Assembly (NCBI GenBank): GCA_018266175.1
Contig: JAFEAY010000027.1
Coordinates: 1 to 44,344 of the forward strand
DNA length: 44,344 bases
Direction of reading: 5' to 3'
DNA from: Candidatus Dependentiae bacterium
GTDB lineage: Bacteria; Babelota; Babeliae; Babelales; RVW-14
How positions within the stretch are numbered: the first letter of the stretch is position 1; each line of letters starts with the position of its first letter. The position numbers were made by a program, and so were the translations under genes. The notes beneath the pieces were generated by a model that was given only the letters and a program-made list of their open reading frames with translations, was not told the origin of the DNA and searched no databases. This document shows, in pieces, positions 1-44,344 of this stretch.

Positions 1-125
1 CAACTGGATGACTATGGAGCCTGCCAGCGATGATGTTGTATTCTCTGACCAGGATGATAATGTCCGCAGGCTATACGGTAATCCCTACAGGGTATTCAAG
101 CTTAATATCGGCGGTAATTACGGTG
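1..125. repeat. Terminal direct repeat, left copy (circular-map overlap)
   Basis: Bases 1-125 are identical to 44220-44344. The reading frame of the large tail gene continues without a break across the joined ends: the ATG at 8 corresponds to 44227, in frame with the ATG at 43621. This is what an assembler overlap on a circular or circularly permuted genome looks like. It also fits a short true terminal redundancy, which the sequence cannot exclude. Confidence 0.9.
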
Positions 126-1276
126 TGCCTGAATGGATGCTGGATAAGATCAACCGCGCTTTCTGTACAGATACGTTTCTTATCAATGAAAAGCGTTATG
201 TCAAGAACGACGGCGCTAAATTCGATGTCACCAGGTACAACACTTTCCCGCTGCTTTTCTCTGAGATAGAGCTGAGGGAGTATTATAACGATGCTGCAGG
301 CGCTTTCTTCAATACGGCCCCGGTAACATTGTTTACCCGCCCGGGTACCTATCCTTACGTAAATACCGAATGGCGCATGCGCGATAAGAATGGTAACGAG
401 ATATTCGGCGGTGTGTTCGAGTACATAGATGCTTCTTATGATACGGGGTACCTCACCTATTTTAATAACGTTGTGGTACCGCAGCACGATCTTCAGGGGC
501 TATTCTCATGGGTGGATGATAACTTTACCTATACAAACGGTGAGGATGAATCCTTTATAGTGGTTACCAAAGCTTCGGTAAGCACAACTTATCTGGAGGC
601 AACGGTAAATATTACTGACACAACAGCCCCGTTTCAGTACACACAGGGCGGCACAGGCTTTCATATCCTGGTACCTGATTCAGATCATCTGCCTCCGGGC
701 ATCGTTACGGAGCCGGGTAACAATAGTTTGGGCAATCCGCTTACTGTTACGCAGCTCTATATTTATAACACCACAGGTAATAAGGTTTGGCGGCTATACA
801 CCTTCGGTAATTCTATGACCGTGCTGCAATTCCCGCAGCAATCTAATAAGGTTACCGCTATAGACCCCGCAACAAAGGTATCTTCAAAGCTTCGCAAATT
901 CGGCTGTTTCTTCCAGAACTTCGGCGCTGTATCGCTTGATCTTAGTTTTCTGGCCCCCGCCAAAGACGAGTTGCGGGAATTGGCCATAAACAGCAGCAAT
1001 ATTACCGGCATTACCGCAGGCTGGGCCTCAGCTTTAGTATCGGGTAGCTACAAGCCGTTCAAACTGCTTCGGTATGTCTATTTGAATTATAACAGCCTTA
1101 ACAATGCTGCCGAAGATGCTTTCTTTAATGAGTTTTACGGTAGCACCAACTATGCTTACAATGGTGGCTGGGGGCAAATCAATATGGTGGGTCAAAGCCC
1201 GGCAGCAGCTCCAACGGCAGCGTCTACCACTGCAAGAAATGCCTTGACCGCGCTGTTTTATTCCCTTACATGGTAG
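2..1276 (+). CDS. Large tail/baseplate protein, C-terminal part (continues from 43621 across the junction)
   Basis: This is the 3' part of a gene cut by the window ends. Joined to 43621-44219 it gives a 624-residue protein in one frame, ending with TAG at 1276. No enzymatic motif is visible. The C-terminal third has a short leucine-rich stretch (LRELAINSSNITGI, then LRYVYLNYNSL) resembling one or two LRR-like turns. Position after the tape measure and the 720-residue tail protein, and before the fibre genes, suggests a tail-tip or baseplate component. It has its own late promoter at 43571-43615. The ATG at 8 is internal and is not the real start. Function is inferred from context only. Confidence 0.7.
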   Translation, partial: NWMTMEPASDDVVFSDQDDNVRRLYGNPYRVFKLNIGGNYGVPEWMLDKINRAFCTDTFLINEKRYVKNDGAKFDVTRYNTFPLLFSEIELREYYNDAAGAFFNTAPVTLFTRPGTYPYVNTEWRMRDKNGNEIFGGVFEYIDASYDTGYLTYFNNVVVPQHDLQGLFSWVDDNFTYTNGEDESFIVVTKASVSTTYLEATVNITDTTAPFQYTQGGTGFHILVPDSDHLPPGIVTEPGNNSLGNPLTVTQLYIYNTTGNKVWRLYTFGNSMTVLQFPQQSNKVTAIDPATKVSSKLRKFGCFFQNFGAVSLDLSFLAPAKDELRELAINSSNITGITAGWASALVSGSYKPFKLLRYVYLNYNSLNNAAEDAFFNEFYGSTNYAYNGGWGQINMVGQSPAAAPTAASTTARNALTALFYSLTW

Positions 1277-1277
1277 T

Positions 1278-1322
1278 GCGTCTATAGCAATTTCACTAAG
1301 GTATAGCGCGCGGGTAATTTTG
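1278..1322 (+). promoter_or_regulatory. Late promoter copy 1 (before the 1327 tail-fibre operon)
   Basis: GCGTCTATAGCA at 1278-1289 is followed, 37 bp start to start, by the -7 box TAATTTTG at 1315-1322. The ATG at 1327 lies four bases after the box. One of five copies of the same arrangement in this genome (others at 26877, 29122, 43040 and 43571). Confidence 0.8.
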
Positions 1323-1326
1323 GTTC

Positions 1327-1665
1327 ATGTCCTGCGAAGAAATAGATCTGTATGGTGCCGCCACTAACCCTATAAGGGTAGGCTTCGGCGATACCTTGCC
1401 TCTTATTATGGACCTGGTAGATGCTAATGGAGATACGATCCTTACCAATACCGCTGTTTTAAAGCTCCATATCTATAAGTATAACGGTGTAGAGGTGACA
1501 AGCCTTGCCGGTACTGTGGATATGGTAGATGAAACCGTTACGTTCACCTTCACTACTCCCTTCTGGGCTAAGTTGTCTGCATCGCAGGATTATGATTATA
1601 AAATGATCCTTACGGACGGTGCACTGGTAAAAACTGTATTGGCTGCAAAATTCATCATCTGCTAA
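1327..1665 (+). CDS. Small baseplate-like protein of unknown function
   Basis: 112 residues, beta-rich by composition, no signal peptide or membrane segment. The pattern is a short charged start, then alternating hydrophobic strands (DTLPLIMDLVDANGD). It resembles small Ig-like or upper-baseplate domains, but I cannot assign a family. It is the first gene of the tail-fibre operon, directly under late promoter copy 1. Its last base is shared with the start of the next gene, so the two are probably translationally coupled and may form adjacent parts of the tail tip. Confidence 0.75.
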   Translation: MSCEEIDLYGAATNPIRVGFGDTLPLIMDLVDANGDTILTNTAVLKLHIYKYNGVEVTSLAGTVDMVDETVTFTFTTPFWAKLSASQDYDYKMILTDGALVKTVLAAKFIIC

Positions 1666-2003
1666 TGTGTAACTGCGACAATATAACACCAGGTGCGACT
1701 GCTAACCGGATCATCGTTAAAAGTGTGGACCGTTACAGCGTTACTGTGTATCGCGGTGGTAAGCCGGCAGCATGGAAGTGGGCTGATACTGTTGAGGTAC
1801 CTGTAAAAGTATCTGTTGTTACCAATGATCAGCTAAAGCACCAGATCGCACCGATCATATTCCTGGATGGTGCGCCAACCAAGTGGGCAAAGCTGGGTAT
1901 TGATCACGATCCGGTAGCCGGCACACTTGATTTTAGCAATTATACACTCGCTGACGATGGAGAGATCGCCGGCGATATAGACTTTATGTATTTAGACGTA
2001 TGA
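1665..2003 (+). CDS. Small baseplate-like protein of unknown function
   Basis: 112 residues, beginning MCNCDN and rich in predicted beta strands. Not recognised. The start overlaps the previous stop (TAATG), and its own stop overlaps the ATG at 2000. It therefore sits inside a tightly packed operon leading to two large fibre genes. Identical length to its upstream neighbour is notable, but the two proteins are not obviously similar in sequence. A tail-tip or fibre-attachment role is inferred only from position. Confidence 0.72.
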   Translation: MCNCDNITPGATANRIIVKSVDRYSVTVYRGGKPAAWKWADTVEVPVKVSVVTNDQLKHQIAPIIFLDGAPTKWAKLGIDHDPVAGTLDFSNYTLADDGEIAGDIDFMYLDV

Positions 2004-3439
2004 GACGAATAATATTTTTTATTGCAGTACTGCTTCATGTCTCCGCAACTGCTCAGGTAGGTACGGTAAAACCTTTAGGATCTACCAACCCGAAGGACAT
2101 AAACCGCGTACTTGGTAGTCTGCAGGTGGATAGCATCATTAAGCTATTGCGATACGCGAGTACTGATACCTGCAAAGTGTTGGGTGTGTCTCCTGATGGC
2201 AGCTTTGTACTTCGTGATAAATGCGTAGGCAGTGTAGCGGTGATAGATAGTAACACGTTCGTTACCATTACCCGTCTAAAGGACAGCCTCGCGGCCATAC
2301 GTGCATCCATCAGCGGTGCAGATAGCAATGTATATACTACTGTTACCAGGTTGCGGGATAGCATTACAGCACTTGAAAACAGGATACTGGCGAAGGGTTA
2401 TTTAACTACAGAGGTTGATGGCAGTGTAACCAATGAACTGCAAACACTTTCACTACCTGACAGCCAGCACATAGCCATTAGCAACGGGAATACGATATCT
2501 GTGCCCTGGCTATCATCCTATACGGAAATAGATCCTTTATATGAATCAGAGAAAAATCAATATGCCAAATATGCTGATACAGGGGTTAGAATAGCTACAG
2601 AGTATAAAAGAAAGCAGGATAGCCTGTTAGCGGCTACTAATGATGCATTGAAATTACCCTATTCAGACACTGCACAGCTTTTAAATAATTACAATAAAGC
2701 CTTAGAAAAGCTCGGGGCTGGTAGAAATGCTAAAATATATACTTGCATCCTACGCCCTTCTATTGACGGTTCTAACAATATCACATGGCGGTTTCTCGGA
2801 TGGAGCGATGACCATGATACCTTACATGCAGCAAGCATTACAGTGAACGGTACTTACCTACAGGTTAATTTTGATACTACCTGTAAAAGGGTGTTAGTGT
2901 GCATCGCCACCCCTGATGATGACATGGGCGCCGCCGGTGTAACAGTAGGTTGTAAGGGGAATCTCGATAACATACAAATTTATGGCTCTGCACCCCGTGG
3001 CGCGTGGGACGGATATTTTACCTGGACTGGTGGAACATTCACGCCCGAATATGCCATATCAGACATAATCTTTGATACGAGTGTATCACCAACCTATAGC
3101 TTTAAAATAACGAACCCTACGCCGATGAATCCAAATTACGGCAACGGACTTTCTTATACATCAAACTATTCAGGTCAAAACTATGCCAGATGGTCTGTAC
3201 AATACATGGGTAATCACGGTTACACCGTAAGCCGGTTAAACGATCATTATAATCCAACATTTACCGTACTGGACGCAGCGGGGAATAAAGTACCTAACAC
3301 AGCTTTTACAAGTACCGATTTGTTTATGATTAAAACCGGCATGGACAGACGGTTTTCTATGAGCTGGAATTTCAATGTAAACAACTTCATCACTTCAAAT
3401 TCTAATATCTGGCTTTTTGCCATGATGGTAACATACTAA
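2000..3439 (+). CDS. Fibre-like protein with an N-terminal signal peptide
   Basis: 479 residues. Residues 1-18 (MRRIIFFIAVLLHVSATA) form a classic Sec signal peptide with a likely cut at ATA/QVG. Residues about 80-130 hold two related helical, potentially coiled-coil segments (TITRLKDSLAA and TVTRLRDSITALENRI), separated by a Ser/Asp-rich linker. This is typical of trimeric fibre shafts. The C-terminal half is aromatic and Gly/Asn-rich, as in receptor-binding heads. An export signal on a virion-type protein is unusual (see findings). It overlaps the previous gene by four bases. Confidence 0.72.
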   Translation: MRRIIFFIAVLLHVSATAQVGTVKPLGSTNPKDINRVLGSLQVDSIIKLLRYASTDTCKVLGVSPDGSFVLRDKCVGSVAVIDSNTFVTITRLKDSLAAIRASISGADSNVYTTVTRLRDSITALENRILAKGYLTTEVDGSVTNELQTLSLPDSQHIAISNGNTISVPWLSSYTEIDPLYESEKNQYAKYADTGVRIATEYKRKQDSLLAATNDALKLPYSDTAQLLNNYNKALEKLGAGRNAKIYTCILRPSIDGSNNITWRFLGWSDDHDTLHAASITVNGTYLQVNFDTTCKRVLVCIATPDDDMGAAGVTVGCKGNLDNIQIYGSAPRGAWDGYFTWTGGTFTPEYAISDIIFDTSVSPTYSFKITNPTPMNPNYGNGLSYTSNYSGQNYARWSVQYMGNHGYTVSRLNDHYNPTFTVLDAAGNKVPNTAFTSTDLFMIKTGMDRRFSMSWNFNVNNFITSNSNIWLFAMMVTY

Positions 3440-3441
3440 GC

Positions 3442-5685
3442 ATGAAAAGGATTTTAGCTATACTATTGGTTTTATGGAGCATCCAGGTAGATGCACAACC
3501 GTGGTTTTGGGGTGATGTAGTGAATTACTTTAAGACTTCAGGCAAAAAGATATATGATATCAATACCAGTGGCGATACAGTTAGAATATTTGATCCTGCC
3601 ACAGGCAAATTAATTATACGTAGCAAATCAGGCTCCGGGGGTTTGCAGATAGACCAGGAAGGTAATGTTACGAACATTCTTACGCAAACATCTTATGGTA
3701 ACGGTAATAGCAGAAATGCCGTATTGCTTCAAAGGCAATCGAGGGGAACTATTAATAACCCTAACGCGGCAACCGTAAGCGGCGATTTGATCGGGGCCTG
3801 GCAAACGCAGGGCAATACCGGTAGTGCATTTCTAAACAGCAATTACCTCTTTATACAAGCTGCTGAAGACTGGAAAGATACCGGTAAACATGCCGGGGCA
3901 AATGTGCGATGGCAGATATATGGCACTTCAAATAATGGAGCCGGCGGTAATGATACTTCTTTAAAAGATAGGCAGCAGTATAGTTCAGCTACCAATACAT
4001 GGGCCTTTATACCCATAGGTGCTTCTTATAATTATAACGGTGGTCTTGGTATAGGTCGACCAGGAAATCTAATTTCAGGAAGGCTTGATATAGGTATAGG
4101 ATTGCCTACAGAAACGGGGGTTACTATAAGAGGTGCAGCAAGTCAAACGGCAAACCTATGGCAGCTGCTCAATAGTGTTGGTAGTACATTAGCGTCTGCA
4201 GATGCGAATGGGAATATAGATGCCCCTAATCTTATAGATAGCGTAACAGTTCGCAATGACAGTTTATTTGAATGGAAGAACGGGGTTAAAACATTTCGTT
4301 ACCTGCATACAGCAGGGGCAGGAGGTGGTATTACATCGCTTAATAGTCTGACAGGCTCGACACAAATATTTGCTACCGGGACAAGCGGATCTGATTTTAA
4401 TATCAGCTCATCAAGCACTACACACACCTTTAATATCCCTACTGCTTCAGGAACAAACAGGGGTGCTTTATCCCCTACTGACTGGACAACATTTAATAAT
4501 AAGCAAGCTGCATTAGGATTTACCCCTGAAAACACAGCGAATAAGGCTACGTCATTTAGCACCATCAATAATACTTTGTTCCCTACGGTTCAGGCCTGTA
4601 GTACTTATGTTGCAAACGCCATATCTGCTTTATCTTCTGTATATGCTCCCATCACACATACCCACGCATGGACTGATATAACCAGTACACCCACAACAAT
4701 AGCAGGATATGGGATTACTGACTATAACAGTTTATGGGATACAAGATTTGCCACTAAACACAGGATTGACAGCGCAAACTATGCCGATACTGCTAAATAC
4801 GCTTCTACCTCGGGTAATGCTATTAACCTGAATGGTCATGCAGATACCTATTTTACGCCTGCTAACGGTACGATTACAGGGGCAACAAAGACAAAAATAA
4901 CCTACGATAGCAAAGGGCTTGTAACGGCTGGTGCGGATGCTACAACAGCAGATATAGCAGCATCTACCAATAAAAACTATGTAACCGATGCGCAATTAGT
5001 AGTTATCGGTAATACTTCAGGCACTAATACAGGTGACCAAACGAGTGTAACGGGCAACGCAGGTACGGCTACTACTTTACAGACAGCACGGAACATTTAT
5101 GGTAATAGTTTTAATGGTTCGGCTGATGTTACAGGTATTATATCATCTACCTATGGTGGTACAGGTAATGGGTTTTTCACAGTATCGGGGCCAGCCACAA
5201 GCGCAAAAACATTTACATTCCCTAATGCTAATGCCACTATAGCCCGTACTGATGCAGGGCAGACTTTTACAGGTGTGCAAACATTCAGTTCATCGCCTGT
5301 TGTTAGCTCCTTTACTAACACGGGTACTCACTCTTTACCAACGGTTACGGGTACTATTGTTGAGTATGTAGAGGGCAATACCACATCTGCATCTACCATC
5401 ACACCAACTGGTGATGCCAGGCAGAACTATTACGATGTAACTGCTTTGGCAACAGCCCCCACATTCGCAGCGCCAAGCGGTACGCCTGCTAACCACAACT
5501 TACTAACCATACGCATAAAAGATAACGGTACAGCAAGAGCGTTAACGTGGAATGCAATATACAGGGCGGGTACTACGGTATCACTCCCTACCACCACCAC
5601 GATAAGCAAGACCATGCACGTACAATTTGAATATAATAGCGCAGATACTAAATGGGATCTGGTAGGCGTAGTAGATGGATTTTAA
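3442..5685 (+). CDS. Tail fibre protein with an N-terminal signal peptide
   Basis: 747 residues. Residues 1-18 (MKRILAILLVLWSIQVDA) look like a Sec signal peptide. The body carries motifs frequent in long tail fibres: TNTGDQTSVTGNAGTATTL, then LQTARNIYGNSFNGSADVTG, then YGGTGNGFFTVSG, and repeated short beta-strand units rich in Thr/Ser/Asn/Gly. The C-terminus (MHVQFEYNSADTKWDLVGV) resembles the end of many fibre proteins. It probably makes the main host-contact fibre. It starts three bases after the preceding fibre gene and is followed immediately by a methyltransferase gene. Confidence 0.8.
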   Translation: MKRILAILLVLWSIQVDAQPWFWGDVVNYFKTSGKKIYDINTSGDTVRIFDPATGKLIIRSKSGSGGLQIDQEGNVTNILTQTSYGNGNSRNAVLLQRQSRGTINNPNAATVSGDLIGAWQTQGNTGSAFLNSNYLFIQAAEDWKDTGKHAGANVRWQIYGTSNNGAGGNDTSLKDRQQYSSATNTWAFIPIGASYNYNGGLGIGRPGNLISGRLDIGIGLPTETGVTIRGAASQTANLWQLLNSVGSTLASADANGNIDAPNLIDSVTVRNDSLFEWKNGVKTFRYLHTAGAGGGITSLNSLTGSTQIFATGTSGSDFNISSSSTTHTFNIPTASGTNRGALSPTDWTTFNNKQAALGFTPENTANKATSFSTINNTLFPTVQACSTYVANAISALSSVYAPITHTHAWTDITSTPTTIAGYGITDYNSLWDTRFATKHRIDSANYADTAKYASTSGNAINLNGHADTYFTPANGTITGATKTKITYDSKGLVTAGADATTADIAASTNKNYVTDAQLVVIGNTSGTNTGDQTSVTGNAGTATTLQTARNIYGNSFNGSADVTGIISSTYGGTGNGFFTVSGPATSAKTFTFPNANATIARTDAGQTFTGVQTFSSSPVVSSFTNTGTHSLPTVTGTIVEYVEGNTTSASTITPTGDARQNYYDVTALATAPTFAAPSGTPANHNLLTIRIKDNGTARALTWNAIYRAGTTVSLPTTTTISKTMHVQFEYNSADTKWDLVGVVDGF

Positions 5686-5687
5686 AT

Positions 5688-6461
5688 ATGGTTGAACTCA
5701 ATAAAATATATAATGAAGACTGCTTAGAGGGTATGAAGCTAATACCTGATAAGAGTATTGATATGATATTGTGCGATCTTCCCTATGGCACAACACAATG
5801 TACATGGGATTCCGTGATACCATTCGATAAACTTTGGGCGCAATACGAGCGAATAATAAAGGATAATGGGGCTATTGTTTTAACAGGCTCACAGCCTTTT
5901 ACAACTGACTTAATAAACAGTAATAGAAAACTTTTTAGGTATGAAATTATATGGGAGAAGACCCAAAAGCTTGGGTTCTATGACGCCAACAGGAGACCAT
6001 TGAAAGGGCATGAAAATATTCTGATTTTTTATAAAAAACAACCTATTTATAACCCTCAAAAATACAATGTAACTGAAAAGTCGAGGGTGAGGAAGCAAAC
6101 AGGATCCCGTTATGTAGGTTATGGGGATAGTAATATAGGAGAATATATTTATGACGGGACGAGATATCCTCACAGCGTTATTAAAATAAGTAATTGGAAT
6201 GGAGCGTTATTTGGAGATAATAGCAAAGCAACAAAACATCCTACCCAAAAGCCTGTGCTTCTCTTTGAGTGGCTTATTAAAACATATACCAACGAAGGAA
6301 TGGTAATACTTGATAATTGCATGGGTAGCGGTACAACAGCAATAGCTTGTATCAATACAGGACGTAATTATATAGGGTTTGAAAATGATGCTAACTATTA
6401 TCATATGGCAATTGACAGAGTACAAAAGCATTTAATAGAAAAGACTGCAGGTATATCATAA
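5688..6461 (+). CDS. DNA adenine/cytosine-N4 methyltransferase (beta class)
   Basis: 257 residues from the ATG at 5688, two bases after the fibre stop. An upstream in-frame start at 5652 would overlap the fibre gene and is unlikely. Catalytic motif IV is seen early as DLPYG (residues 30-34). The SAM-binding motif appears late (LDNCMGSGTTAIA), followed by NYIGFE. This order defines the beta-class N6-adenine/N4-cytosine DNA methyltransferases. A target-recognition region lies between the motifs. No restriction partner is nearby, so it is an orphan enzyme, probably modifying phage DNA late in infection. Its position between fibre genes is odd. Confidence 0.9.
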   Translation: MVELNKIYNEDCLEGMKLIPDKSIDMILCDLPYGTTQCTWDSVIPFDKLWAQYERIIKDNGAIVLTGSQPFTTDLINSNRKLFRYEIIWEKTQKLGFYDANRRPLKGHENILIFYKKQPIYNPQKYNVTEKSRVRKQTGSRYVGYGDSNIGEYIYDGTRYPHSVIKISNWNGALFGDNSKATKHPTQKPVLLFEWLIKTYTNEGMVILDNCMGSGTTAIACINTGRNYIGFENDANYYHMAIDRVQKHLIEKTAGIS

Positions 6462-6467
6462 TTTAAA

Positions 6468-7202
6468 ATGAAAAGACTATTAACCATATTACTGTTTTTA
6501 CCTCTGTTGGCAACAGGGCAGTACTACATGGGGCAGAAAGCTGCAGGTGGTGGTGGCGGGTTGCCAACTACAAACCTGTGGGGTGACTATAATGCAGCAT
6601 TAGGTGTAACGCAATCTGCAAATAGGGTAAGTTCATGGGCAAACCAAAGCGCTGGTGCAGGTTCAGCGGCGGTGCAGGCAACAGGTGGGGCTCAACCTTT
6701 GTGGGATGGCACCAGTAAAATCACCTTTACCGGTAGCAGAGCTGATAAAATGGTCATTACCGGGGCGCTAACTACCGAATACACCATATATGCAGTAGTA
6801 GCAAATACCATTACAACAAATGGTGACGGCGCGTTTCAGATTGGGGACGATAACGGTAGCGGAACAAATCTATACGCTTTCGTGACTCGATCTTCTGGAG
6901 TAAATAATTGGAAAGTATTTACCAGTACAGGCTCTATTACTAATACTACATCATTGACTAACGGTACTCACTATATGCTAAAAGTAAAGGTTAATGGCGC
7001 ATCACCAAACTCTTATGCTACAGTGAATAGTGCTGTTACTACTGGCAGCCTGGGCACGACTTCTACAGCAACCAATCTTACTATAGGGTATTTGGGTACT
7101 AACTCTTCATCCTTTGTTTTAGAGCGATTGATAATATACCGTGGTGCACACAATGAATCATCTGTAGCATCTTATTTAACATCAATATACGGAGTACCAT
7201 AA
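6468..7202 (+). CDS. Secreted or virion LamG-like (concanavalin-A fold) protein
   Basis: 244 residues. Residues 1-17 (MKRLLTILLFLPLLATG) look like a signal peptide, followed by a glycine run (AAGGGGGLPT). The rest reads as a jelly-roll/LamG-type domain: DYNAALGVTQSANRVSSWAN, then DKMVITGALTTEYTIYAVV, ending VLERLIIYRGAHNESSVASY, as seen in phage proteins that bind sugars. It is probably a surface-glycan-binding accessory of the fibre cluster. Its stop overlaps the ATG of the first lysis-region gene. The family call is by eye. Confidence 0.65.
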   Translation: MKRLLTILLFLPLLATGQYYMGQKAAGGGGGLPTTNLWGDYNAALGVTQSANRVSSWANQSAGAGSAAVQATGGAQPLWDGTSKITFTGSRADKMVITGALTTEYTIYAVVANTITTNGDGAFQIGDDNGSGTNLYAFVTRSSGVNNWKVFTSTGSITNTTSLTNGTHYMLKVKVNGASPNSYATVNSAVTTGSLGTTSTATNLTIGYLGTNSSSFVLERLIIYRGAHNESSVASYLTSIYGVP

Positions 7203-7459
7203 TGACTGACTTAGAAAAAAAAGAGATAAGAGGCGTAACGCTTAAGCTGGTATGGACTATTGTTATATCTGCAGGTAGCTGCATTATGGTGGGTGTTGGT
7301 CTTTATAACAACATCATCAGCGAGATAAGAGATAATAAGAGTGATTACAAGCTGACAAACCAGCATGTCGATTTCCTGGAAAAACGAGTAACCAAAGCGG
7401 AGAATGATATTGAGATACTGAAGTACAAAACAAATCCACCAATACAAACTATTAAATAA
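7202..7459 (+). CDS. Small membrane protein with coiled coil (haemolysin XhlA-like)
   Basis: 85 residues, starting in a TAATG overlap with the gene before. One transmembrane helix at about 15-37 (LVWTIVISAGSCIMVGVGLY) is followed by a charged, heptad-like helix (VDFLEKRVTKAENDIEIL). This topology is shared with XhlA-type proteins that work with phage holins. The location before a holin-like protein, a spanin-like protein and the endolysin supports a lysis role. Confidence 0.6.
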   Translation: MTDLEKKEIRGVTLKLVWTIVISAGSCIMVGVGLYNNIISEIRDNKSDYKLTNQHVDFLEKRVTKAENDIEILKYKTNPPIQTIK

Positions 7460-7465
7460 TAATTT

Positions 7466-7819
7466 ATGAACACAGTAACATTTATTAACGATGGTATTAT
7501 CCCTTTGCTAACAAAACACATTGATTGGGTTTCTGTATTGTTAGTGCTTTGTAGCGGCTTTTTTGTCAAAAGATATACACCCGGTACATCTATTATCCCT
7601 ATAGGTAAAAAAGTAATCAGTATAGCGAGTGCAGGTAAGACGCTTATAATAGGCAGCTTATTCATTACACTGTACATCATAGTTATGTGGATGGGCGGCG
7701 AGTTGCACAGAGAAGATTATACAAAATACCTGATAAGCTATTGTGTAGCCACCAGTTTATATGAGATCATAGTAAAACCTTTTATGAAGGTGTTAGGGTT
7801 AAACAAAAAAGATGAATAG
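7466..7819 (+). CDS. Holin-like membrane protein
   Basis: 117 residues with hydrophobic segments at about 21-36 (WVSVLLVLCSGFFVKR), about 58-77 (LIIGSLFITLYIIVMWMGG) and a weaker third near 83-98. The tail is short and basic. Small size, two to three membrane spans and a place just upstream of the spanin-like and endolysin genes make a holin the best guess. No family motif was recognised. Its end overlaps the next gene by eight bases. Confidence 0.55.
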   Translation: MNTVTFINDGIIPLLTKHIDWVSVLLVLCSGFFVKRYTPGTSIIPIGKKVISIASAGKTLIIGSLFITLYIIVMWMGGELHREDYTKYLISYCVATSLYEIIVKPFMKVLGLNKKDE

Positions 7820-8438
7820 TATGAATAATAATAAAGGGGTTAAATCTCCCACATTTTTAGCTACTGCCTACGCCAGCATGGTGTTTCTTTTATATCTGCT
7901 GATGTATTTGATATTCAGTAGCTGCAACACCTCCAAACGGGCTGAAAGGCTCATAGATAAAGGGGCTCGTATTTCACCCATTACAATAGCGAAGGAGTGC
8001 GCAGCGAGATTCCCCACAAAAGATAGCATACATGAAAGTGTAGTCTATAAGCAGGGGCAGACCATCACTAAAAAAGAAACCGAGTATGTAACTATCAATT
8101 GCGATAGCATGGTGAATTTGGCAAAATCTGACAAGTCAGTAAATACCAAATATGTAAAGACACCATGCCCACCATGCGATAGCCTGCGCATTGATACTTT
8201 AGAAAAGTTGCTTTTTGTAGGCAAGGAGCTTACAGCGAATTTAGAAGTAGCCAAAGCCGAGTATAAGGAGTTGGAAGCGAAGTACAACAAATCTCAGGAA
8301 GATTCCATTGGCTTTCTGAAAGAAAAGAATAAATGGATGCAAGCTGCTTTATGGACTTGGGCCATTGTCGGTATCTATCTGCTTGTTAGATTCTTATGGG
8401 CTCGTTTCGGAGGCAAATTTATTGACTGGGTAAAATGA
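7812..8438 (+). CDS. Spanin-like membrane/periplasmic protein
   Basis: 208 residues. An N-terminal hydrophobic stretch (ASMVFLLYLLMYLIFSSC, about 15-35) ends at a Cys that could be a lipobox. A central charged helical region (about 130-160) follows, then a second transmembrane helix near the C-terminus (about 175-195). Coiled-coil proteins spanning the periplasm next to an endolysin are typical of spanins, although the two-anchor layout differs from lambda Rz/Rz1. The start at 7812 overlaps the upstream stop; an ATG nine bases later is also possible. Confidence 0.5.
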   Translation: MNSMNNNKGVKSPTFLATAYASMVFLLYLLMYLIFSSCNTSKRAERLIDKGARISPITIAKECAARFPTKDSIHESVVYKQGQTITKKETEYVTINCDSMVNLAKSDKSVNTKYVKTPCPPCDSLRIDTLEKLLFVGKELTANLEVAKAEYKELEAKYNKSQEDSIGFLKEKNKWMQAALWTWAIVGIYLLVRFLWARFGGKFIDWVK

Positions 8439-9058
8439 ATACGATCATGAACAGCGATAATACCAGGAATGAGCAGGGTAATAAACTCGCTCCGCTCATA
8501 ACCTTTGAGCAGCTAAAAGCCATAGCGCCAAACCTGCCAAAGAACGCAGACGTATTTATCCCTTACCTGAATAAGTACATGCCTTTATTCGGCATTGACA
8601 CGCCGCAAAGAATAAGACATTTTATAGCCCAGACAGCGCATGAAAGTGGCGGCTTCAGGTTTGTAAAAGAGTTATCTACAGGTAAGCAATACGAAGGCCG
8701 TGCTGATCTTGGCAATATTCATCCGGGTGATGGCCCTTTATACAAGGGTAGAGGGCTGATACAATGTACCGGTCGCAACAATTATATGGCCTGCAGCATG
8801 GCGTTGTTTGGCGATGCGCGACTATTAAAGAGCCCTGAGTTGTTAGAGATTCCCGAATATGCCGTAGCTGCTTCATGCTGGTTCTGGTCTATGAAAGGGT
8901 TAAACAAATTCGCTGATTTGCCTGATACCTGGAGAAGCAAAACAAAGAATTACAGTCCGTTACAATACATCACATACCTGGTGAACGGTGGGCAAAATGG
9001 TATTGCAGACCGCGAAGCATATTATAAAAGAGCTTTATCTACTCTCTCGACAGGATAA
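8435..9058 (+). CDS. Endolysin, glycoside hydrolase family 19-like
   Basis: 207 residues, overlapping the previous gene by four bases (ATGA). The GH19 signature HFIAQTAHESGGF (E70 as likely catalytic acid) is followed by YKGRGLIQCTGRNNY and, near the end, LVNGGQNGIADR, the usual landmarks of phage GH19 lysozymes. There is no signal peptide, so release would depend on a holin. It is the last gene of the lysis cassette; a strong terminator follows at 9089-9112. Confidence 0.92.
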   Translation: MNTIMNSDNTRNEQGNKLAPLITFEQLKAIAPNLPKNADVFIPYLNKYMPLFGIDTPQRIRHFIAQTAHESGGFRFVKELSTGKQYEGRADLGNIHPGDGPLYKGRGLIQCTGRNNYMACSMALFGDARLLKSPELLEIPEYAVAASCWFWSMKGLNKFADLPDTWRSKTKNYSPLQYITYLVNGGQNGIADREAYYKRALSTLSTG

Positions 9059-9088
9059 AGTGTTGTTTTCATACAGGAAAGATAGAAG

Positions 9089-9112
9089 GTCCGGTTTCTA
9101 CCGGGCTTTTTT
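9089..9112. terminator. Rho-independent terminator between endolysin and integrase
   Basis: GTCCGGT (9089-9095), loop TTCT, ACCGGGC (9100-9106), then six Ts. This is a seven-pair stem including one T-G pair. It closes the rightward tail/lysis transcript and lies right at the end of the convergent integrase gene. Confidence 0.88.
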
Positions 9113-10304
9113 ATAATCCTCCCTTTTCTTCATATTCCCTATTGGCCGCTGTCCTGATACGCTTTGCGTATATCTTAACCGTCTTTTCAGATACAGCCAT
9201 CCATTCAGCTATTGTGGCCTCACTATACCCCAGATCCAGCATAAGCGTAGCGAATGTATGCCTGCCTATGTGGGTGGTTATCTTCTTTTTGATCTTACAG
9301 ATTGCGGCTATCTCTTTCAATGCCTCGTTAACGGTAGGTTCGGCGTAGTTACAGATCAGGTTTTTTTCTTCGATATACTCGATGACTCTCTTGAGTCGTG
9401 GGCTTTTATGGTATGGGAAATATACCGGCTCACCGTTCTTTTTGGCGCTTACCTTTATCCGGTTGGTATCGATCAGCTTTTCCAGCGTGAAGCGCATCCA
9501 GTCACTAAACCGTAGCCCGGAAAGACATTCTATCAGGAAAAAGCACGCAACTACTTCATGCACTCGGCTTTCAAACTTTGGGATTTCATCCCATATAGTA
9601 TCTATCTCTGCAATTGTAAGGTAGCCACGATCAGGGTTCTTATATACCGGTGACCGGTACCCTGCTATTTGGGCCATGTTAAACAAGCCTTTCTCAGAAG
9701 CTTTCTTAAGGATCTGCCTTGTCCGGCTCATGAGTACGGGTAGGGAGGTATCTTTGTCCAGTTCTTTAGCGTTCCATGCTTCGTACCGCTCCATCCACAT
9801 AACATCAATACCGGCAAAGTGAATAGGCATCCCGGAACATTCTTTATCCTGGTAGCGTTTTAGTCTATTTAATATCCCCTGCCATTTTTTTACATTGTTA
9901 TCGCTGTATCGTTTGTTGTTATCTGTTTTGCTCTTTCGGGCCTGCGATATGTAAATAATGAACTGCTGGAAGAAATCTACAAAATCAGATTTACCATTGC
10001 CGTTCAAAGCAGTCTCAATCACCTGGCGGGTGATATCCTGTTTATTGAGTTTTAGTACCTGGAAGTGTTTTATAATATCGTTAACCTGCGCATTGATATC
10101 TGTATTGATAAAGTCAAAACCTATACAGGAGGGTTTAACGCAGTTTCTGGTTTTATCCCAATGCTTCTCTTCTATTTTATAACCGAGTGATCTTTTGAGG
10201 TATTTACGCTGTCCGGATAATAGGATTATGATATATAGATAACCAAAGCTATCTTCGGTTCGCTGCTTTTGAAAGGATAATTTAACGGTAGGGAGTTTGA
10301 CCAC
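9111..10304 (-). CDS. int: Tyrosine-type site-specific integrase
   Basis: 397 residues from a GTG at 10304. The frame is open back to an ATG at 10436, but that adds 44 residues unlike any integrase N-terminus. With the GTG start the protein opens with VKLPTVKLSFQKQ, as Bacteroidetes SAM-like integrases do. The catalytic set is visible: R265 (SGLRFSDW), a Lys in the beta hairpin (VSAKKNG, about 286-289), H345-x-x-R348-H349 (THIGRHTFA) and nucleophile Y379 (KTVKIYAKR). It would integrate and excise the phage at attP, which probably lies just upstream (10447-10467). It is convergent with the lysis genes. Confidence 0.93.
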   Translation of the reverse strand: MVKLPTVKLSFQKQRTEDSFGYLYIIILLSGQRKYLKRSLGYKIEEKHWDKTRNCVKPSCIGFDFINTDINAQVNDIIKHFQVLKLNKQDITRQVIETALNGNGKSDFVDFFQQFIIYISQARKSKTDNNKRYSDNNVKKWQGILNRLKRYQDKECSGMPIHFAGIDVMWMERYEAWNAKELDKDTSLPVLMSRTRQILKKASEKGLFNMAQIAGYRSPVYKNPDRGYLTIAEIDTIWDEIPKFESRVHEVVACFFLIECLSGLRFSDWMRFTLEKLIDTNRIKVSAKKNGEPVYFPYHKSPRLKRVIEYIEEKNLICNYAEPTVNEALKEIAAICKIKKKITTHIGRHTFATLMLDLGYSEATIAEWMAVSEKTVKIYAKRIRTAANREYEEKGGL

Positions 10305-10446
10305 TGGGCATAATTTTCGGAAACAATTTATGTAAATTATCACACTTAACCACACTAAAGCACACTTTTGAATTATCCTATATTCCTTTGCAGTAGCTGC
10401 TATAAGCACAAAACCCGCATCAGTAGCGGATTTCATGTTTTAAACT

Positions 10447-10467
10447 GTGGTAGCCTCGTCAGGAATT
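10447..10467 (-). other. Candidate attP core resembling a tRNA 3' end
   Basis: Read on the minus strand the stretch is AATTCCTGACGAGGCTACCA plus C. It fits T-loop end ATT, T-stem 3' half CCTGA (with the invariant C61), acceptor 3' half CGAGGCT, discriminator A and CCA. No matching 5' half lies nearby. A tRNA 3' end beside an integrase gene is the usual form of an attachment core. The host tRNA is unknown. Confidence 0.4.
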
Positions 10468-10508
10468 ATTTTTACATCTGAAATCCTGTATTTCGGAAAC
10501 ATTTACGG

Positions 10509-10757
10509 TTAAATACGGTCTTCTTCTGCTCTCACAGCATCCAAAATAGCCTCGATATCGTCCGAAGTAAGGAACGCTGCCTGTTCACCTTCAACCATCC
10601 ATGTCCAGCCCTTGCCCAGGTATTTTACGATAGCGCCCACATAGAAGTTATCGATCATTACATGATAAGAACCACCGGCACCGCCGTGAGGCATATTTAC
10701 TACTACGTGATGATCTACACCGTTAATGTTAATGACTTGGTCTATTATTGTTTTCAT
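10509..10757 (-). CDS. Small protein of unknown function
   Basis: 82 residues. It has the features of a compact alpha/beta domain: MKTIIDQVININGVDHHVVV, then a Gly-rich turn (PHGGAGGSYHV), a Trp-containing strand (GWTWMVEG) and an acidic C-terminal helix. No family recognised, no membrane segment. It is transcribed towards the integrase from a short intergenic region shared with the divergent gene at 10796. Its minus-strand upstream region has a weak -7-like TAAGTTTA. It could be an excision or regulatory accessory, but nothing in the sequence shows that. Confidence 0.65.
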   Translation of the reverse strand: MKTIIDQVININGVDHHVVVNMPHGGAGGSYHVMIDNFYVGAIVKYLGKGWTWMVEGEQAAFLTSDDIEAILDAVRAEEDRI

Positions 10758-10795
10758 GGGTTTTGATGCTATATTAGCAGTAAACTTACGAACAT

Positions 10796-11074
10796 ATGAG
10801 TAACTGGAACTGCTGGTACGTAAAATCTGTAAATGATAATGTTGTAGTAACTATTGGTACAACAACGTACAATGACACAGCGATTAACCTTGCAAATAAT
10901 TATCCCTCTTTGTTCCGTGGTGGCACAAGTCAGGACGGGAATAGTATCGCTCTGTGTGCGGATCTGCCAACCGGTACCCCGATTCCTTTGTCGGCTACAG
11001 TAAATGGCACGTCTCAACTTTCTACACAGTGTGAATTGGATATATGGGGTAATCCTCGTCCTCCTAACAAGTAA
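10796..11074 (+). CDS. Small hypothetical protein
   Basis: 92 residues, rich in Thr/Asn/Ser, with three Cys (MSNWNCWYVK, ALCADL, TQCELD). No signal peptide or membrane helix. Not recognised. It is divergent from 10509-10757 and its stop overlaps the ATG of the membrane protein at 11074 (TAATG). The pair is probably co-transcribed in the lysogeny region, so prophage-state expression is possible. Confidence 0.6.
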   Translation: MSNWNCWYVKSVNDNVVVTIGTTTYNDTAINLANNYPSLFRGGTSQDGNSIALCADLPTGTPIPLSATVNGTSQLSTQCELDIWGNPRPPNK

Positions 11075-11739
11075 TGAGACCAAAAACAGTAAATATCATT
11101 CTGATCTTTTTGCTCGTGGTTAATTTTATCACGAGCAAAATTGATTTTGAGCTATTCGACTATAACTGGGATTTCGGGTTGATGTGCATGAGTCTGCTCC
11201 TGGTCCAGGATAAGTATAAAACAGTTCGTTTTTTTAATATCTCTGCCGCCATTGTATTTGCCGGGCTAATGATAGATAAAGCTTTATTTAGGCAATATCA
11301 TCTGGAGACCGATGATTATATTATTTTCAGCATGGCTGCGATAACGGCTTTATATGCAATATTTAAATTCAAAGAAAAGATAGAGCCTGATAATATTCTG
11401 CTACTTATAGTGACACTCGTTAAAATTGTTTCAGAGCTTACTGTTTACGGCAACGACAAGCTTATTAAGTATTATGCATTCCATGATTTCAGGTCTTATT
11501 TTGAAGTGGGTGGTTCTATCGCCAATCTTCTGATGGCTATCTATATTTCCCGGAAACTTGTACCCATTTATTTCATGCCAGTGCTTTATATGGCATTTAT
11601 GGCCGTTGAGCTATTTGAGTATATAGGGGGCAATCCCTATGTATTTGGCATACACGAAGCCGCAATAACCGGTCTGGTATGTTGGGCCCTGATGCTTACA
11701 CGTAAACTTATCCCTCAAGTTCTGATTCAGCGTCCATAA
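11074..11739 (+). CDS. Polytopic membrane protein, possibly lysogenic-conversion gene
   Basis: 221 residues with about six to seven hydrophobic segments (for example VNIILIFLLVVNFI at 6-19, NISAAIVFAGLMI, YIIFSMAAITALYAIF, LLLIVTLVKIV). There are few charged residues between spans and no known motif. It lies in the lysogeny block between integrase and repressor. A superinfection-exclusion or other host-altering role is a reasonable guess, but only that. Its 3' end overlaps the convergent gene 11708-11914 by 32 bases. Confidence 0.65.
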   Translation: MRPKTVNIILIFLLVVNFITSKIDFELFDYNWDFGLMCMSLLLVQDKYKTVRFFNISAAIVFAGLMIDKALFRQYHLETDDYIIFSMAAITALYAIFKFKEKIEPDNILLLIVTLVKIVSELTVYGNDKLIKYYAFHDFRSYFEVGGSIANLLMAIYISRKLVPIYFMPVLYMAFMAVELFEYIGGNPYVFGIHEAAITGLVCWALMLTRKLIPQVLIQRP

Positions 11740-11914
11740 TCAGCTGGTCTAGTATTTCCAATATTTCTTTACCAGTATCGATGCTGGTTGATTTGCGCCT
11801 GATCTTTACTCTGATAGCTTTGAGCCTTACCAAAGGGATCATAAATAGGATTGCTACGGATAGGAATCCGTAAACTGTTAGATAGAACTCGTTTGCGTAT
11901 GTTTGAGCGTCCAT
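11708..11914 (-). CDS. Small single-span membrane protein
   Basis: 68 residues from the ATG at 11914. An upstream ATG at 11953 would add 13 unconvincing residues. One transmembrane helix (LTVYGFLSVAILFMIPLVRL, about 11-30) is followed by a basic patch (RVKIRRKS) and an acidic C-terminal helix. Not recognised. Transcribed in the same direction as the repressor gene at 11977-12372, 62 bases downstream of it, so it may be expressed in lysogens. Confidence 0.6.
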   Translation of the reverse strand: MDAQTYANEFYLTVYGFLSVAILFMIPLVRLKAIRVKIRRKSTSIDTGKEILEILDQLIMDAESELEG

Positions 11915-11976
11915 ATATAGAGGGTTGGGGGTATTAAAACTAATAATATTCAACGCAATGGTTACTGTTGTTTTTC

Positions 11977-12372
11977 TCAGTTGCCATTTTTCTTTTTACG
12001 CTCTCTCAATTCCTTTAGATATTTAGCTTTCTCTTTTATCTCTAATTGTATTCTCAGCTCCTCCTCATCAAGTTCGGCAAGTGTTTTCCCGGAATAATCA
12101 TCTATAAATTGTTGAAGATCAGCAAAGAAGCCTGTCTTTTTTGGCTGTTTGATATTATCATTTTTATTATTTGCGTCACTAACAACTTCGGTTGGATTTT
12201 CGCCAAACACTTGTTGGATTTTGTCCAGCAGTTTGTCGGGTAATTCTTTTGAATTATTTACTAAGTCGCTGATATACGATCTGTTATAACCAACTTTTTC
12301 AGCAAAATCGGTCTGACTCGTTATCTTTTTACGCCGCTTAAGCGAATGTATATATTCTCCTAAAACGTTCAT
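11977..12372 (-). CDS. XRE-family repressor (lysogeny regulator)
   Basis: 131 residues from the ATG at 12372. An ATG 13 codons upstream would lie in the operator region and adds a poorly conserved leader. The N-terminus is a helix-turn-helix: LGEYIHSLKRRKKITSQTDF then AEKVGYNRSYISDLVNNSKE, about residues 3-45. A basic linker and a long charged, coiled-coil-like C-terminus (LAELDEEELRIQLEIKEKAK) follow. There is no peptidase S24 domain, so classical RecA-driven self-cleavage is not expected. It is divergent from the early operon across 12373-12542, which carries the inverted repeats listed below. Confidence 0.85.
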   Translation of the reverse strand: MNVLGEYIHSLKRRKKITSQTDFAEKVGYNRSYISDLVNNSKELPDKLLDKIQQVFGENPTEVVSDANNKNDNIKQPKKTGFFADLQQFIDDYSGKTLAELDEEELRIQLEIKEKAKYLKELRERKKKNGN

Positions 12373-12405
12373 TATCAATATATTTTTATATAGCGTAATA
12401 AAATA

Positions 12406-12442
12406 TTCCAAACTTTACCAAAAAATGTTTGGAAAACAAACA
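12406..12442. promoter_or_regulatory. Operator region with two overlapping inverted repeats
   Basis: TTCCAAAC (12406-12413) and GTTTGGAA (12427-12434) form an exact 8-bp inverted repeat with a 13-base spacer. TGTTTG (12426-12431) and CAAACA (12437-12442) form a second inverted repeat. The half-sites overlap the -33 box of the rightward early promoter and lie about 35-70 bases upstream of the repressor start. This is where a repressor would bind to control both directions. Confidence 0.6.
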
Positions 12443-12460
12443 AATGTTGGATTATCTTTA
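12428..12460 (+). promoter_or_regulatory. Putative early rightward promoter
   Basis: TTTG at 12428-12431 as -33 box and TATCTTTA at 12453-12460 as a near-consensus -7 box (TAnnTTTG), 21 bases apart as in Bacteroidota housekeeping promoters. It points at the gene at 12543, the first of the rightward early block, with a leader of about 75-80 bases. Confidence 0.5.
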
Positions 12461-12542
12461 CATCAACATCGCAAAAACGATGCAAGGTAACAGCGAAAGA
12501 TACTAAATAAATAGAACAGTAAGCAAATAACAATACCATAAC

Positions 12543-12803
12543 ATGCAAGCCATCAACTACGTAAAAAGGACAAAAGGTGCAGAGGTGCAGGAGCTAACAG
12601 CTTCCGGTGTGAAACTCGCAAATATGGCAATTGCTCAATATGGTGGTCTGAGAGGTACAAAATCCAGGTTAAAGGAAATGGGCGTTACGATCAGTGAAAG
12701 CACTATAGTTCGCATATCGAATAATGGTGCTAAGGGGCCTTTCTTTTATAACTCCTGGGAGAAATTCTTTAACGCCTTAATACTGGAACAAACCGCCGCC
12801 TAA
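12543..12803 (+). CDS. Small early protein, possible DNA-binding regulator
   Basis: 86 residues, first gene of the rightward early operon opposite the repressor, the place where Cro- or activator-type genes usually sit. It starts MQAINYVKRTKGAEVQEL. A possible helix-turn-helix is GLRGTKSRLKEMGVTISEST then IVRISNNG, about residues 37-64. The call is tentative because no clear family is recognised. It shares its last base with the next ATG (TAATG). Confidence 0.6.
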   Translation: MQAINYVKRTKGAEVQELTASGVKLANMAIAQYGGLRGTKSRLKEMGVTISESTIVRISNNGAKGPFFYNSWEKFFNALILEQTAA

Positions 12804-13030
12804 TGAGCCGTATAGATCAGATATACCATATGCTAAAGGTGCAGGCAGAGAAAGTAGTAAGCCGCCAATACTTCGAGCAGCATTACTATGGTGAGATGAC
12901 CAAAGAGCAATGGAGGCATTTCAGGAACACATTCCCTGAATGTGTGATGCGGAAACCTGGTACAAACACTTTTGCCATCAATGTAACAAAGTGGCAAGCA
13001 TCATTTCAAAAAGAAGAACAACATCAATAA
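12803..13030 (+). CDS. Small basic early protein
   Basis: 75 residues, basic and helical. It begins MSRIDQIYHMLKVQAEKVVS, with an aromatic centre (QYFEQHYYG) and a possible DNA-contact end (FPECVMRKPG). Not recognised. It is coupled to the preceding gene by a one-base overlap and followed after six bases by the first DGR target gene. It may be a regulator or a structural partner of the DGR products; the sequence does not decide. Confidence 0.6.
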   Translation: MSRIDQIYHMLKVQAEKVVSRQYFEQHYYGEMTKEQWRHFRNTFPECVMRKPGTNTFAINVTKWQASFQKEEQHQ

Positions 13031-13036
13031 ACTGTT

Positions 13037-13399
13037 ATGAATTACAACCAAATCAAATCGTTTGAAGATGCCTGTAAGGCGCTTAACATGACCACCGATC
13101 TGCCGGATTTCAGTATGCTATCTGCAGCCGAAAGGCAGGCAATGACTGACCATTATAAGCTCACGGTAATTACCAGGGCCTTGAATGGTGGGTGGACACC
13201 TGACTGGAATAACTCTGGTGAATACAAATACTACCCATGGTTCTACTGCAAAGACGGCTTTTCGTTCTTCCTCGTCGACTCCCACTTCACCGGTACCGGC
13301 GTCGGTTCCCGCCTTTGCTTCCGTAATGAAGAGATAGCTGAATACGCAGCAACCCAATTCATCGATCTGTACAAATCATACTTCACCATTAATCAATAA
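13037..13399 (+). CDS. DGR target protein 1 (VR1)
   Basis: 120 residues. The N-terminal part (NYNQIKSFEDACKALN) and the middle (GGWTPDWNNSGEYKYYPWF) recur in the other DGR targets. Residues 74-92 are encoded by VR1 (GFSFFLVDSHFTGTGVGSR). A conserved tail of 28 residues (LCFRNEEIAEYAATQF and on) follows. Relative to the TR, VR1 has 11 changes, all at template adenines. The scaffold looks like the C-type-lectin-related targets common in Bacteroidota elements, though the fold cannot be proved by eye. No signal peptide. The start follows the leader ATCAATAAACTGTT shared with other cassette genes. Confidence 0.88.
   Translation: MNYNQIKSFEDACKALNMTTDLPDFSMLSAAERQAMTDHYKLTVITRALNGGWTPDWNNSGEYKYYPWFYCKDGFSFFLVDSHFTGTGVGSRLCFRNEEIAEYAATQFIDLYKSYFTINQ
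13256..13312 (+). repeat. DGR variable repeat VR1
   Basis: 57 bp aligned without gaps to the TR at 15252-15308. Codon changes from TR to VR1: AAC to TTC, AAC to CTC, TAC to TCC, AAC to CAC, TAC to TTC, AAT to GGT, AAC to GGC. All 11 substitutions lie at template A; none of the 42 non-A positions differs. Confidence 0.93.
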
Positions 13400-13412
13400 T
13401 CAATAATCCGTT

Positions 13413-13789
13413 ATGGAATTCAACCAGATAAAATCATTCGAAGAAGCCTGTGCGGCTCTCAACATCAGCAACGCACTGCCTGATTTCTCAGAAGCACCTG
13501 ATGCAATGCAAGCTCATCTGAAAGCAGCATATAAACTGCCAATCATCATCGCAGCTATCAATAACGGCTGGATGCCTAATTGGAAAAACACAGATGAACG
13601 TAAATGGATGCCTTGGTTCTATATGAACGATGAAAACGCCGAGGGTGGCTTTTCGTTCGCCGCGTCGTCTTCAACTGCACCCTTACCTTCGTCGGTTCCC
13701 GCCTTTGCTTCCTGAGCGAAGAAGCTGCAAAATACGCTGTAGAACAATTCAAGGATCTGTATAAAGATTATTTCACCATTCCTGCATAA
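13413..13789 (+). pseudogene. DGR target protein 2, frameshifted inside VR2
   Basis: Paralogue of target 1 (EFNQIKSFEEACAALN, then NNGWMPNWKNTDERKWMPWF). VR2 has 56 bases where the other VRs have 57; the missing base is at one of the second pair of template adenines. As read, the frame runs to a stop at 13715 and gives a 100-residue product with a foreign tail (FSFAASSSTAPLP). Restoring one base recovers VGSRLCFLSEEAAKYAVEQF and an in-frame TAA at 13789. The intact form would be about 125 residues. The deletion could be a retrohoming error, a minority variant caught by the assembly, or a sequencing error. Confidence 0.85.
13647..13702 (+). repeat. DGR variable repeat VR2 (one-base deletion)
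   Basis: Begins with GGCTTTTCGTTC and ends with GTCGGTTCCCGC like the TR. AAC to GCC; the second AAC is reduced to GC; then GAC to GTC, TAC to TTC, AAC unchanged, TAC to TGC, AAT to CTT, AAC to TTC. All substitutions and the deletion map to template adenines. Confidence 0.9.
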
Positions 13790-13792
13790 AAA

Positions 13793-13821
13793 TATAGCCC
13801 CTGTGTAGGGCAGGGGCTATA
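13793..13821. other. Strong hairpin between DGR genes
   Basis: TATAGCCCCTG (13793-13803), loop TGTAGGG, CAGGGGCTATA (13811-13821): eleven perfect pairs. No T-run follows on the plus strand; on the minus strand the stem is followed by TTTTTATG. It separates VR2 from the following gene and could be an attenuator, an RNA-processing site or a minus-strand terminator. Confidence 0.7.
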
Positions 13822-13838
13822 AACAATCAATAACTGTT

Positions 13839-14225
13839 ATGAACTCAAAGATAGAAAATTTTTCAAAACCAATAAGCGATACAGTCGCTGAACTAATAAT
13901 AGCCTGCGGCTATTCAGAACACATCGCTTTTGAAGATACACTGCATTATAATAGTAAATGCGGCACTAAAAAGCTGAAGTTCTCAAAAGATGGCTTCATA
14001 GTATACCAGGTTCTTTTCGAACAGGAAGAAGACCGCGGAGCTGAATGGAAGACGATGTTCACTTGTTCTATCAATTACATGATAAAGGATTGTGACATGT
14101 CTAGCCTTCTGCAAACGGTTGGTGCTATTGATATCCGGCAAACAAAAGAATTCAGAGAATATCTCAACGCGTTCAAACACGGTGGTAATACGGGCTATTT
14201 CGGTCTGCACCGTGCCAGGGCTTAA
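13839..14225 (+). CDS. Unknown protein inside the DGR cassette
   Basis: 128 residues, MNSKIENFSKPISDTVAELI, with mixed alpha/beta composition and a central charged region (FEQEEDRGAEWKTMFTC). It does not show the basic four-helix look of Avd accessory proteins and lacks a variable repeat. It uses the same leader (ATCAATAACTGTT directly before ATG) as targets 1 and 2, so it belongs to the cassette by arrangement. It might be an accessory or inhibitor of the DGR, or a target that lost its VR. No family recognised. Confidence 0.65.
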   Translation: MNSKIENFSKPISDTVAELIIACGYSEHIAFEDTLHYNSKCGTKKLKFSKDGFIVYQVLFEQEEDRGAEWKTMFTCSINYMIKDCDMSSLLQTVGAIDIRQTKEFREYLNAFKHGGNTGYFGLHRARA

Positions 14226-14250
14226 ATCTTCATCATTAAATAGATAACCA

Positions 14251-14730
14251 ATGTCAACAACTGTTGAAATAGATAAAGACGCTCTGCTGAAAGCGCATAA
14301 GAGTGGCACCGCCGCTGAAAAGAAACTGCTGGAAAAGCTGCATGGTAAAGATATGTTTCAGCCTGACCTGATGCAGACAGTTAAGTCAATCGCAGACATA
14401 TACAGACTTGCCGGTGTCAATGCCCGAAGCTATGCACTACCAAAAACCGCAACTGCCGATCAGATAGCCGAGAACGCCTTTCGTAAGCTGCGTTTGGCGG
14501 CGCAAATAATGAACCAGGGCTGGAAACCTGATTGGAGTAACGATAACCAGTACAAGTATTACCCATATTTCGTTTGGGATAATAAGAAAAAGGGCTTTTC
14601 GTTCGCCCACGTCGGCTGCCTCTACACCCTTACCAGCGTCGGTTCCCGCCTTTGCTTCCGTACCAGTGCACTGGCTGAATTCTTTGGTAAGACCTTCCTT
14701 TCTGAATACAACGATTTCTTAATTAACTAA
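14251..14730 (+). CDS. DGR target protein 3 (VR3)
   Basis: 159 residues. It has an N-terminal extension (VEIDKDALLKAHKSGTAAEK) shared in outline with target 4 but absent from 1 and 2. The common core follows (QGWKPDWSNDNQYKYYPYF), then VR3 at residues 115-133 (GFSFAHVGCLYTLTSVGSR) and the conserved tail (LCFRTSALAEFFGKTF). VR3 carries 10 changes from the TR, all at adenines. No signal peptide. Role presumed to be ligand binding through the variable surface. Confidence 0.88.
   Translation: MSTTVEIDKDALLKAHKSGTAAEKKLLEKLHGKDMFQPDLMQTVKSIADIYRLAGVNARSYALPKTATADQIAENAFRKLRLAAQIMNQGWKPDWSNDNQYKYYPYFVWDNKKKGFSFAHVGCLYTLTSVGSRLCFRTSALAEFFGKTFLSEYNDFLIN
14593..14649 (+). repeat. DGR variable repeat VR3
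   Basis: 57 bp, gap-free against the TR. AAC to GCC, AAC to CAC, GAC to GGC, TAC to TGC, AAC to CTC, AAT to CTT, AAC to AGC; the second TAC is unchanged. Ten substitutions, all at template A. Confidence 0.93.
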
Positions 14731-14741
14731 AATCAATAACC

Positions 14742-15200
14742 GTGGGAAAAGTATTAGAACTCACAGTAGATAAAGCGTTGAACGCTTATAAAAAAGGTTC
14801 TGAAAATGACAGGACTTTGCTAGAAAACCTGTATGGTAAAGATGTTTTCAGCATGAAGATCACAGACCGCGTACAGTCTTTTGAAGATGCATGCACAGTT
14901 TTAGGGTTAGATCCGGATGCTTTTGAAGATACCGGTCTTGCAGACGATACAGTGGCGTATGAAAAGCTGAAAGTGATCGCGAAGGCACTTAACGAGGGAT
15001 GGACACCTGATTGGGATAACTCTAATGAATATAAGTACTATCCTTATTTCAAAATGTGTGGTGGCTTTTCGTTCTTCCGCGTCGGCTCCTACTACACCCT
15101 TACCTGCGTCGGTTCCCGCCTTTGCTTCCGTAGCAGGGAATTGGCAGAACACGCAGCGAAAATAGGCTTCGATCTCTACAAACAATTATACACTATATAA
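14742..15200 (+). CDS. DGR target protein 4 (VR4), adjacent to the TR
   Basis: 152 residues from a GTG at 14742, placed right after ATCAATAACC, the leader seen before other cassette genes. The N-terminal extension (LTVDKALNAYKKGSENDRTL) resembles target 3. The core (EGWTPDWDNSNEYKYYPYF) precedes VR4 at residues 108-126 (GFSFFRVGSYYTLTCVGSR) and the conserved tail (LCFRSRELAEHAAKIGFDLY). It is 51 bases upstream of the TR. VR4 has 11 changes from the TR, all at adenines. Confidence 0.9.
   Translation: MGKVLELTVDKALNAYKKGSENDRTLLENLYGKDVFSMKITDRVQSFEDACTVLGLDPDAFEDTGLADDTVAYEKLKVIAKALNEGWTPDWDNSNEYKYYPYFKMCGGFSFFRVGSYYTLTCVGSRLCFRSRELAEHAAKIGFDLYKQLYTI
15063..15119 (+). repeat. DGR variable repeat VR4
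   Basis: 57 bp, gap-free against the TR. AAC to TTC, AAC to CGC, GAC to GGC, TAC to TCC, AAC to TAC, AAT to CTT, AAC to TGC; the second TAC is unchanged. Eleven substitutions, all at template A. Confidence 0.93.
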
Positions 15201-15251
15201 TCATTACACGGTGGTGCATCAGATGTTCCGAAGTTGGCTTTCTGGCTCTGT

Positions 15252-15308
15252 GGCTTTTCGTTCAACAACGTCGACTACAACTACACCAATACCAACGTCG
15301 GTTCCCGC
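15252..15308 (+). repeat. DGR template repeat (TR)
   Basis: 57 bp framed by GGCTTTTCGTTC and GTCGGTTCCCGC, with a middle of AAC, TAC, GAC and AAT codons: 15 adenines, the hallmark of a DGR template. It matches all four VRs at every non-A position. After it, TR and VRs part: AAATGCTTTAG in the TR against CTTTGCTTCCG or CTTTGCTTCCT in the VRs, a difference comparable to the IMH*/IMH pair of other DGRs. Confidence 0.93.
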
Positions 15309-15381
15309 AAATGCTTTAGAAATACTGATGCAGACCATGCCAACAAGGCAAAAGATAACATTCAACAACAGGGCGTTAGTA

Positions 15382-15399
15382 TCCCGGCTTCTGCCGGGA
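15382..15399 (+). other. GC hairpin in the TR spacer
   Basis: TCCCGGC (15382-15388), loop TTCT, GCCGGGA (15393-15399): seven perfect pairs with a tetraloop, no T-run after it. It lies between TR and RT start and is probably a structural part of the template RNA. Confidence 0.7.
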
Positions 15400-15426
15400 G
15401 AAAGCGACCTCTCTGAAGCAAAGGAT

Positions 15427-16386
15427 ATGAAACGTAAGAACAATTTATTTCAACAGATTATCAGCCTGGATAACCTTCGGTTAGCAGATACCGAGGCCCA
15501 GAAAGGTAAGGCAAAACAGCGCGGAGTTATAAAGCACAATAAGAACAGAGAGCAAAACCTGGTCGATTTGCATGAGACCTTAAAGAACAAAACTTATCGC
15601 ACAAGCTCTTACGATGTATTCACAATACAGGAACCTAAAGAAAGAACCGTGTACAGATTGCCTTATTACCCGGACCGTATAGTACACCATGCGATCATCA
15701 GGATTTTAGAGCCCATATTTGTTTCTGTATATACCGCAGATACATATAGTTGCATCAAGGGTAGAGGGCTACACCTTGCAGTTAAGAAACTGCAAAAAGC
15801 CTTAAAGGATAAAGAGAACACAACCTATTGCCTGAAATTGGATATCAGGAAGTTCTATGAAAATGTTGATCACGATATTCTCAAAGCATTGCTGCGCAGG
15901 AAATTCAAAGATGCTGACTTATTAATCATACTCGATGAGATCGTTGATAGCGCCAAAGGATTACCAATTGGCAACTATATGAGTCAATACCTGGCAAATT
16001 TCTACCTCAGTTATTTTGACCATTGGCTTAAAGAGGATAAGAGAGTTAAATATTATTTCCGCTACTGCGATGATGTAGTGTTACTCGCAGCCGAGAAACC
16101 TTACCTGCACGCTTTACTTGCAGAAGTGCGGGCTTATCTCCGGGATCATTTGAAGCTTACAGTAAAAGACAATTATCAAATATTTCCGGTTGATAGCAGA
16201 GGCATAGACTTTTTAGGGTATCGGTTTTTTCACACCCATACATTATTAAGAAAGTCTATCAAACGCAATTTGGCCAAGGCTATTCTTTACAACGATAACA
16301 AACAATCTATTGCCTCCCTGATGGGTTGGGCGAAACACTGCAACTCTATTCATCTGCTGAAAACTTTGAATGAACAAGCTGCATAA
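15427..16386 (+). CDS. DGR reverse transcriptase
   Basis: 319 residues from the ATG at 15427, 118 bases after the TR. The RT palm motifs are all visible: KERTVYRLPYYPDRIVHHAI (fingers), KLDIRKFYENVDH with catalytic D139, the DGR-type motif 4 LPIGNYMSQYLANFYL (residues 179-194, SQ in place of the QG of group II introns), and YRYCDD-type FRYCDDVVLLA with D215/D216. A thumb region (GIDFLGYRFF) follows. There is no maturase or endonuclease domain. It copies the TR RNA into A-mutagenised cDNA, which replaces VRs by retrohoming. No recognisable Avd partner is encoded next to it. Confidence 0.95.
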   Translation: MKRKNNLFQQIISLDNLRLADTEAQKGKAKQRGVIKHNKNREQNLVDLHETLKNKTYRTSSYDVFTIQEPKERTVYRLPYYPDRIVHHAIIRILEPIFVSVYTADTYSCIKGRGLHLAVKKLQKALKDKENTTYCLKLDIRKFYENVDHDILKALLRRKFKDADLLIILDEIVDSAKGLPIGNYMSQYLANFYLSYFDHWLKEDKRVKYYFRYCDDVVLLAAEKPYLHALLAEVRAYLRDHLKLTVKDNYQIFPVDSRGIDFLGYRFFHTHTLLRKSIKRNLAKAILYNDNKQSIASLMGWAKHCNSIHLLKTLNEQAA

Positions 16387-16413
16387 ATCTTAAACCAATT
16401 AAATAAAAATACA

Positions 16414-16797
16414 ATGACACTAACATTGACCGTAACAGCGGAAACACCACAAGAGATGGCTTCCGTTCTGCAAACCCTGGGCGGTAATACTTTAGTTACC
16501 GTTCAGCAAACAACCAACACAGGAACAAAGCCAAAAGCTGAAAAGCCTGCCAAAGAACAGCCAGAAGCTAAAACTGCGACAGCTGACACTTCTAACGTAG
16601 CAGAGAAGGAACCAAAGGCAGATAAAAGCGCAGATGAAGTAACGATTGAACAAGTGCGCCAGGCTGCTACCAAACAGATACAGGCGGGTAAACGAGATGC
16701 CGTTGCCGCATTACTCGCCGAATGTGGAGCAACTATGCTGACCCAACTAAAGCCCGCGCAATTCGCCTATTTCCTTGACAAAGCAAACGCCCTGTAA
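16414..16797 (+). CDS. Phage protein of unknown function with Lys/Glu-rich linker
   Basis: 127 residues in three parts: a small beta-rich start (MTLTLTVTAETPQEMASVLQ), a low-complexity Lys/Glu/Ala/Pro linker (about 35-75), and a helical C-terminal domain (EQVRQAATKQIQAGKRDAVA, then LLAECGATMLTQL) reminiscent of small helical domains seen in phage proteins near recombination genes. Not recognised as a named family. It begins the replication/recombination block and stops one base before the next ATG. Confidence 0.7.
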   Translation: MTLTLTVTAETPQEMASVLQTLGGNTLVTVQQTTNTGTKPKAEKPAKEQPEAKTATADTSNVAEKEPKADKSADEVTIEQVRQAATKQIQAGKRDAVAALLAECGATMLTQLKPAQFAYFLDKANAL

Positions 16798-16798
16798 T

Positions 16799-17962
16799 AT
16801 GCCCGGCTCTCATGCAATATTATCTCCTTCTGGGGCTTCCCGCTGGCTGGCGTGTACACCGTCAGCCAGGCTGGAAGAACAGTTCCCGGACAAAAGCGGT
16901 GAAGCCGCTGCAGAAGGTACACACGCGCACAGTCTTGCTGAATTGCTATTAAGACATCAAACAGGCAGTGTTACCAAGGCAGCATTTAATAAGCTGCACG
17001 GTAAACTAAAGGAAAGCAGCTACTACGACGCTGCTATGCAAGATCATTGCGAGAATTATGCGGCCTATGTGCTGGAACAGTTCAACCTCGCTAAAAGCCA
17101 TACTTCAGATGCGCTGTTATTCCTGGAGCAGAAATTAGACCTGACAGAATATGTACCTGAAGGTTTTGGAACAGGTGATGCTATCATCATTGCAGATAAA
17201 GTCATGAACATCATCGACCTGAAATACGGTAAGGGTGTGCCCGTTACCGCGGTGGAGAACAGGCAGATGATGCTATACGCATTAGGCGCTTACCATCTGT
17301 ATAGCCTGCTCTACAACGTAGAGCATGTGAAGATGACCATCTTCCAGCCTCGTATTGATAATATCTCCGAATGGCAGATAGATGTTACAGAACTGCTGGA
17401 CTGGTCTGAACGGGAACTGAAGCCCAAAGCAAAGCTGGCTTATGATGGTGAAGGTGAATACGCACCGGGTAGCCATTGCAGGTTTTGCAAAGCCAGGGCG
17501 GTATGTAAGGCGAATGCAGATTTTAACCTGCAATTAGCTGAGTATGATTTTAAACAGCCTGCATTACTGGAAGATGGTGAAGTTGCGCATATCCTTGACC
17601 GTGCAGACACTTTTTCCCAATGGCTGAAAGATGTACAGGAACATGCGTTGAATGAGGCCGTCAACAATGGTAAGAAATGGCCGGGCTATAAACTCGTAGA
17701 AGGCAGAAGCAACCGCAAATACACAGATCCTAAGTTGGTATTATCAACCCTAACCGGTTCCGGTTATCCGGCTGAGAATATCAGCAAGACCGAGCCGCTC
17801 GGAATTACTGAGATGGAGCGAGTATTGGGTAAAACTATATTCTCCGATCTGCTGAACAACCTGGTAGCTAAACCGCCCGGTAAACCTACGCTTGCACCGC
17901 TGTCTGATAAACGGCCTGAGTATAACAGCGCAGAAAGTGCAGCAAATGATTTCTCTGAATAA
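16799..17962 (+). CDS. DUF2800 protein, RecB/Cas4-like nuclease
   Basis: 387 residues from the ATG at 16799, one base after the previous stop; a TTG at 16775 is an unlikely start. The opening (MPGSHAILSPSGASRWLACT) is the signature of DUF2800, phage proteins related to the PD-(D/E)XK nucleases. Candidate catalytic positions are in TGDAIIIAD and NIIDLKYGKG (D and K). A Cys cluster (HCRFCKARAVC, near residues 224-234) fits the Fe-S cluster of Cas4/AddB-like nucleases. It probably acts in phage DNA recombination with the DUF2815 protein encoded next. Confidence 0.88.
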   Translation: MPGSHAILSPSGASRWLACTPSARLEEQFPDKSGEAAAEGTHAHSLAELLLRHQTGSVTKAAFNKLHGKLKESSYYDAAMQDHCENYAAYVLEQFNLAKSHTSDALLFLEQKLDLTEYVPEGFGTGDAIIIADKVMNIIDLKYGKGVPVTAVENRQMMLYALGAYHLYSLLYNVEHVKMTIFQPRIDNISEWQIDVTELLDWSERELKPKAKLAYDGEGEYAPGSHCRFCKARAVCKANADFNLQLAEYDFKQPALLEDGEVAHILDRADTFSQWLKDVQEHALNEAVNNGKKWPGYKLVEGRSNRKYTDPKLVLSTLTGSGYPAENISKTEPLGITEMERVLGKTIFSDLLNNLVAKPPGKPTLAPLSDKRPEYNSAESAANDFSE

Positions 17963-17989
17963 CAATTGTAAACTTTTAAACAAAATAGA

Positions 17990-18547
17990 ATGAGTACGCA
18001 AACAACTCCCGCACCTACTAAGGTGATCACAGGTAAAGTAAGATTCAGTTACCTGCATGTCTTTGAACCTAAAGCTATTGATGGCAGTTCAGACGCTAAA
18101 TATTCCGTTTCTCTTATCATACCGAAGTCTGATACAGAGACGATCGAAAAAGTAAAAGCTGCTATCAAGTCAGCAACAGAAGCAGGTAAGGCCACATTTG
18201 GCAATAAGATTCCTGCAAATCTAAAAACTCCGTTGCGTGATGGCGATGAAGAGCGCCCGGATGATCCTGCTTATAAAGACGCCTATTTCATCAACGCCAA
18301 CAGCAAGAACAAACCGGGGCTGGTTGATAAAGACCGTCAGCCGATCATCGATAAAGATGAAATGTACAGCGGCTGTTATGGCCGTGCGAGTGTAAACTTT
18401 TACGCGTATAACACTAATGGTAATAAAGGCATTGCTGCAGGCCTGAACCACCTGCAGAAGCTTGCAGACGGCGAACCTCTGGGCAATATCACGCGTGCAG
18501 AAGATGACTTTGCCGATGATTTCCAGGACGATGATCTTTTAGGGTAA
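17990..18547 (+). CDS. DUF2815 single-stranded DNA-binding protein
   Basis: 185 residues. It matches the DUF2815 pattern: an opening VITGKVRFSYLHVFEPKAID, then KYSVSLIIPKSD, a central insertion with DGDEERPDDPAYKDAYFINA, and YSGCYGRASVNFYAYN. It ends in an acidic tail (EDDFADDFQDDDLLG), as in OB-fold ssDNA-binding proteins such as T7 gp2.5, where the tail contacts polymerase and helicase. It follows DUF2800 by 27 bases, the usual gene pair in siphophage replication modules. Confidence 0.9.
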   Translation: MSTQTTPAPTKVITGKVRFSYLHVFEPKAIDGSSDAKYSVSLIIPKSDTETIEKVKAAIKSATEAGKATFGNKIPANLKTPLRDGDEERPDDPAYKDAYFINANSKNKPGLVDKDRQPIIDKDEMYSGCYGRASVNFYAYNTNGNKGIAAGLNHLQKLADGEPLGNITRAEDDFADDFQDDDLLG

Positions 18548-18577
18548 GAGGGCATAAATGGTTAAAACAAAGAAGTA

Positions 18578-18593
18578 GCGGCTTTCGCGCCGC
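18578..18593. other. Short GC hairpin before the tRNA-like element
   Basis: GCGGC (18578-18582), loop TTTCGC, GCCGC (18589-18593). It lies between the DUF2815 gene and the tRNA-like sequence; no T-run follows. It may be a processing or stability element. Confidence 0.45.
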
Positions 18594-18599
18594 ACTTAT

Positions 18600-18666
18600 G
18601 GACGGATGGCTGAGTGGCTAGGCACCGGGTTCCCGGATTACGCAGGTTCGACCCCTGCTCCGTTCG
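18600..18666 (+). tRNA. tRNA-like element lacking a normal anticodon arm
   Basis: Acceptor GGACGGA pairs with TCCGTTC (seven pairs, one G-T). D-arm GCT/GGC with a loop containing GAGTGG. T-arm GCAGG, loop TTCGACC, CCTGC is canonical. Between D-arm and T-arm there are only 18 bases (ACCGGGTTCCCGGATTAC) against the usual 22-23, and no five-pair/seven-base anticodon arm can be folded; only a short CCGG/CCGG stem forms. CCA is not encoded. Either a decayed tRNA or a tRNA mimic; not a credible translating tRNA as it stands. Confidence 0.5.
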
Positions 18667-18681
18667 CAAATAATATATTTT

Positions 18682-19155
18682 ATGGCAACAAGTACAAGAA
18701 AAAAAAACACGGTGCCTGAAAAACCAAAGCCCCGTGAATATCATAATGCGTCTTTTGATCTGACGCACTTCATCAACAAAGTGGCAAGTGGTAAAGCCCT
18801 GACTGATATCACCGATGAAGACTTTGACGAGACATACGAAGAGGCTATTAAACGCCTGATTAATGAGATGGATGATTTCTATAAAGCCGCTTGGGACGCG
18901 AAGGATGATGCAGAATTGAAAAATGGCGAACTGGAAAAAGACCTGGAAAGCTTAAGTGCAGATGTGGAGAGGCTCGACGCTTATACAGCAGGCATCAGCG
19001 ACATATCTACCATGGTAGGCGAACTGAAATTTGAAACCGATAACCTGCTGGATGCGCACACAATGGAGCTAGTAACTGAGCTGATGCAGAAAGTACCACC
19101 GGTAAAGCTGATAGAAATATTGCAAAACACATTAAAAGGAATTGATCTTTTATGA
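18682..19155 (+). CDS. Acidic coiled-coil protein of unknown function
   Basis: 157 residues. A basic N-terminus (MATSTRKKNTVPEKPKPREY) is followed by a largely helical, acidic middle with heptad-like spacing (AELKNGELEKDLESLSADVE). No known motif. It lies in the replication block and overlaps the next start by four bases (ATGA). It may be a structural or regulatory partner of the polymerase module; nothing specific is seen. Confidence 0.7.
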   Translation: MATSTRKKNTVPEKPKPREYHNASFDLTHFINKVASGKALTDITDEDFDETYEEAIKRLINEMDDFYKAAWDAKDDAELKNGELEKDLESLSADVERLDAYTAGISDISTMVGELKFETDNLLDAHTMELVTELMQKVPPVKLIEILQNTLKGIDLL

Positions 19156-19337
19156 GCCAGCAAATCACGGATAACACGCCAATGCCTTTTGGCAGACATA
19201 TCGGTAAGCCGATGATAGAAGTACCGGCTAAATACCTGCTTTGGCTTTTGAATGAAGGCTGTACCCATCAGGGCGTAAGAGAATACATTGTTTATAACCT
19301 GGATATCCTTAAAAAGGAAGCAGGAGAAAATAGATAA
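19152..19337 (+). CDS. DUF3820-like small protein
   Basis: 61 residues with the compact pattern of DUF3820: MPFGRHIGKPMIEVPAKYLL, then WLLNEG and a helical end. Proteins of this family are common next to exonuclease or polymerase genes, but their biochemical role is not established. It sits between the coiled-coil protein and the DNA polymerase, ending directly at the polymerase ATG with no gap, so the genes are very probably co-translated. Confidence 0.8.
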   Translation: MSQQITDNTPMPFGRHIGKPMIEVPAKYLLWLLNEGCTHQGVREYIVYNLDILKKEAGENR

Positions 19338-21290
19338 ATGCGTAACCTGTCCATAGATATTGAAACTTATAGCAGCACAGACCTGAGCAATTGCGGGGTG
19401 TACAAGTATGTCGAAGCGCCTGATTTTGAAATACTGTTATTCGCCTATGCGTTCGACAATGAGCCTGTACAGCTGGTAGACCTTGCAAGCGGTGAGCAAT
19501 TGCCGGCTGATGTGTTAGCAGCTTTGACAGACCCGAACGTGAAGAAAACAGCGCATAACGCCAACTTCGAACGTACCTGTATCGCTGCTTTCTTCGGCAT
19601 TACGCTTTTAGCAGAGCAGTGGGAATGCACTATGGTTAAATCGGCTATGCTTGGTTTGCCTATGTCTTTGGAGCATGTTGCCAAGGCGCTAAGGCTGGAG
19701 CAGGAGAAAGGTAACGGTAAAGCTTTGATACGATTCTTCTCACTGCCTTGCAAGCCTACCAAGGCCAACGGCATGAGATACCGTAACCTGCCACATCATG
19801 AGCCTGCTAAGTGGCAGGATTTCAGGAACTACTGTGTGCAGGACGTTGTCGTGGAGCGCAGCATACGTAATAAGATATCGTTTTTCACTATACCGCCACA
19901 GGAAAAAAAGCTTTGGGAGCTTGACCAGCGCATTAATGACGAAGGTGTTTTGCTGGATCCTGTATTTATAGGCAAAGCTATTGAGATAGACACCGTACAG
20001 CGTACAAAGCTGACGGAAGAAGCTATCAGGCTTACCGGGCTGGATAACCCGAATAGCGCTGCGCAGTTAAAGCAATGGATAGGTGATGAGACAGGTGGCA
20101 ACGTGGCCAGCCTTACCAAAGAAGTGGTGCCTTTATTATTAGAACAAGTCGGATCTGACGATGTAAAGAGGGTTCTGCAGATCAGGCAGGAACTTGCAAA
20201 GACCTCTGTTAAGAAGTATGAAGCGATGCTGGATTACATATGCCTGGATAACCGGGTTAGGGGGTTGATACAGTTCTATGGCGCAGGCCGTACAGGCCGC
20301 TTTGCAGGACGTGGCATACAAGTGCACAACCTGCCAAGGATGGAGGACGATTTTATTAAAAGCCTGGACGTTGCAAGATCATTGGTGCTGATGGGTGATG
20401 CAGAGATAGTAGAGATGATCTTCGGCAATGTGCCGGATACGCTATCACAGCTCATACGCACGGCGTTTATAGCTCCGGAGGGTAGCAGGTTCATCGTGTC
20501 TGACTTCAGCGCCATTGAAGCCCGTGTCATTGCATGGCTTGCGGGTGAAGTGTGGCGGTTAGGGGTATTCCGCACACACGGTAAGATCTATGAAGCGTCT
20601 GCCGCCCAGATGTTCAAAGTACCGATAGAAAGTATTAAGAAAGGTTCACCGCTAAGGCAGAAAGGTAAAGTGGCAGAGCTGGCATTAGGTTACCAGGGTG
20701 GCCCCAATGCACTTATTAAGATGGGAGCCTTAAAGATGGGGTTGGTAGAAGAGGAATTACCAAAGCTGGTAAAGATGTGGCGCAACGCCAATAGGAATAT
20801 TGTGTCTTACTGGGATGCTGTGGGCAATGCGGCTATCGAAGCTGTAGACAGTGGCGAACCTCAATTGATAAAGCACGGTATCAGGTTCTTTGTCGAAAAG
20901 GATATCCTGTTTATAGAGCTACCAAGTAAACGCAGGTTGGCTTATATGTCACCTCGCTTAGTGCCCGGTAAATATGGCCCTGTGCTTGTATTCATGGGTA
21001 TGAACCAGACGACAAAGCAATGGGGCTTACAGGAAACTTACGGCGGTAAGCTGGTAGAGAACATCGTGCAGGCTGTTGCCCGCGATTGTCTTGCCGAAGC
21101 AATGCTGCGGCTGGATGCCGCAGGCTATAAACTGGTGATGCATGTGCATGATGAGGTAGTGCTGGAAATGCCTTATGGTAAAGGTAGCACGGAAGAAGTA
21201 AATCATATCATGAGCCAGCCAATGCCCTGGGCAAAGGATCTACCGTTAACAGCTGATAGTTATGAAACCGTGTATTATAAAAAAGATTAA
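19338..21290 (+). CDS. Family A DNA polymerase with 3'-5' exonuclease domain
   Basis: 650 residues, the length of phage PolA-type replicases. The exonuclease domain is N-terminal (LSIDIETYS with D7 and E9; later TAHNANFERTC, and DFRNYCVQDVVVERSI as ExoIII-like). The polymerase domain shows motif A (VSDFSAIEARVIAWLAGE), the fingers region with KGSPLRQKGKVAELALGYQG, and motif C (VMHVHDEVVLEMP). There is no 5' nuclease domain. It would replicate the phage genome with the VirE-type primase/helicase and the DUF2815 ssDNA-binding protein encoded around it. Confidence 0.96.
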   Translation: MRNLSIDIETYSSTDLSNCGVYKYVEAPDFEILLFAYAFDNEPVQLVDLASGEQLPADVLAALTDPNVKKTAHNANFERTCIAAFFGITLLAEQWECTMVKSAMLGLPMSLEHVAKALRLEQEKGNGKALIRFFSLPCKPTKANGMRYRNLPHHEPAKWQDFRNYCVQDVVVERSIRNKISFFTIPPQEKKLWELDQRINDEGVLLDPVFIGKAIEIDTVQRTKLTEEAIRLTGLDNPNSAAQLKQWIGDETGGNVASLTKEVVPLLLEQVGSDDVKRVLQIRQELAKTSVKKYEAMLDYICLDNRVRGLIQFYGAGRTGRFAGRGIQVHNLPRMEDDFIKSLDVARSLVLMGDAEIVEMIFGNVPDTLSQLIRTAFIAPEGSRFIVSDFSAIEARVIAWLAGEVWRLGVFRTHGKIYEASAAQMFKVPIESIKKGSPLRQKGKVAELALGYQGGPNALIKMGALKMGLVEEELPKLVKMWRNANRNIVSYWDAVGNAAIEAVDSGEPQLIKHGIRFFVEKDILFIELPSKRRLAYMSPRLVPGKYGPVLVFMGMNQTTKQWGLQETYGGKLVENIVQAVARDCLAEAMLRLDAAGYKLVMHVHDEVVLEMPYGKGSTEEVNHIMSQPMPWAKDLPLTADSYETVYYKKD

Positions 21291-21292
21291 AG

Positions 21293-21424
21293 ATGATGAC
21301 AATAGACGAGAAAGAGCGATTGATTAATGACCTCATTGCAGAGACCGATAATACGACTATCAAAGACTATTTAGAAACGTTGGTCGAAATAGAGCAGGTA
21401 TTAGGGAGTATAAGTAATAACTAA
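21293..21424 (+). CDS. Small hypothetical protein
   Basis: 43 residues (MMTIDEKERLINDLIAETDN and on), acidic and helical. It begins two bases after the polymerase stop and ends three bases before the next gene, filling the gap exactly. That makes it a likely real gene although it is short. No function visible. Confidence 0.55.
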   Translation: MMTIDEKERLINDLIAETDNTTIKDYLETLVEIEQVLGSISNN

Positions 21425-21427
21425 TAT

Positions 21428-22096
21428 ATGGAGTTAGTAATTAATTTTTCAGGGGGGAAAGATAGTTGCGCAATGCTTGCGTATTTATGCGATAAATACC
21501 CTCAAATTAAAAAACATGTGATTTTCGCTGATACTGGATGGGAGCATAAAGGTGCTGAAGATTGGTGCAGAGCAATTGTAGAGAGCTTTGGTCTTGAATT
21601 AGTGGTTGTTCGCAATCCCAATAAAACATTTTTAAGTATGGTGCAAAACCGTGGAAAATTTCCTGGTATGAAGCATAGGCAGTGTACTAGTGATTTGAAG
21701 CGAGGCCCCATACAGACATGGATACGGAACAACTGCGGGCCTTTAGTGATTAATTGCATGGGATTGCGTGCATCTGAAAGTCCTGCACGGGCTAAAAAAA
21801 GAAAATTATATAGGAGTAATATGACCAATAGTAAAAGAACGGTTTGGGATTATTTACCGATACATACTTGGTCTGATCAAGATATATTCGGATATCTAGA
21901 AACAAAAAATATTCCCTTACATCCAGTATACTCCTATTTAAAAAGATTTAGTTGTAGAGTCTGTATTTATATGAGTACGAATGACCTATTAGCTGTAAAA
22001 CAAAATGATCCTGAAGCCATTAGTATAATATCTGACTTAGAACAACAGATCAATTTTTCATTAAAACAAGAGGGGTTTTTAGCTGAGATTTTATAA
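21428..22096 (+). CDS. PAPS-reductase-like PP-loop protein
   Basis: 222 residues. The PP-loop SGGKDS (residues 9-14) and the following DTGWEHKGAEDW and KHRQCTSDLKRGPI segments define the phosphoadenosine-phosphosulfate-reductase/adenine-hydrolase superfamily. A late Cys (CRVCIYMS) is present, but the enzyme's usual ECG-containing end is not. In phages such genes are often found among replication genes. A role in nucleotide or DNA modification (as for DndC relatives) or sulfur metabolism is possible; the sequence does not decide. The local base composition is slightly more A/T-rich than in its neighbours, which may mark a later acquisition. Confidence 0.85.
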   Translation: MELVINFSGGKDSCAMLAYLCDKYPQIKKHVIFADTGWEHKGAEDWCRAIVESFGLELVVVRNPNKTFLSMVQNRGKFPGMKHRQCTSDLKRGPIQTWIRNNCGPLVINCMGLRASESPARAKKRKLYRSNMTNSKRTVWDYLPIHTWSDQDIFGYLETKNIPLHPVYSYLKRFSCRVCIYMSTNDLLAVKQNDPEAISIISDLEQQINFSLKQEGFLAEIL

Positions 22097-22122
22097 CATA
22101 TCCCTAATAAGAGAAGAGACTT

Positions 22123-24549
22123 ATGCCTATTGAATTAACGCACGACGGTTCGATCGATATTGCCACCGGGCGCAGCCGCAAAGAGCTGCATTGGAAGAAC
22201 AAAGAAACCCTCTGGTCTGAGCTTATAGATAAGCTGAGTACTACCCATTATACCGCGGAGACACATGCTGAGTATGTTGCATCAAAGAAGCAGCGCCAGG
22301 ACGAGATCAAAGATATCGGCGGCTTTGTGGGTGGTTACCTGAGCAGTGGCAGGCGTAAGCAGGGCAATGTGTTACACCGCCAGCTGGTAACGCTGGATAT
22401 AGACTTCGCACGTCCGGGTATCTGGGATGATTTTATGTTGCTATATGATTGCGCAGCGGTGGTCTATTCTACGCATAAACATACATCTGTAAACCCTCGT
22501 TTACGTTTGATCCTGCCATTGGACAGGGCTGTACAGCCTGATGAATATGTAGCTATCAGCAGGCGCATTGCCGGCGATCTTGGTATCGAGTATTTCGACC
22601 ATACTACCTTCGAGCCTTCTCGCCTGATGTACTGGCCGTCTACCTCAAAGGACGGTGAGTATTTCTTTGAATACCAGGATGGCCCCTGGATATCTGCCGA
22701 TGCCTTGCTGAAGACCTACCATAACTGGAGGGATAGCAGCGAGTGGCCTGTGAGTGAGAAATACAACACGATCATCCAGAACGCTATTAAGAAACAGGGC
22801 GACCCGTTGGAGAAATCAGGTGTTATCGGTGCTTTCTGCCGTACATACTCCATAGAAGAAGCAATTGAGACCTTCCTTGCTGATGAATATACACCCTGTG
22901 CAGTGGAGGGCCGTTATACATACAAGCATGGCAGCACCTCCGCGGGGTTAGTTATTTATGAACACAAATATGCTTACTCGCATCATGGCACAGACCCTGT
23001 AAGCGGTAAGCTGTGTAATTCCTTTGACCTGGTACGCCTGCACAAATACGGCCTGAAAGATGAAGACGCCCGCGAAGGTACGCCGGGTAATAAACTGCCA
23101 TCTTACACGGCTATGGTGGAGTTTGCCGCTAAAGACCCTGAAGTGCGTAAACTATTAGGCGCGGAGCGCCTTGCAGAAGCTCACCAAGATTTTATAACTG
23201 TTGAGGATGAAACAGAAGAACCGGTATCTGATGAGTGGCTAGCAAAATTGGATGTTGACAAGAAAGGTAATTTCCGCAGCACGATAAATAACATTGTGCT
23301 GATCCTTGAAAATGATGGGGTGCTAAAGGGTAAACTGGCATTGAACACATTTGAACAACGGGAGGTATTTCTTAAGAACCTGCCATGGCGTAAGATCACA
23401 CCGGTAACAAAGTACATGACCGATAAGGATGACGCCGGTATCCGTCACTACATAGAGACAGCCTACAGCGTTTCAGGTATCCAGAAGGTGAAAGATGCTA
23501 TTGACATGGTGATGATGCGTAATAGCTTCCACCCTGTGCGTGATTACCTGGATGGCCTGCAATGGGACGGCCTGCATAGGCTCGATACTTTGCTGATAGA
23601 TTACCTCGGGGCTGATAGTTCGGATTATGTAAAAGCAGTGACCCGTAAAGCCCTTGTCGCAGCAGTTGCCCGTATCTACAAGCCGGGCATCAAGTATGAT
23701 TATGTGCTAACACTGGTAGGTAAACAGGGCATTGGTAAGAGCTCCATTATTAAGAAGCTGGGTAAGGATTGGTATTCAGACTCCTTTGGCAGCATACAAG
23801 GTAAAGAAGCTTTTGAACAGATTCAGGGTGTATGGCTGGTAGAGATAGGTGAGTTGGCCGGGTTGCGTAAAGCGGACCTGGAGACAGTGAAGCATTTTAT
23901 CAGCAAGCAGGAAGACCGTTATCGTGTAGCCTATGGCAGACGTATAGAGAATTTCCCCCGGCAATGCGTGTTCTTCGCTACTACCAATAACCGTGACTTT
24001 CTGCGGGATCCTACCGGTAACCGTCGTTTCTGGCCCGTAGACACTTTGGTACAGGAGCCTGTAAAAAATGTATTTACCGATTTAACCCCCAAAGAGGTTA
24101 GCCAGCTATGGGCTGAGGCGGTAGCACTATATAAAGCAGGTGAGCCTTTATTTCTTGATGAGAAGCTGGAAGCAGAAGCGTTTAGCATTCAGCAGGATCA
24201 TAGCGAGAAAGATGAGCGCGTAGGCGCCATACAACGTTATTTGGATATGCTGGTGCCTGATAACTGGGAGGATATGACGCTATATGAACGTCGTGCTTTT
24301 ATGGCTGGTGACGATCTGCAGGCAGAAGGTATAAGGATGCGTGGACAGGTATGTGTTGCAGAAATATGGTGTGAATTATTGCGCGGGGATAGCAAGGATA
24401 TGACTGTTAATAACACCAAATACATCCATGAGATCATGCAGAATATGGAGGGGTGGGCGAGAGCAAAAAGCAACAGGAGATTTAAGTTTTATGGACCTCA
24501 AAGAGCCTATTACCGCGTAGAGAATCAGGACGAAAAAGTGCCAAAATAG
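22123..24549 (+). CDS. VirE-type primase/helicase
   Basis: 808 residues. The N-terminal half resembles the BT4734/primase-like regions of Bacteroidetes mobile elements (AEYVASKKQRQDEIKDIGGF; VTLDIDFARPGIWDDF). The C-terminal half is a VirE/VapE P-loop NTPase: Walker A GKQGIGKSSIIKKLG near residue 533, then WLVEIGELAGLRKADLETVK, the arginine-finger-like RYRVAYGRRIENFPRQCVF and FFATTNNRDFLRDPTGNRRF. Such proteins replace a separate primase and helicase in many temperate phages. The iteron array begins right at its stop codon. Confidence 0.9.
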   Translation: MPIELTHDGSIDIATGRSRKELHWKNKETLWSELIDKLSTTHYTAETHAEYVASKKQRQDEIKDIGGFVGGYLSSGRRKQGNVLHRQLVTLDIDFARPGIWDDFMLLYDCAAVVYSTHKHTSVNPRLRLILPLDRAVQPDEYVAISRRIAGDLGIEYFDHTTFEPSRLMYWPSTSKDGEYFFEYQDGPWISADALLKTYHNWRDSSEWPVSEKYNTIIQNAIKKQGDPLEKSGVIGAFCRTYSIEEAIETFLADEYTPCAVEGRYTYKHGSTSAGLVIYEHKYAYSHHGTDPVSGKLCNSFDLVRLHKYGLKDEDAREGTPGNKLPSYTAMVEFAAKDPEVRKLLGAERLAEAHQDFITVEDETEEPVSDEWLAKLDVDKKGNFRSTINNIVLILENDGVLKGKLALNTFEQREVFLKNLPWRKITPVTKYMTDKDDAGIRHYIETAYSVSGIQKVKDAIDMVMMRNSFHPVRDYLDGLQWDGLHRLDTLLIDYLGADSSDYVKAVTRKALVAAVARIYKPGIKYDYVLTLVGKQGIGKSSIIKKLGKDWYSDSFGSIQGKEAFEQIQGVWLVEIGELAGLRKADLETVKHFISKQEDRYRVAYGRRIENFPRQCVFFATTNNRDFLRDPTGNRRFWPVDTLVQEPVKNVFTDLTPKEVSQLWAEAVALYKAGEPLFLDEKLEAEAFSIQQDHSEKDERVGAIQRYLDMLVPDNWEDMTLYERRAFMAGDDLQAEGIRMRGQVCVAEIWCELLRGDSKDMTVNNTKYIHEIMQNMEGWARAKSNRRFKFYGPQRAYYRVENQDEKVPK

Positions 24550-24814
24550 TGTAAACACGAAGTCTTAAAAGTGTAAACACGATTTTCCATAAATGTAAAC
24601 ACGATAAACACGAAAAATAAACACGAAAAGTAATTGTGTTTACAGTATAATAATTGACAATCAATAATTTAACTCATGTGTAAACACGATAAACACGAAA
24701 ATCGCTATTTAGTAAATAAGTATGAATTAGAGAGTAAAATGTGTGTACGTAACCGCCTAAACGCACGTATACGCGTATGTAAGAAATTCGTGTTTATCGT
24801 GTTTCGCGTTTACA
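24549..24814. repeat. Iteron array, candidate replication origin
   Basis: About eleven copies of TAAACACGA or its complement. Direct: 24549-24560, 24571-24582, 24594-24604, 24605-24613, 24618-24626, 24678-24689, 24690-24698. Inverted: 24635-24644 (partial), 24788-24796, 24797-24805, 24804-24814. Some are tandem at nine-base spacing. An A/T-rich stretch (24626-24675) and a perfect ten-base palindrome ATACGCGTAT (24769-24778) lie between them. No protein is encoded in this 282-base gap. It lies amid replication genes. Confidence 0.75.
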
Positions 24815-24831
24815 GCCTATAAAAAATAACA

Positions 24832-25110
24832 ATGAACAACCAGGAAAAATATCTAGAGAAAAAGCTGAGAGACCGCGTAAAGGAAAAAGGCGGTTTGGCT
24901 TTGAAGTTCGTAAGCCCGGCTTATACAGGTGTGCCTGACAGGATTGTACTGATGCCCGGAGGTAAGGCAAGGTTTGTAGAACTGAAGACCGAAGGCAGAA
25001 CACCTTCTGAGCGGCAGAAACTGGTGATAGCAGAATTGCGGAAGTTGGGATTTTCTGTTTCTGTTATAAGCACCAATGACCAATTAACCGAATTTTTAAA
25101 CTGTCTGTAA
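24832..25110 (+). CDS. VRR-NUC nuclease
   Basis: 92 residues, the typical size of phage VRR-NUC proteins. The PD-(D/E)XK core is clear: GVPDRIVLMPGGKARFVELK, with D (in PDR) and E-x-K (in VELK) as the metal-binding set, followed by TEGRTPSERQ and a short alpha/beta end. It probably cuts branched DNA during replication or packaging. It shares its last base with the helicase gene that follows, a common gene pair in siphophages. Confidence 0.93.
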   Translation: MNNQEKYLEKKLRDRVKEKGGLALKFVSPAYTGVPDRIVLMPGGKARFVELKTEGRTPSERQKLVIAELRKLGFSVSVISTNDQLTEFLNCL

Positions 25111-26510
25111 TGCGATACACACCGCACCAATACCAGGATTTTGCAACAAAGCATCTGATAGATAACCCCGCAGCAGGTTTGTTTCTTGAAATGGGTTTAG
25201 GTAAAACTGTATCAACACTCACTGGCATAGATGAATTGAAATACAACCGGCTGGAAGTGGATAAGGTTTTAGTTGTAGCGCCTAAACGAGTAGCCGAAAG
25301 CACATGGAAAGAAGAGATCGAGAAATGGGACCATCTGAAGCATCTGAAATTGTCTTTAGTGCTTGGTAGTGAAAAGGAACGCAAGCACGCATTACAGCAA
25401 CAGGCAGACATCTATGTGATCAACCGGGAAAACCTGGTATGGCTGGTAGCTTATTATGGCGGAGCGTGGCCGTTTGATATGGTAGTACTGGACGAGCTGT
25501 CTAGCTTTAAGTCACCTAAGTCTGCGAGGTTTAAAGCCATGAGGCAGGTAAGGCCTAAAGTGAAACGTATCGTCGGCCTGACGGGCACACCCGCCCCCAA
25601 CAGTTTGTTAGATCTCTGGGCGCCCATGTATCTGTTGGATATGGGTGAAAGATTGGGTAAAACTATCGGCAGCTATAGGGATAAGTATTTTAAGCCAAAC
25701 AGACGAAACGGCCATGTGGTGTATGACTACGTGATAAAGAAAGAAGACAAGTTGTTAGGTGAAGATATTTACGTGAAAGAGATCTATGAGAAAATAGGGG
25801 ATATCTGCATCAGCATGAAGGCCAAGGACTGGTTAAACTTACCGGAACGAATGGACATCGATGTTCCTGTGCATCTGAGTCCGGTAACGCAGAAGTTGTA
25901 TAACGATTTTGAACGTACGCAAATATTGGCTTTAGGCGACCTGGAGCACATATCAGCAGTAAATGCAGGGGCTCTAACTAACAAGCTACTACAGTTTGCC
26001 GGCGGCGCGATCTATAAAGATGACGGATATCATATTGTGCATGATGAAAAGCTGGACGCACTGGAAGAATTGATTGAAGACAATCCGAATGAAACGATAC
26101 TGATCGCCTACTGGTATGAGCACGAATTAGAAAGGCTAAAAAAGCGGCTAGCTAAATACGGTGCCGAAACCTTTAAAGGGGATGAGACCAAACGTCGGTG
26201 GAATGAGGGCAAGATCCGTATCCTGCTGGCGCATCCCGCGAGTGTTGGACACGGATTAAACCTGCAATATGGTGGCCACGTACTGATCTGGTATAGCCAA
26301 ATATGGAGCCTAGAGCTATATCAGCAGTTTGTAACCCGACTAGACAGGCAGGGACAAGTTTTTACAGTTCGAAACTATCGGCTTATAGCGATGAACACGA
26401 TGGACCAGGATGTTATCAAATCACAAGACTTAAAATCAGGAGGCCAGGAAGCCTTAATGCAGGCAGTAAAAGCGAGAATACAGAAGTACCGGAACGCGGT
26501 AGCAGCATAA
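25110..26510 (+). CDS. SNF2-family DNA helicase
   Basis: 466 residues. Motif I EMGLGKTVSTLTG (about 28-40), motif II VVLDELSSFKS (DELS in place of DEAH, about 125-135), motif III GLTGTPAPNSL, and the C-terminal motifs V/VI (HPASVGHGLNLQYGG, then YQQFVTRLDRQGQ) are all present. The compact size without accessory domains is usual for phage SNF2 helicases, which are often paired with VRR-NUC. A role in replication-fork remodelling or recombination is inferred. Confidence 0.94.
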   Translation: MRYTPHQYQDFATKHLIDNPAAGLFLEMGLGKTVSTLTGIDELKYNRLEVDKVLVVAPKRVAESTWKEEIEKWDHLKHLKLSLVLGSEKERKHALQQQADIYVINRENLVWLVAYYGGAWPFDMVVLDELSSFKSPKSARFKAMRQVRPKVKRIVGLTGTPAPNSLLDLWAPMYLLDMGERLGKTIGSYRDKYFKPNRRNGHVVYDYVIKKEDKLLGEDIYVKEIYEKIGDICISMKAKDWLNLPERMDIDVPVHLSPVTQKLYNDFERTQILALGDLEHISAVNAGALTNKLLQFAGGAIYKDDGYHIVHDEKLDALEELIEDNPNETILIAYWYEHELERLKKRLAKYGAETFKGDETKRRWNEGKIRILLAHPASVGHGLNLQYGGHVLIWYSQIWSLELYQQFVTRLDRQGQVFTVRNYRLIAMNTMDQDVIKSQDLKSGGQEALMQAVKARIQKYRNAVAA

Positions 26511-26527
26511 AACCAAAACACAACAAC

Positions 26528-26911
26528 ATGGATAAGAACAAATTACTGAGAACGATTATTGAGACTGTAGCCACTATGCAAAATGTAACCCCTGAGGATA
26601 TAGGAAACGCCAAATGGCAAAGCAAGCGATGGGGGATAAGCCGTCGATGCCCCACAAAAATAGCGATCGCAAAGCAGATCGTGTGTTACCTGTCGGTCAA
26701 ATACCCCATCCGTTTTGAATTACTGAAAGTAGGGGATATTGGTTTGGCCGTGGGGCATAAAGATCATAAGAGCGTTAGAAAATATTACAAGATCACGGCT
26801 AATCGGATGGATGTAGATATGGATTTCTGTACAACAGTACTGGATACCGAACAACTTTTTCTGAAAAACGTAATGTGCGTCTATAACAACTTTTCCGGGG
26901 TAAATAGCTAA
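26528..26911 (+). CDS. DnaA-domain-IV-like DNA-binding protein
   Basis: 127 residues from the ATG at 26528; the longer frame from 26303 overlaps the helicase and has no support. The middle (IAKQIVCYLSVKYPIRFELL, then KVGDIGLAVGHKDHKSVRKY) matches the helix-turn-helix and the signature loop of DnaA domain IV (compare the GRDHTTV of DnaA). No ATPase domain is present. It may bind the iteron array encoded 1.7 kb upstream, or act as a regulator. Its 3' end contains the upstream element of the packaging promoter (26877). Confidence 0.7.
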   Translation: MDKNKLLRTIIETVATMQNVTPEDIGNAKWQSKRWGISRRCPTKIAIAKQIVCYLSVKYPIRFELLKVGDIGLAVGHKDHKSVRKYYKITANRMDVDMDFCTTVLDTEQLFLKNVMCVYNNFSGVNS

Positions 26912-26921
26912 TCTACTTTTG
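26877..26921 (+). promoter_or_regulatory. Late promoter copy 2 (before the packaging operon)
   Basis: GCGTCTATAACA at 26877-26888 (one base from consensus), inside the end of the preceding coding region. TACTTTTG (-7 box) at 26914-26921, again 37 bases start to start. The ATG at 26926 lies four bases further. Confidence 0.75.
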
Positions 26922-26925
26922 TTGT

Positions 26926-27297
26926 ATGGGATTTACTAATCCAAATAAGATTTTCATTCGTCCGCTGCATTTGCAGGAGATAATCGATGCTTACCCTGTA
27001 GGTAGTACAGAAGCTACAACAGCGGCGTCTATCAAAGCGGACCTTGAAGCACTGATTAACTCAGGGGTTAACGATGTAACAGATCCTGATAACCCGATCA
27101 TATTCGACGCACGCACGATCGTAGATGCGAAATGCGGGGGCAACGGGTATTATAGCAAGCAGGAAGATACCCAGAACGAAGCAGACGCGGATGTGAAACG
27201 TCTTTGCAATAGTTGCGGAGCCTGGGGTAAAGTGTCGGTGTCCAATACGCCGATCAAAACCTGGACAGTTTCTGAAGAACCTAAAACGGAGGTATAG
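26926..27297 (+). CDS. Hypothetical protein preceding the terminase
   Basis: 123 residues, MGFTNPNKIFIRPLHLQEII, with an acidic helical middle and a Cys pair in RLCNSCGAWG that could hold a metal with another Cys (AKCGGNG). It is the first gene under late promoter copy 2 and ends one base before the small terminase. It may be a packaging accessory or a head protein; no family recognised. Confidence 0.7.
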   Translation: MGFTNPNKIFIRPLHLQEIIDAYPVGSTEATTAASIKADLEALINSGVNDVTDPDNPIIFDARTIVDAKCGGNGYYSKQEDTQNEADADVKRLCNSCGAWGKVSVSNTPIKTWTVSEEPKTEV

Positions 27298-27298
27298 C

Positions 27299-27790
27299 AT
27301 GGGGGCTTTAAAAGACAAACAAGAGATTTTTTGTAAGGAATATCTGAAAGACCTGAATGGCACACAGGCAGCGATAAGGGCGGGATATAGCGAAAAGACT
27401 GCGAACCGTATTGCCTCTGAGATATTGTCGAAACCTGTCATACGTACGCGTATCAAGGAATTGATGGATGAACGCAGCAAGAATATTCTCATAGATTCTG
27501 AATACGTAGTAAGCTCACTGATCAATGTCGCTACCCGCTGTCAGCAGGGTGAGCCCGTAATGGTATGGGATCCTGAAGCAAAGTGCATGAAGGAAACAGG
27601 AGAATGGCAGTTTGACAGTACAGGTGCTAACAGGGCCTTAGAGCTAATAGGCAAACACCTGGGTATGTTTACAGAGAAAGTGCAGCATAGCGGCAACGTG
27701 AATACAGGCGGGGTGAACGAAGAACAATTCGCAAAACTTTTAGAGATAGCGAGGAGTAATGCAAGAACTGCACCCGGTAAAGGCAAGTGA
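27299..27790 (+). CDS. terS: Terminase small subunit
   Basis: 163 residues. The N-terminal helix-turn-helix region is of the Terminase_2/XtmA family: LKDKQEIFCKEYLKDLNGTQ, then AAIRAGYSEKTANRIASEIL, residues 4-45. A helical middle for oligomerisation and an acidic, Gly-rich end follow. It recognises phage DNA and loads the large subunit. It overlaps the large-subunit gene by 32 bases. Confidence 0.93.
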   Translation: MGALKDKQEIFCKEYLKDLNGTQAAIRAGYSEKTANRIASEILSKPVIRTRIKELMDERSKNILIDSEYVVSSLINVATRCQQGEPVMVWDPEAKCMKETGEWQFDSTGANRALELIGKHLGMFTEKVQHSGNVNTGGVNEEQFAKLLEIARSNARTAPGKGK

Positions 27791-29120
27791 GTGGATAAAA
27801 TTCACCGAAGAAGATAAGGCCCTGCTCAAGCAATGCGGGGCCGTTCCTGTAAATGATATCTTCTTTCCTTTCTGGAACAGCCGTGCACGTATCAAGCTCC
27901 TTTATGGTGGATATGGTTCCGGTAAATCGGTGGACATCGCTGATAACCTTATCAATCAAGCCCTTAACGATAAGTACTTTAAATGCTACTACGGCAGAAA
28001 GATCTTTGATACTGTAAGGGGCTCCTGCTTCGAAACGCTGTATGAACGCATAGAAGATCACGGATTGCAGCAGTATTTCAGCTATAGCCCTGCACCAACA
28101 TCGACCATGATTATCCAGTGCGTCAACGGTAATAAATTTATCCCGTTTGGCTCTGATAAGCCTGATAAGTTAAAATCTATCAAAGACCCGACGCATATTT
28201 GGTGTGAAGAGTTTGATCAGTTTGAGGATGGCGACGGTGAGAAACAAGGAGATTTTCAGTTACTCTTCCCAAGGCTCAGGACAACAAAAGCAATAACGCA
28301 ATTCATTGGCTCCTTCAACACAGCGCCGGTGATGCCTAACCATTGGGTATTAAAGTACTTTTTCCCCGAGCTGTATGTTGGTGAAAAGGCAAAGATCGAT
28401 ATCCTTGATGGCATTGATATACAGAAGATTTTTGCTAATTACTCTGATAACTATTTCATCAACCAGGAAGAGTATTATAAACAGTTGGTTCTCGCTTCCG
28501 GTGGAGATACAAAGCTTTTAGATGCGATTGCTAAAGGTGATTGGGGGGCAGCTTCGGAAGGACTGCTGTTCCCTTTGAACGAGTTAAAATTCTATGAGCC
28601 TTCCGCTATTGCTACAGCCAAAGCCGAATATCTGTACATACCTGTCGATCCTGCTGATAAGGGCGGCGACTTCTACGCCGCTTTGAAATGTCTGCTCATA
28701 GGCAATAAGGTTTACATCACAGAAGTGATTTTCAACAATGATGGTACCGACGTGAATATCCCTGCAACTGTTGATATGGCTACCGGCAACAAAGCTGATT
28801 TTGTTGAAGTCGAGGGTAACAGTGGCTGGGTTATTGCCGGCAAGGATATCAGGAAGGATATAAACGAGCGGATGCCGGAATGTGAAGTAAGGATCATCAA
28901 GCCTTATACTGCTAAAGAAACCCGCATATTAGCGATGAGCTCCTGGGTAAAGCACAACGTATACTTTAATCCTGAATACAGAGGCAATAAGCAGTATACA
29001 GCTTTTATCAATAACGTTACCAATTATCGCAAAGAGGGAAAGAACCCGCATGATGACGGACCGGATGTTCTGGCGCAATTAGGGGCTTTTTTCAAGTCTA
29101 CATTTTCCCATCTCTGGTAG
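27759..29120 (+). CDS. terL: Terminase large subunit (PBSX/Terminase_3 family)
   Basis: 453 residues. Walker A GGYGSGKS (residues 50-57), Walker B HIWCEEFDQF, and the coupling motif GSFNTAP lie in the ATPase half. The nuclease half has the acidic set PVDPADKGGD, then VEVEGNSGW, and DDGPDVLAQLG near the end. It pumps DNA into the prohead and cuts it. Family membership suggests headful-type packaging in many relatives, which would fit a circularly permuted map. The stop is directly followed by late promoter copy 3. Confidence 0.96.
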   Translation: MQELHPVKASEWIKFTEEDKALLKQCGAVPVNDIFFPFWNSRARIKLLYGGYGSGKSVDIADNLINQALNDKYFKCYYGRKIFDTVRGSCFETLYERIEDHGLQQYFSYSPAPTSTMIIQCVNGNKFIPFGSDKPDKLKSIKDPTHIWCEEFDQFEDGDGEKQGDFQLLFPRLRTTKAITQFIGSFNTAPVMPNHWVLKYFFPELYVGEKAKIDILDGIDIQKIFANYSDNYFINQEEYYKQLVLASGGDTKLLDAIAKGDWGAASEGLLFPLNELKFYEPSAIATAKAEYLYIPVDPADKGGDFYAALKCLLIGNKVYITEVIFNNDGTDVNIPATVDMATGNKADFVEVEGNSGWVIAGKDIRKDINERMPECEVRIIKPYTAKETRILAMSSWVKHNVYFNPEYRGNKQYTAFINNVTNYRKEGKNPHDDGPDVLAQLGAFFKSTFSHLW

Positions 29121-29121
29121 T

Positions 29122-29166
29122 GCGTCTATAGCAATTTGCCAGCCCTTTTTTAAGATTTCACTTTTG
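29122..29166 (+). promoter_or_regulatory. Late promoter copy 3 (before the portal operon)
   Basis: GCGTCTATAGCA at 29122-29133 and CACTTTTG at 29159-29166, 37 bases start to start. The -7 box departs from TA at its first two bases (CA). The portal ATG is at 29191, 24 bases further, the only copy with a real leader. Confidence 0.65.
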
Positions 29167-29190
29167 TATCGGGTGAATACCTGATATCGA

Positions 29191-30597
29191 ATGCGCATAG
29201 GACCTTTTAACATTTCGTGGGGTTACAAACAACTGGAAAGCCAGAATGCCTGGAAACAGGATCTGGGTAAGTACATATCCTGCCTGTCCGGTGGCTATGC
29301 CGCAGCGAACATGATAAAGCTCTTTGAAAGTATACCTGAAGTCTTTGCCCCTATCGACACCATAGCCGGAGCGGTATGTGCTGCCGAATGGCAGTTGCGC
29401 CGTATCAAAGATGATGAGGTCGTATATGACAACAAGGTCTGGAACCAGCTATACAACAAGCCAAACTGGAAACAGGACTGGAAGAAGTTGGTGTATAATG
29501 CTATCGTGTACAAATACGTAACGGGCAATCGCTATATCTACGCTTATGTACCGGAGACGCTAACTGTCAAAATGGCTAATGTGGTAAACTTATGGCTACT
29601 ACCACCACAATACACTACCACACGCATTAAGCCCAACCGGCCTAATTACCTGCAAGCTACCGGCGCGTCTGATCTGGTGGAGTATTATGACTTTCAGGCA
29701 GGACGTGATAGGCTGAAGATAGCTCCAGAAAATATCCTGCATGATGCTTTTGTAGACATTAACCCTGCGGTGTACGAAAACGGTATTGCGGCTGATTTCC
29801 TTGAAGGTGTGAGTCCTTTGATCGCCTGTCACTACCCTATGAGTAACCTCATGGCGGTATATGAGGCAAGGAATGTCATCTATGTGAAACGTGGCTCGTT
29901 AGGCTTTTTAGTCAGTAAGAAAGGAGACGCATCAGGATTGATGGCGTTAACCAAGACCGAGAAAGAAGAGCTGCTTAAAGATTATCATAACACCTACGGG
30001 CTAAAGCACGGTAAAAGCCCGATCGCTATCACATCGCTACCCGTAGATTTTATAAGAACTGGCCTGAGTATCCAAGAGCTGGAACCATTTACCGAAACAG
30101 ATGCTTCCTCAGATGCAATATATGCAGCGTTGCGTGTACCTCGTGAACTAAAGCCGAGATCTGAAGGCGCTACGTATGAGAACCAGAAGCAAGCAAAGCG
30201 CGGCCTGTTTACTAATGTGGCGATACCTGAAGCGATGCAGTTGGCTGTGTTGTTCTCCACCATCCTGAAGCTTAACGATGAAGGTTACTATCTGTATCCT
30301 TCTTTCGACCACGTAGAAGATCTACAGGAGAACAAGAAAGAGAAATCTGATGTGGATTGGCGTAACAATGAAACAAACCGTGTTCGCTTTCAGCATGGTA
30401 TCATAACACTGGATGATTGGATAGTGGCATCTGGATTAGAGGCTACTAACATACCGCTTTACACGAAACGAATATTTGAAATGACACCCGAAGAACAGGC
30501 TATGGTAAAAGCCATAATCAGCGTGAAGGGTGGTGGAAATAGTAGTGGTAACGCAAATGACGGTAACAATGCACAAGACCAAAACCAAAATAACTAA
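29191..30597 (+). CDS. Portal protein (HK97 type)
   Basis: 468 residues. The pattern fits the HK97-type portal family: VFAPIDTIAGAVCAAEW near the start, WLLPPQYTTTRIKPNRPNYL, then VYEARNVIYVKRGSLGFLVS, SIQELEPFTETDASSDAIYA and ALRVPRELKP in the stem and crown part. A low-complexity Asn/Gly-rich tail ends the protein. It forms the dodecameric DNA gate of the head. The start at 29191 is the first ATG after the promoter; an upstream GTG is blocked by a stop. Confidence 0.92.
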   Translation: MRIGPFNISWGYKQLESQNAWKQDLGKYISCLSGGYAAANMIKLFESIPEVFAPIDTIAGAVCAAEWQLRRIKDDEVVYDNKVWNQLYNKPNWKQDWKKLVYNAIVYKYVTGNRYIYAYVPETLTVKMANVVNLWLLPPQYTTTRIKPNRPNYLQATGASDLVEYYDFQAGRDRLKIAPENILHDAFVDINPAVYENGIAADFLEGVSPLIACHYPMSNLMAVYEARNVIYVKRGSLGFLVSKKGDASGLMALTKTEKEELLKDYHNTYGLKHGKSPIAITSLPVDFIRTGLSIQELEPFTETDASSDAIYAALRVPRELKPRSEGATYENQKQAKRGLFTNVAIPEAMQLAVLFSTILKLNDEGYYLYPSFDHVEDLQENKKEKSDVDWRNNETNRVRFQHGIITLDDWIVASGLEATNIPLYTKRIFEMTPEEQAMVKAIISVKGGGNSSGNANDGNNAQDQNQNN

Positions 30598-30706
30598 GCC
30601 CGCTGTAGACAAAGAAGCCCTTCAGGCATCTATTGCAGAAAAGCAGGCGGCTATAAAGGGCAACAAAATCGTAACCAAAGATGAAAAGGATCATCATACC
30701 AGATAA
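30569..30706 (+). CDS. Small overlapping basic protein
   Basis: 45 residues (MHKTKTKITKPAVDKEALQA and on), very Lys-rich. It overlaps the end of the portal gene by 29 bases and the start of the protease gene by 26 bases. It fills the only gap between them, so it may be real, but the length and overlaps leave doubt. It could be a small scaffold-like or DNA-binding peptide; nothing specific is seen. Confidence 0.4.
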   Translation: MHKTKTKITKPAVDKEALQASIAEKQAAIKGNKIVTKDEKDHHTR

Positions 30707-31514
30707 TCTGAAGGGCAAACAGCTGTTTGACTTCCTTATTGAGCATAAGGCACTCCTTATCGCTCAGAAGAAAGGCATTTTAAAATGTTGTGAGCCTGTT
30801 AGCTATGCGCCTGCGCTATTTACCGTAAAGGAAGATAAGACAATAAAGGCTGCTACTGCCAATGATCTGCCTGATGATATCGGTTCGCTGCGTGTGAAAG
30901 TGGTATGTAATGCCGCTCTTTGGTGTGATAGCGCTATGGATGTATTGTTTCCTGACTGCTGGAACAAATCCATGAAGGAGCGCAAAGGTATGATCCCTCA
31001 CATCTTTGACCATAATCACAGTATTGAGGCTATTGTTGGTGATGTGCAAGCCCTTTATGCCGAGGAGGTACTGTTAAAAGACTTGGGCCTTAAAGAAGCC
31101 GGATCTACACAATGCCTCATCATGGAAAGCGACGTGCAGGAAGCCTACAATGAAAAGGTATTCCTGATGTACAAAAAAGGCCATGTAAAACAGCACTCTA
31201 TTGCCCTGATGTATGTGAAGATAGAGCTGTGTATTAACGATCCTGATTATGGGGTTGAGCATGACGCATGGAAGAAGTATTCCGGTAAAGTTATCAACCA
31301 GGATCTGATTGAAGCTAAGGGCTATTTCTGGGCCGTTACCGAGATAAAGCTCTATGAAAATTCTGCCGTTCTGTTCGGCGCAAACGAGTTAACACCGACG
31401 CTTGATGTATCTGAGAGCACTAAGAATCAGCCGCTGAAAAGCACTGAGGAGGAGCCGCGAAAGAAAGGCACATCATTCGATCTTAAATCAATAATGCAAA
31501 CAATTAAAAACTAA
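30681..31514 (+). CDS. Prohead maturation protease (HK97/U35 type)
   Basis: 277 residues. The catalytic His lies in HIFDHNHSIEAIVGDVQ and the Ser in GHVKQHSIALMYVKIEL. The typical closing strand follows in AVTEIKLYENSAVLFGANEL. This is the order and spacing of HK97-type (U35) proteases. It processes the capsid delta domain during assembly. A C-terminal Lys/Glu-rich helix (about 240-277) may act as a scaffold. It precedes the capsid gene by seven bases. Confidence 0.88.
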   Translation: MKRIIIPDNLKGKQLFDFLIEHKALLIAQKKGILKCCEPVSYAPALFTVKEDKTIKAATANDLPDDIGSLRVKVVCNAALWCDSAMDVLFPDCWNKSMKERKGMIPHIFDHNHSIEAIVGDVQALYAEEVLLKDLGLKEAGSTQCLIMESDVQEAYNEKVFLMYKKGHVKQHSIALMYVKIELCINDPDYGVEHDAWKKYSGKVINQDLIEAKGYFWAVTEIKLYENSAVLFGANELTPTLDVSESTKNQPLKSTEEEPRKKGTSFDLKSIMQTIKN

Positions 31515-31521
31515 TTCAGTA

Positions 31522-32964
31522 ATGAAAAGGATTAAACTGAAAATCAATCGCGGCTTAAAACGTGCTCTTATCGTTTCCAGCATATTAGCTACTATTGCCG
31601 TGTCGTCTGCAAACGCTAAAGCGGCAGGCGTTAAACTAATGGGTACGTCCCTTGCCCTGGTTAGCGTAGCAGCTAAACTGAAAAAGGCTAAAAAGTGGGA
31701 TGATCTCGACGAAGGTACCCAGCAATTCATTGAGCTGCAGGATGAGCAGGCTAAAGAGCTAAATGGTGAATTGGAAGCCATCAAAGAAGCCAAGGAGCAA
31801 CTGGAAGCAGATGCCAAGGAAGCTAAAGAAGCTGCTGAAAAGGGCAACAAAACTATTGAAGAGCTTCAGGAATCTGTAAAGAAACATGCTGCACTGTTCG
31901 ATCAGTTGAAAAACCGTGTTGAAGGCGTGGATAAAACAGGCGCTATCGCTAAGGCTCTGAAAGAGAACGAAGCGAAGATCAAAGCTTTCCTGGAAGGTGG
32001 TAACAAATCCGGTAAGCTGGAGATCGAAGTAAAAGCTGCGCAAACTGCGGCAGATATCCAAACACATACCATCGGCGATTATGCACCAGGTATCGGCCAG
32101 ATCCCGGTAAGGCAGGCAGCTATTGAGCCTCTGTTCCCTGTAGTAAACACCTCTAAGGAGTTTATCAAATACATGGATCAGGAATCAGTTGTGCGTGATG
32201 CTAAAAACGTTGCCGGTTGTGCTGCTTCTAACCATAACACAAAGCTGGAATGGAAAGAACGAAACATCCAGATCACAAAGGTTCGTGATTTTCTGGATAT
32301 CTGCCAGGATATGATGGACGATTACGATTTCGTAGAAGGTGAAGTTCGTAACCTGATCGACAGTTCTGTTACGCTGAAGGTAGACGCAGGCCTGTTAACT
32401 GACGATGGTGTATATCCTAACCTGCACTCTGTAGACGAAGCAGCTTCTGAGTTCGATGCTGCCAATACATTAGGTAATACCATTGATCCTTGGGCTGGAT
32501 CTGTACAGGAACCTAATATGTTCGACCTGGTTGTCGCTATGGCCTCTCAGATCATCGCTTTGGGCCAGGATAACAGCTACATGCCTAACGTAGTGCTTTG
32601 GAACACTATTGACAAGTATAAAAATATGCTTGTTAAGGATAAGAACAACCAGTACCTGCTGCCTCCGTTCGTGGTGAAAGTAGGTAACACAGAGTACACC
32701 ATCGATAACATGCGTGTGGTTACAAGCCCGATCGTGCCTGCAAATAGCTGCTATGTGTTTGATAGCACCAAAGCTACCCTGTACAATCGTCGTGGTATTA
32801 CTATCGAATTGTCTTATGAAAATAACGACAACTTCGAAACTGAAACAGTTACAATGAAGGCTTACCGTCGTATGAACCTGCTGATCCGTAACGTGAACAA
32901 AAATGCGTTCATGAAATGCTCAGATGTGGCTGCTGCGCTGGTAGCATTGAAAAAAGCTGAATAA
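31522..32964 (+). CDS. Major capsid protein (HK97 fold) with hydrophobic N-terminus
   Basis: 480 residues. It has a long acidic/basic helical delta domain (about 60-160, for example ELNGELEAIKEAKEQLEADA), then the HK97-like shell part (PVVNTSKEFIKYMDQESVVR; VTMKAYRRMNLLIRN). The first 40 residues are unusual: a basic start and a hydrophobic, Ala/Ser-rich stretch (RALIVSSILATIAVSSANAK) that resembles a signal peptide. The delta domain is presumably removed by the protease encoded just before. Strong codon regularity and its place make the call firm; the N-terminus is the odd part. Confidence 0.9.
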   Translation: MKRIKLKINRGLKRALIVSSILATIAVSSANAKAAGVKLMGTSLALVSVAAKLKKAKKWDDLDEGTQQFIELQDEQAKELNGELEAIKEAKEQLEADAKEAKEAAEKGNKTIEELQESVKKHAALFDQLKNRVEGVDKTGAIAKALKENEAKIKAFLEGGNKSGKLEIEVKAAQTAADIQTHTIGDYAPGIGQIPVRQAAIEPLFPVVNTSKEFIKYMDQESVVRDAKNVAGCAASNHNTKLEWKERNIQITKVRDFLDICQDMMDDYDFVEGEVRNLIDSSVTLKVDAGLLTDDGVYPNLHSVDEAASEFDAANTLGNTIDPWAGSVQEPNMFDLVVAMASQIIALGQDNSYMPNVVLWNTIDKYKNMLVKDKNNQYLLPPFVVKVGNTEYTIDNMRVVTSPIVPANSCYVFDSTKATLYNRRGITIELSYENNDNFETETVTMKAYRRMNLLIRNVNKNAFMKCSDVAAALVALKKAE

Positions 32965-32966
32965 TT

Positions 32967-33176
32967 ATGCGACACGTAAAATTCATTAAGGCTCACCCTG
33001 TCGGCATACCAGAAGGTAAAGAGGCAAAGATGACGCCTACACATGCACAACGTATGGTGGATGCCGGATATGCTGAATACATAGACGGTAAACCGGGTGA
33101 GCCTACCCAAAACACGGCAACCTCTGAAGATAAGGCCGCAAAGCCTAAATCAAGCAAGGGTAAGCCCAAAGCGTAA
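32967..33176 (+). CDS. Small head-region protein with Lys-rich tail
   Basis: 69 residues. A compact start (MRHVKFIKAHPVGIPEGKEA, then MTPTHAQRMVDAGYAEYI) looks like a short alpha/beta fold seen in small connector or head-decoration proteins. A low-complexity Lys/Ser/Pro tail follows (KAAKPKSSKGKPKA). It lies two bases after the capsid gene. No family named with confidence. Confidence 0.7.
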   Translation: MRHVKFIKAHPVGIPEGKEAKMTPTHAQRMVDAGYAEYIDGKPGEPTQNTATSEDKAAKPKSSKGKPKA

Positions 33177-33206
33177 AACTATTGTTCAACATTCAATTTT
33201 AACTAA

Positions 33207-33674
33207 ATGAAAAAAATACTTGTTCTCGCTACTGGCCTGCTTATCTGTGGAGCCTATGCAGCATCCGCTCAATCGAAGGCTACAGAGACTGCCGGTGCGG
33301 CGGTAGCTCCTTATAAGGACACTAATACAAACGCACAAACCAACTGGTATTATCTGCCTGATAAATACACTGTGGGCACAAATGGCGTGTTCTCTGTTCA
33401 GGCAGTGGCCACTAAGGTAAGTGCTGCATCGTTTGGATCGTACTACTTCATAATGCAAAGCACCGTGGATGGATCGCATTGGAATAACCTGGAATGCCCC
33501 TGTGCTTTTGGCGGCGTTACTACCACACAGGATAGTGTTACTATCGCTAATGCTTCCGGGGATCAATCTGCGCAATGGCACTGTACCGGGGTAAAAGTAA
33601 AACAGGTACGAGTCGGTGCGATATCTACCGGAACATTGGTTTTTGGCAATCAAATATTAGGTATAAAAGACTAA
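33207..33674 (+). CDS. Signal-peptide-bearing protein between capsid and connector genes
   Basis: 155 residues. Residues 1-22 (MKKILVLATGLLICGAYAAS then AQ) form a textbook Sec signal peptide with an A-x-A cut before QSKATE. The mature part is beta-rich and Thr/Ser/Val-heavy (FSVQAVATKVSAASFGSYYF). It may be a head-decoration or secreted protein. Export of a protein encoded among head genes is unexpected. The stop overlaps the next ATG (TAATG). Confidence 0.7.
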   Translation: MKKILVLATGLLICGAYAASAQSKATETAGAAVAPYKDTNTNAQTNWYYLPDKYTVGTNGVFSVQAVATKVSAASFGSYYFIMQSTVDGSHWNNLECPCAFGGVTTTQDSVTIANASGDQSAQWHCTGVKVKQVRVGAISTGTLVFGNQILGIKD

Positions 33675-34228
33675 TGTTCGTAGACAACTCATATTTCTTT
33701 GGGGAAACGCACATAGCCCAGCTCGGACAGAAAACCGTTCGTAACAAGGTTGATATGTTCATCACTAAGTACGAACAAAAGTATCTGAATGGCGTGCTGG
33801 GCTATGCATTCTCCAAGCTCTTTACTGATGGTTTAGCTGCTGATCCGGTTGAAGATCGCTGGACAAAGCTGAAAGAGGGGGATAGCTACGTTGATGCAAA
33901 TGGTGTTACACAACAATGGACTGGATTTATAACGATCGACGAGGCCAATCCGATTGTAAACTATGTTTACTACTGGTTTACCAGGGATAATGCATCCAAG
34001 ACAACGCCTACCGGGGAAAGGGAAGATGAGGAGAATGGCGCTGTAAACGTTTCCGGAGCAAGTAAGCAAAGCCGCGGTTGGAATGAAATGGTACAGCTAA
34101 ACTGTGCGCTACATGATTTCCTGCTCAACAAGAAAGATGTTAACGGCATTTTGGTATACCCCGAGTTTACAACAGATTGCCGGTTAGACACCGATTTGTT
34201 TCACCCTATCAACATATATAATCTCTGA
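33674..34228 (+). CDS. Head-tail connector protein
   Basis: 184 residues from the ATG at 33674; the longer frame from 33575 runs through the preceding gene. It begins MFVDNSYFFGETHIAQLGQK. No catalytic motif. Position right after the capsid block and before the tail genes, and tight overlaps on both sides, point to a neck or adaptor protein of the DUF6712-like kind. The call rests mostly on order. Confidence 0.65.
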   Translation: MFVDNSYFFGETHIAQLGQKTVRNKVDMFITKYEQKYLNGVLGYAFSKLFTDGLAADPVEDRWTKLKEGDSYVDANGVTQQWTGFITIDEANPIVNYVYYWFTRDNASKTTPTGEREDEENGAVNVSGASKQSRGWNEMVQLNCALHDFLLNKKDVNGILVYPEFTTDCRLDTDLFHPINIYNL

Positions 34229-34788
34229 TGGAGTTAGTAGAAATGATAGGGCAAGTTGTTCAGGCTGTTTCCTGTGAAATGCTGGAAACCTTGAAAAAGG
34301 TCGATAGCGATATCAGGACTATTAATTATCAATATGGCCCGGCAGCTCAACTAAAAGAAACTCTGAAGCAATTCGATGAGGATAGATCCAAATGTTATGA
34401 AAAATATCCGTTGATCTTCCTGGTAACGCCATTTGTTGAGAAAGAAGGTGATGGCCCCGGAAGCTATAGACGCGCAATGCCTAAGATAGGTATAGCGCAT
34501 CATACTACTGACGATCTGAAGTCTTCAGAACGCTATGAACGTTCCTTCCGTAAGGTCCTGTTGCCGTTGTACGATTGCTTTATTGAGCAATTGTTAGCAT
34601 CAGGCTATTTCCCGGTAAGGAGTGAGCGAGATCTGAAACTGTCGCGTTCTATCAGGGATGATATTGGCCGCAGGCCTTTCCTAAACATAAGCGGGGCATC
34701 TTCAGATTATATTGATGGTATTGAGATCACGAATATAGAGTTGCCTATTATTCAAACGTCGTGCTGCATGTCAGGCGATTTTCATTAA
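34228..34788 (+). CDS. Head-tail joining protein
   Basis: 186 residues, shares its first base with the previous stop (TGATGG). Mixed helix/strand, with a conserved-looking middle (KYPLIFLVTPFVEKEGDGPG) and SERYERSFRKVLLPLYDCFI. It resembles tail-completion or head-closure proteins in position and length; no family motif is certain. The next gene starts 33 bases later. Confidence 0.6.
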   Translation: MELVEMIGQVVQAVSCEMLETLKKVDSDIRTINYQYGPAAQLKETLKQFDEDRSKCYEKYPLIFLVTPFVEKEGDGPGSYRRAMPKIGIAHHTTDDLKSSERYERSFRKVLLPLYDCFIEQLLASGYFPVRSERDLKLSRSIRDDIGRRPFLNISGASSDYIDGIEITNIELPIIQTSCCMSGDFH

Positions 34789-34820
34789 AACTATTTTTTA
34801 ACGCTTTCAATTCTAATACA

Positions 34821-35783
34821 ATGATAGAAGTTCCTTGCATCAGGTCGAACAAAAATACAGGCAAGCCTGATTGTCCATTTGATCCTTCCGTTTGGCTTGG
34901 GTTTTTCCTTGCCCCATTAGGCAACGCAAAAATACCCGCCGCAAGCCGCGTAGACCAGGACACCTTAAAGGCGTTTATTAACGCCCAACTGCAGCACAAT
35001 AACCCCGCGCTTCGCTGGCACCATATTGGCCGTCTGGAAGACTGGGTTGATAAATCTACTGCTGTACAGACACAAACATTGCCTAATGGTGTGATGGTAG
35101 CAACAGATCGTATGCATCTGGCCGGTGAATACCAGATCATTCAGGGCGGTAAATACTATCACCAGGCGCTTATCAGCTTTAACAATCAGCCTCAGAACTA
35201 TCTTCTTTTCCCTTACGACCGCAACAATGTGTTGATGGGTACCGAAGATATTGATATTGCACAGGATATGACGGGCTATACTTTGTCTATGCTCTTCGCG
35301 TACGACTATAAGCCTGCCACATCAAAAGCGGTTTCTGAGTACAAAGGCATGATCGCTTTTGAAAATGCCGCTGAGATGAACGAAAACTTCTTTGCCACCA
35401 AGTGCAATTTTGATCTTACCAAGCTCAAAGGCGTACAGGATGTGGAGATCGTAGCTACTCCCGGCACTGCGGATGGTCAACATGTACTGAAGCTGTACAC
35501 TGGAGGCCGCACGCTTAATATCGTTAAAAGTCTGGGAACTGCGGCTGCTACAGCTACTAACTTTCTATTCACCAACAAAGCTACAGGCGCTACGGTGACT
35601 TTCACGGCGGCATTATCTGCCGATGGCGAAAGCGTAGTACTCAGTGCAAGCCTTGCAGACACAGACTACGTGGATGGAGCAGATATGCTGATAACATTGA
35701 ATACTGTAAGCCAGTTGGCAACAAACGGGCTGAAGTATTTTGAGGCTATCGCACCGGCAACTGTTGTAGCCACTAACCCGTAA
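34821..35783 (+). CDS. Probable major tail (tube) protein
   Basis: 320 residues from the ATG at 34821. It is beta-rich with Gly/Asp turns (EYQIIQGGKYYHQALISFNN), and a second, Thr/Ala-rich domain (about 230-310; FLFTNKATGATVTFTAALSA) could be an Ig-like decoration. Length, order (after the completion proteins, before the chaperone-like genes and tape measure) and lack of a neighbouring sheath gene make the tube protein of a siphovirus the best call. Confidence 0.65.
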   Translation: MIEVPCIRSNKNTGKPDCPFDPSVWLGFFLAPLGNAKIPAASRVDQDTLKAFINAQLQHNNPALRWHHIGRLEDWVDKSTAVQTQTLPNGVMVATDRMHLAGEYQIIQGGKYYHQALISFNNQPQNYLLFPYDRNNVLMGTEDIDIAQDMTGYTLSMLFAYDYKPATSKAVSEYKGMIAFENAAEMNENFFATKCNFDLTKLKGVQDVEIVATPGTADGQHVLKLYTGGRTLNIVKSLGTAAATATNFLFTNKATGATVTFTAALSADGESVVLSASLADTDYVDGADMLITLNTVSQLATNGLKYFEAIAPATVVATNP

Positions 35784-35807
35784 TTGTTAACATTCTAAAA
35801 AAGCAAT

Positions 35808-36074
35808 ATGCAACAAACACATTTTAGGTTCGAAGGCGTACACTGGCCTTTATCTTTCTTCGAAGATTACCAGGACGAGACCACATTTTTAGCCAAAGCA
35901 GGCAAGCAGCATTATCAGAATGTATCCGCAGAACAGCGTGAAAAGATGCTTAAAGAGGTTTGGAAACAAGCCAATGACATCAAAGCCGCTAATGAGGCAG
36001 ATGCTGTACCAGCTAAAAAGGTAAAAAATACACCTGCAACTAAGCAGGACGACAAGCAAACAGAGGGTAAATAA
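35808..36074 (+). CDS. Small protein between tail tube and tail genes
   Basis: 88 residues, MQQTHFRFEGVHWPLSFFED, helical, with a basic Lys-rich end (KKVKNTPATKQDDKQTEGK). Not recognised. Possibly a tail-assembly factor. A complex of GC hairpins follows between its stop and the next gene. Confidence 0.65.
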   Translation: MQQTHFRFEGVHWPLSFFEDYQDETTFLAKAGKQHYQNVSAEQREKMLKEVWKQANDIKAANEADAVPAKKVKNTPATKQDDKQTEGK

Positions 36075-36075
36075 G

Positions 36076-36120
36076 CCCCTTATTATTGATCTGTAAAGGG
36101 GTGCAGCAGTGTACCCCTTT
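36076..36120 (+). promoter_or_regulatory. Mutually exclusive hairpins between tail genes
   Basis: CCCCTT (36076-36081), AAAGGGGT (36095-36102) and ACCCCTTT (36113-36120). The middle segment can pair with either flank: the right pairing has eight perfect pairs and is followed by ATTA, the left has six. Competing stems in a leader or intergenic RNA suggest partial termination or attenuation between operon parts. Confidence 0.5.
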
Positions 36121-36133
36121 ATTACGTAAGATT

Positions 36134-36595
36134 ATGGGTTGGATCAGCAATTTCGAGGCATTGTATGATAGCTGGGCCGGTATTGACCTGCGCAAAGAAA
36201 GCACGCAGGCCGCTGCTGACCATGAGAAGGAACTGGCCGACCTCAACCGTAAACAGCTGTACGAAAAAGGTGAAACAGCCAATGGTAAGAAGCTGAAGAA
36301 GTATAAAAACCCAAAATATGCGCGCGTAAAGCATCAAATGAACCCATTACCGGGCCTTGGAAACCCCGATTTCAGGCTTACGGGAGAGTTTCAGGAGAGT
36401 GTTTTCAGTGATGTAAGGGTTGATGGTAAGATCATATTTGATGCTTCTGATCCTAAAGTGGAGTTCCTGGTAGAGCGTGATGGTGAGAGCATCTTCGGCT
36501 TGCAACCTGAAAACGAAAAAACAGCATGGGCGGATATCTTAAAACCGCCTGTGGTACTAAAAATAGCCCAGTTGACGGGCGCAAAACTGAAATAA
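36134..36595 (+). CDS. Tail-region protein of unknown function
   Basis: 153 residues from the ATG at 36134; an upstream in-frame ATG at 36086 lies in the hairpin region and is unlikely. It is basic and helical at the start (MGWISNFEALYDSWAGIDLR), with a more strand-rich second half (FRLTGEFQESVFSDVRVDGK). It may be a tail-terminator-like protein. Its stop overlaps the next ATG (TAATG). Confidence 0.65.
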   Translation: MGWISNFEALYDSWAGIDLRKESTQAAADHEKELADLNRKQLYEKGETANGKKLKKYKNPKYARVKHQMNPLPGLGNPDFRLTGEFQESVFSDVRVDGKIIFDASDPKVEFLVERDGESIFGLQPENEKTAWADILKPPVVLKIAQLTGAKLK

Positions 36596-36822
36596 TGAGC
36601 GATTGCATCCATTGTAACAACTCCGAGTATAAACGTAAGTATGGCGACATCGAAAAAACAAAAGAAAAAGCTAAGACCTGGGCACAGGCAAACGGATACA
36701 CAGGAACGCTTGTCATCGTCCAGAACCCCAGCCGCAACTCCTATGGATTCCGAAAACCAGACTGCGATTGCCTCACCGGGGCTAATGCACTCACCGAAGT
36801 GGACCGTATATACATCGATTGA
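36595..36822 (+). CDS. Small Cys-containing protein overlapping the next gene
   Basis: 75 residues, MSDCIHCNNSEYKRKYGDIE, with a C-x-x-C near the start and C-D-C later (FRKPDCDC), a possible zinc-binding set. It overlaps the following gene in another frame over 80 bases. It is tail-region by position. Function not known. Confidence 0.6.
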   Translation: MSDCIHCNNSEYKRKYGDIEKTKEKAKTWAQANGYTGTLVIVQNPSRNSYGFRKPDCDCLTGANALTEVDRIYID

Positions 36823-37408
36823 GCAGCTGACACTGGATAGATTCATTGATTGTGTGTGCGATAACAATATGCAGCGGTTGGTTATTGACGGCGATCCCTC
36901 ACCTGCGGATCTTGCAGAAGCATGGATTGTCATTAAAAGCCAGCATCTGGAGAATATGAATGACGCCAAATCCAATTTTCATATCGTCAATGGTGTGGAA
37001 TTTCACCGTTTCCAGCTCAAAAGGCTGGCTGTTGAAGCCTTACTATACCTGCTGGAGAAAAACGGCTATGATGAAGAGCTTATCGACCTTTTACGCGACG
37101 AGGAATACGACTATCCCTTTACTGAGGAGACATACCAGGAAGATATTATTAAGGTGCGTGGCGAATTAGGCTCAGAAAGCCTTGATGTAGAAAGCTATCT
37201 GCAGCAAACCGGTGAAGAATCGCAGACGCCCACAAAAGAAGTGTTTTATAAGTCACTGATGGCGCTGCAGAAGCATTTAGGGCTCTGCACGGGTATGCCA
37301 CCAAGGAAAGCAGCCGCTGAACTTACCGTTTATGAGTTCGGTATGGCGTGTAAAGAATATAATAAACTGGCGAAAGCCACAAATCCACAAGAAAATGTCA
37401 ACGCTTGA
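36743..37408 (+). CDS. Tail-assembly-chaperone-like protein
   Basis: 221 residues from the ATG at 36743; an ATG at 36785 gives 207 and is also possible, while 36641 lies deep in the previous gene. It is helical and acidic, with YTSIEQLTLDRFIDCVCDNN at the start and MPPRKAAAELTVYEFGMACK near the end. A gene of this size directly before the tape measure is usually a tail-assembly chaperone. No slippery frameshift site was identified. It overlaps the tape-measure gene by 14 bases. Confidence 0.6.
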   Translation: MDSENQTAIASPGLMHSPKWTVYTSIEQLTLDRFIDCVCDNNMQRLVIDGDPSPADLAEAWIVIKSQHLENMNDAKSNFHIVNGVEFHRFQLKRLAVEALLYLLEKNGYDEELIDLLRDEEYDYPFTEETYQEDIIKVRGELGSESLDVESYLQQTGEESQTPTKEVFYKSLMALQKHLGLCTGMPPRKAAAELTVYEFGMACKEYNKLAKATNPQENVNA

Positions 37409-40238
37409 TGTAGATAAACTCATCCCGGAACCGGCCAAGGAAGACCTCAAAGAGGTGGTTGCCCTGCTCGGCGTAGCCAGAGATACAGTCATAGAGCTTG
37501 CAAAAGAGAGCCGTAATATCCGTTTTGGAGGTTCGTCAGATGGTACCACACTAGCTACTGCTGTTAAGCAAATCGATACCTATCAGCAAAAGCAGGATGA
37601 GCTTACCGTATCGCTTAAAGAGTATCAAAAGTTGCAAGACCAGCTCGTTATCACTCAGGCTAAACTAAATGCTTCAGAAAGTGAAGCAGCTAAGAATCTT
37701 GCTACTCTTAAAATATCGCAACAAGAGCGGAATGCACAGTTAAAGCAACAAGCAGAACTGGAAAAAGCAGCGTCCAACAGTATCGACGAAGCACGCGCCA
37801 GGGTTAAGCAAATGACCACAGAACGTAATGCTTTAAATCTTGCAACCACAGAAGGCAAAGCCCGGCAGAATGAACTTAATGCAGAGATTGACCGCTATAA
37901 TGCCTTCATAAAAGAGAACGTAGATAAATACCAGCAGCAAAAGATCAATATAGGTAATTATTCTGGGGCTCTTACCATTTTAGAGCAGGAGTTGCAACGT
38001 GTAAGGCAAGCAATCGATCAAAATAATAATTCAGGCGAACAGCATACCACCACTATCATTCAATTGCAAAAAGAAGAGGCGCTTCTTACTCAATTGGTCG
38101 AGAACCAGGCGGCAGGTTTTGCTTCTGCTACCGGAGAGCTCCGCAATAATCAAAACGCGCTCATGGCTATGCAAGCAGCAGGGCTGGAGAATACTGAGAC
38201 ATTTAGGTTATTACTTGCAGAAACAGCGGAGTTAAAGGATAGAGTGGGGGATTTAAGAGCCGAAGTAAAACACTTATCATCTGATACACATACGTTAGAC
38301 GGACTGGTAGGTACTGTGCAGTTACTGGCAGGCTCTTTTGCTATTGGCACAGCAACGGCAGAACTTTTTGGTCAGAACAATGAGGATCTTCAAAAAAGCA
38401 TGCAGAAGCTGCAGGCGGTAATGACGTTGGTAGTAGGCGTACAACAGATAGCTAATGCTCTTCAGAAAGAAAGTAGCACTATGTTATTTCTTAATGAGAT
38501 ACGGACAAAAGCGGTCGCTGCGGCTCAATGGCTGTGGAATTACGCTACACAGGCCACAACAGCCTCCATGACTGCTTTACGAGGCATATTAATAAGTACC
38601 GGGCTTGGCGCTATCCTTGTTTTGATATCTTCTACAGCCGCCGCAATGGCTAAGTGGGGGGAAGAGACAGATAAGGAGACAGAAAAACTACAAGCGTTAA
38701 ATGAACAACTTAAACTTCAAAAACAATACCAGGATGATCTCATTGAAGGTTATAAACAGCAGAGTGATGAAATTATTGCTCAGATGGAAGCTGAAGGTGC
38801 TACGTCGTCGGCTATCCGTAAACAAAAAGAGGAAGATGCAAAAGCAGTTGTGGAGTTACAAAAGGAAAGTCTTGATAAGGCAAATGCCAACCTTGAAAAT
38901 TACGAGGCGATAAAGAAAAAATTATCCAAGGATGGGGAAAAACCATCTGAAGAACAGGCCAAAGCCTATAATGATGCTGTAGAGATACAAAAACAAGCAT
39001 CGAAGTCTCTTTCTGATGCGCAGCACGCTCAGGTGATGCTACATTACCAGGATATAAAAGAGGAAAAGGATGAAGAGAAAAAGGCTGCAGATGATGCAAA
39101 AAAACTGTTGGAAAAAAGGCAAAAGGACTACCAGGATTATCTCCAGAAGCTGAGAGACCTTCGGGCTGCATTTAAAAATGACACAAAGCCGGATATTGAG
39201 AAAGATGACTATGTAGCACAGCAAAAAGCTGAGTTAGAGAAGCTCGTGAAAGTTTATGACGAGGCGTTTAAGAAAGTTGGAGCGACCATGGACGACCATA
39301 ATACCGGTGTTGTTGAAGGCGCTAAGACCGTAACAGAGAATGAAACGGAAGAATTAAGCAACCGCCTGCAAATACAAATAGACTTCGCCAAAAAGCAGGA
39401 AGAAATTGACAAAGAAGTTGCGGAAAAAAAGAAGAAATATCTGGAAGAGGAAAAGGAATTATGGAAGAAAGCTGGAGATCAGGCCATTGATACTGGAGCG
39501 GCGATCGCTAAATCGATTTATGACCAACAGATACAGGCGCAGGATGATCTGTTGGCGTCTCTGGACGCTGAAAAACAAAAGAAGATCGACCTGGTCAATA
39601 CTGAAGTGATCAGTCAGGATGAGAAAACCCGCAAGATCGCTCAGATAAACCTTGACTATGCTCAACAACAGGAGGCTATTGAAGCGCGTAAGCGGGAATT
39701 ACAACGACGAGAGGCACAATTTGAGAAAGCCGCATCTATAGCCAGTATCATTGCGAAAACAGCTGAAGCGGTCGTTTCTGCGTTAAAGATCCCGATATAT
39801 GGAGAGGCTCTCGCCATAGCACATGGTGCAATTGGTGCGCTGCAGCTTGCGAAAGTGGTGGCAACTCCGCTGCCGGCGTATGCCAATGAAACTCCTGTTG
39901 GTGGTCACCCCGCAGACGGCCCGGCTTTGGTTGGTGAGGGTGGTAAACCAGAGGTTGTGACTACAAAGAATGGATCCTTCATAGCAGATAGGCCGATGAT
40001 TGTAGATCTGGAGAAGGGTGATACCGTGAAGCATCTGGATAGATATACAGACGCGATGCTGATCCCGCTCCTTAAGACAAGAAATAAGTCGGATGATCTT
40101 CAGATTTCCTTTCAGAAGCATACCGATCAGATGATGTCAGGCCTTAAAAATGTAGCGAAGGCTATCGAAAGAAAGCCAGTACCATCACTACATATCGTCG
40201 GCGGGCAATGGTCTAACTACATAAACAGTAAACTGTAA
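37395..40238 (+). CDS. Tail tape measure protein
   Basis: 947 residues from the ATG at 37395; the upstream ATG at 37332 lies in the preceding gene. It has long heptad-rich coiled coils (about 30-250 and 440-800), a hydrophobic membrane-like part at about 395-420 (GLGAILVLISSTAAAMAKWG), and a C-terminal Gly/Pro-containing end (PVGGHPADGPALVGEGGKPE). By the usual relation of about 0.15 nm per residue the tail would be roughly 140 nm long. It sets tail length and helps DNA ejection. Confidence 0.93.
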   Translation: MSTLDVDKLIPEPAKEDLKEVVALLGVARDTVIELAKESRNIRFGGSSDGTTLATAVKQIDTYQQKQDELTVSLKEYQKLQDQLVITQAKLNASESEAAKNLATLKISQQERNAQLKQQAELEKAASNSIDEARARVKQMTTERNALNLATTEGKARQNELNAEIDRYNAFIKENVDKYQQQKINIGNYSGALTILEQELQRVRQAIDQNNNSGEQHTTTIIQLQKEEALLTQLVENQAAGFASATGELRNNQNALMAMQAAGLENTETFRLLLAETAELKDRVGDLRAEVKHLSSDTHTLDGLVGTVQLLAGSFAIGTATAELFGQNNEDLQKSMQKLQAVMTLVVGVQQIANALQKESSTMLFLNEIRTKAVAAAQWLWNYATQATTASMTALRGILISTGLGAILVLISSTAAAMAKWGEETDKETEKLQALNEQLKLQKQYQDDLIEGYKQQSDEIIAQMEAEGATSSAIRKQKEEDAKAVVELQKESLDKANANLENYEAIKKKLSKDGEKPSEEQAKAYNDAVEIQKQASKSLSDAQHAQVMLHYQDIKEEKDEEKKAADDAKKLLEKRQKDYQDYLQKLRDLRAAFKNDTKPDIEKDDYVAQQKAELEKLVKVYDEAFKKVGATMDDHNTGVVEGAKTVTENETEELSNRLQIQIDFAKKQEEIDKEVAEKKKKYLEEEKELWKKAGDQAIDTGAAIAKSIYDQQIQAQDDLLASLDAEKQKKIDLVNTEVISQDEKTRKIAQINLDYAQQQEAIEARKRELQRREAQFEKAASIASIIAKTAEAVVSALKIPIYGEALAIAHGAIGALQLAKVVATPLPAYANETPVGGHPADGPALVGEGGKPEVVTTKNGSFIADRPMIVDLEKGDTVKHLDRYTDAMLIPLLKTRNKSDDLQISFQKHTDQMMSGLKNVAKAIERKPVPSLHIVGGQWSNYINSKL

Positions 40239-42400
40239 TGGACAACTTCAAATATGCACTGGTTGACGAGAATGGGAAATACTATTATACTCAGGGAGAC
40301 CGCGTGCTTGTACAGGATGATCCTATATATGCGCATGAATCTCCGGTATCATGGAATACTACCGAAATTAAGATCGAAAGAAAGATTACTGAGTTTGGTC
40401 TTGTCCGGGTGTACACATTACCTGCTGAGTTCGGCTTAAGTATGGGGCAAATATTGCGTTGTCTAGTCATTGACAAAGGATATGAGGCTTATGCCAAGCT
40501 GGTGATCCTGAAACGTAAAAGCTATACTCAGGGATTTCAATTATTTGCTGAAGCAGAAGTTGATTTTACAAAGTATATGGATTCCCGTGAGGGTAAATGG
40601 ACCGTTACCGTTAACCTCATGGACAATGGTATTGCAGAGTTCCTGAAGTCGATAGAATCTACAATATATGAGATCCCCCTTACCGATAATGACGCCATTG
40701 TTGTTAATATGGATGGAACAGAACTGCAAAATAAAGCTACCTGGGGTGTAACCAATGGTACAGATCCCAGTAATAATCCTTGTCTCGGCCATGTATTAGA
40801 TACAACACTAATAATCGTAGAGTCGCTTAATCAGTTGGATGTGCGTTCACAGGGGTGGTTTAAATACTCAAACCCAACTACTCAAGTATTTGGGCAAGGT
40901 AAGCATATATACCAGGCTTCAACTGATCGGCAGGTTACAGTCGATTTTGATTTTGGATTACAGATATCTGATGGCAGTGCTGGAACGGCCGACTTCTCCA
41001 CTACAGGTGTTAAAGTATATTTAGCAAAACGGACAGCAGCTGGTGTTAACTCTACTGTTCACGAGTTTATCAATGAGACGAACAATGTAACATATTTTGG
41101 AACGCATTTTCATGTATCCGGATCCTTCAATTTTACTCCTGGTGTAGGAGATCTGTTTTACCTAGTAGCGAATGTATATGATCTCGGTGGTAGTGGTGTG
41201 CCTTCCATTAATGTTGTGAACTGGAATTATGATGCCAATAGCTCTATCACCTTTGAGTATTTCGACAGGGTACCGGCAAACGACACGAATTGCCTTCGCT
41301 TCTTTCATGTATTAAAGAAGGTTATCGAGAAAGCCTCGAATGGCAAATATACCCTGCAAAGCAATATTCTTACTGCTGCAGGGGCTACACAGCAAGATTA
41401 CAATATAAACATCAACAATATCCCATGGCATACAGTTTTAACCTCAGGGGATGCGCTCCGAGGCCTGGACAATCCTGTCATGAAGGTATCTTACGCCATG
41501 TTACGGGATTTTGTGTTGAATACTTGGAGTTGTGGGGTGCAGGCCGATGGTAATATGTTACGAGTAGAGAAGTTAAAGACCATCTTCAACAAGGACAATA
41601 TCGCAGTAACTGTTGAAGACGTTACTAATTTCAAGCTCTACGCGGCAGCTGACCTGCTGGTTAGTACTGTAACCATTGGATGGGAACCACAGACTTATGA
41701 TCTGTTGAATGGTAAGGACGAGTTCAACACCAGCCAGCAATATAAATTACCCGTTCGTCGGCCTACAAATGAGCTAAAACTTGTCAATTCTATCAGGGCC
41801 GACATGTATGGAGTGGAATATATGCGTTATAACAGGTACCTGAAGCCTACTACGGATAGTAAATTTGATAACAACATCTTTGCACTGGAGATAGACCCCT
41901 TTAAAACCAACGGTAAATACAATTTGCTTCGCAGGCAAGGTATAAAACAAGGCCTGATATCGGCAGATACCGCTTATAACTTTGGCCTGTCTCCCAAGAG
42001 CTGTATGATCCGCAACCTTGCTTACATCTATAGCTTGCTACCTAATACCGTCGATGGTACGATCACTTTCCAGACCACAGATAAAAATTATGAAGTAAAA
42101 ACGGCTTTCTTTGGCCCTATTGTAGATGAAGATGCCAATATACCGGTAGCCTCATTTCCTAATAGGCCATCCCTACCGCTGTTCAAGCCGTGGTATATTG
42201 AGTTTGATTGCCAGCCCCCTACTACGCTCATTACAGCCATAATGGCAAACCCTTACTCTGTGGTGAAGGTGAAATATAAGGGCGTGTACTACAAAGGCTT
42301 CATTGTTTCAGCCGGTATAAAGCCGGCTCAGAACGATATTTACCAGTTCAAACTGTTGTTAACACCGGATACCGATCTATCAACATTGAAAAATATATAA
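40238..42400 (+). CDS. Large tail protein (distal tail/baseplate hub)
   Basis: 720 residues, begins in a TAATG overlap with the tape measure. The first 130 residues (YALVDENGKYYYTQGDRVLV; ITEFGLVRVYTLPAEFGLSM) are strand-rich, as in distal-tail-type domains. A longer middle domain (about 180-330) may bind carbohydrate, and the end is of hub type (VVKVKYKGVYYKGFIVSAGI). The call follows order and size; no peptidase or lytic motif is visible. Confidence 0.7.
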   Translation: MDNFKYALVDENGKYYYTQGDRVLVQDDPIYAHESPVSWNTTEIKIERKITEFGLVRVYTLPAEFGLSMGQILRCLVIDKGYEAYAKLVILKRKSYTQGFQLFAEAEVDFTKYMDSREGKWTVTVNLMDNGIAEFLKSIESTIYEIPLTDNDAIVVNMDGTELQNKATWGVTNGTDPSNNPCLGHVLDTTLIIVESLNQLDVRSQGWFKYSNPTTQVFGQGKHIYQASTDRQVTVDFDFGLQISDGSAGTADFSTTGVKVYLAKRTAAGVNSTVHEFINETNNVTYFGTHFHVSGSFNFTPGVGDLFYLVANVYDLGGSGVPSINVVNWNYDANSSITFEYFDRVPANDTNCLRFFHVLKKVIEKASNGKYTLQSNILTAAGATQQDYNININNIPWHTVLTSGDALRGLDNPVMKVSYAMLRDFVLNTWSCGVQADGNMLRVEKLKTIFNKDNIAVTVEDVTNFKLYAAADLLVSTVTIGWEPQTYDLLNGKDEFNTSQQYKLPVRRPTNELKLVNSIRADMYGVEYMRYNRYLKPTTDSKFDNNIFALEIDPFKTNGKYNLLRRQGIKQGLISADTAYNFGLSPKSCMIRNLAYIYSLLPNTVDGTITFQTTDKNYEVKTAFFGPIVDEDANIPVASFPNRPSLPLFKPWYIEFDCQPPTTLITAIMANPYSVVKVKYKGVYYKGFIVSAGIKPAQNDIYQFKLLLTPDTDLSTLKNI

Positions 42401-42418
42401 CTTGCACCAAATTATTAT

Positions 42419-43033
42419 ATGAAACTTTTTCCCCTCGTTGCCGTCTGCTTGTTTTCTCTTCCCTGTACCGCTAAGCTTAACGTTGATCTGATGGCTGGTA
42501 TCGGTATGAATAGCAACCCCAAACATGATGGGCATTTTTATTCTAAATCAACTTCTACACCCGTTAATTTTGCTGGCGCTGTAAATGTGTTGTACGGCTT
42601 CAAAAAATGGGAGATTGGCTTCAATTCAACTATCCAACCCATAAATATCAGATATAATAACGTCCGTTATACTTACGGTAATCCGGCTACTAGCTTCCAG
42701 GCTATTGCATACAGGCATTTTTCTATTGTCAGGGTAGGATTGTCAGCCGGTTATATTAACGGGAACATAAAAGAAGGTAAGCTGCAGTTTGAAAACAAGG
42801 TATTAACTTCGGTTTCCTATTCTTTTAAAGGAGGTATTACTGCCGGCATTCATGTTGGTATAGATAAATACTTCAGTAAAAATATCGCTGTTTTGGCAGA
42901 TCTATCCTACAATTTGGCTGTGTTTAATCATGACGGATTGAATTATACAGATATTAATGCCCAGCCTGTAAAAGGTTTGAACGTTCATTACTTCTATTAT
43001 AACGCTCTCGTTGGAGTGGGATTTAGGATATAA
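42419..43033 (+). CDS. Outer-membrane beta-barrel protein with signal peptide
   Basis: 204 residues. Signal peptide 1-18 (MKLFPLVAVCLFSLPCTA), then alternating amphipathic strands (WEIGFNSTIQPINIRYNNVR; FSIVRVGLSAGYI; YNLAVFNHDG), ending in ALVGVGFRI, a C-terminal signal like that of Bacteroidota outer-membrane barrels. About eight strands would fit the OmpA/porin-family size. A host-type outer-membrane protein encoded at the end of the tail operon suggests a role at the cell surface, such as receptor blocking, rather than in the virion. Confidence 0.7.
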   Translation: MKLFPLVAVCLFSLPCTAKLNVDLMAGIGMNSNPKHDGHFYSKSTSTPVNFAGAVNVLYGFKKWEIGFNSTIQPINIRYNNVRYTYGNPATSFQAIAYRHFSIVRVGLSAGYINGNIKEGKLQFENKVLTSVSYSFKGGITAGIHVGIDKYFSKNIAVLADLSYNLAVFNHDGLNYTDINAQPVKGLNVHYFYYNALVGVGFRI

Positions 43034-43038
43034 GGATG

Positions 43039-43084
43039 TGCGTCTATAGCATTTTTATCCCCTGTCAGCCCAACGGTAATTTTG
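43039..43084 (+). repeat. 46-bp promoter repeat, left copy
   Basis: Identical over 46 bases to 43570-43615. It contains both the GCGTCTATAGCA element and the TAATTTTG box. The two copies bracket a 531-bp unit with one plus-strand and one minus-strand gene. Confidence 0.92.
43040..43084 (+). promoter_or_regulatory. Late promoter copy 4 (before the 43089 gene)
   Basis: GCGTCTATAGCA at 43040-43051, TAATTTTG at 43077-43084, 37 bases start to start. The ATG at 43089 comes four bases after the box. Confidence 0.8.
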
Positions 43085-43088
43085 TTTA

Positions 43089-43313
43089 ATGGGCGGTAAC
43101 ATTATTTTGCCGGTAAACATGGCAGAGTTCAGGGAAGCACTAACAAATTTCCAGGACAGCATAAATAAACTGCGGGATTTCGAGTTTATTATGCCGGATG
43201 GGAGTAAAATATCTGCCGATGATGATAAGGCGTTCAGCGATCTTTGTTTAAATGATCTATCAGAGGTGTCAAAACGGTTGTTTCAAACTCCTTACAGCAC
43301 ACTTTCTGAATAA
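43089..43313 (+). CDS. Small protein under a late promoter
   Basis: 74 residues, acidic and helical (MAEFREALTNFQDSINKLRD), with a central MPDGSKISADDDKAF. No membrane span. It sits alone under late promoter copy 4 and its 3' end overlaps the minus-strand gene 43234-43506 by 80 bases. Not recognised. With that neighbour it forms the cargo between the two 46-bp repeats. Confidence 0.65.
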   Translation: MGGNIILPVNMAEFREALTNFQDSINKLRDFEFIMPDGSKISADDDKAFSDLCLNDLSEVSKRLFQTPYSTLSE

Positions 43314-43506
43314 TGTATTTCATTTTCGGCGTTATGTCAACAATTACTTCATTTTCAAAAGCCGGGTGCGAATCGCATTGTGTTGATTGAACGTTTTTAG
43401 TCAACAGGTCAATATGTTTTTGCATATGCCCTTCTATGTAGGAATCAACCTGGTTAATAATACCTCCTTCCTTGCCCAGCTTGCGGGTAACAACGAACTT
43501 TATCAT
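43234..43506 (-). CDS. Minus-strand small protein in the promoter-bracketed cassette
   Basis: 90 residues from the ATG at 43506; the longer frame to 43785 runs antisense into the tail gene and through a promoter. It begins MIKFVVTRKLGKEGGIINQV and is alpha/beta and mixed-charge. A perfect TATATTTG box lies 21 bases upstream on the minus strand. It is the only minus-strand gene inside the late region, which marks it as a separately expressed moron-like gene. Function not recognised. Confidence 0.55.
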   Translation of the reverse strand: MIKFVVTRKLGKEGGIINQVDSYIEGHMQKHIDLLTKNVQSTQCDSHPAFENEVIVDITPKMKYIIQKVCCKEFETTVLTPLIDHLNKDR

Positions 43507-43527
43507 ATTATATTTTGTTTGGCAAAG

Positions 43528-43535
43528 CAAATATA
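43528..43535 (-). promoter_or_regulatory. -7 box for the minus-strand gene
   Basis: TATATTTG on the minus strand, exact match to TAnnTTTG, 21 bases upstream of the ATG at 43506. No clear -33 box is seen. A hairpin lies just upstream (43542-43562). Confidence 0.5.
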
Positions 43536-43541
43536 ACACAC

Positions 43542-43562
43542 AGGGGTCTTTTAGGCCCCTGC
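43542..43562. terminator. Hairpin, possible terminator
   Basis: CAGGGGTC (43542-43549), loop TTTTA, GGCCCCTG (43555-43562): eight pairs with one T-G. Followed by CACTTTATT on the plus strand; the T-run is weak. It could end the plus-strand transcript from 43089 before late promoter copy 5. Confidence 0.45.
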
Positions 43563-43569
43563 ACTTTAT

Positions 43570-43615
43570 TGCGTCTATAGCATTTTTATCCCCTGTCAGC
43601 CCAACGGTAATTTTG
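43570..43615 (+). repeat. 46-bp promoter repeat, right copy
   Basis: Identical to 43039-43084. Outside the repeat the flanks differ at once on both sides, so the identity stops exactly at the promoter unit. Confidence 0.92.
43571..43615 (+). promoter_or_regulatory. Late promoter copy 5 (before the large tail gene)
   Basis: GCGTCTATAGCA at 43571-43582, TAATTTTG at 43608-43615, 37 bases start to start. The ATG at 43621 comes five bases after the box. Confidence 0.8.
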
Positions 43616-43620
43616 AACCG

Positions 43621-44344
43621 ATGGCTGATAAGATCACGTATTTCCCCCCGATAAACAATATCAGGATGGCGCCTTACAACAAGGCCCTGCCAACTGCTTT
43701 TCATTATCACCAGTTCGATAAAGCTCCGTTCATACAACAGCAGCAGCGTTTCAACCTGCAACAGTACTATTGTCAAAAGGTGCAATTCACAGATCCTCAG
43801 AACTTTTGGTTCTATAGCAACGGCGTAGTAACCGTTACCCTATGTTCTGTAGATCCCTATACCGGCAAGCTTACTACGGTTGCAACTCTTAGCCATATAG
43901 ATTTTGCCCCGCCGATCACTTCTTATCAATTCCCCTATACGGCAGATAACGGCCAGACCTACGATCTGGATGTGCACGGGTACCTGCATAAGTTCATTTC
44001 AGGCACGCATCCTGAGGGCTATTACTGCTTTTTCGTACACGTACACTACCAGGATCCCGATAATGAGGAGGATGTAGCCGATGAGGACTATATCAGTGAG
44101 GTAATGTGGCTGCGTGCCAGCCATCCCAAAACGGTCCGTATCCGTTACCGCAATTCTTATGACGCTTTCAATATCATGTGGGAGCGTTTCGGCATGTCCT
44201 TTTTCCTGCGTTTTGATAGCAACTGGATGACTATGGAGCCTGCCAGCGATGATGTTGTATTCTCTGACCAGGATGATAATGTCCGCAGGCTATACGGTAA
44301 TCCCTACAGGGTATTCAAGCTTAATATCGGCGGTAATTACGGTG
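43621..44344 (+). CDS. Large tail/baseplate protein, N-terminal part (continues at position 2)
   Basis: Opens with MADKITYFPPINNIRMAPYN directly after late promoter copy 5 and runs off the window end. The frame continues at base 2 to the stop at 1276 once the 125-base overlap is merged, for 624 residues in total. The N-terminal part is strand-rich and aromatic (FWFYSNGVVTVTLCSVDPYT; YYCFFVHVHYQDPDNEEDVA). No signal peptide. Baseplate or tail-tip role inferred from order. Confidence 0.72.
   Translation, partial: MADKITYFPPINNIRMAPYNKALPTAFHYHQFDKAPFIQQQQRFNLQQYYCQKVQFTDPQNFWFYSNGVVTVTLCSVDPYTGKLTTVATLSHIDFAPPITSYQFPYTADNGQTYDLDVHGYLHKFISGTHPEGYYCFFVHVHYQDPDNEEDVADEDYISEVMWLRASHPKTVRIRYRNSYDAFNIMWERFGMSFFLRFDSNWMTMEPASDDVVFSDQDDNVRRLYGNPYRVFKLNIGGNYG
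44220..44344. repeat. Terminal direct repeat, right copy (circular-map overlap)
   Basis: Exact copy of bases 1-125. See the left copy. Subtracting it leaves a circle of 44,219 bp. Confidence 0.9.

Follow-up and report, generated by a model that had tools for sequence, protein, structure and literature searches.

Phage diversity-generating retroelements (DGRs) are usually read as tail-fibre tropism switches. The DGR of phage BPP-1 (brt, avd, mtd) has one tail target, Mtd, together with Avd, and DGRs of the BPP-1 type possess a hairpin just downstream of the variable repeat (VR), a feature that is not universal. Among the 155 DGRs of the DiGReF set, two VRs were found in 19, three in 2 and four in 3, and four-VR DGRs have been on record since 2012 (PMC3521204). 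As many as eight similar targets are cited in PMC10743442, along with DGRs of Treponema denticola and Stenotrophomonas. In the DGR of Quimbyvirus and LoVEphage, a second target lies in the methyltransferase/tRNA-ligase region (PMC8008677).

The window described here (the whole stretch of DNA analysed, 44,344 nucleotides) resembles the BPP-1 DGR in that changes between template repeat (TR) and VR are restricted to adenines, the reverse transcriptase (RT) is related and the 3' ends of TR and VR differ. It differs in having four short early targets and no Avd. With the multi-VR DGRs of DiGReF (PMC3521204), and with those of T. denticola and Stenotrophomonas as cited in PMC10743442, it shares several paralogous targets served by one template; as far as these citations describe them, those are mostly bacterial loci, whereas the window holds a phage early operon. 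The machinery is of a known kind; its aim at four small proteins encoded among early genes, instead of at a tail, is unusual. The early-region location, the lack of a tail target, the IMH/IMH* boundary, the missing accessory gene and the break in the VR2 gene are additions to what a preliminary description of this DNA had noted. The features are as follows.

11977..12411, reverse strand: HTH repressor-like gene, transcribed divergently from the cassette-bearing early operon
13037..13399, forward strand: target 1, 120 aa, phrog_11581 family
13256-13312, forward strand: VR1, in target 1; 11 substitutions relative to the TR, 11/11 at template A
13413..13715, forward strand: target 2, truncated to 100 aa, frameshifted in VR2, phrog_11581 family
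13647-13702, forward strand: VR2, in target 2; 56 nt, 10 substitutions plus 1 deletion, each of them at a template A
13839..14225, forward strand: orphan gene between targets 2 and 3, 128 aa
14251..14730, forward strand: target 3, 159 aa, phrog_11581 family
14593-14649, forward strand: VR3, in target 3; 10 substitutions relative to the TR, 10/10 at template A
14742..15200, forward strand: target 4, 152 aa, GTG start, phrog_11581 family
15063-15119, forward strand: VR4, in target 4; 11 substitutions relative to the TR, 11/11 at template A
15252-15308, forward strand: TR, 57 nt with 15 adenines; the mutations fall within TR positions 13-44 (15264-15295)
15309..15324, forward strand: TR 3' flank AAATGCTTTAGAAATA, IMH*-like, with a fixed difference from the CTTTGCTTCC present after every VR
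15309..15426, forward strand: TR-RT spacer, 118 nt
15427..16386, forward strand: DGR-type RT, 319 aa, IGNYMSQ and YCDD motifs, RVT_1, phrog_1423
16793..21290, forward strand: downstream early genes for a DUF2800/PD-(D/E)XK protein, an Enc34-type ssDNA-binding protein and a family A DNA polymerase

One template and four variable repeats

A preliminary description of this DNA had reported a 57-bp TR adjoining the RT gene and matching four VRs in separate genes; both the coordinates and the repeats were reproduced, and a repeat search without an adenine criterion also recovered them. As had been claimed, all 32 substitutions in the gap-free repeats VR1, VR3 and VR4 are at template adenines, and the non-A positions of the TR are unchanged in all four VRs. 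Under a random-position model the chance of A-only mismatches is p ~7e-9 for VR1, ~7e-8 for VR3 and ~7e-9 for VR4. Every alignment of VR2 without a non-A mismatch gives 10 substitutions and one deletion, which can be placed at A13, A14, A16 or A17. A BLAST search with the TR against all 30 contigs of the genome bin found five places only, the TR and the four VRs, none of them in a tail module.

The sequence CTTTGCTTCC follows all four VRs, and AAATGCTTTA stands in its place at the TR. This fixed difference has the IMH/IMH* pattern, and the VRs would accordingly carry an IMH distinct from the IMH* of the TR. The 3' end originally assigned to the TR coincides with the start of the fixed TR/VR differences, and analogous differences are present in relatives. 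The TR-RT spacers of relatives are of like length, and no unusual folding of this spacer was found on average in the window and its relatives. Unlike in BPP-1, there is no hairpin signal downstream of the VRs (mean z -0.12 over the 206 VRs folded).

TR adenines occupy only codon positions 1 and 2, in the codons AAC, AAT, TAC, GAC and ACC, and stop codons are therefore unreachable by substitution. Only an indel, as in VR2, would be expected to bring about the loss of a target. Identical changes are common to VR1 and VR4 (five) and to VR3 and VR4 (five), and across the lineage 39% of A sites are the same between paired VRs, the expectation being ~30%. Because VR pairs have substitutions in common, the VRs are not fully independent draws.

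Reverse transcriptase and accessory genes

Of full length and with its motifs intact, the RT shows 33% identity to BPP-1 Brt (blastp E 8e-51). Its IGNYMSQ motif fits the (I/V/L)GxxxSQ given for DGR RTs (PMC3521204); the class is assigned from this motif together with pairwise and profile matches. A profile search of the RT had been proposed as a check; phrog_1423 and Brt match it far better than other RT models do.

No BPP-1 Avd homologue was detected in the window by phmmer, and no window gene matches the accessory profile of the lineage. Of 135 relatives, 111 have an accessory gene of ~100 aa (phrog_19665) after the RT; the accessory is usual, not universal, and some relatives are without it as well. 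The 128-aa orphan has no relative in the other loci and is not bAvd, but it may be a diverged accessory protein.

Target genes

The phrog_11581 profile matches targets 1 to 4 with E values of 4e-29, 8.9e-17, 7.8e-19 and 1.3e-27. The VRs lie inside protein-coding genes, three of them intact ORFs and the fourth frameshifted within its VR; the VR2 deletion ends target 2 early, at 13715, where the homologous frame runs to ~13789. This is the sole indel among 238 VRs. Alignment and model indicate that the window targets have the family layout, in which the VR sits close to the C-terminus and a helix comes after it. The AF2 model of target 4 (pLDDT 90.5) is mostly helical with one beta-hairpin and has no PDB fold match below E 0.66. 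Fold comparison gave no support for a C-type lectin, the short-target model being without a PDB match. A long-target model was poor (pLDDT 55.8), making a fold search from it meaningless, and PDB sequence searches with short- and long-target profiles returned nothing usable. The VR segment (28 residues) is the only part that short targets have in common with long tail targets; in Bacteroides phage BT-TP2 it ends in GVRLAF in both. PADLOC models matched none of the targets.

Genomic setting

Each of the four targets belongs to the early operon, and the cassette is located between the repressor gene on one side and the genes for the ssDNA-binding protein and DNA polymerase on the other. A repressor/cro pair is found ahead of the short targets in the window phage, in one related locus (L090) and in BT-TP2, and in all three the short targets come first or nearly first after the repressor. 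The phage carries an integrase gene. The organism of the genome bin was considered as phage host and rejected: the window differs from the bin in GC and tetranucleotide use, the bin rRNA lacks the three Bacteroidota probe sites checked, and relatives of the bin have genomes of 0.8-1.5 Mb.

Related cassettes

The closest relatives are DGRs of Bacteroidota phages and prophages (L005-L144), which have the same RT, a TR beside the RT, the same target family and the same gene order. They possess two or three tandem short targets, usually two, and the ~100-aa accessory after the RT, whereas the window has four targets and no such gene. After de-replication, 62 short-target loci have sufficient sequence upstream for counting, and 60 of them carry at least two targets (51 two, 7 three, 2 four). 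The preliminary description had called four targets uncommon. This stands for DGRs at large (PMC3521204) and is much less true of the window's own RT lineage, where pairs or triplets of tandem targets are the norm and four, though at the upper end, is no oddity.

In the window and ~80 relatives the short phrog_11581 targets are in the early/DNA-metabolism region and not among tail genes. Short and long targets are separated by an ORF length cut-off, and two loci classed as short (L106 and L140) may hold truncated long targets. Neighbours of short-type cassettes are RecT, Gam, primase, exonuclease, methyltransferase and helicase, then terminase/portal; no tail family is in the top 25 families on either side. 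A TR BLAST over the relatives' whole records missed known VRs (L018, L071) and so lacks the sensitivity to show that the relatives have no tail target. The same RT lineage includes long targets matching the tail family phrog_5302.

Adenine-only VRs recur in more than 100 relatives, where the bias is partly built in because the VR scan demanded few non-A mismatches. The unbiased cases are the window and pairs of near-identical relatives with the same TR, whose VR differences are almost all in adenine columns: 12/19 A, 0/59 non-A and 0/150 flank positions (L027/L031), 13/19 A and 0/56 non-A (L036/L037), and 6/19 A and 0/60 non-A (L067/L068). The four differing VRs had been taken to show repeated retrohoming; this is reasonable but indirect for the window phage, and the relatives' VR pairs are better evidence.

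Some phages use a single template for both a tail gene and an early gene. In LoVEphage BI-TP1 the second target (62208-62792) belongs to the short family (E 1.7e-29), as does that of BT-TP2, and in the crAss-like Buchavirus cr52_1/cr56_1 a short-family early protein likewise holds a VR served by the TR of the tail target. The short target lies away from the tail target in all of these phages, and far from it in LoVEphage and the crAss-like phages. Quimby-like phages combine a split RT with two targets, one of them tail and the other short, and BT-TP2 and Buchavirus also pair a tail target with a single short one; the window has four short targets and none in a tail.

Interpretation

The locus is almost certainly a phage DGR, as first proposed, with one template for four paralogous targets; the A-only changes, the kinship to Brt and the five-place TR BLAST agree on this. 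Retrohoming into the four window target genes is very likely. The RT would copy TR RNA, misreading template adenines, and mutated cDNA would replace the VR of any of the four targets beside the fixed 3' sequence (IMH). The TR itself would escape replacement because its 3' end differs (IMH*). The products would be short stand-alone proteins displaying the VR segment, encoded behind a repressor/cro-like switch and ahead of replication genes. The time and location of their expression are read from gene order only. The early-operon position and the lack of a tail target in the genome suggest that they are intracellular and not built into the virion, and we consider it probable that they are non-virion early proteins. 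They might bind a host factor that varies, for instance a defence protein; counter-defence or host-takeover binding is our leading guess at their job, and a tentative one. As a whole, a DGR acting on four short early proteins is likely the best explanation.

An RT of another kind (that of a defence system, a group II intron or a retron) next to gene-converted paralogues would account for the scores that the RT also obtains with group II, Drt3a and UG models. These are far under the NCBIfam cut-offs (118.7 against 300 for group II, 88.6 against 200 for Drt3a), PADLOC scores are generic RT matches, and gene conversion cannot explain A-only changes recurring in relatives; together with the better Brt and phrog_1423 matches, this leaves the reading next to no probability, and all three RT types were rejected. 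The element could instead be a past diversifier, now dead without its accessory protein, with VR2 as the first casualty. The missing accessory and Avd homologue and the unique VR2 indel would fit such decay, which is nevertheless improbable: the RT is intact, no VR has gained the non-A changes reported for old VRs (PMC12386605), and three loci that have parts of the replication module in common with the window (L066, L101, L126) are also without an accessory yet have adenine-biased VRs.

Two other readings keep the DGR and assign the targets another role. The four proteins may be minor virion (tail-tip) receptor binders encoded away from the tail genes: receptor binding is the role of characterised phage DGR targets (PMC8144416, PMC10743442), long targets of phrog_5302 type exist in the RT lineage, and the BT-TP2 and Buchavirus templates also serve a tail protein. 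Their resemblance to tail targets is confined to the VR, however, and their place among early genes, behind repressor/cro where noted and distant from the tail target in LoVEphage and crAss-like phages, makes this unlikely. In superinfection exclusion or lysogen immunity, a variable early protein would mark each lysogen. The integrase and the position first or nearly first behind the repressor are consistent with this, and the tail-shared template of BT-TP2 could give both proteins one loop repertoire; no membrane segment is evident in the window targets (maximum 19-aa hydropathy 0.75-1.02), and we give the idea little weight.

Significance

The short-target family is common to related phages. 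It connects the only non-structural phage target found in the literature, that of Quimbyvirus (PMC8008677), with dozens of cassettes that lack annotation, and the cultured phages BT-TP2 and LoVEphage make the role of short targets testable. The broadest reading, which we regard as possible but doubtful, is that Bacteroidota phages widely use DGRs to hypermutate small intracellular early proteins that bind host defence or takeover targets, here in four copies without a tail target and with the VR on a scaffold other than the standard C-type lectin. Widespread short early-region targets, which are the sole DGR targets here, suggest that programmed hypermutation acts inside the infected cell too.

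Template, variable repeats and reverse transcriptase

The template repeat (TR, 15252-15308) and its four variable repeats (VR1-VR4) lie where the preliminary description placed them and were recovered by a search without any adenine criterion. All 32 of the 32 substitutions in VR1, VR3 and VR4 fall on template adenines, as was claimed, and VR2 adds 10 further substitutions and one deletion, the latter placeable only at adenines. Under random placement of mismatches p is 7e-9 to 7e-8 per repeat. No further TR match was found in the bin. Read directly from the sequence, the template adenines are confined to positions 1 and 2 of codons whose third base is C or T, and therefore no stop codon can be created by substitution. 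At its 3' end the TR differs in a fixed way from all four VRs (AAATGCTTTA versus CTTTGCTTCC), and at the equivalent place in relatives most VRs have a single fixed base at template adenines. These differences are an IMH/IMH* arrangement, the boundary of which would mark the stop of copying.

Features of the cassette in the window
13413-13789, target 2, disrupted within VR2 by the loss of 1 nt at a template adenine
13839-14225, 128-aa orphan gene between targets 2 and 3
15427-16386, reverse transcriptase (RT), with matches to RVT_1, phrog_1423 and Brt of BPP-1

The RT is 33% identical to Brt (E 8e-51) and has IGNYMSQ at motif 4; a signature of this kind at that motif is given as a mark of diversity-generating retroelements (DGRs) (PMC3521204). 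Group II, Drt3a and retron RTs were ruled out, with scores far under the cut-offs of those models. On these grounds the element is a DGR, as first proposed.

Relatives and number of targets

With the RT as query, 80 loci were obtained from viral contigs and 62 more from genomes, mostly of Bacteroidota and in a few cases of Bacillota. When these were scanned for adenine-biased repeats, gaps allowed, 130 loci yielded 238 VRs. Short targets are phrog_11581-family proteins; of the de-replicated loci that have them, together with 4 kb or more of upstream sequence, 51 carry two VRs, seven three, two four and two one, so that four is the upper end for this RT lineage. The kind of system is ordinary: DGRs are familiar elements, and examples with several VRs have been on record since 2012.

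Activity

We infer activity in the window phage itself. Near-identical phages on separate contigs have exactly the same template. Their VRs differ at 12/19 adenines, 0/59 other positions and 0/150 flanking bases (L027/L031), at 13/19 adenines and 0/56 other positions (L036/L037), and at 6/19 and 0/60 (L067/L068). L035 has two non-A changes in one VR relative to L036 or L037. Near-identical relatives also reveal that VRs within one phage change independently of one another. Some identical substitutions are common to VRs of the window, and across the lineage VR pairs within one genome have the same base at 39% of adenine sites versus 30% expected; selection, base bias or shared ancestry may account for the excess.

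The cassette is possibly a decaying DGR. VR2 is the sole indel-bearing repeat among the 238, and its deletion may stem from a DGR error or from faulty assembly, or may be a null allele. A strong, terminator-like hairpin (11-12 bp, minus strand) lies right after target 2, at 13793-13821.

Accessory genes

Neither Avd, the BPP-1 accessory protein, nor a ~100-aa accessory gene (phrog_19665) was found in the window. In 111 of 135 relatives (e.g. L085, 10947-11243) the phrog_19665 gene, which has no Pfam match, stands directly 3' of the RT, and its product is a candidate alternative accessory of these DGRs. Three loci whose replication module is partly common with the window (L066, L101, L126) also lack it. 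No relatives of the 128-aa orphan occur among the fetched loci; that it might be a substitute accessory is pure speculation.

Target proteins

Targets 1-4 each match phrog_11581, and none of the four matches a Pfam model. The AF2 model of target 4 (pLDDT 90.5, 77 sequences) predicts a helical fold with one beta-hairpin, in which the VR forms the second strand and the next loop, followed by two helices. A PDB fold search with this model gave no match (best E 0.66), and its good matches among viral structure models are uncharacterised phage proteins only. Profile comparison limits the alignable part of short targets and long tail targets to 28 residues, which are the VR itself. We read this as one VR segment displayed on two scaffolds, of which the short one might be a reduced lectin.

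A leader close to AATCAATAACTGTT is repeated just upstream of the starts at 13037, 13413, 13839 and 14742. The genes bearing it are targets 1, 2 and 4 and the orphan, as if leader and gene had been copied together.

Location of the targets

A divergent repressor gene and then two small genes precede the cassette, which lies upstream of genes for DUF2800, an ssDNA-binding protein and DNA polymerase; all share one strand, and most gaps are short. Short-target cassettes of relatives are preceded by RecT, Mu Gam, primase, exonuclease, helicase, methyltransferase and integrase families and followed by methyltransferase, helicase, primase, terminase and portal families. Tail families are absent from the 25 commonest of the 150 and 166 neighbour families on the two sides. 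Loci with a single target of ~440 aa match the tail family phrog_5302 and are placed in the tail region; on the RT tree the short and long kinds need 5 changes, versus ~19 when shuffled. In a Dyadobacter phage (L090) three targets (5632-6051, 9255-9782 and 18394-18921) are spread over 13 kb of early region, one of them immediately 3' of the repressor.

The same family occurs in known phages. In BT-TP2 (L174), a cultured Bacteroides thetaiotaomicron phage, a single template serves two VRs, one in a tail and one in an early protein (sites 40343-40468 and 117-243). The first is in a 2262-aa protein upstream of the RT, the second in an unannotated 183-aa short-family protein, the next gene after a repressor/HTH pair. 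This early gene runs across the start of the record, which is probably why it was overlooked. In the crAss-like Buchavirus genomes cr52_1 (L175/L176) and cr56_1 (L177/L178) the template adjoins a tail gene and also matches a second VR in a distant short-family gene of 134-136 aa. The second VR gene of LoVEphage BI-TP1 (62208-62792), surrounded by methyltransferases and a tRNA ligase, is likewise a member (E 1.7e-29). A second target of such kind was described in Quimbyvirus, earlier known phage DGR targets being structural (PMC8008677). We infer that LoVEphage is a phage of the Quimbyvirus kind, on the basis of the split RT and the gene content. Unlike BT-TP2, Buchavirus and LoVEphage, the window lacks a tail target and has four short ones.

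Phage genome and its bin

The window encodes integrase, repressor, replication, terminase, portal, head and tail functions, and is a complete circular phage contig because of the 125-bp direct terminal repeat at its ends (1-125 and 44220-44344). It is probably mis-binned in G000, because its GC (0.436) lies apart from that of the bin (0.34-0.41), the tetranucleotide match is poor, relatives of the bin have genomes of 0.8-1.5 Mb, relatives of the phage occur in Bacteroidota, and the three Bacteroidota probe sites checked are absent from the rRNA of the bin.

Possible function

The short targets could be virion proteins, or could act in superinfection; both are possible. A counter-defence role is our own guess, offered tentatively and with some weight. 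Two features make the DGR of this phage unusual: it is directed at early proteins alone, and its targets number four.
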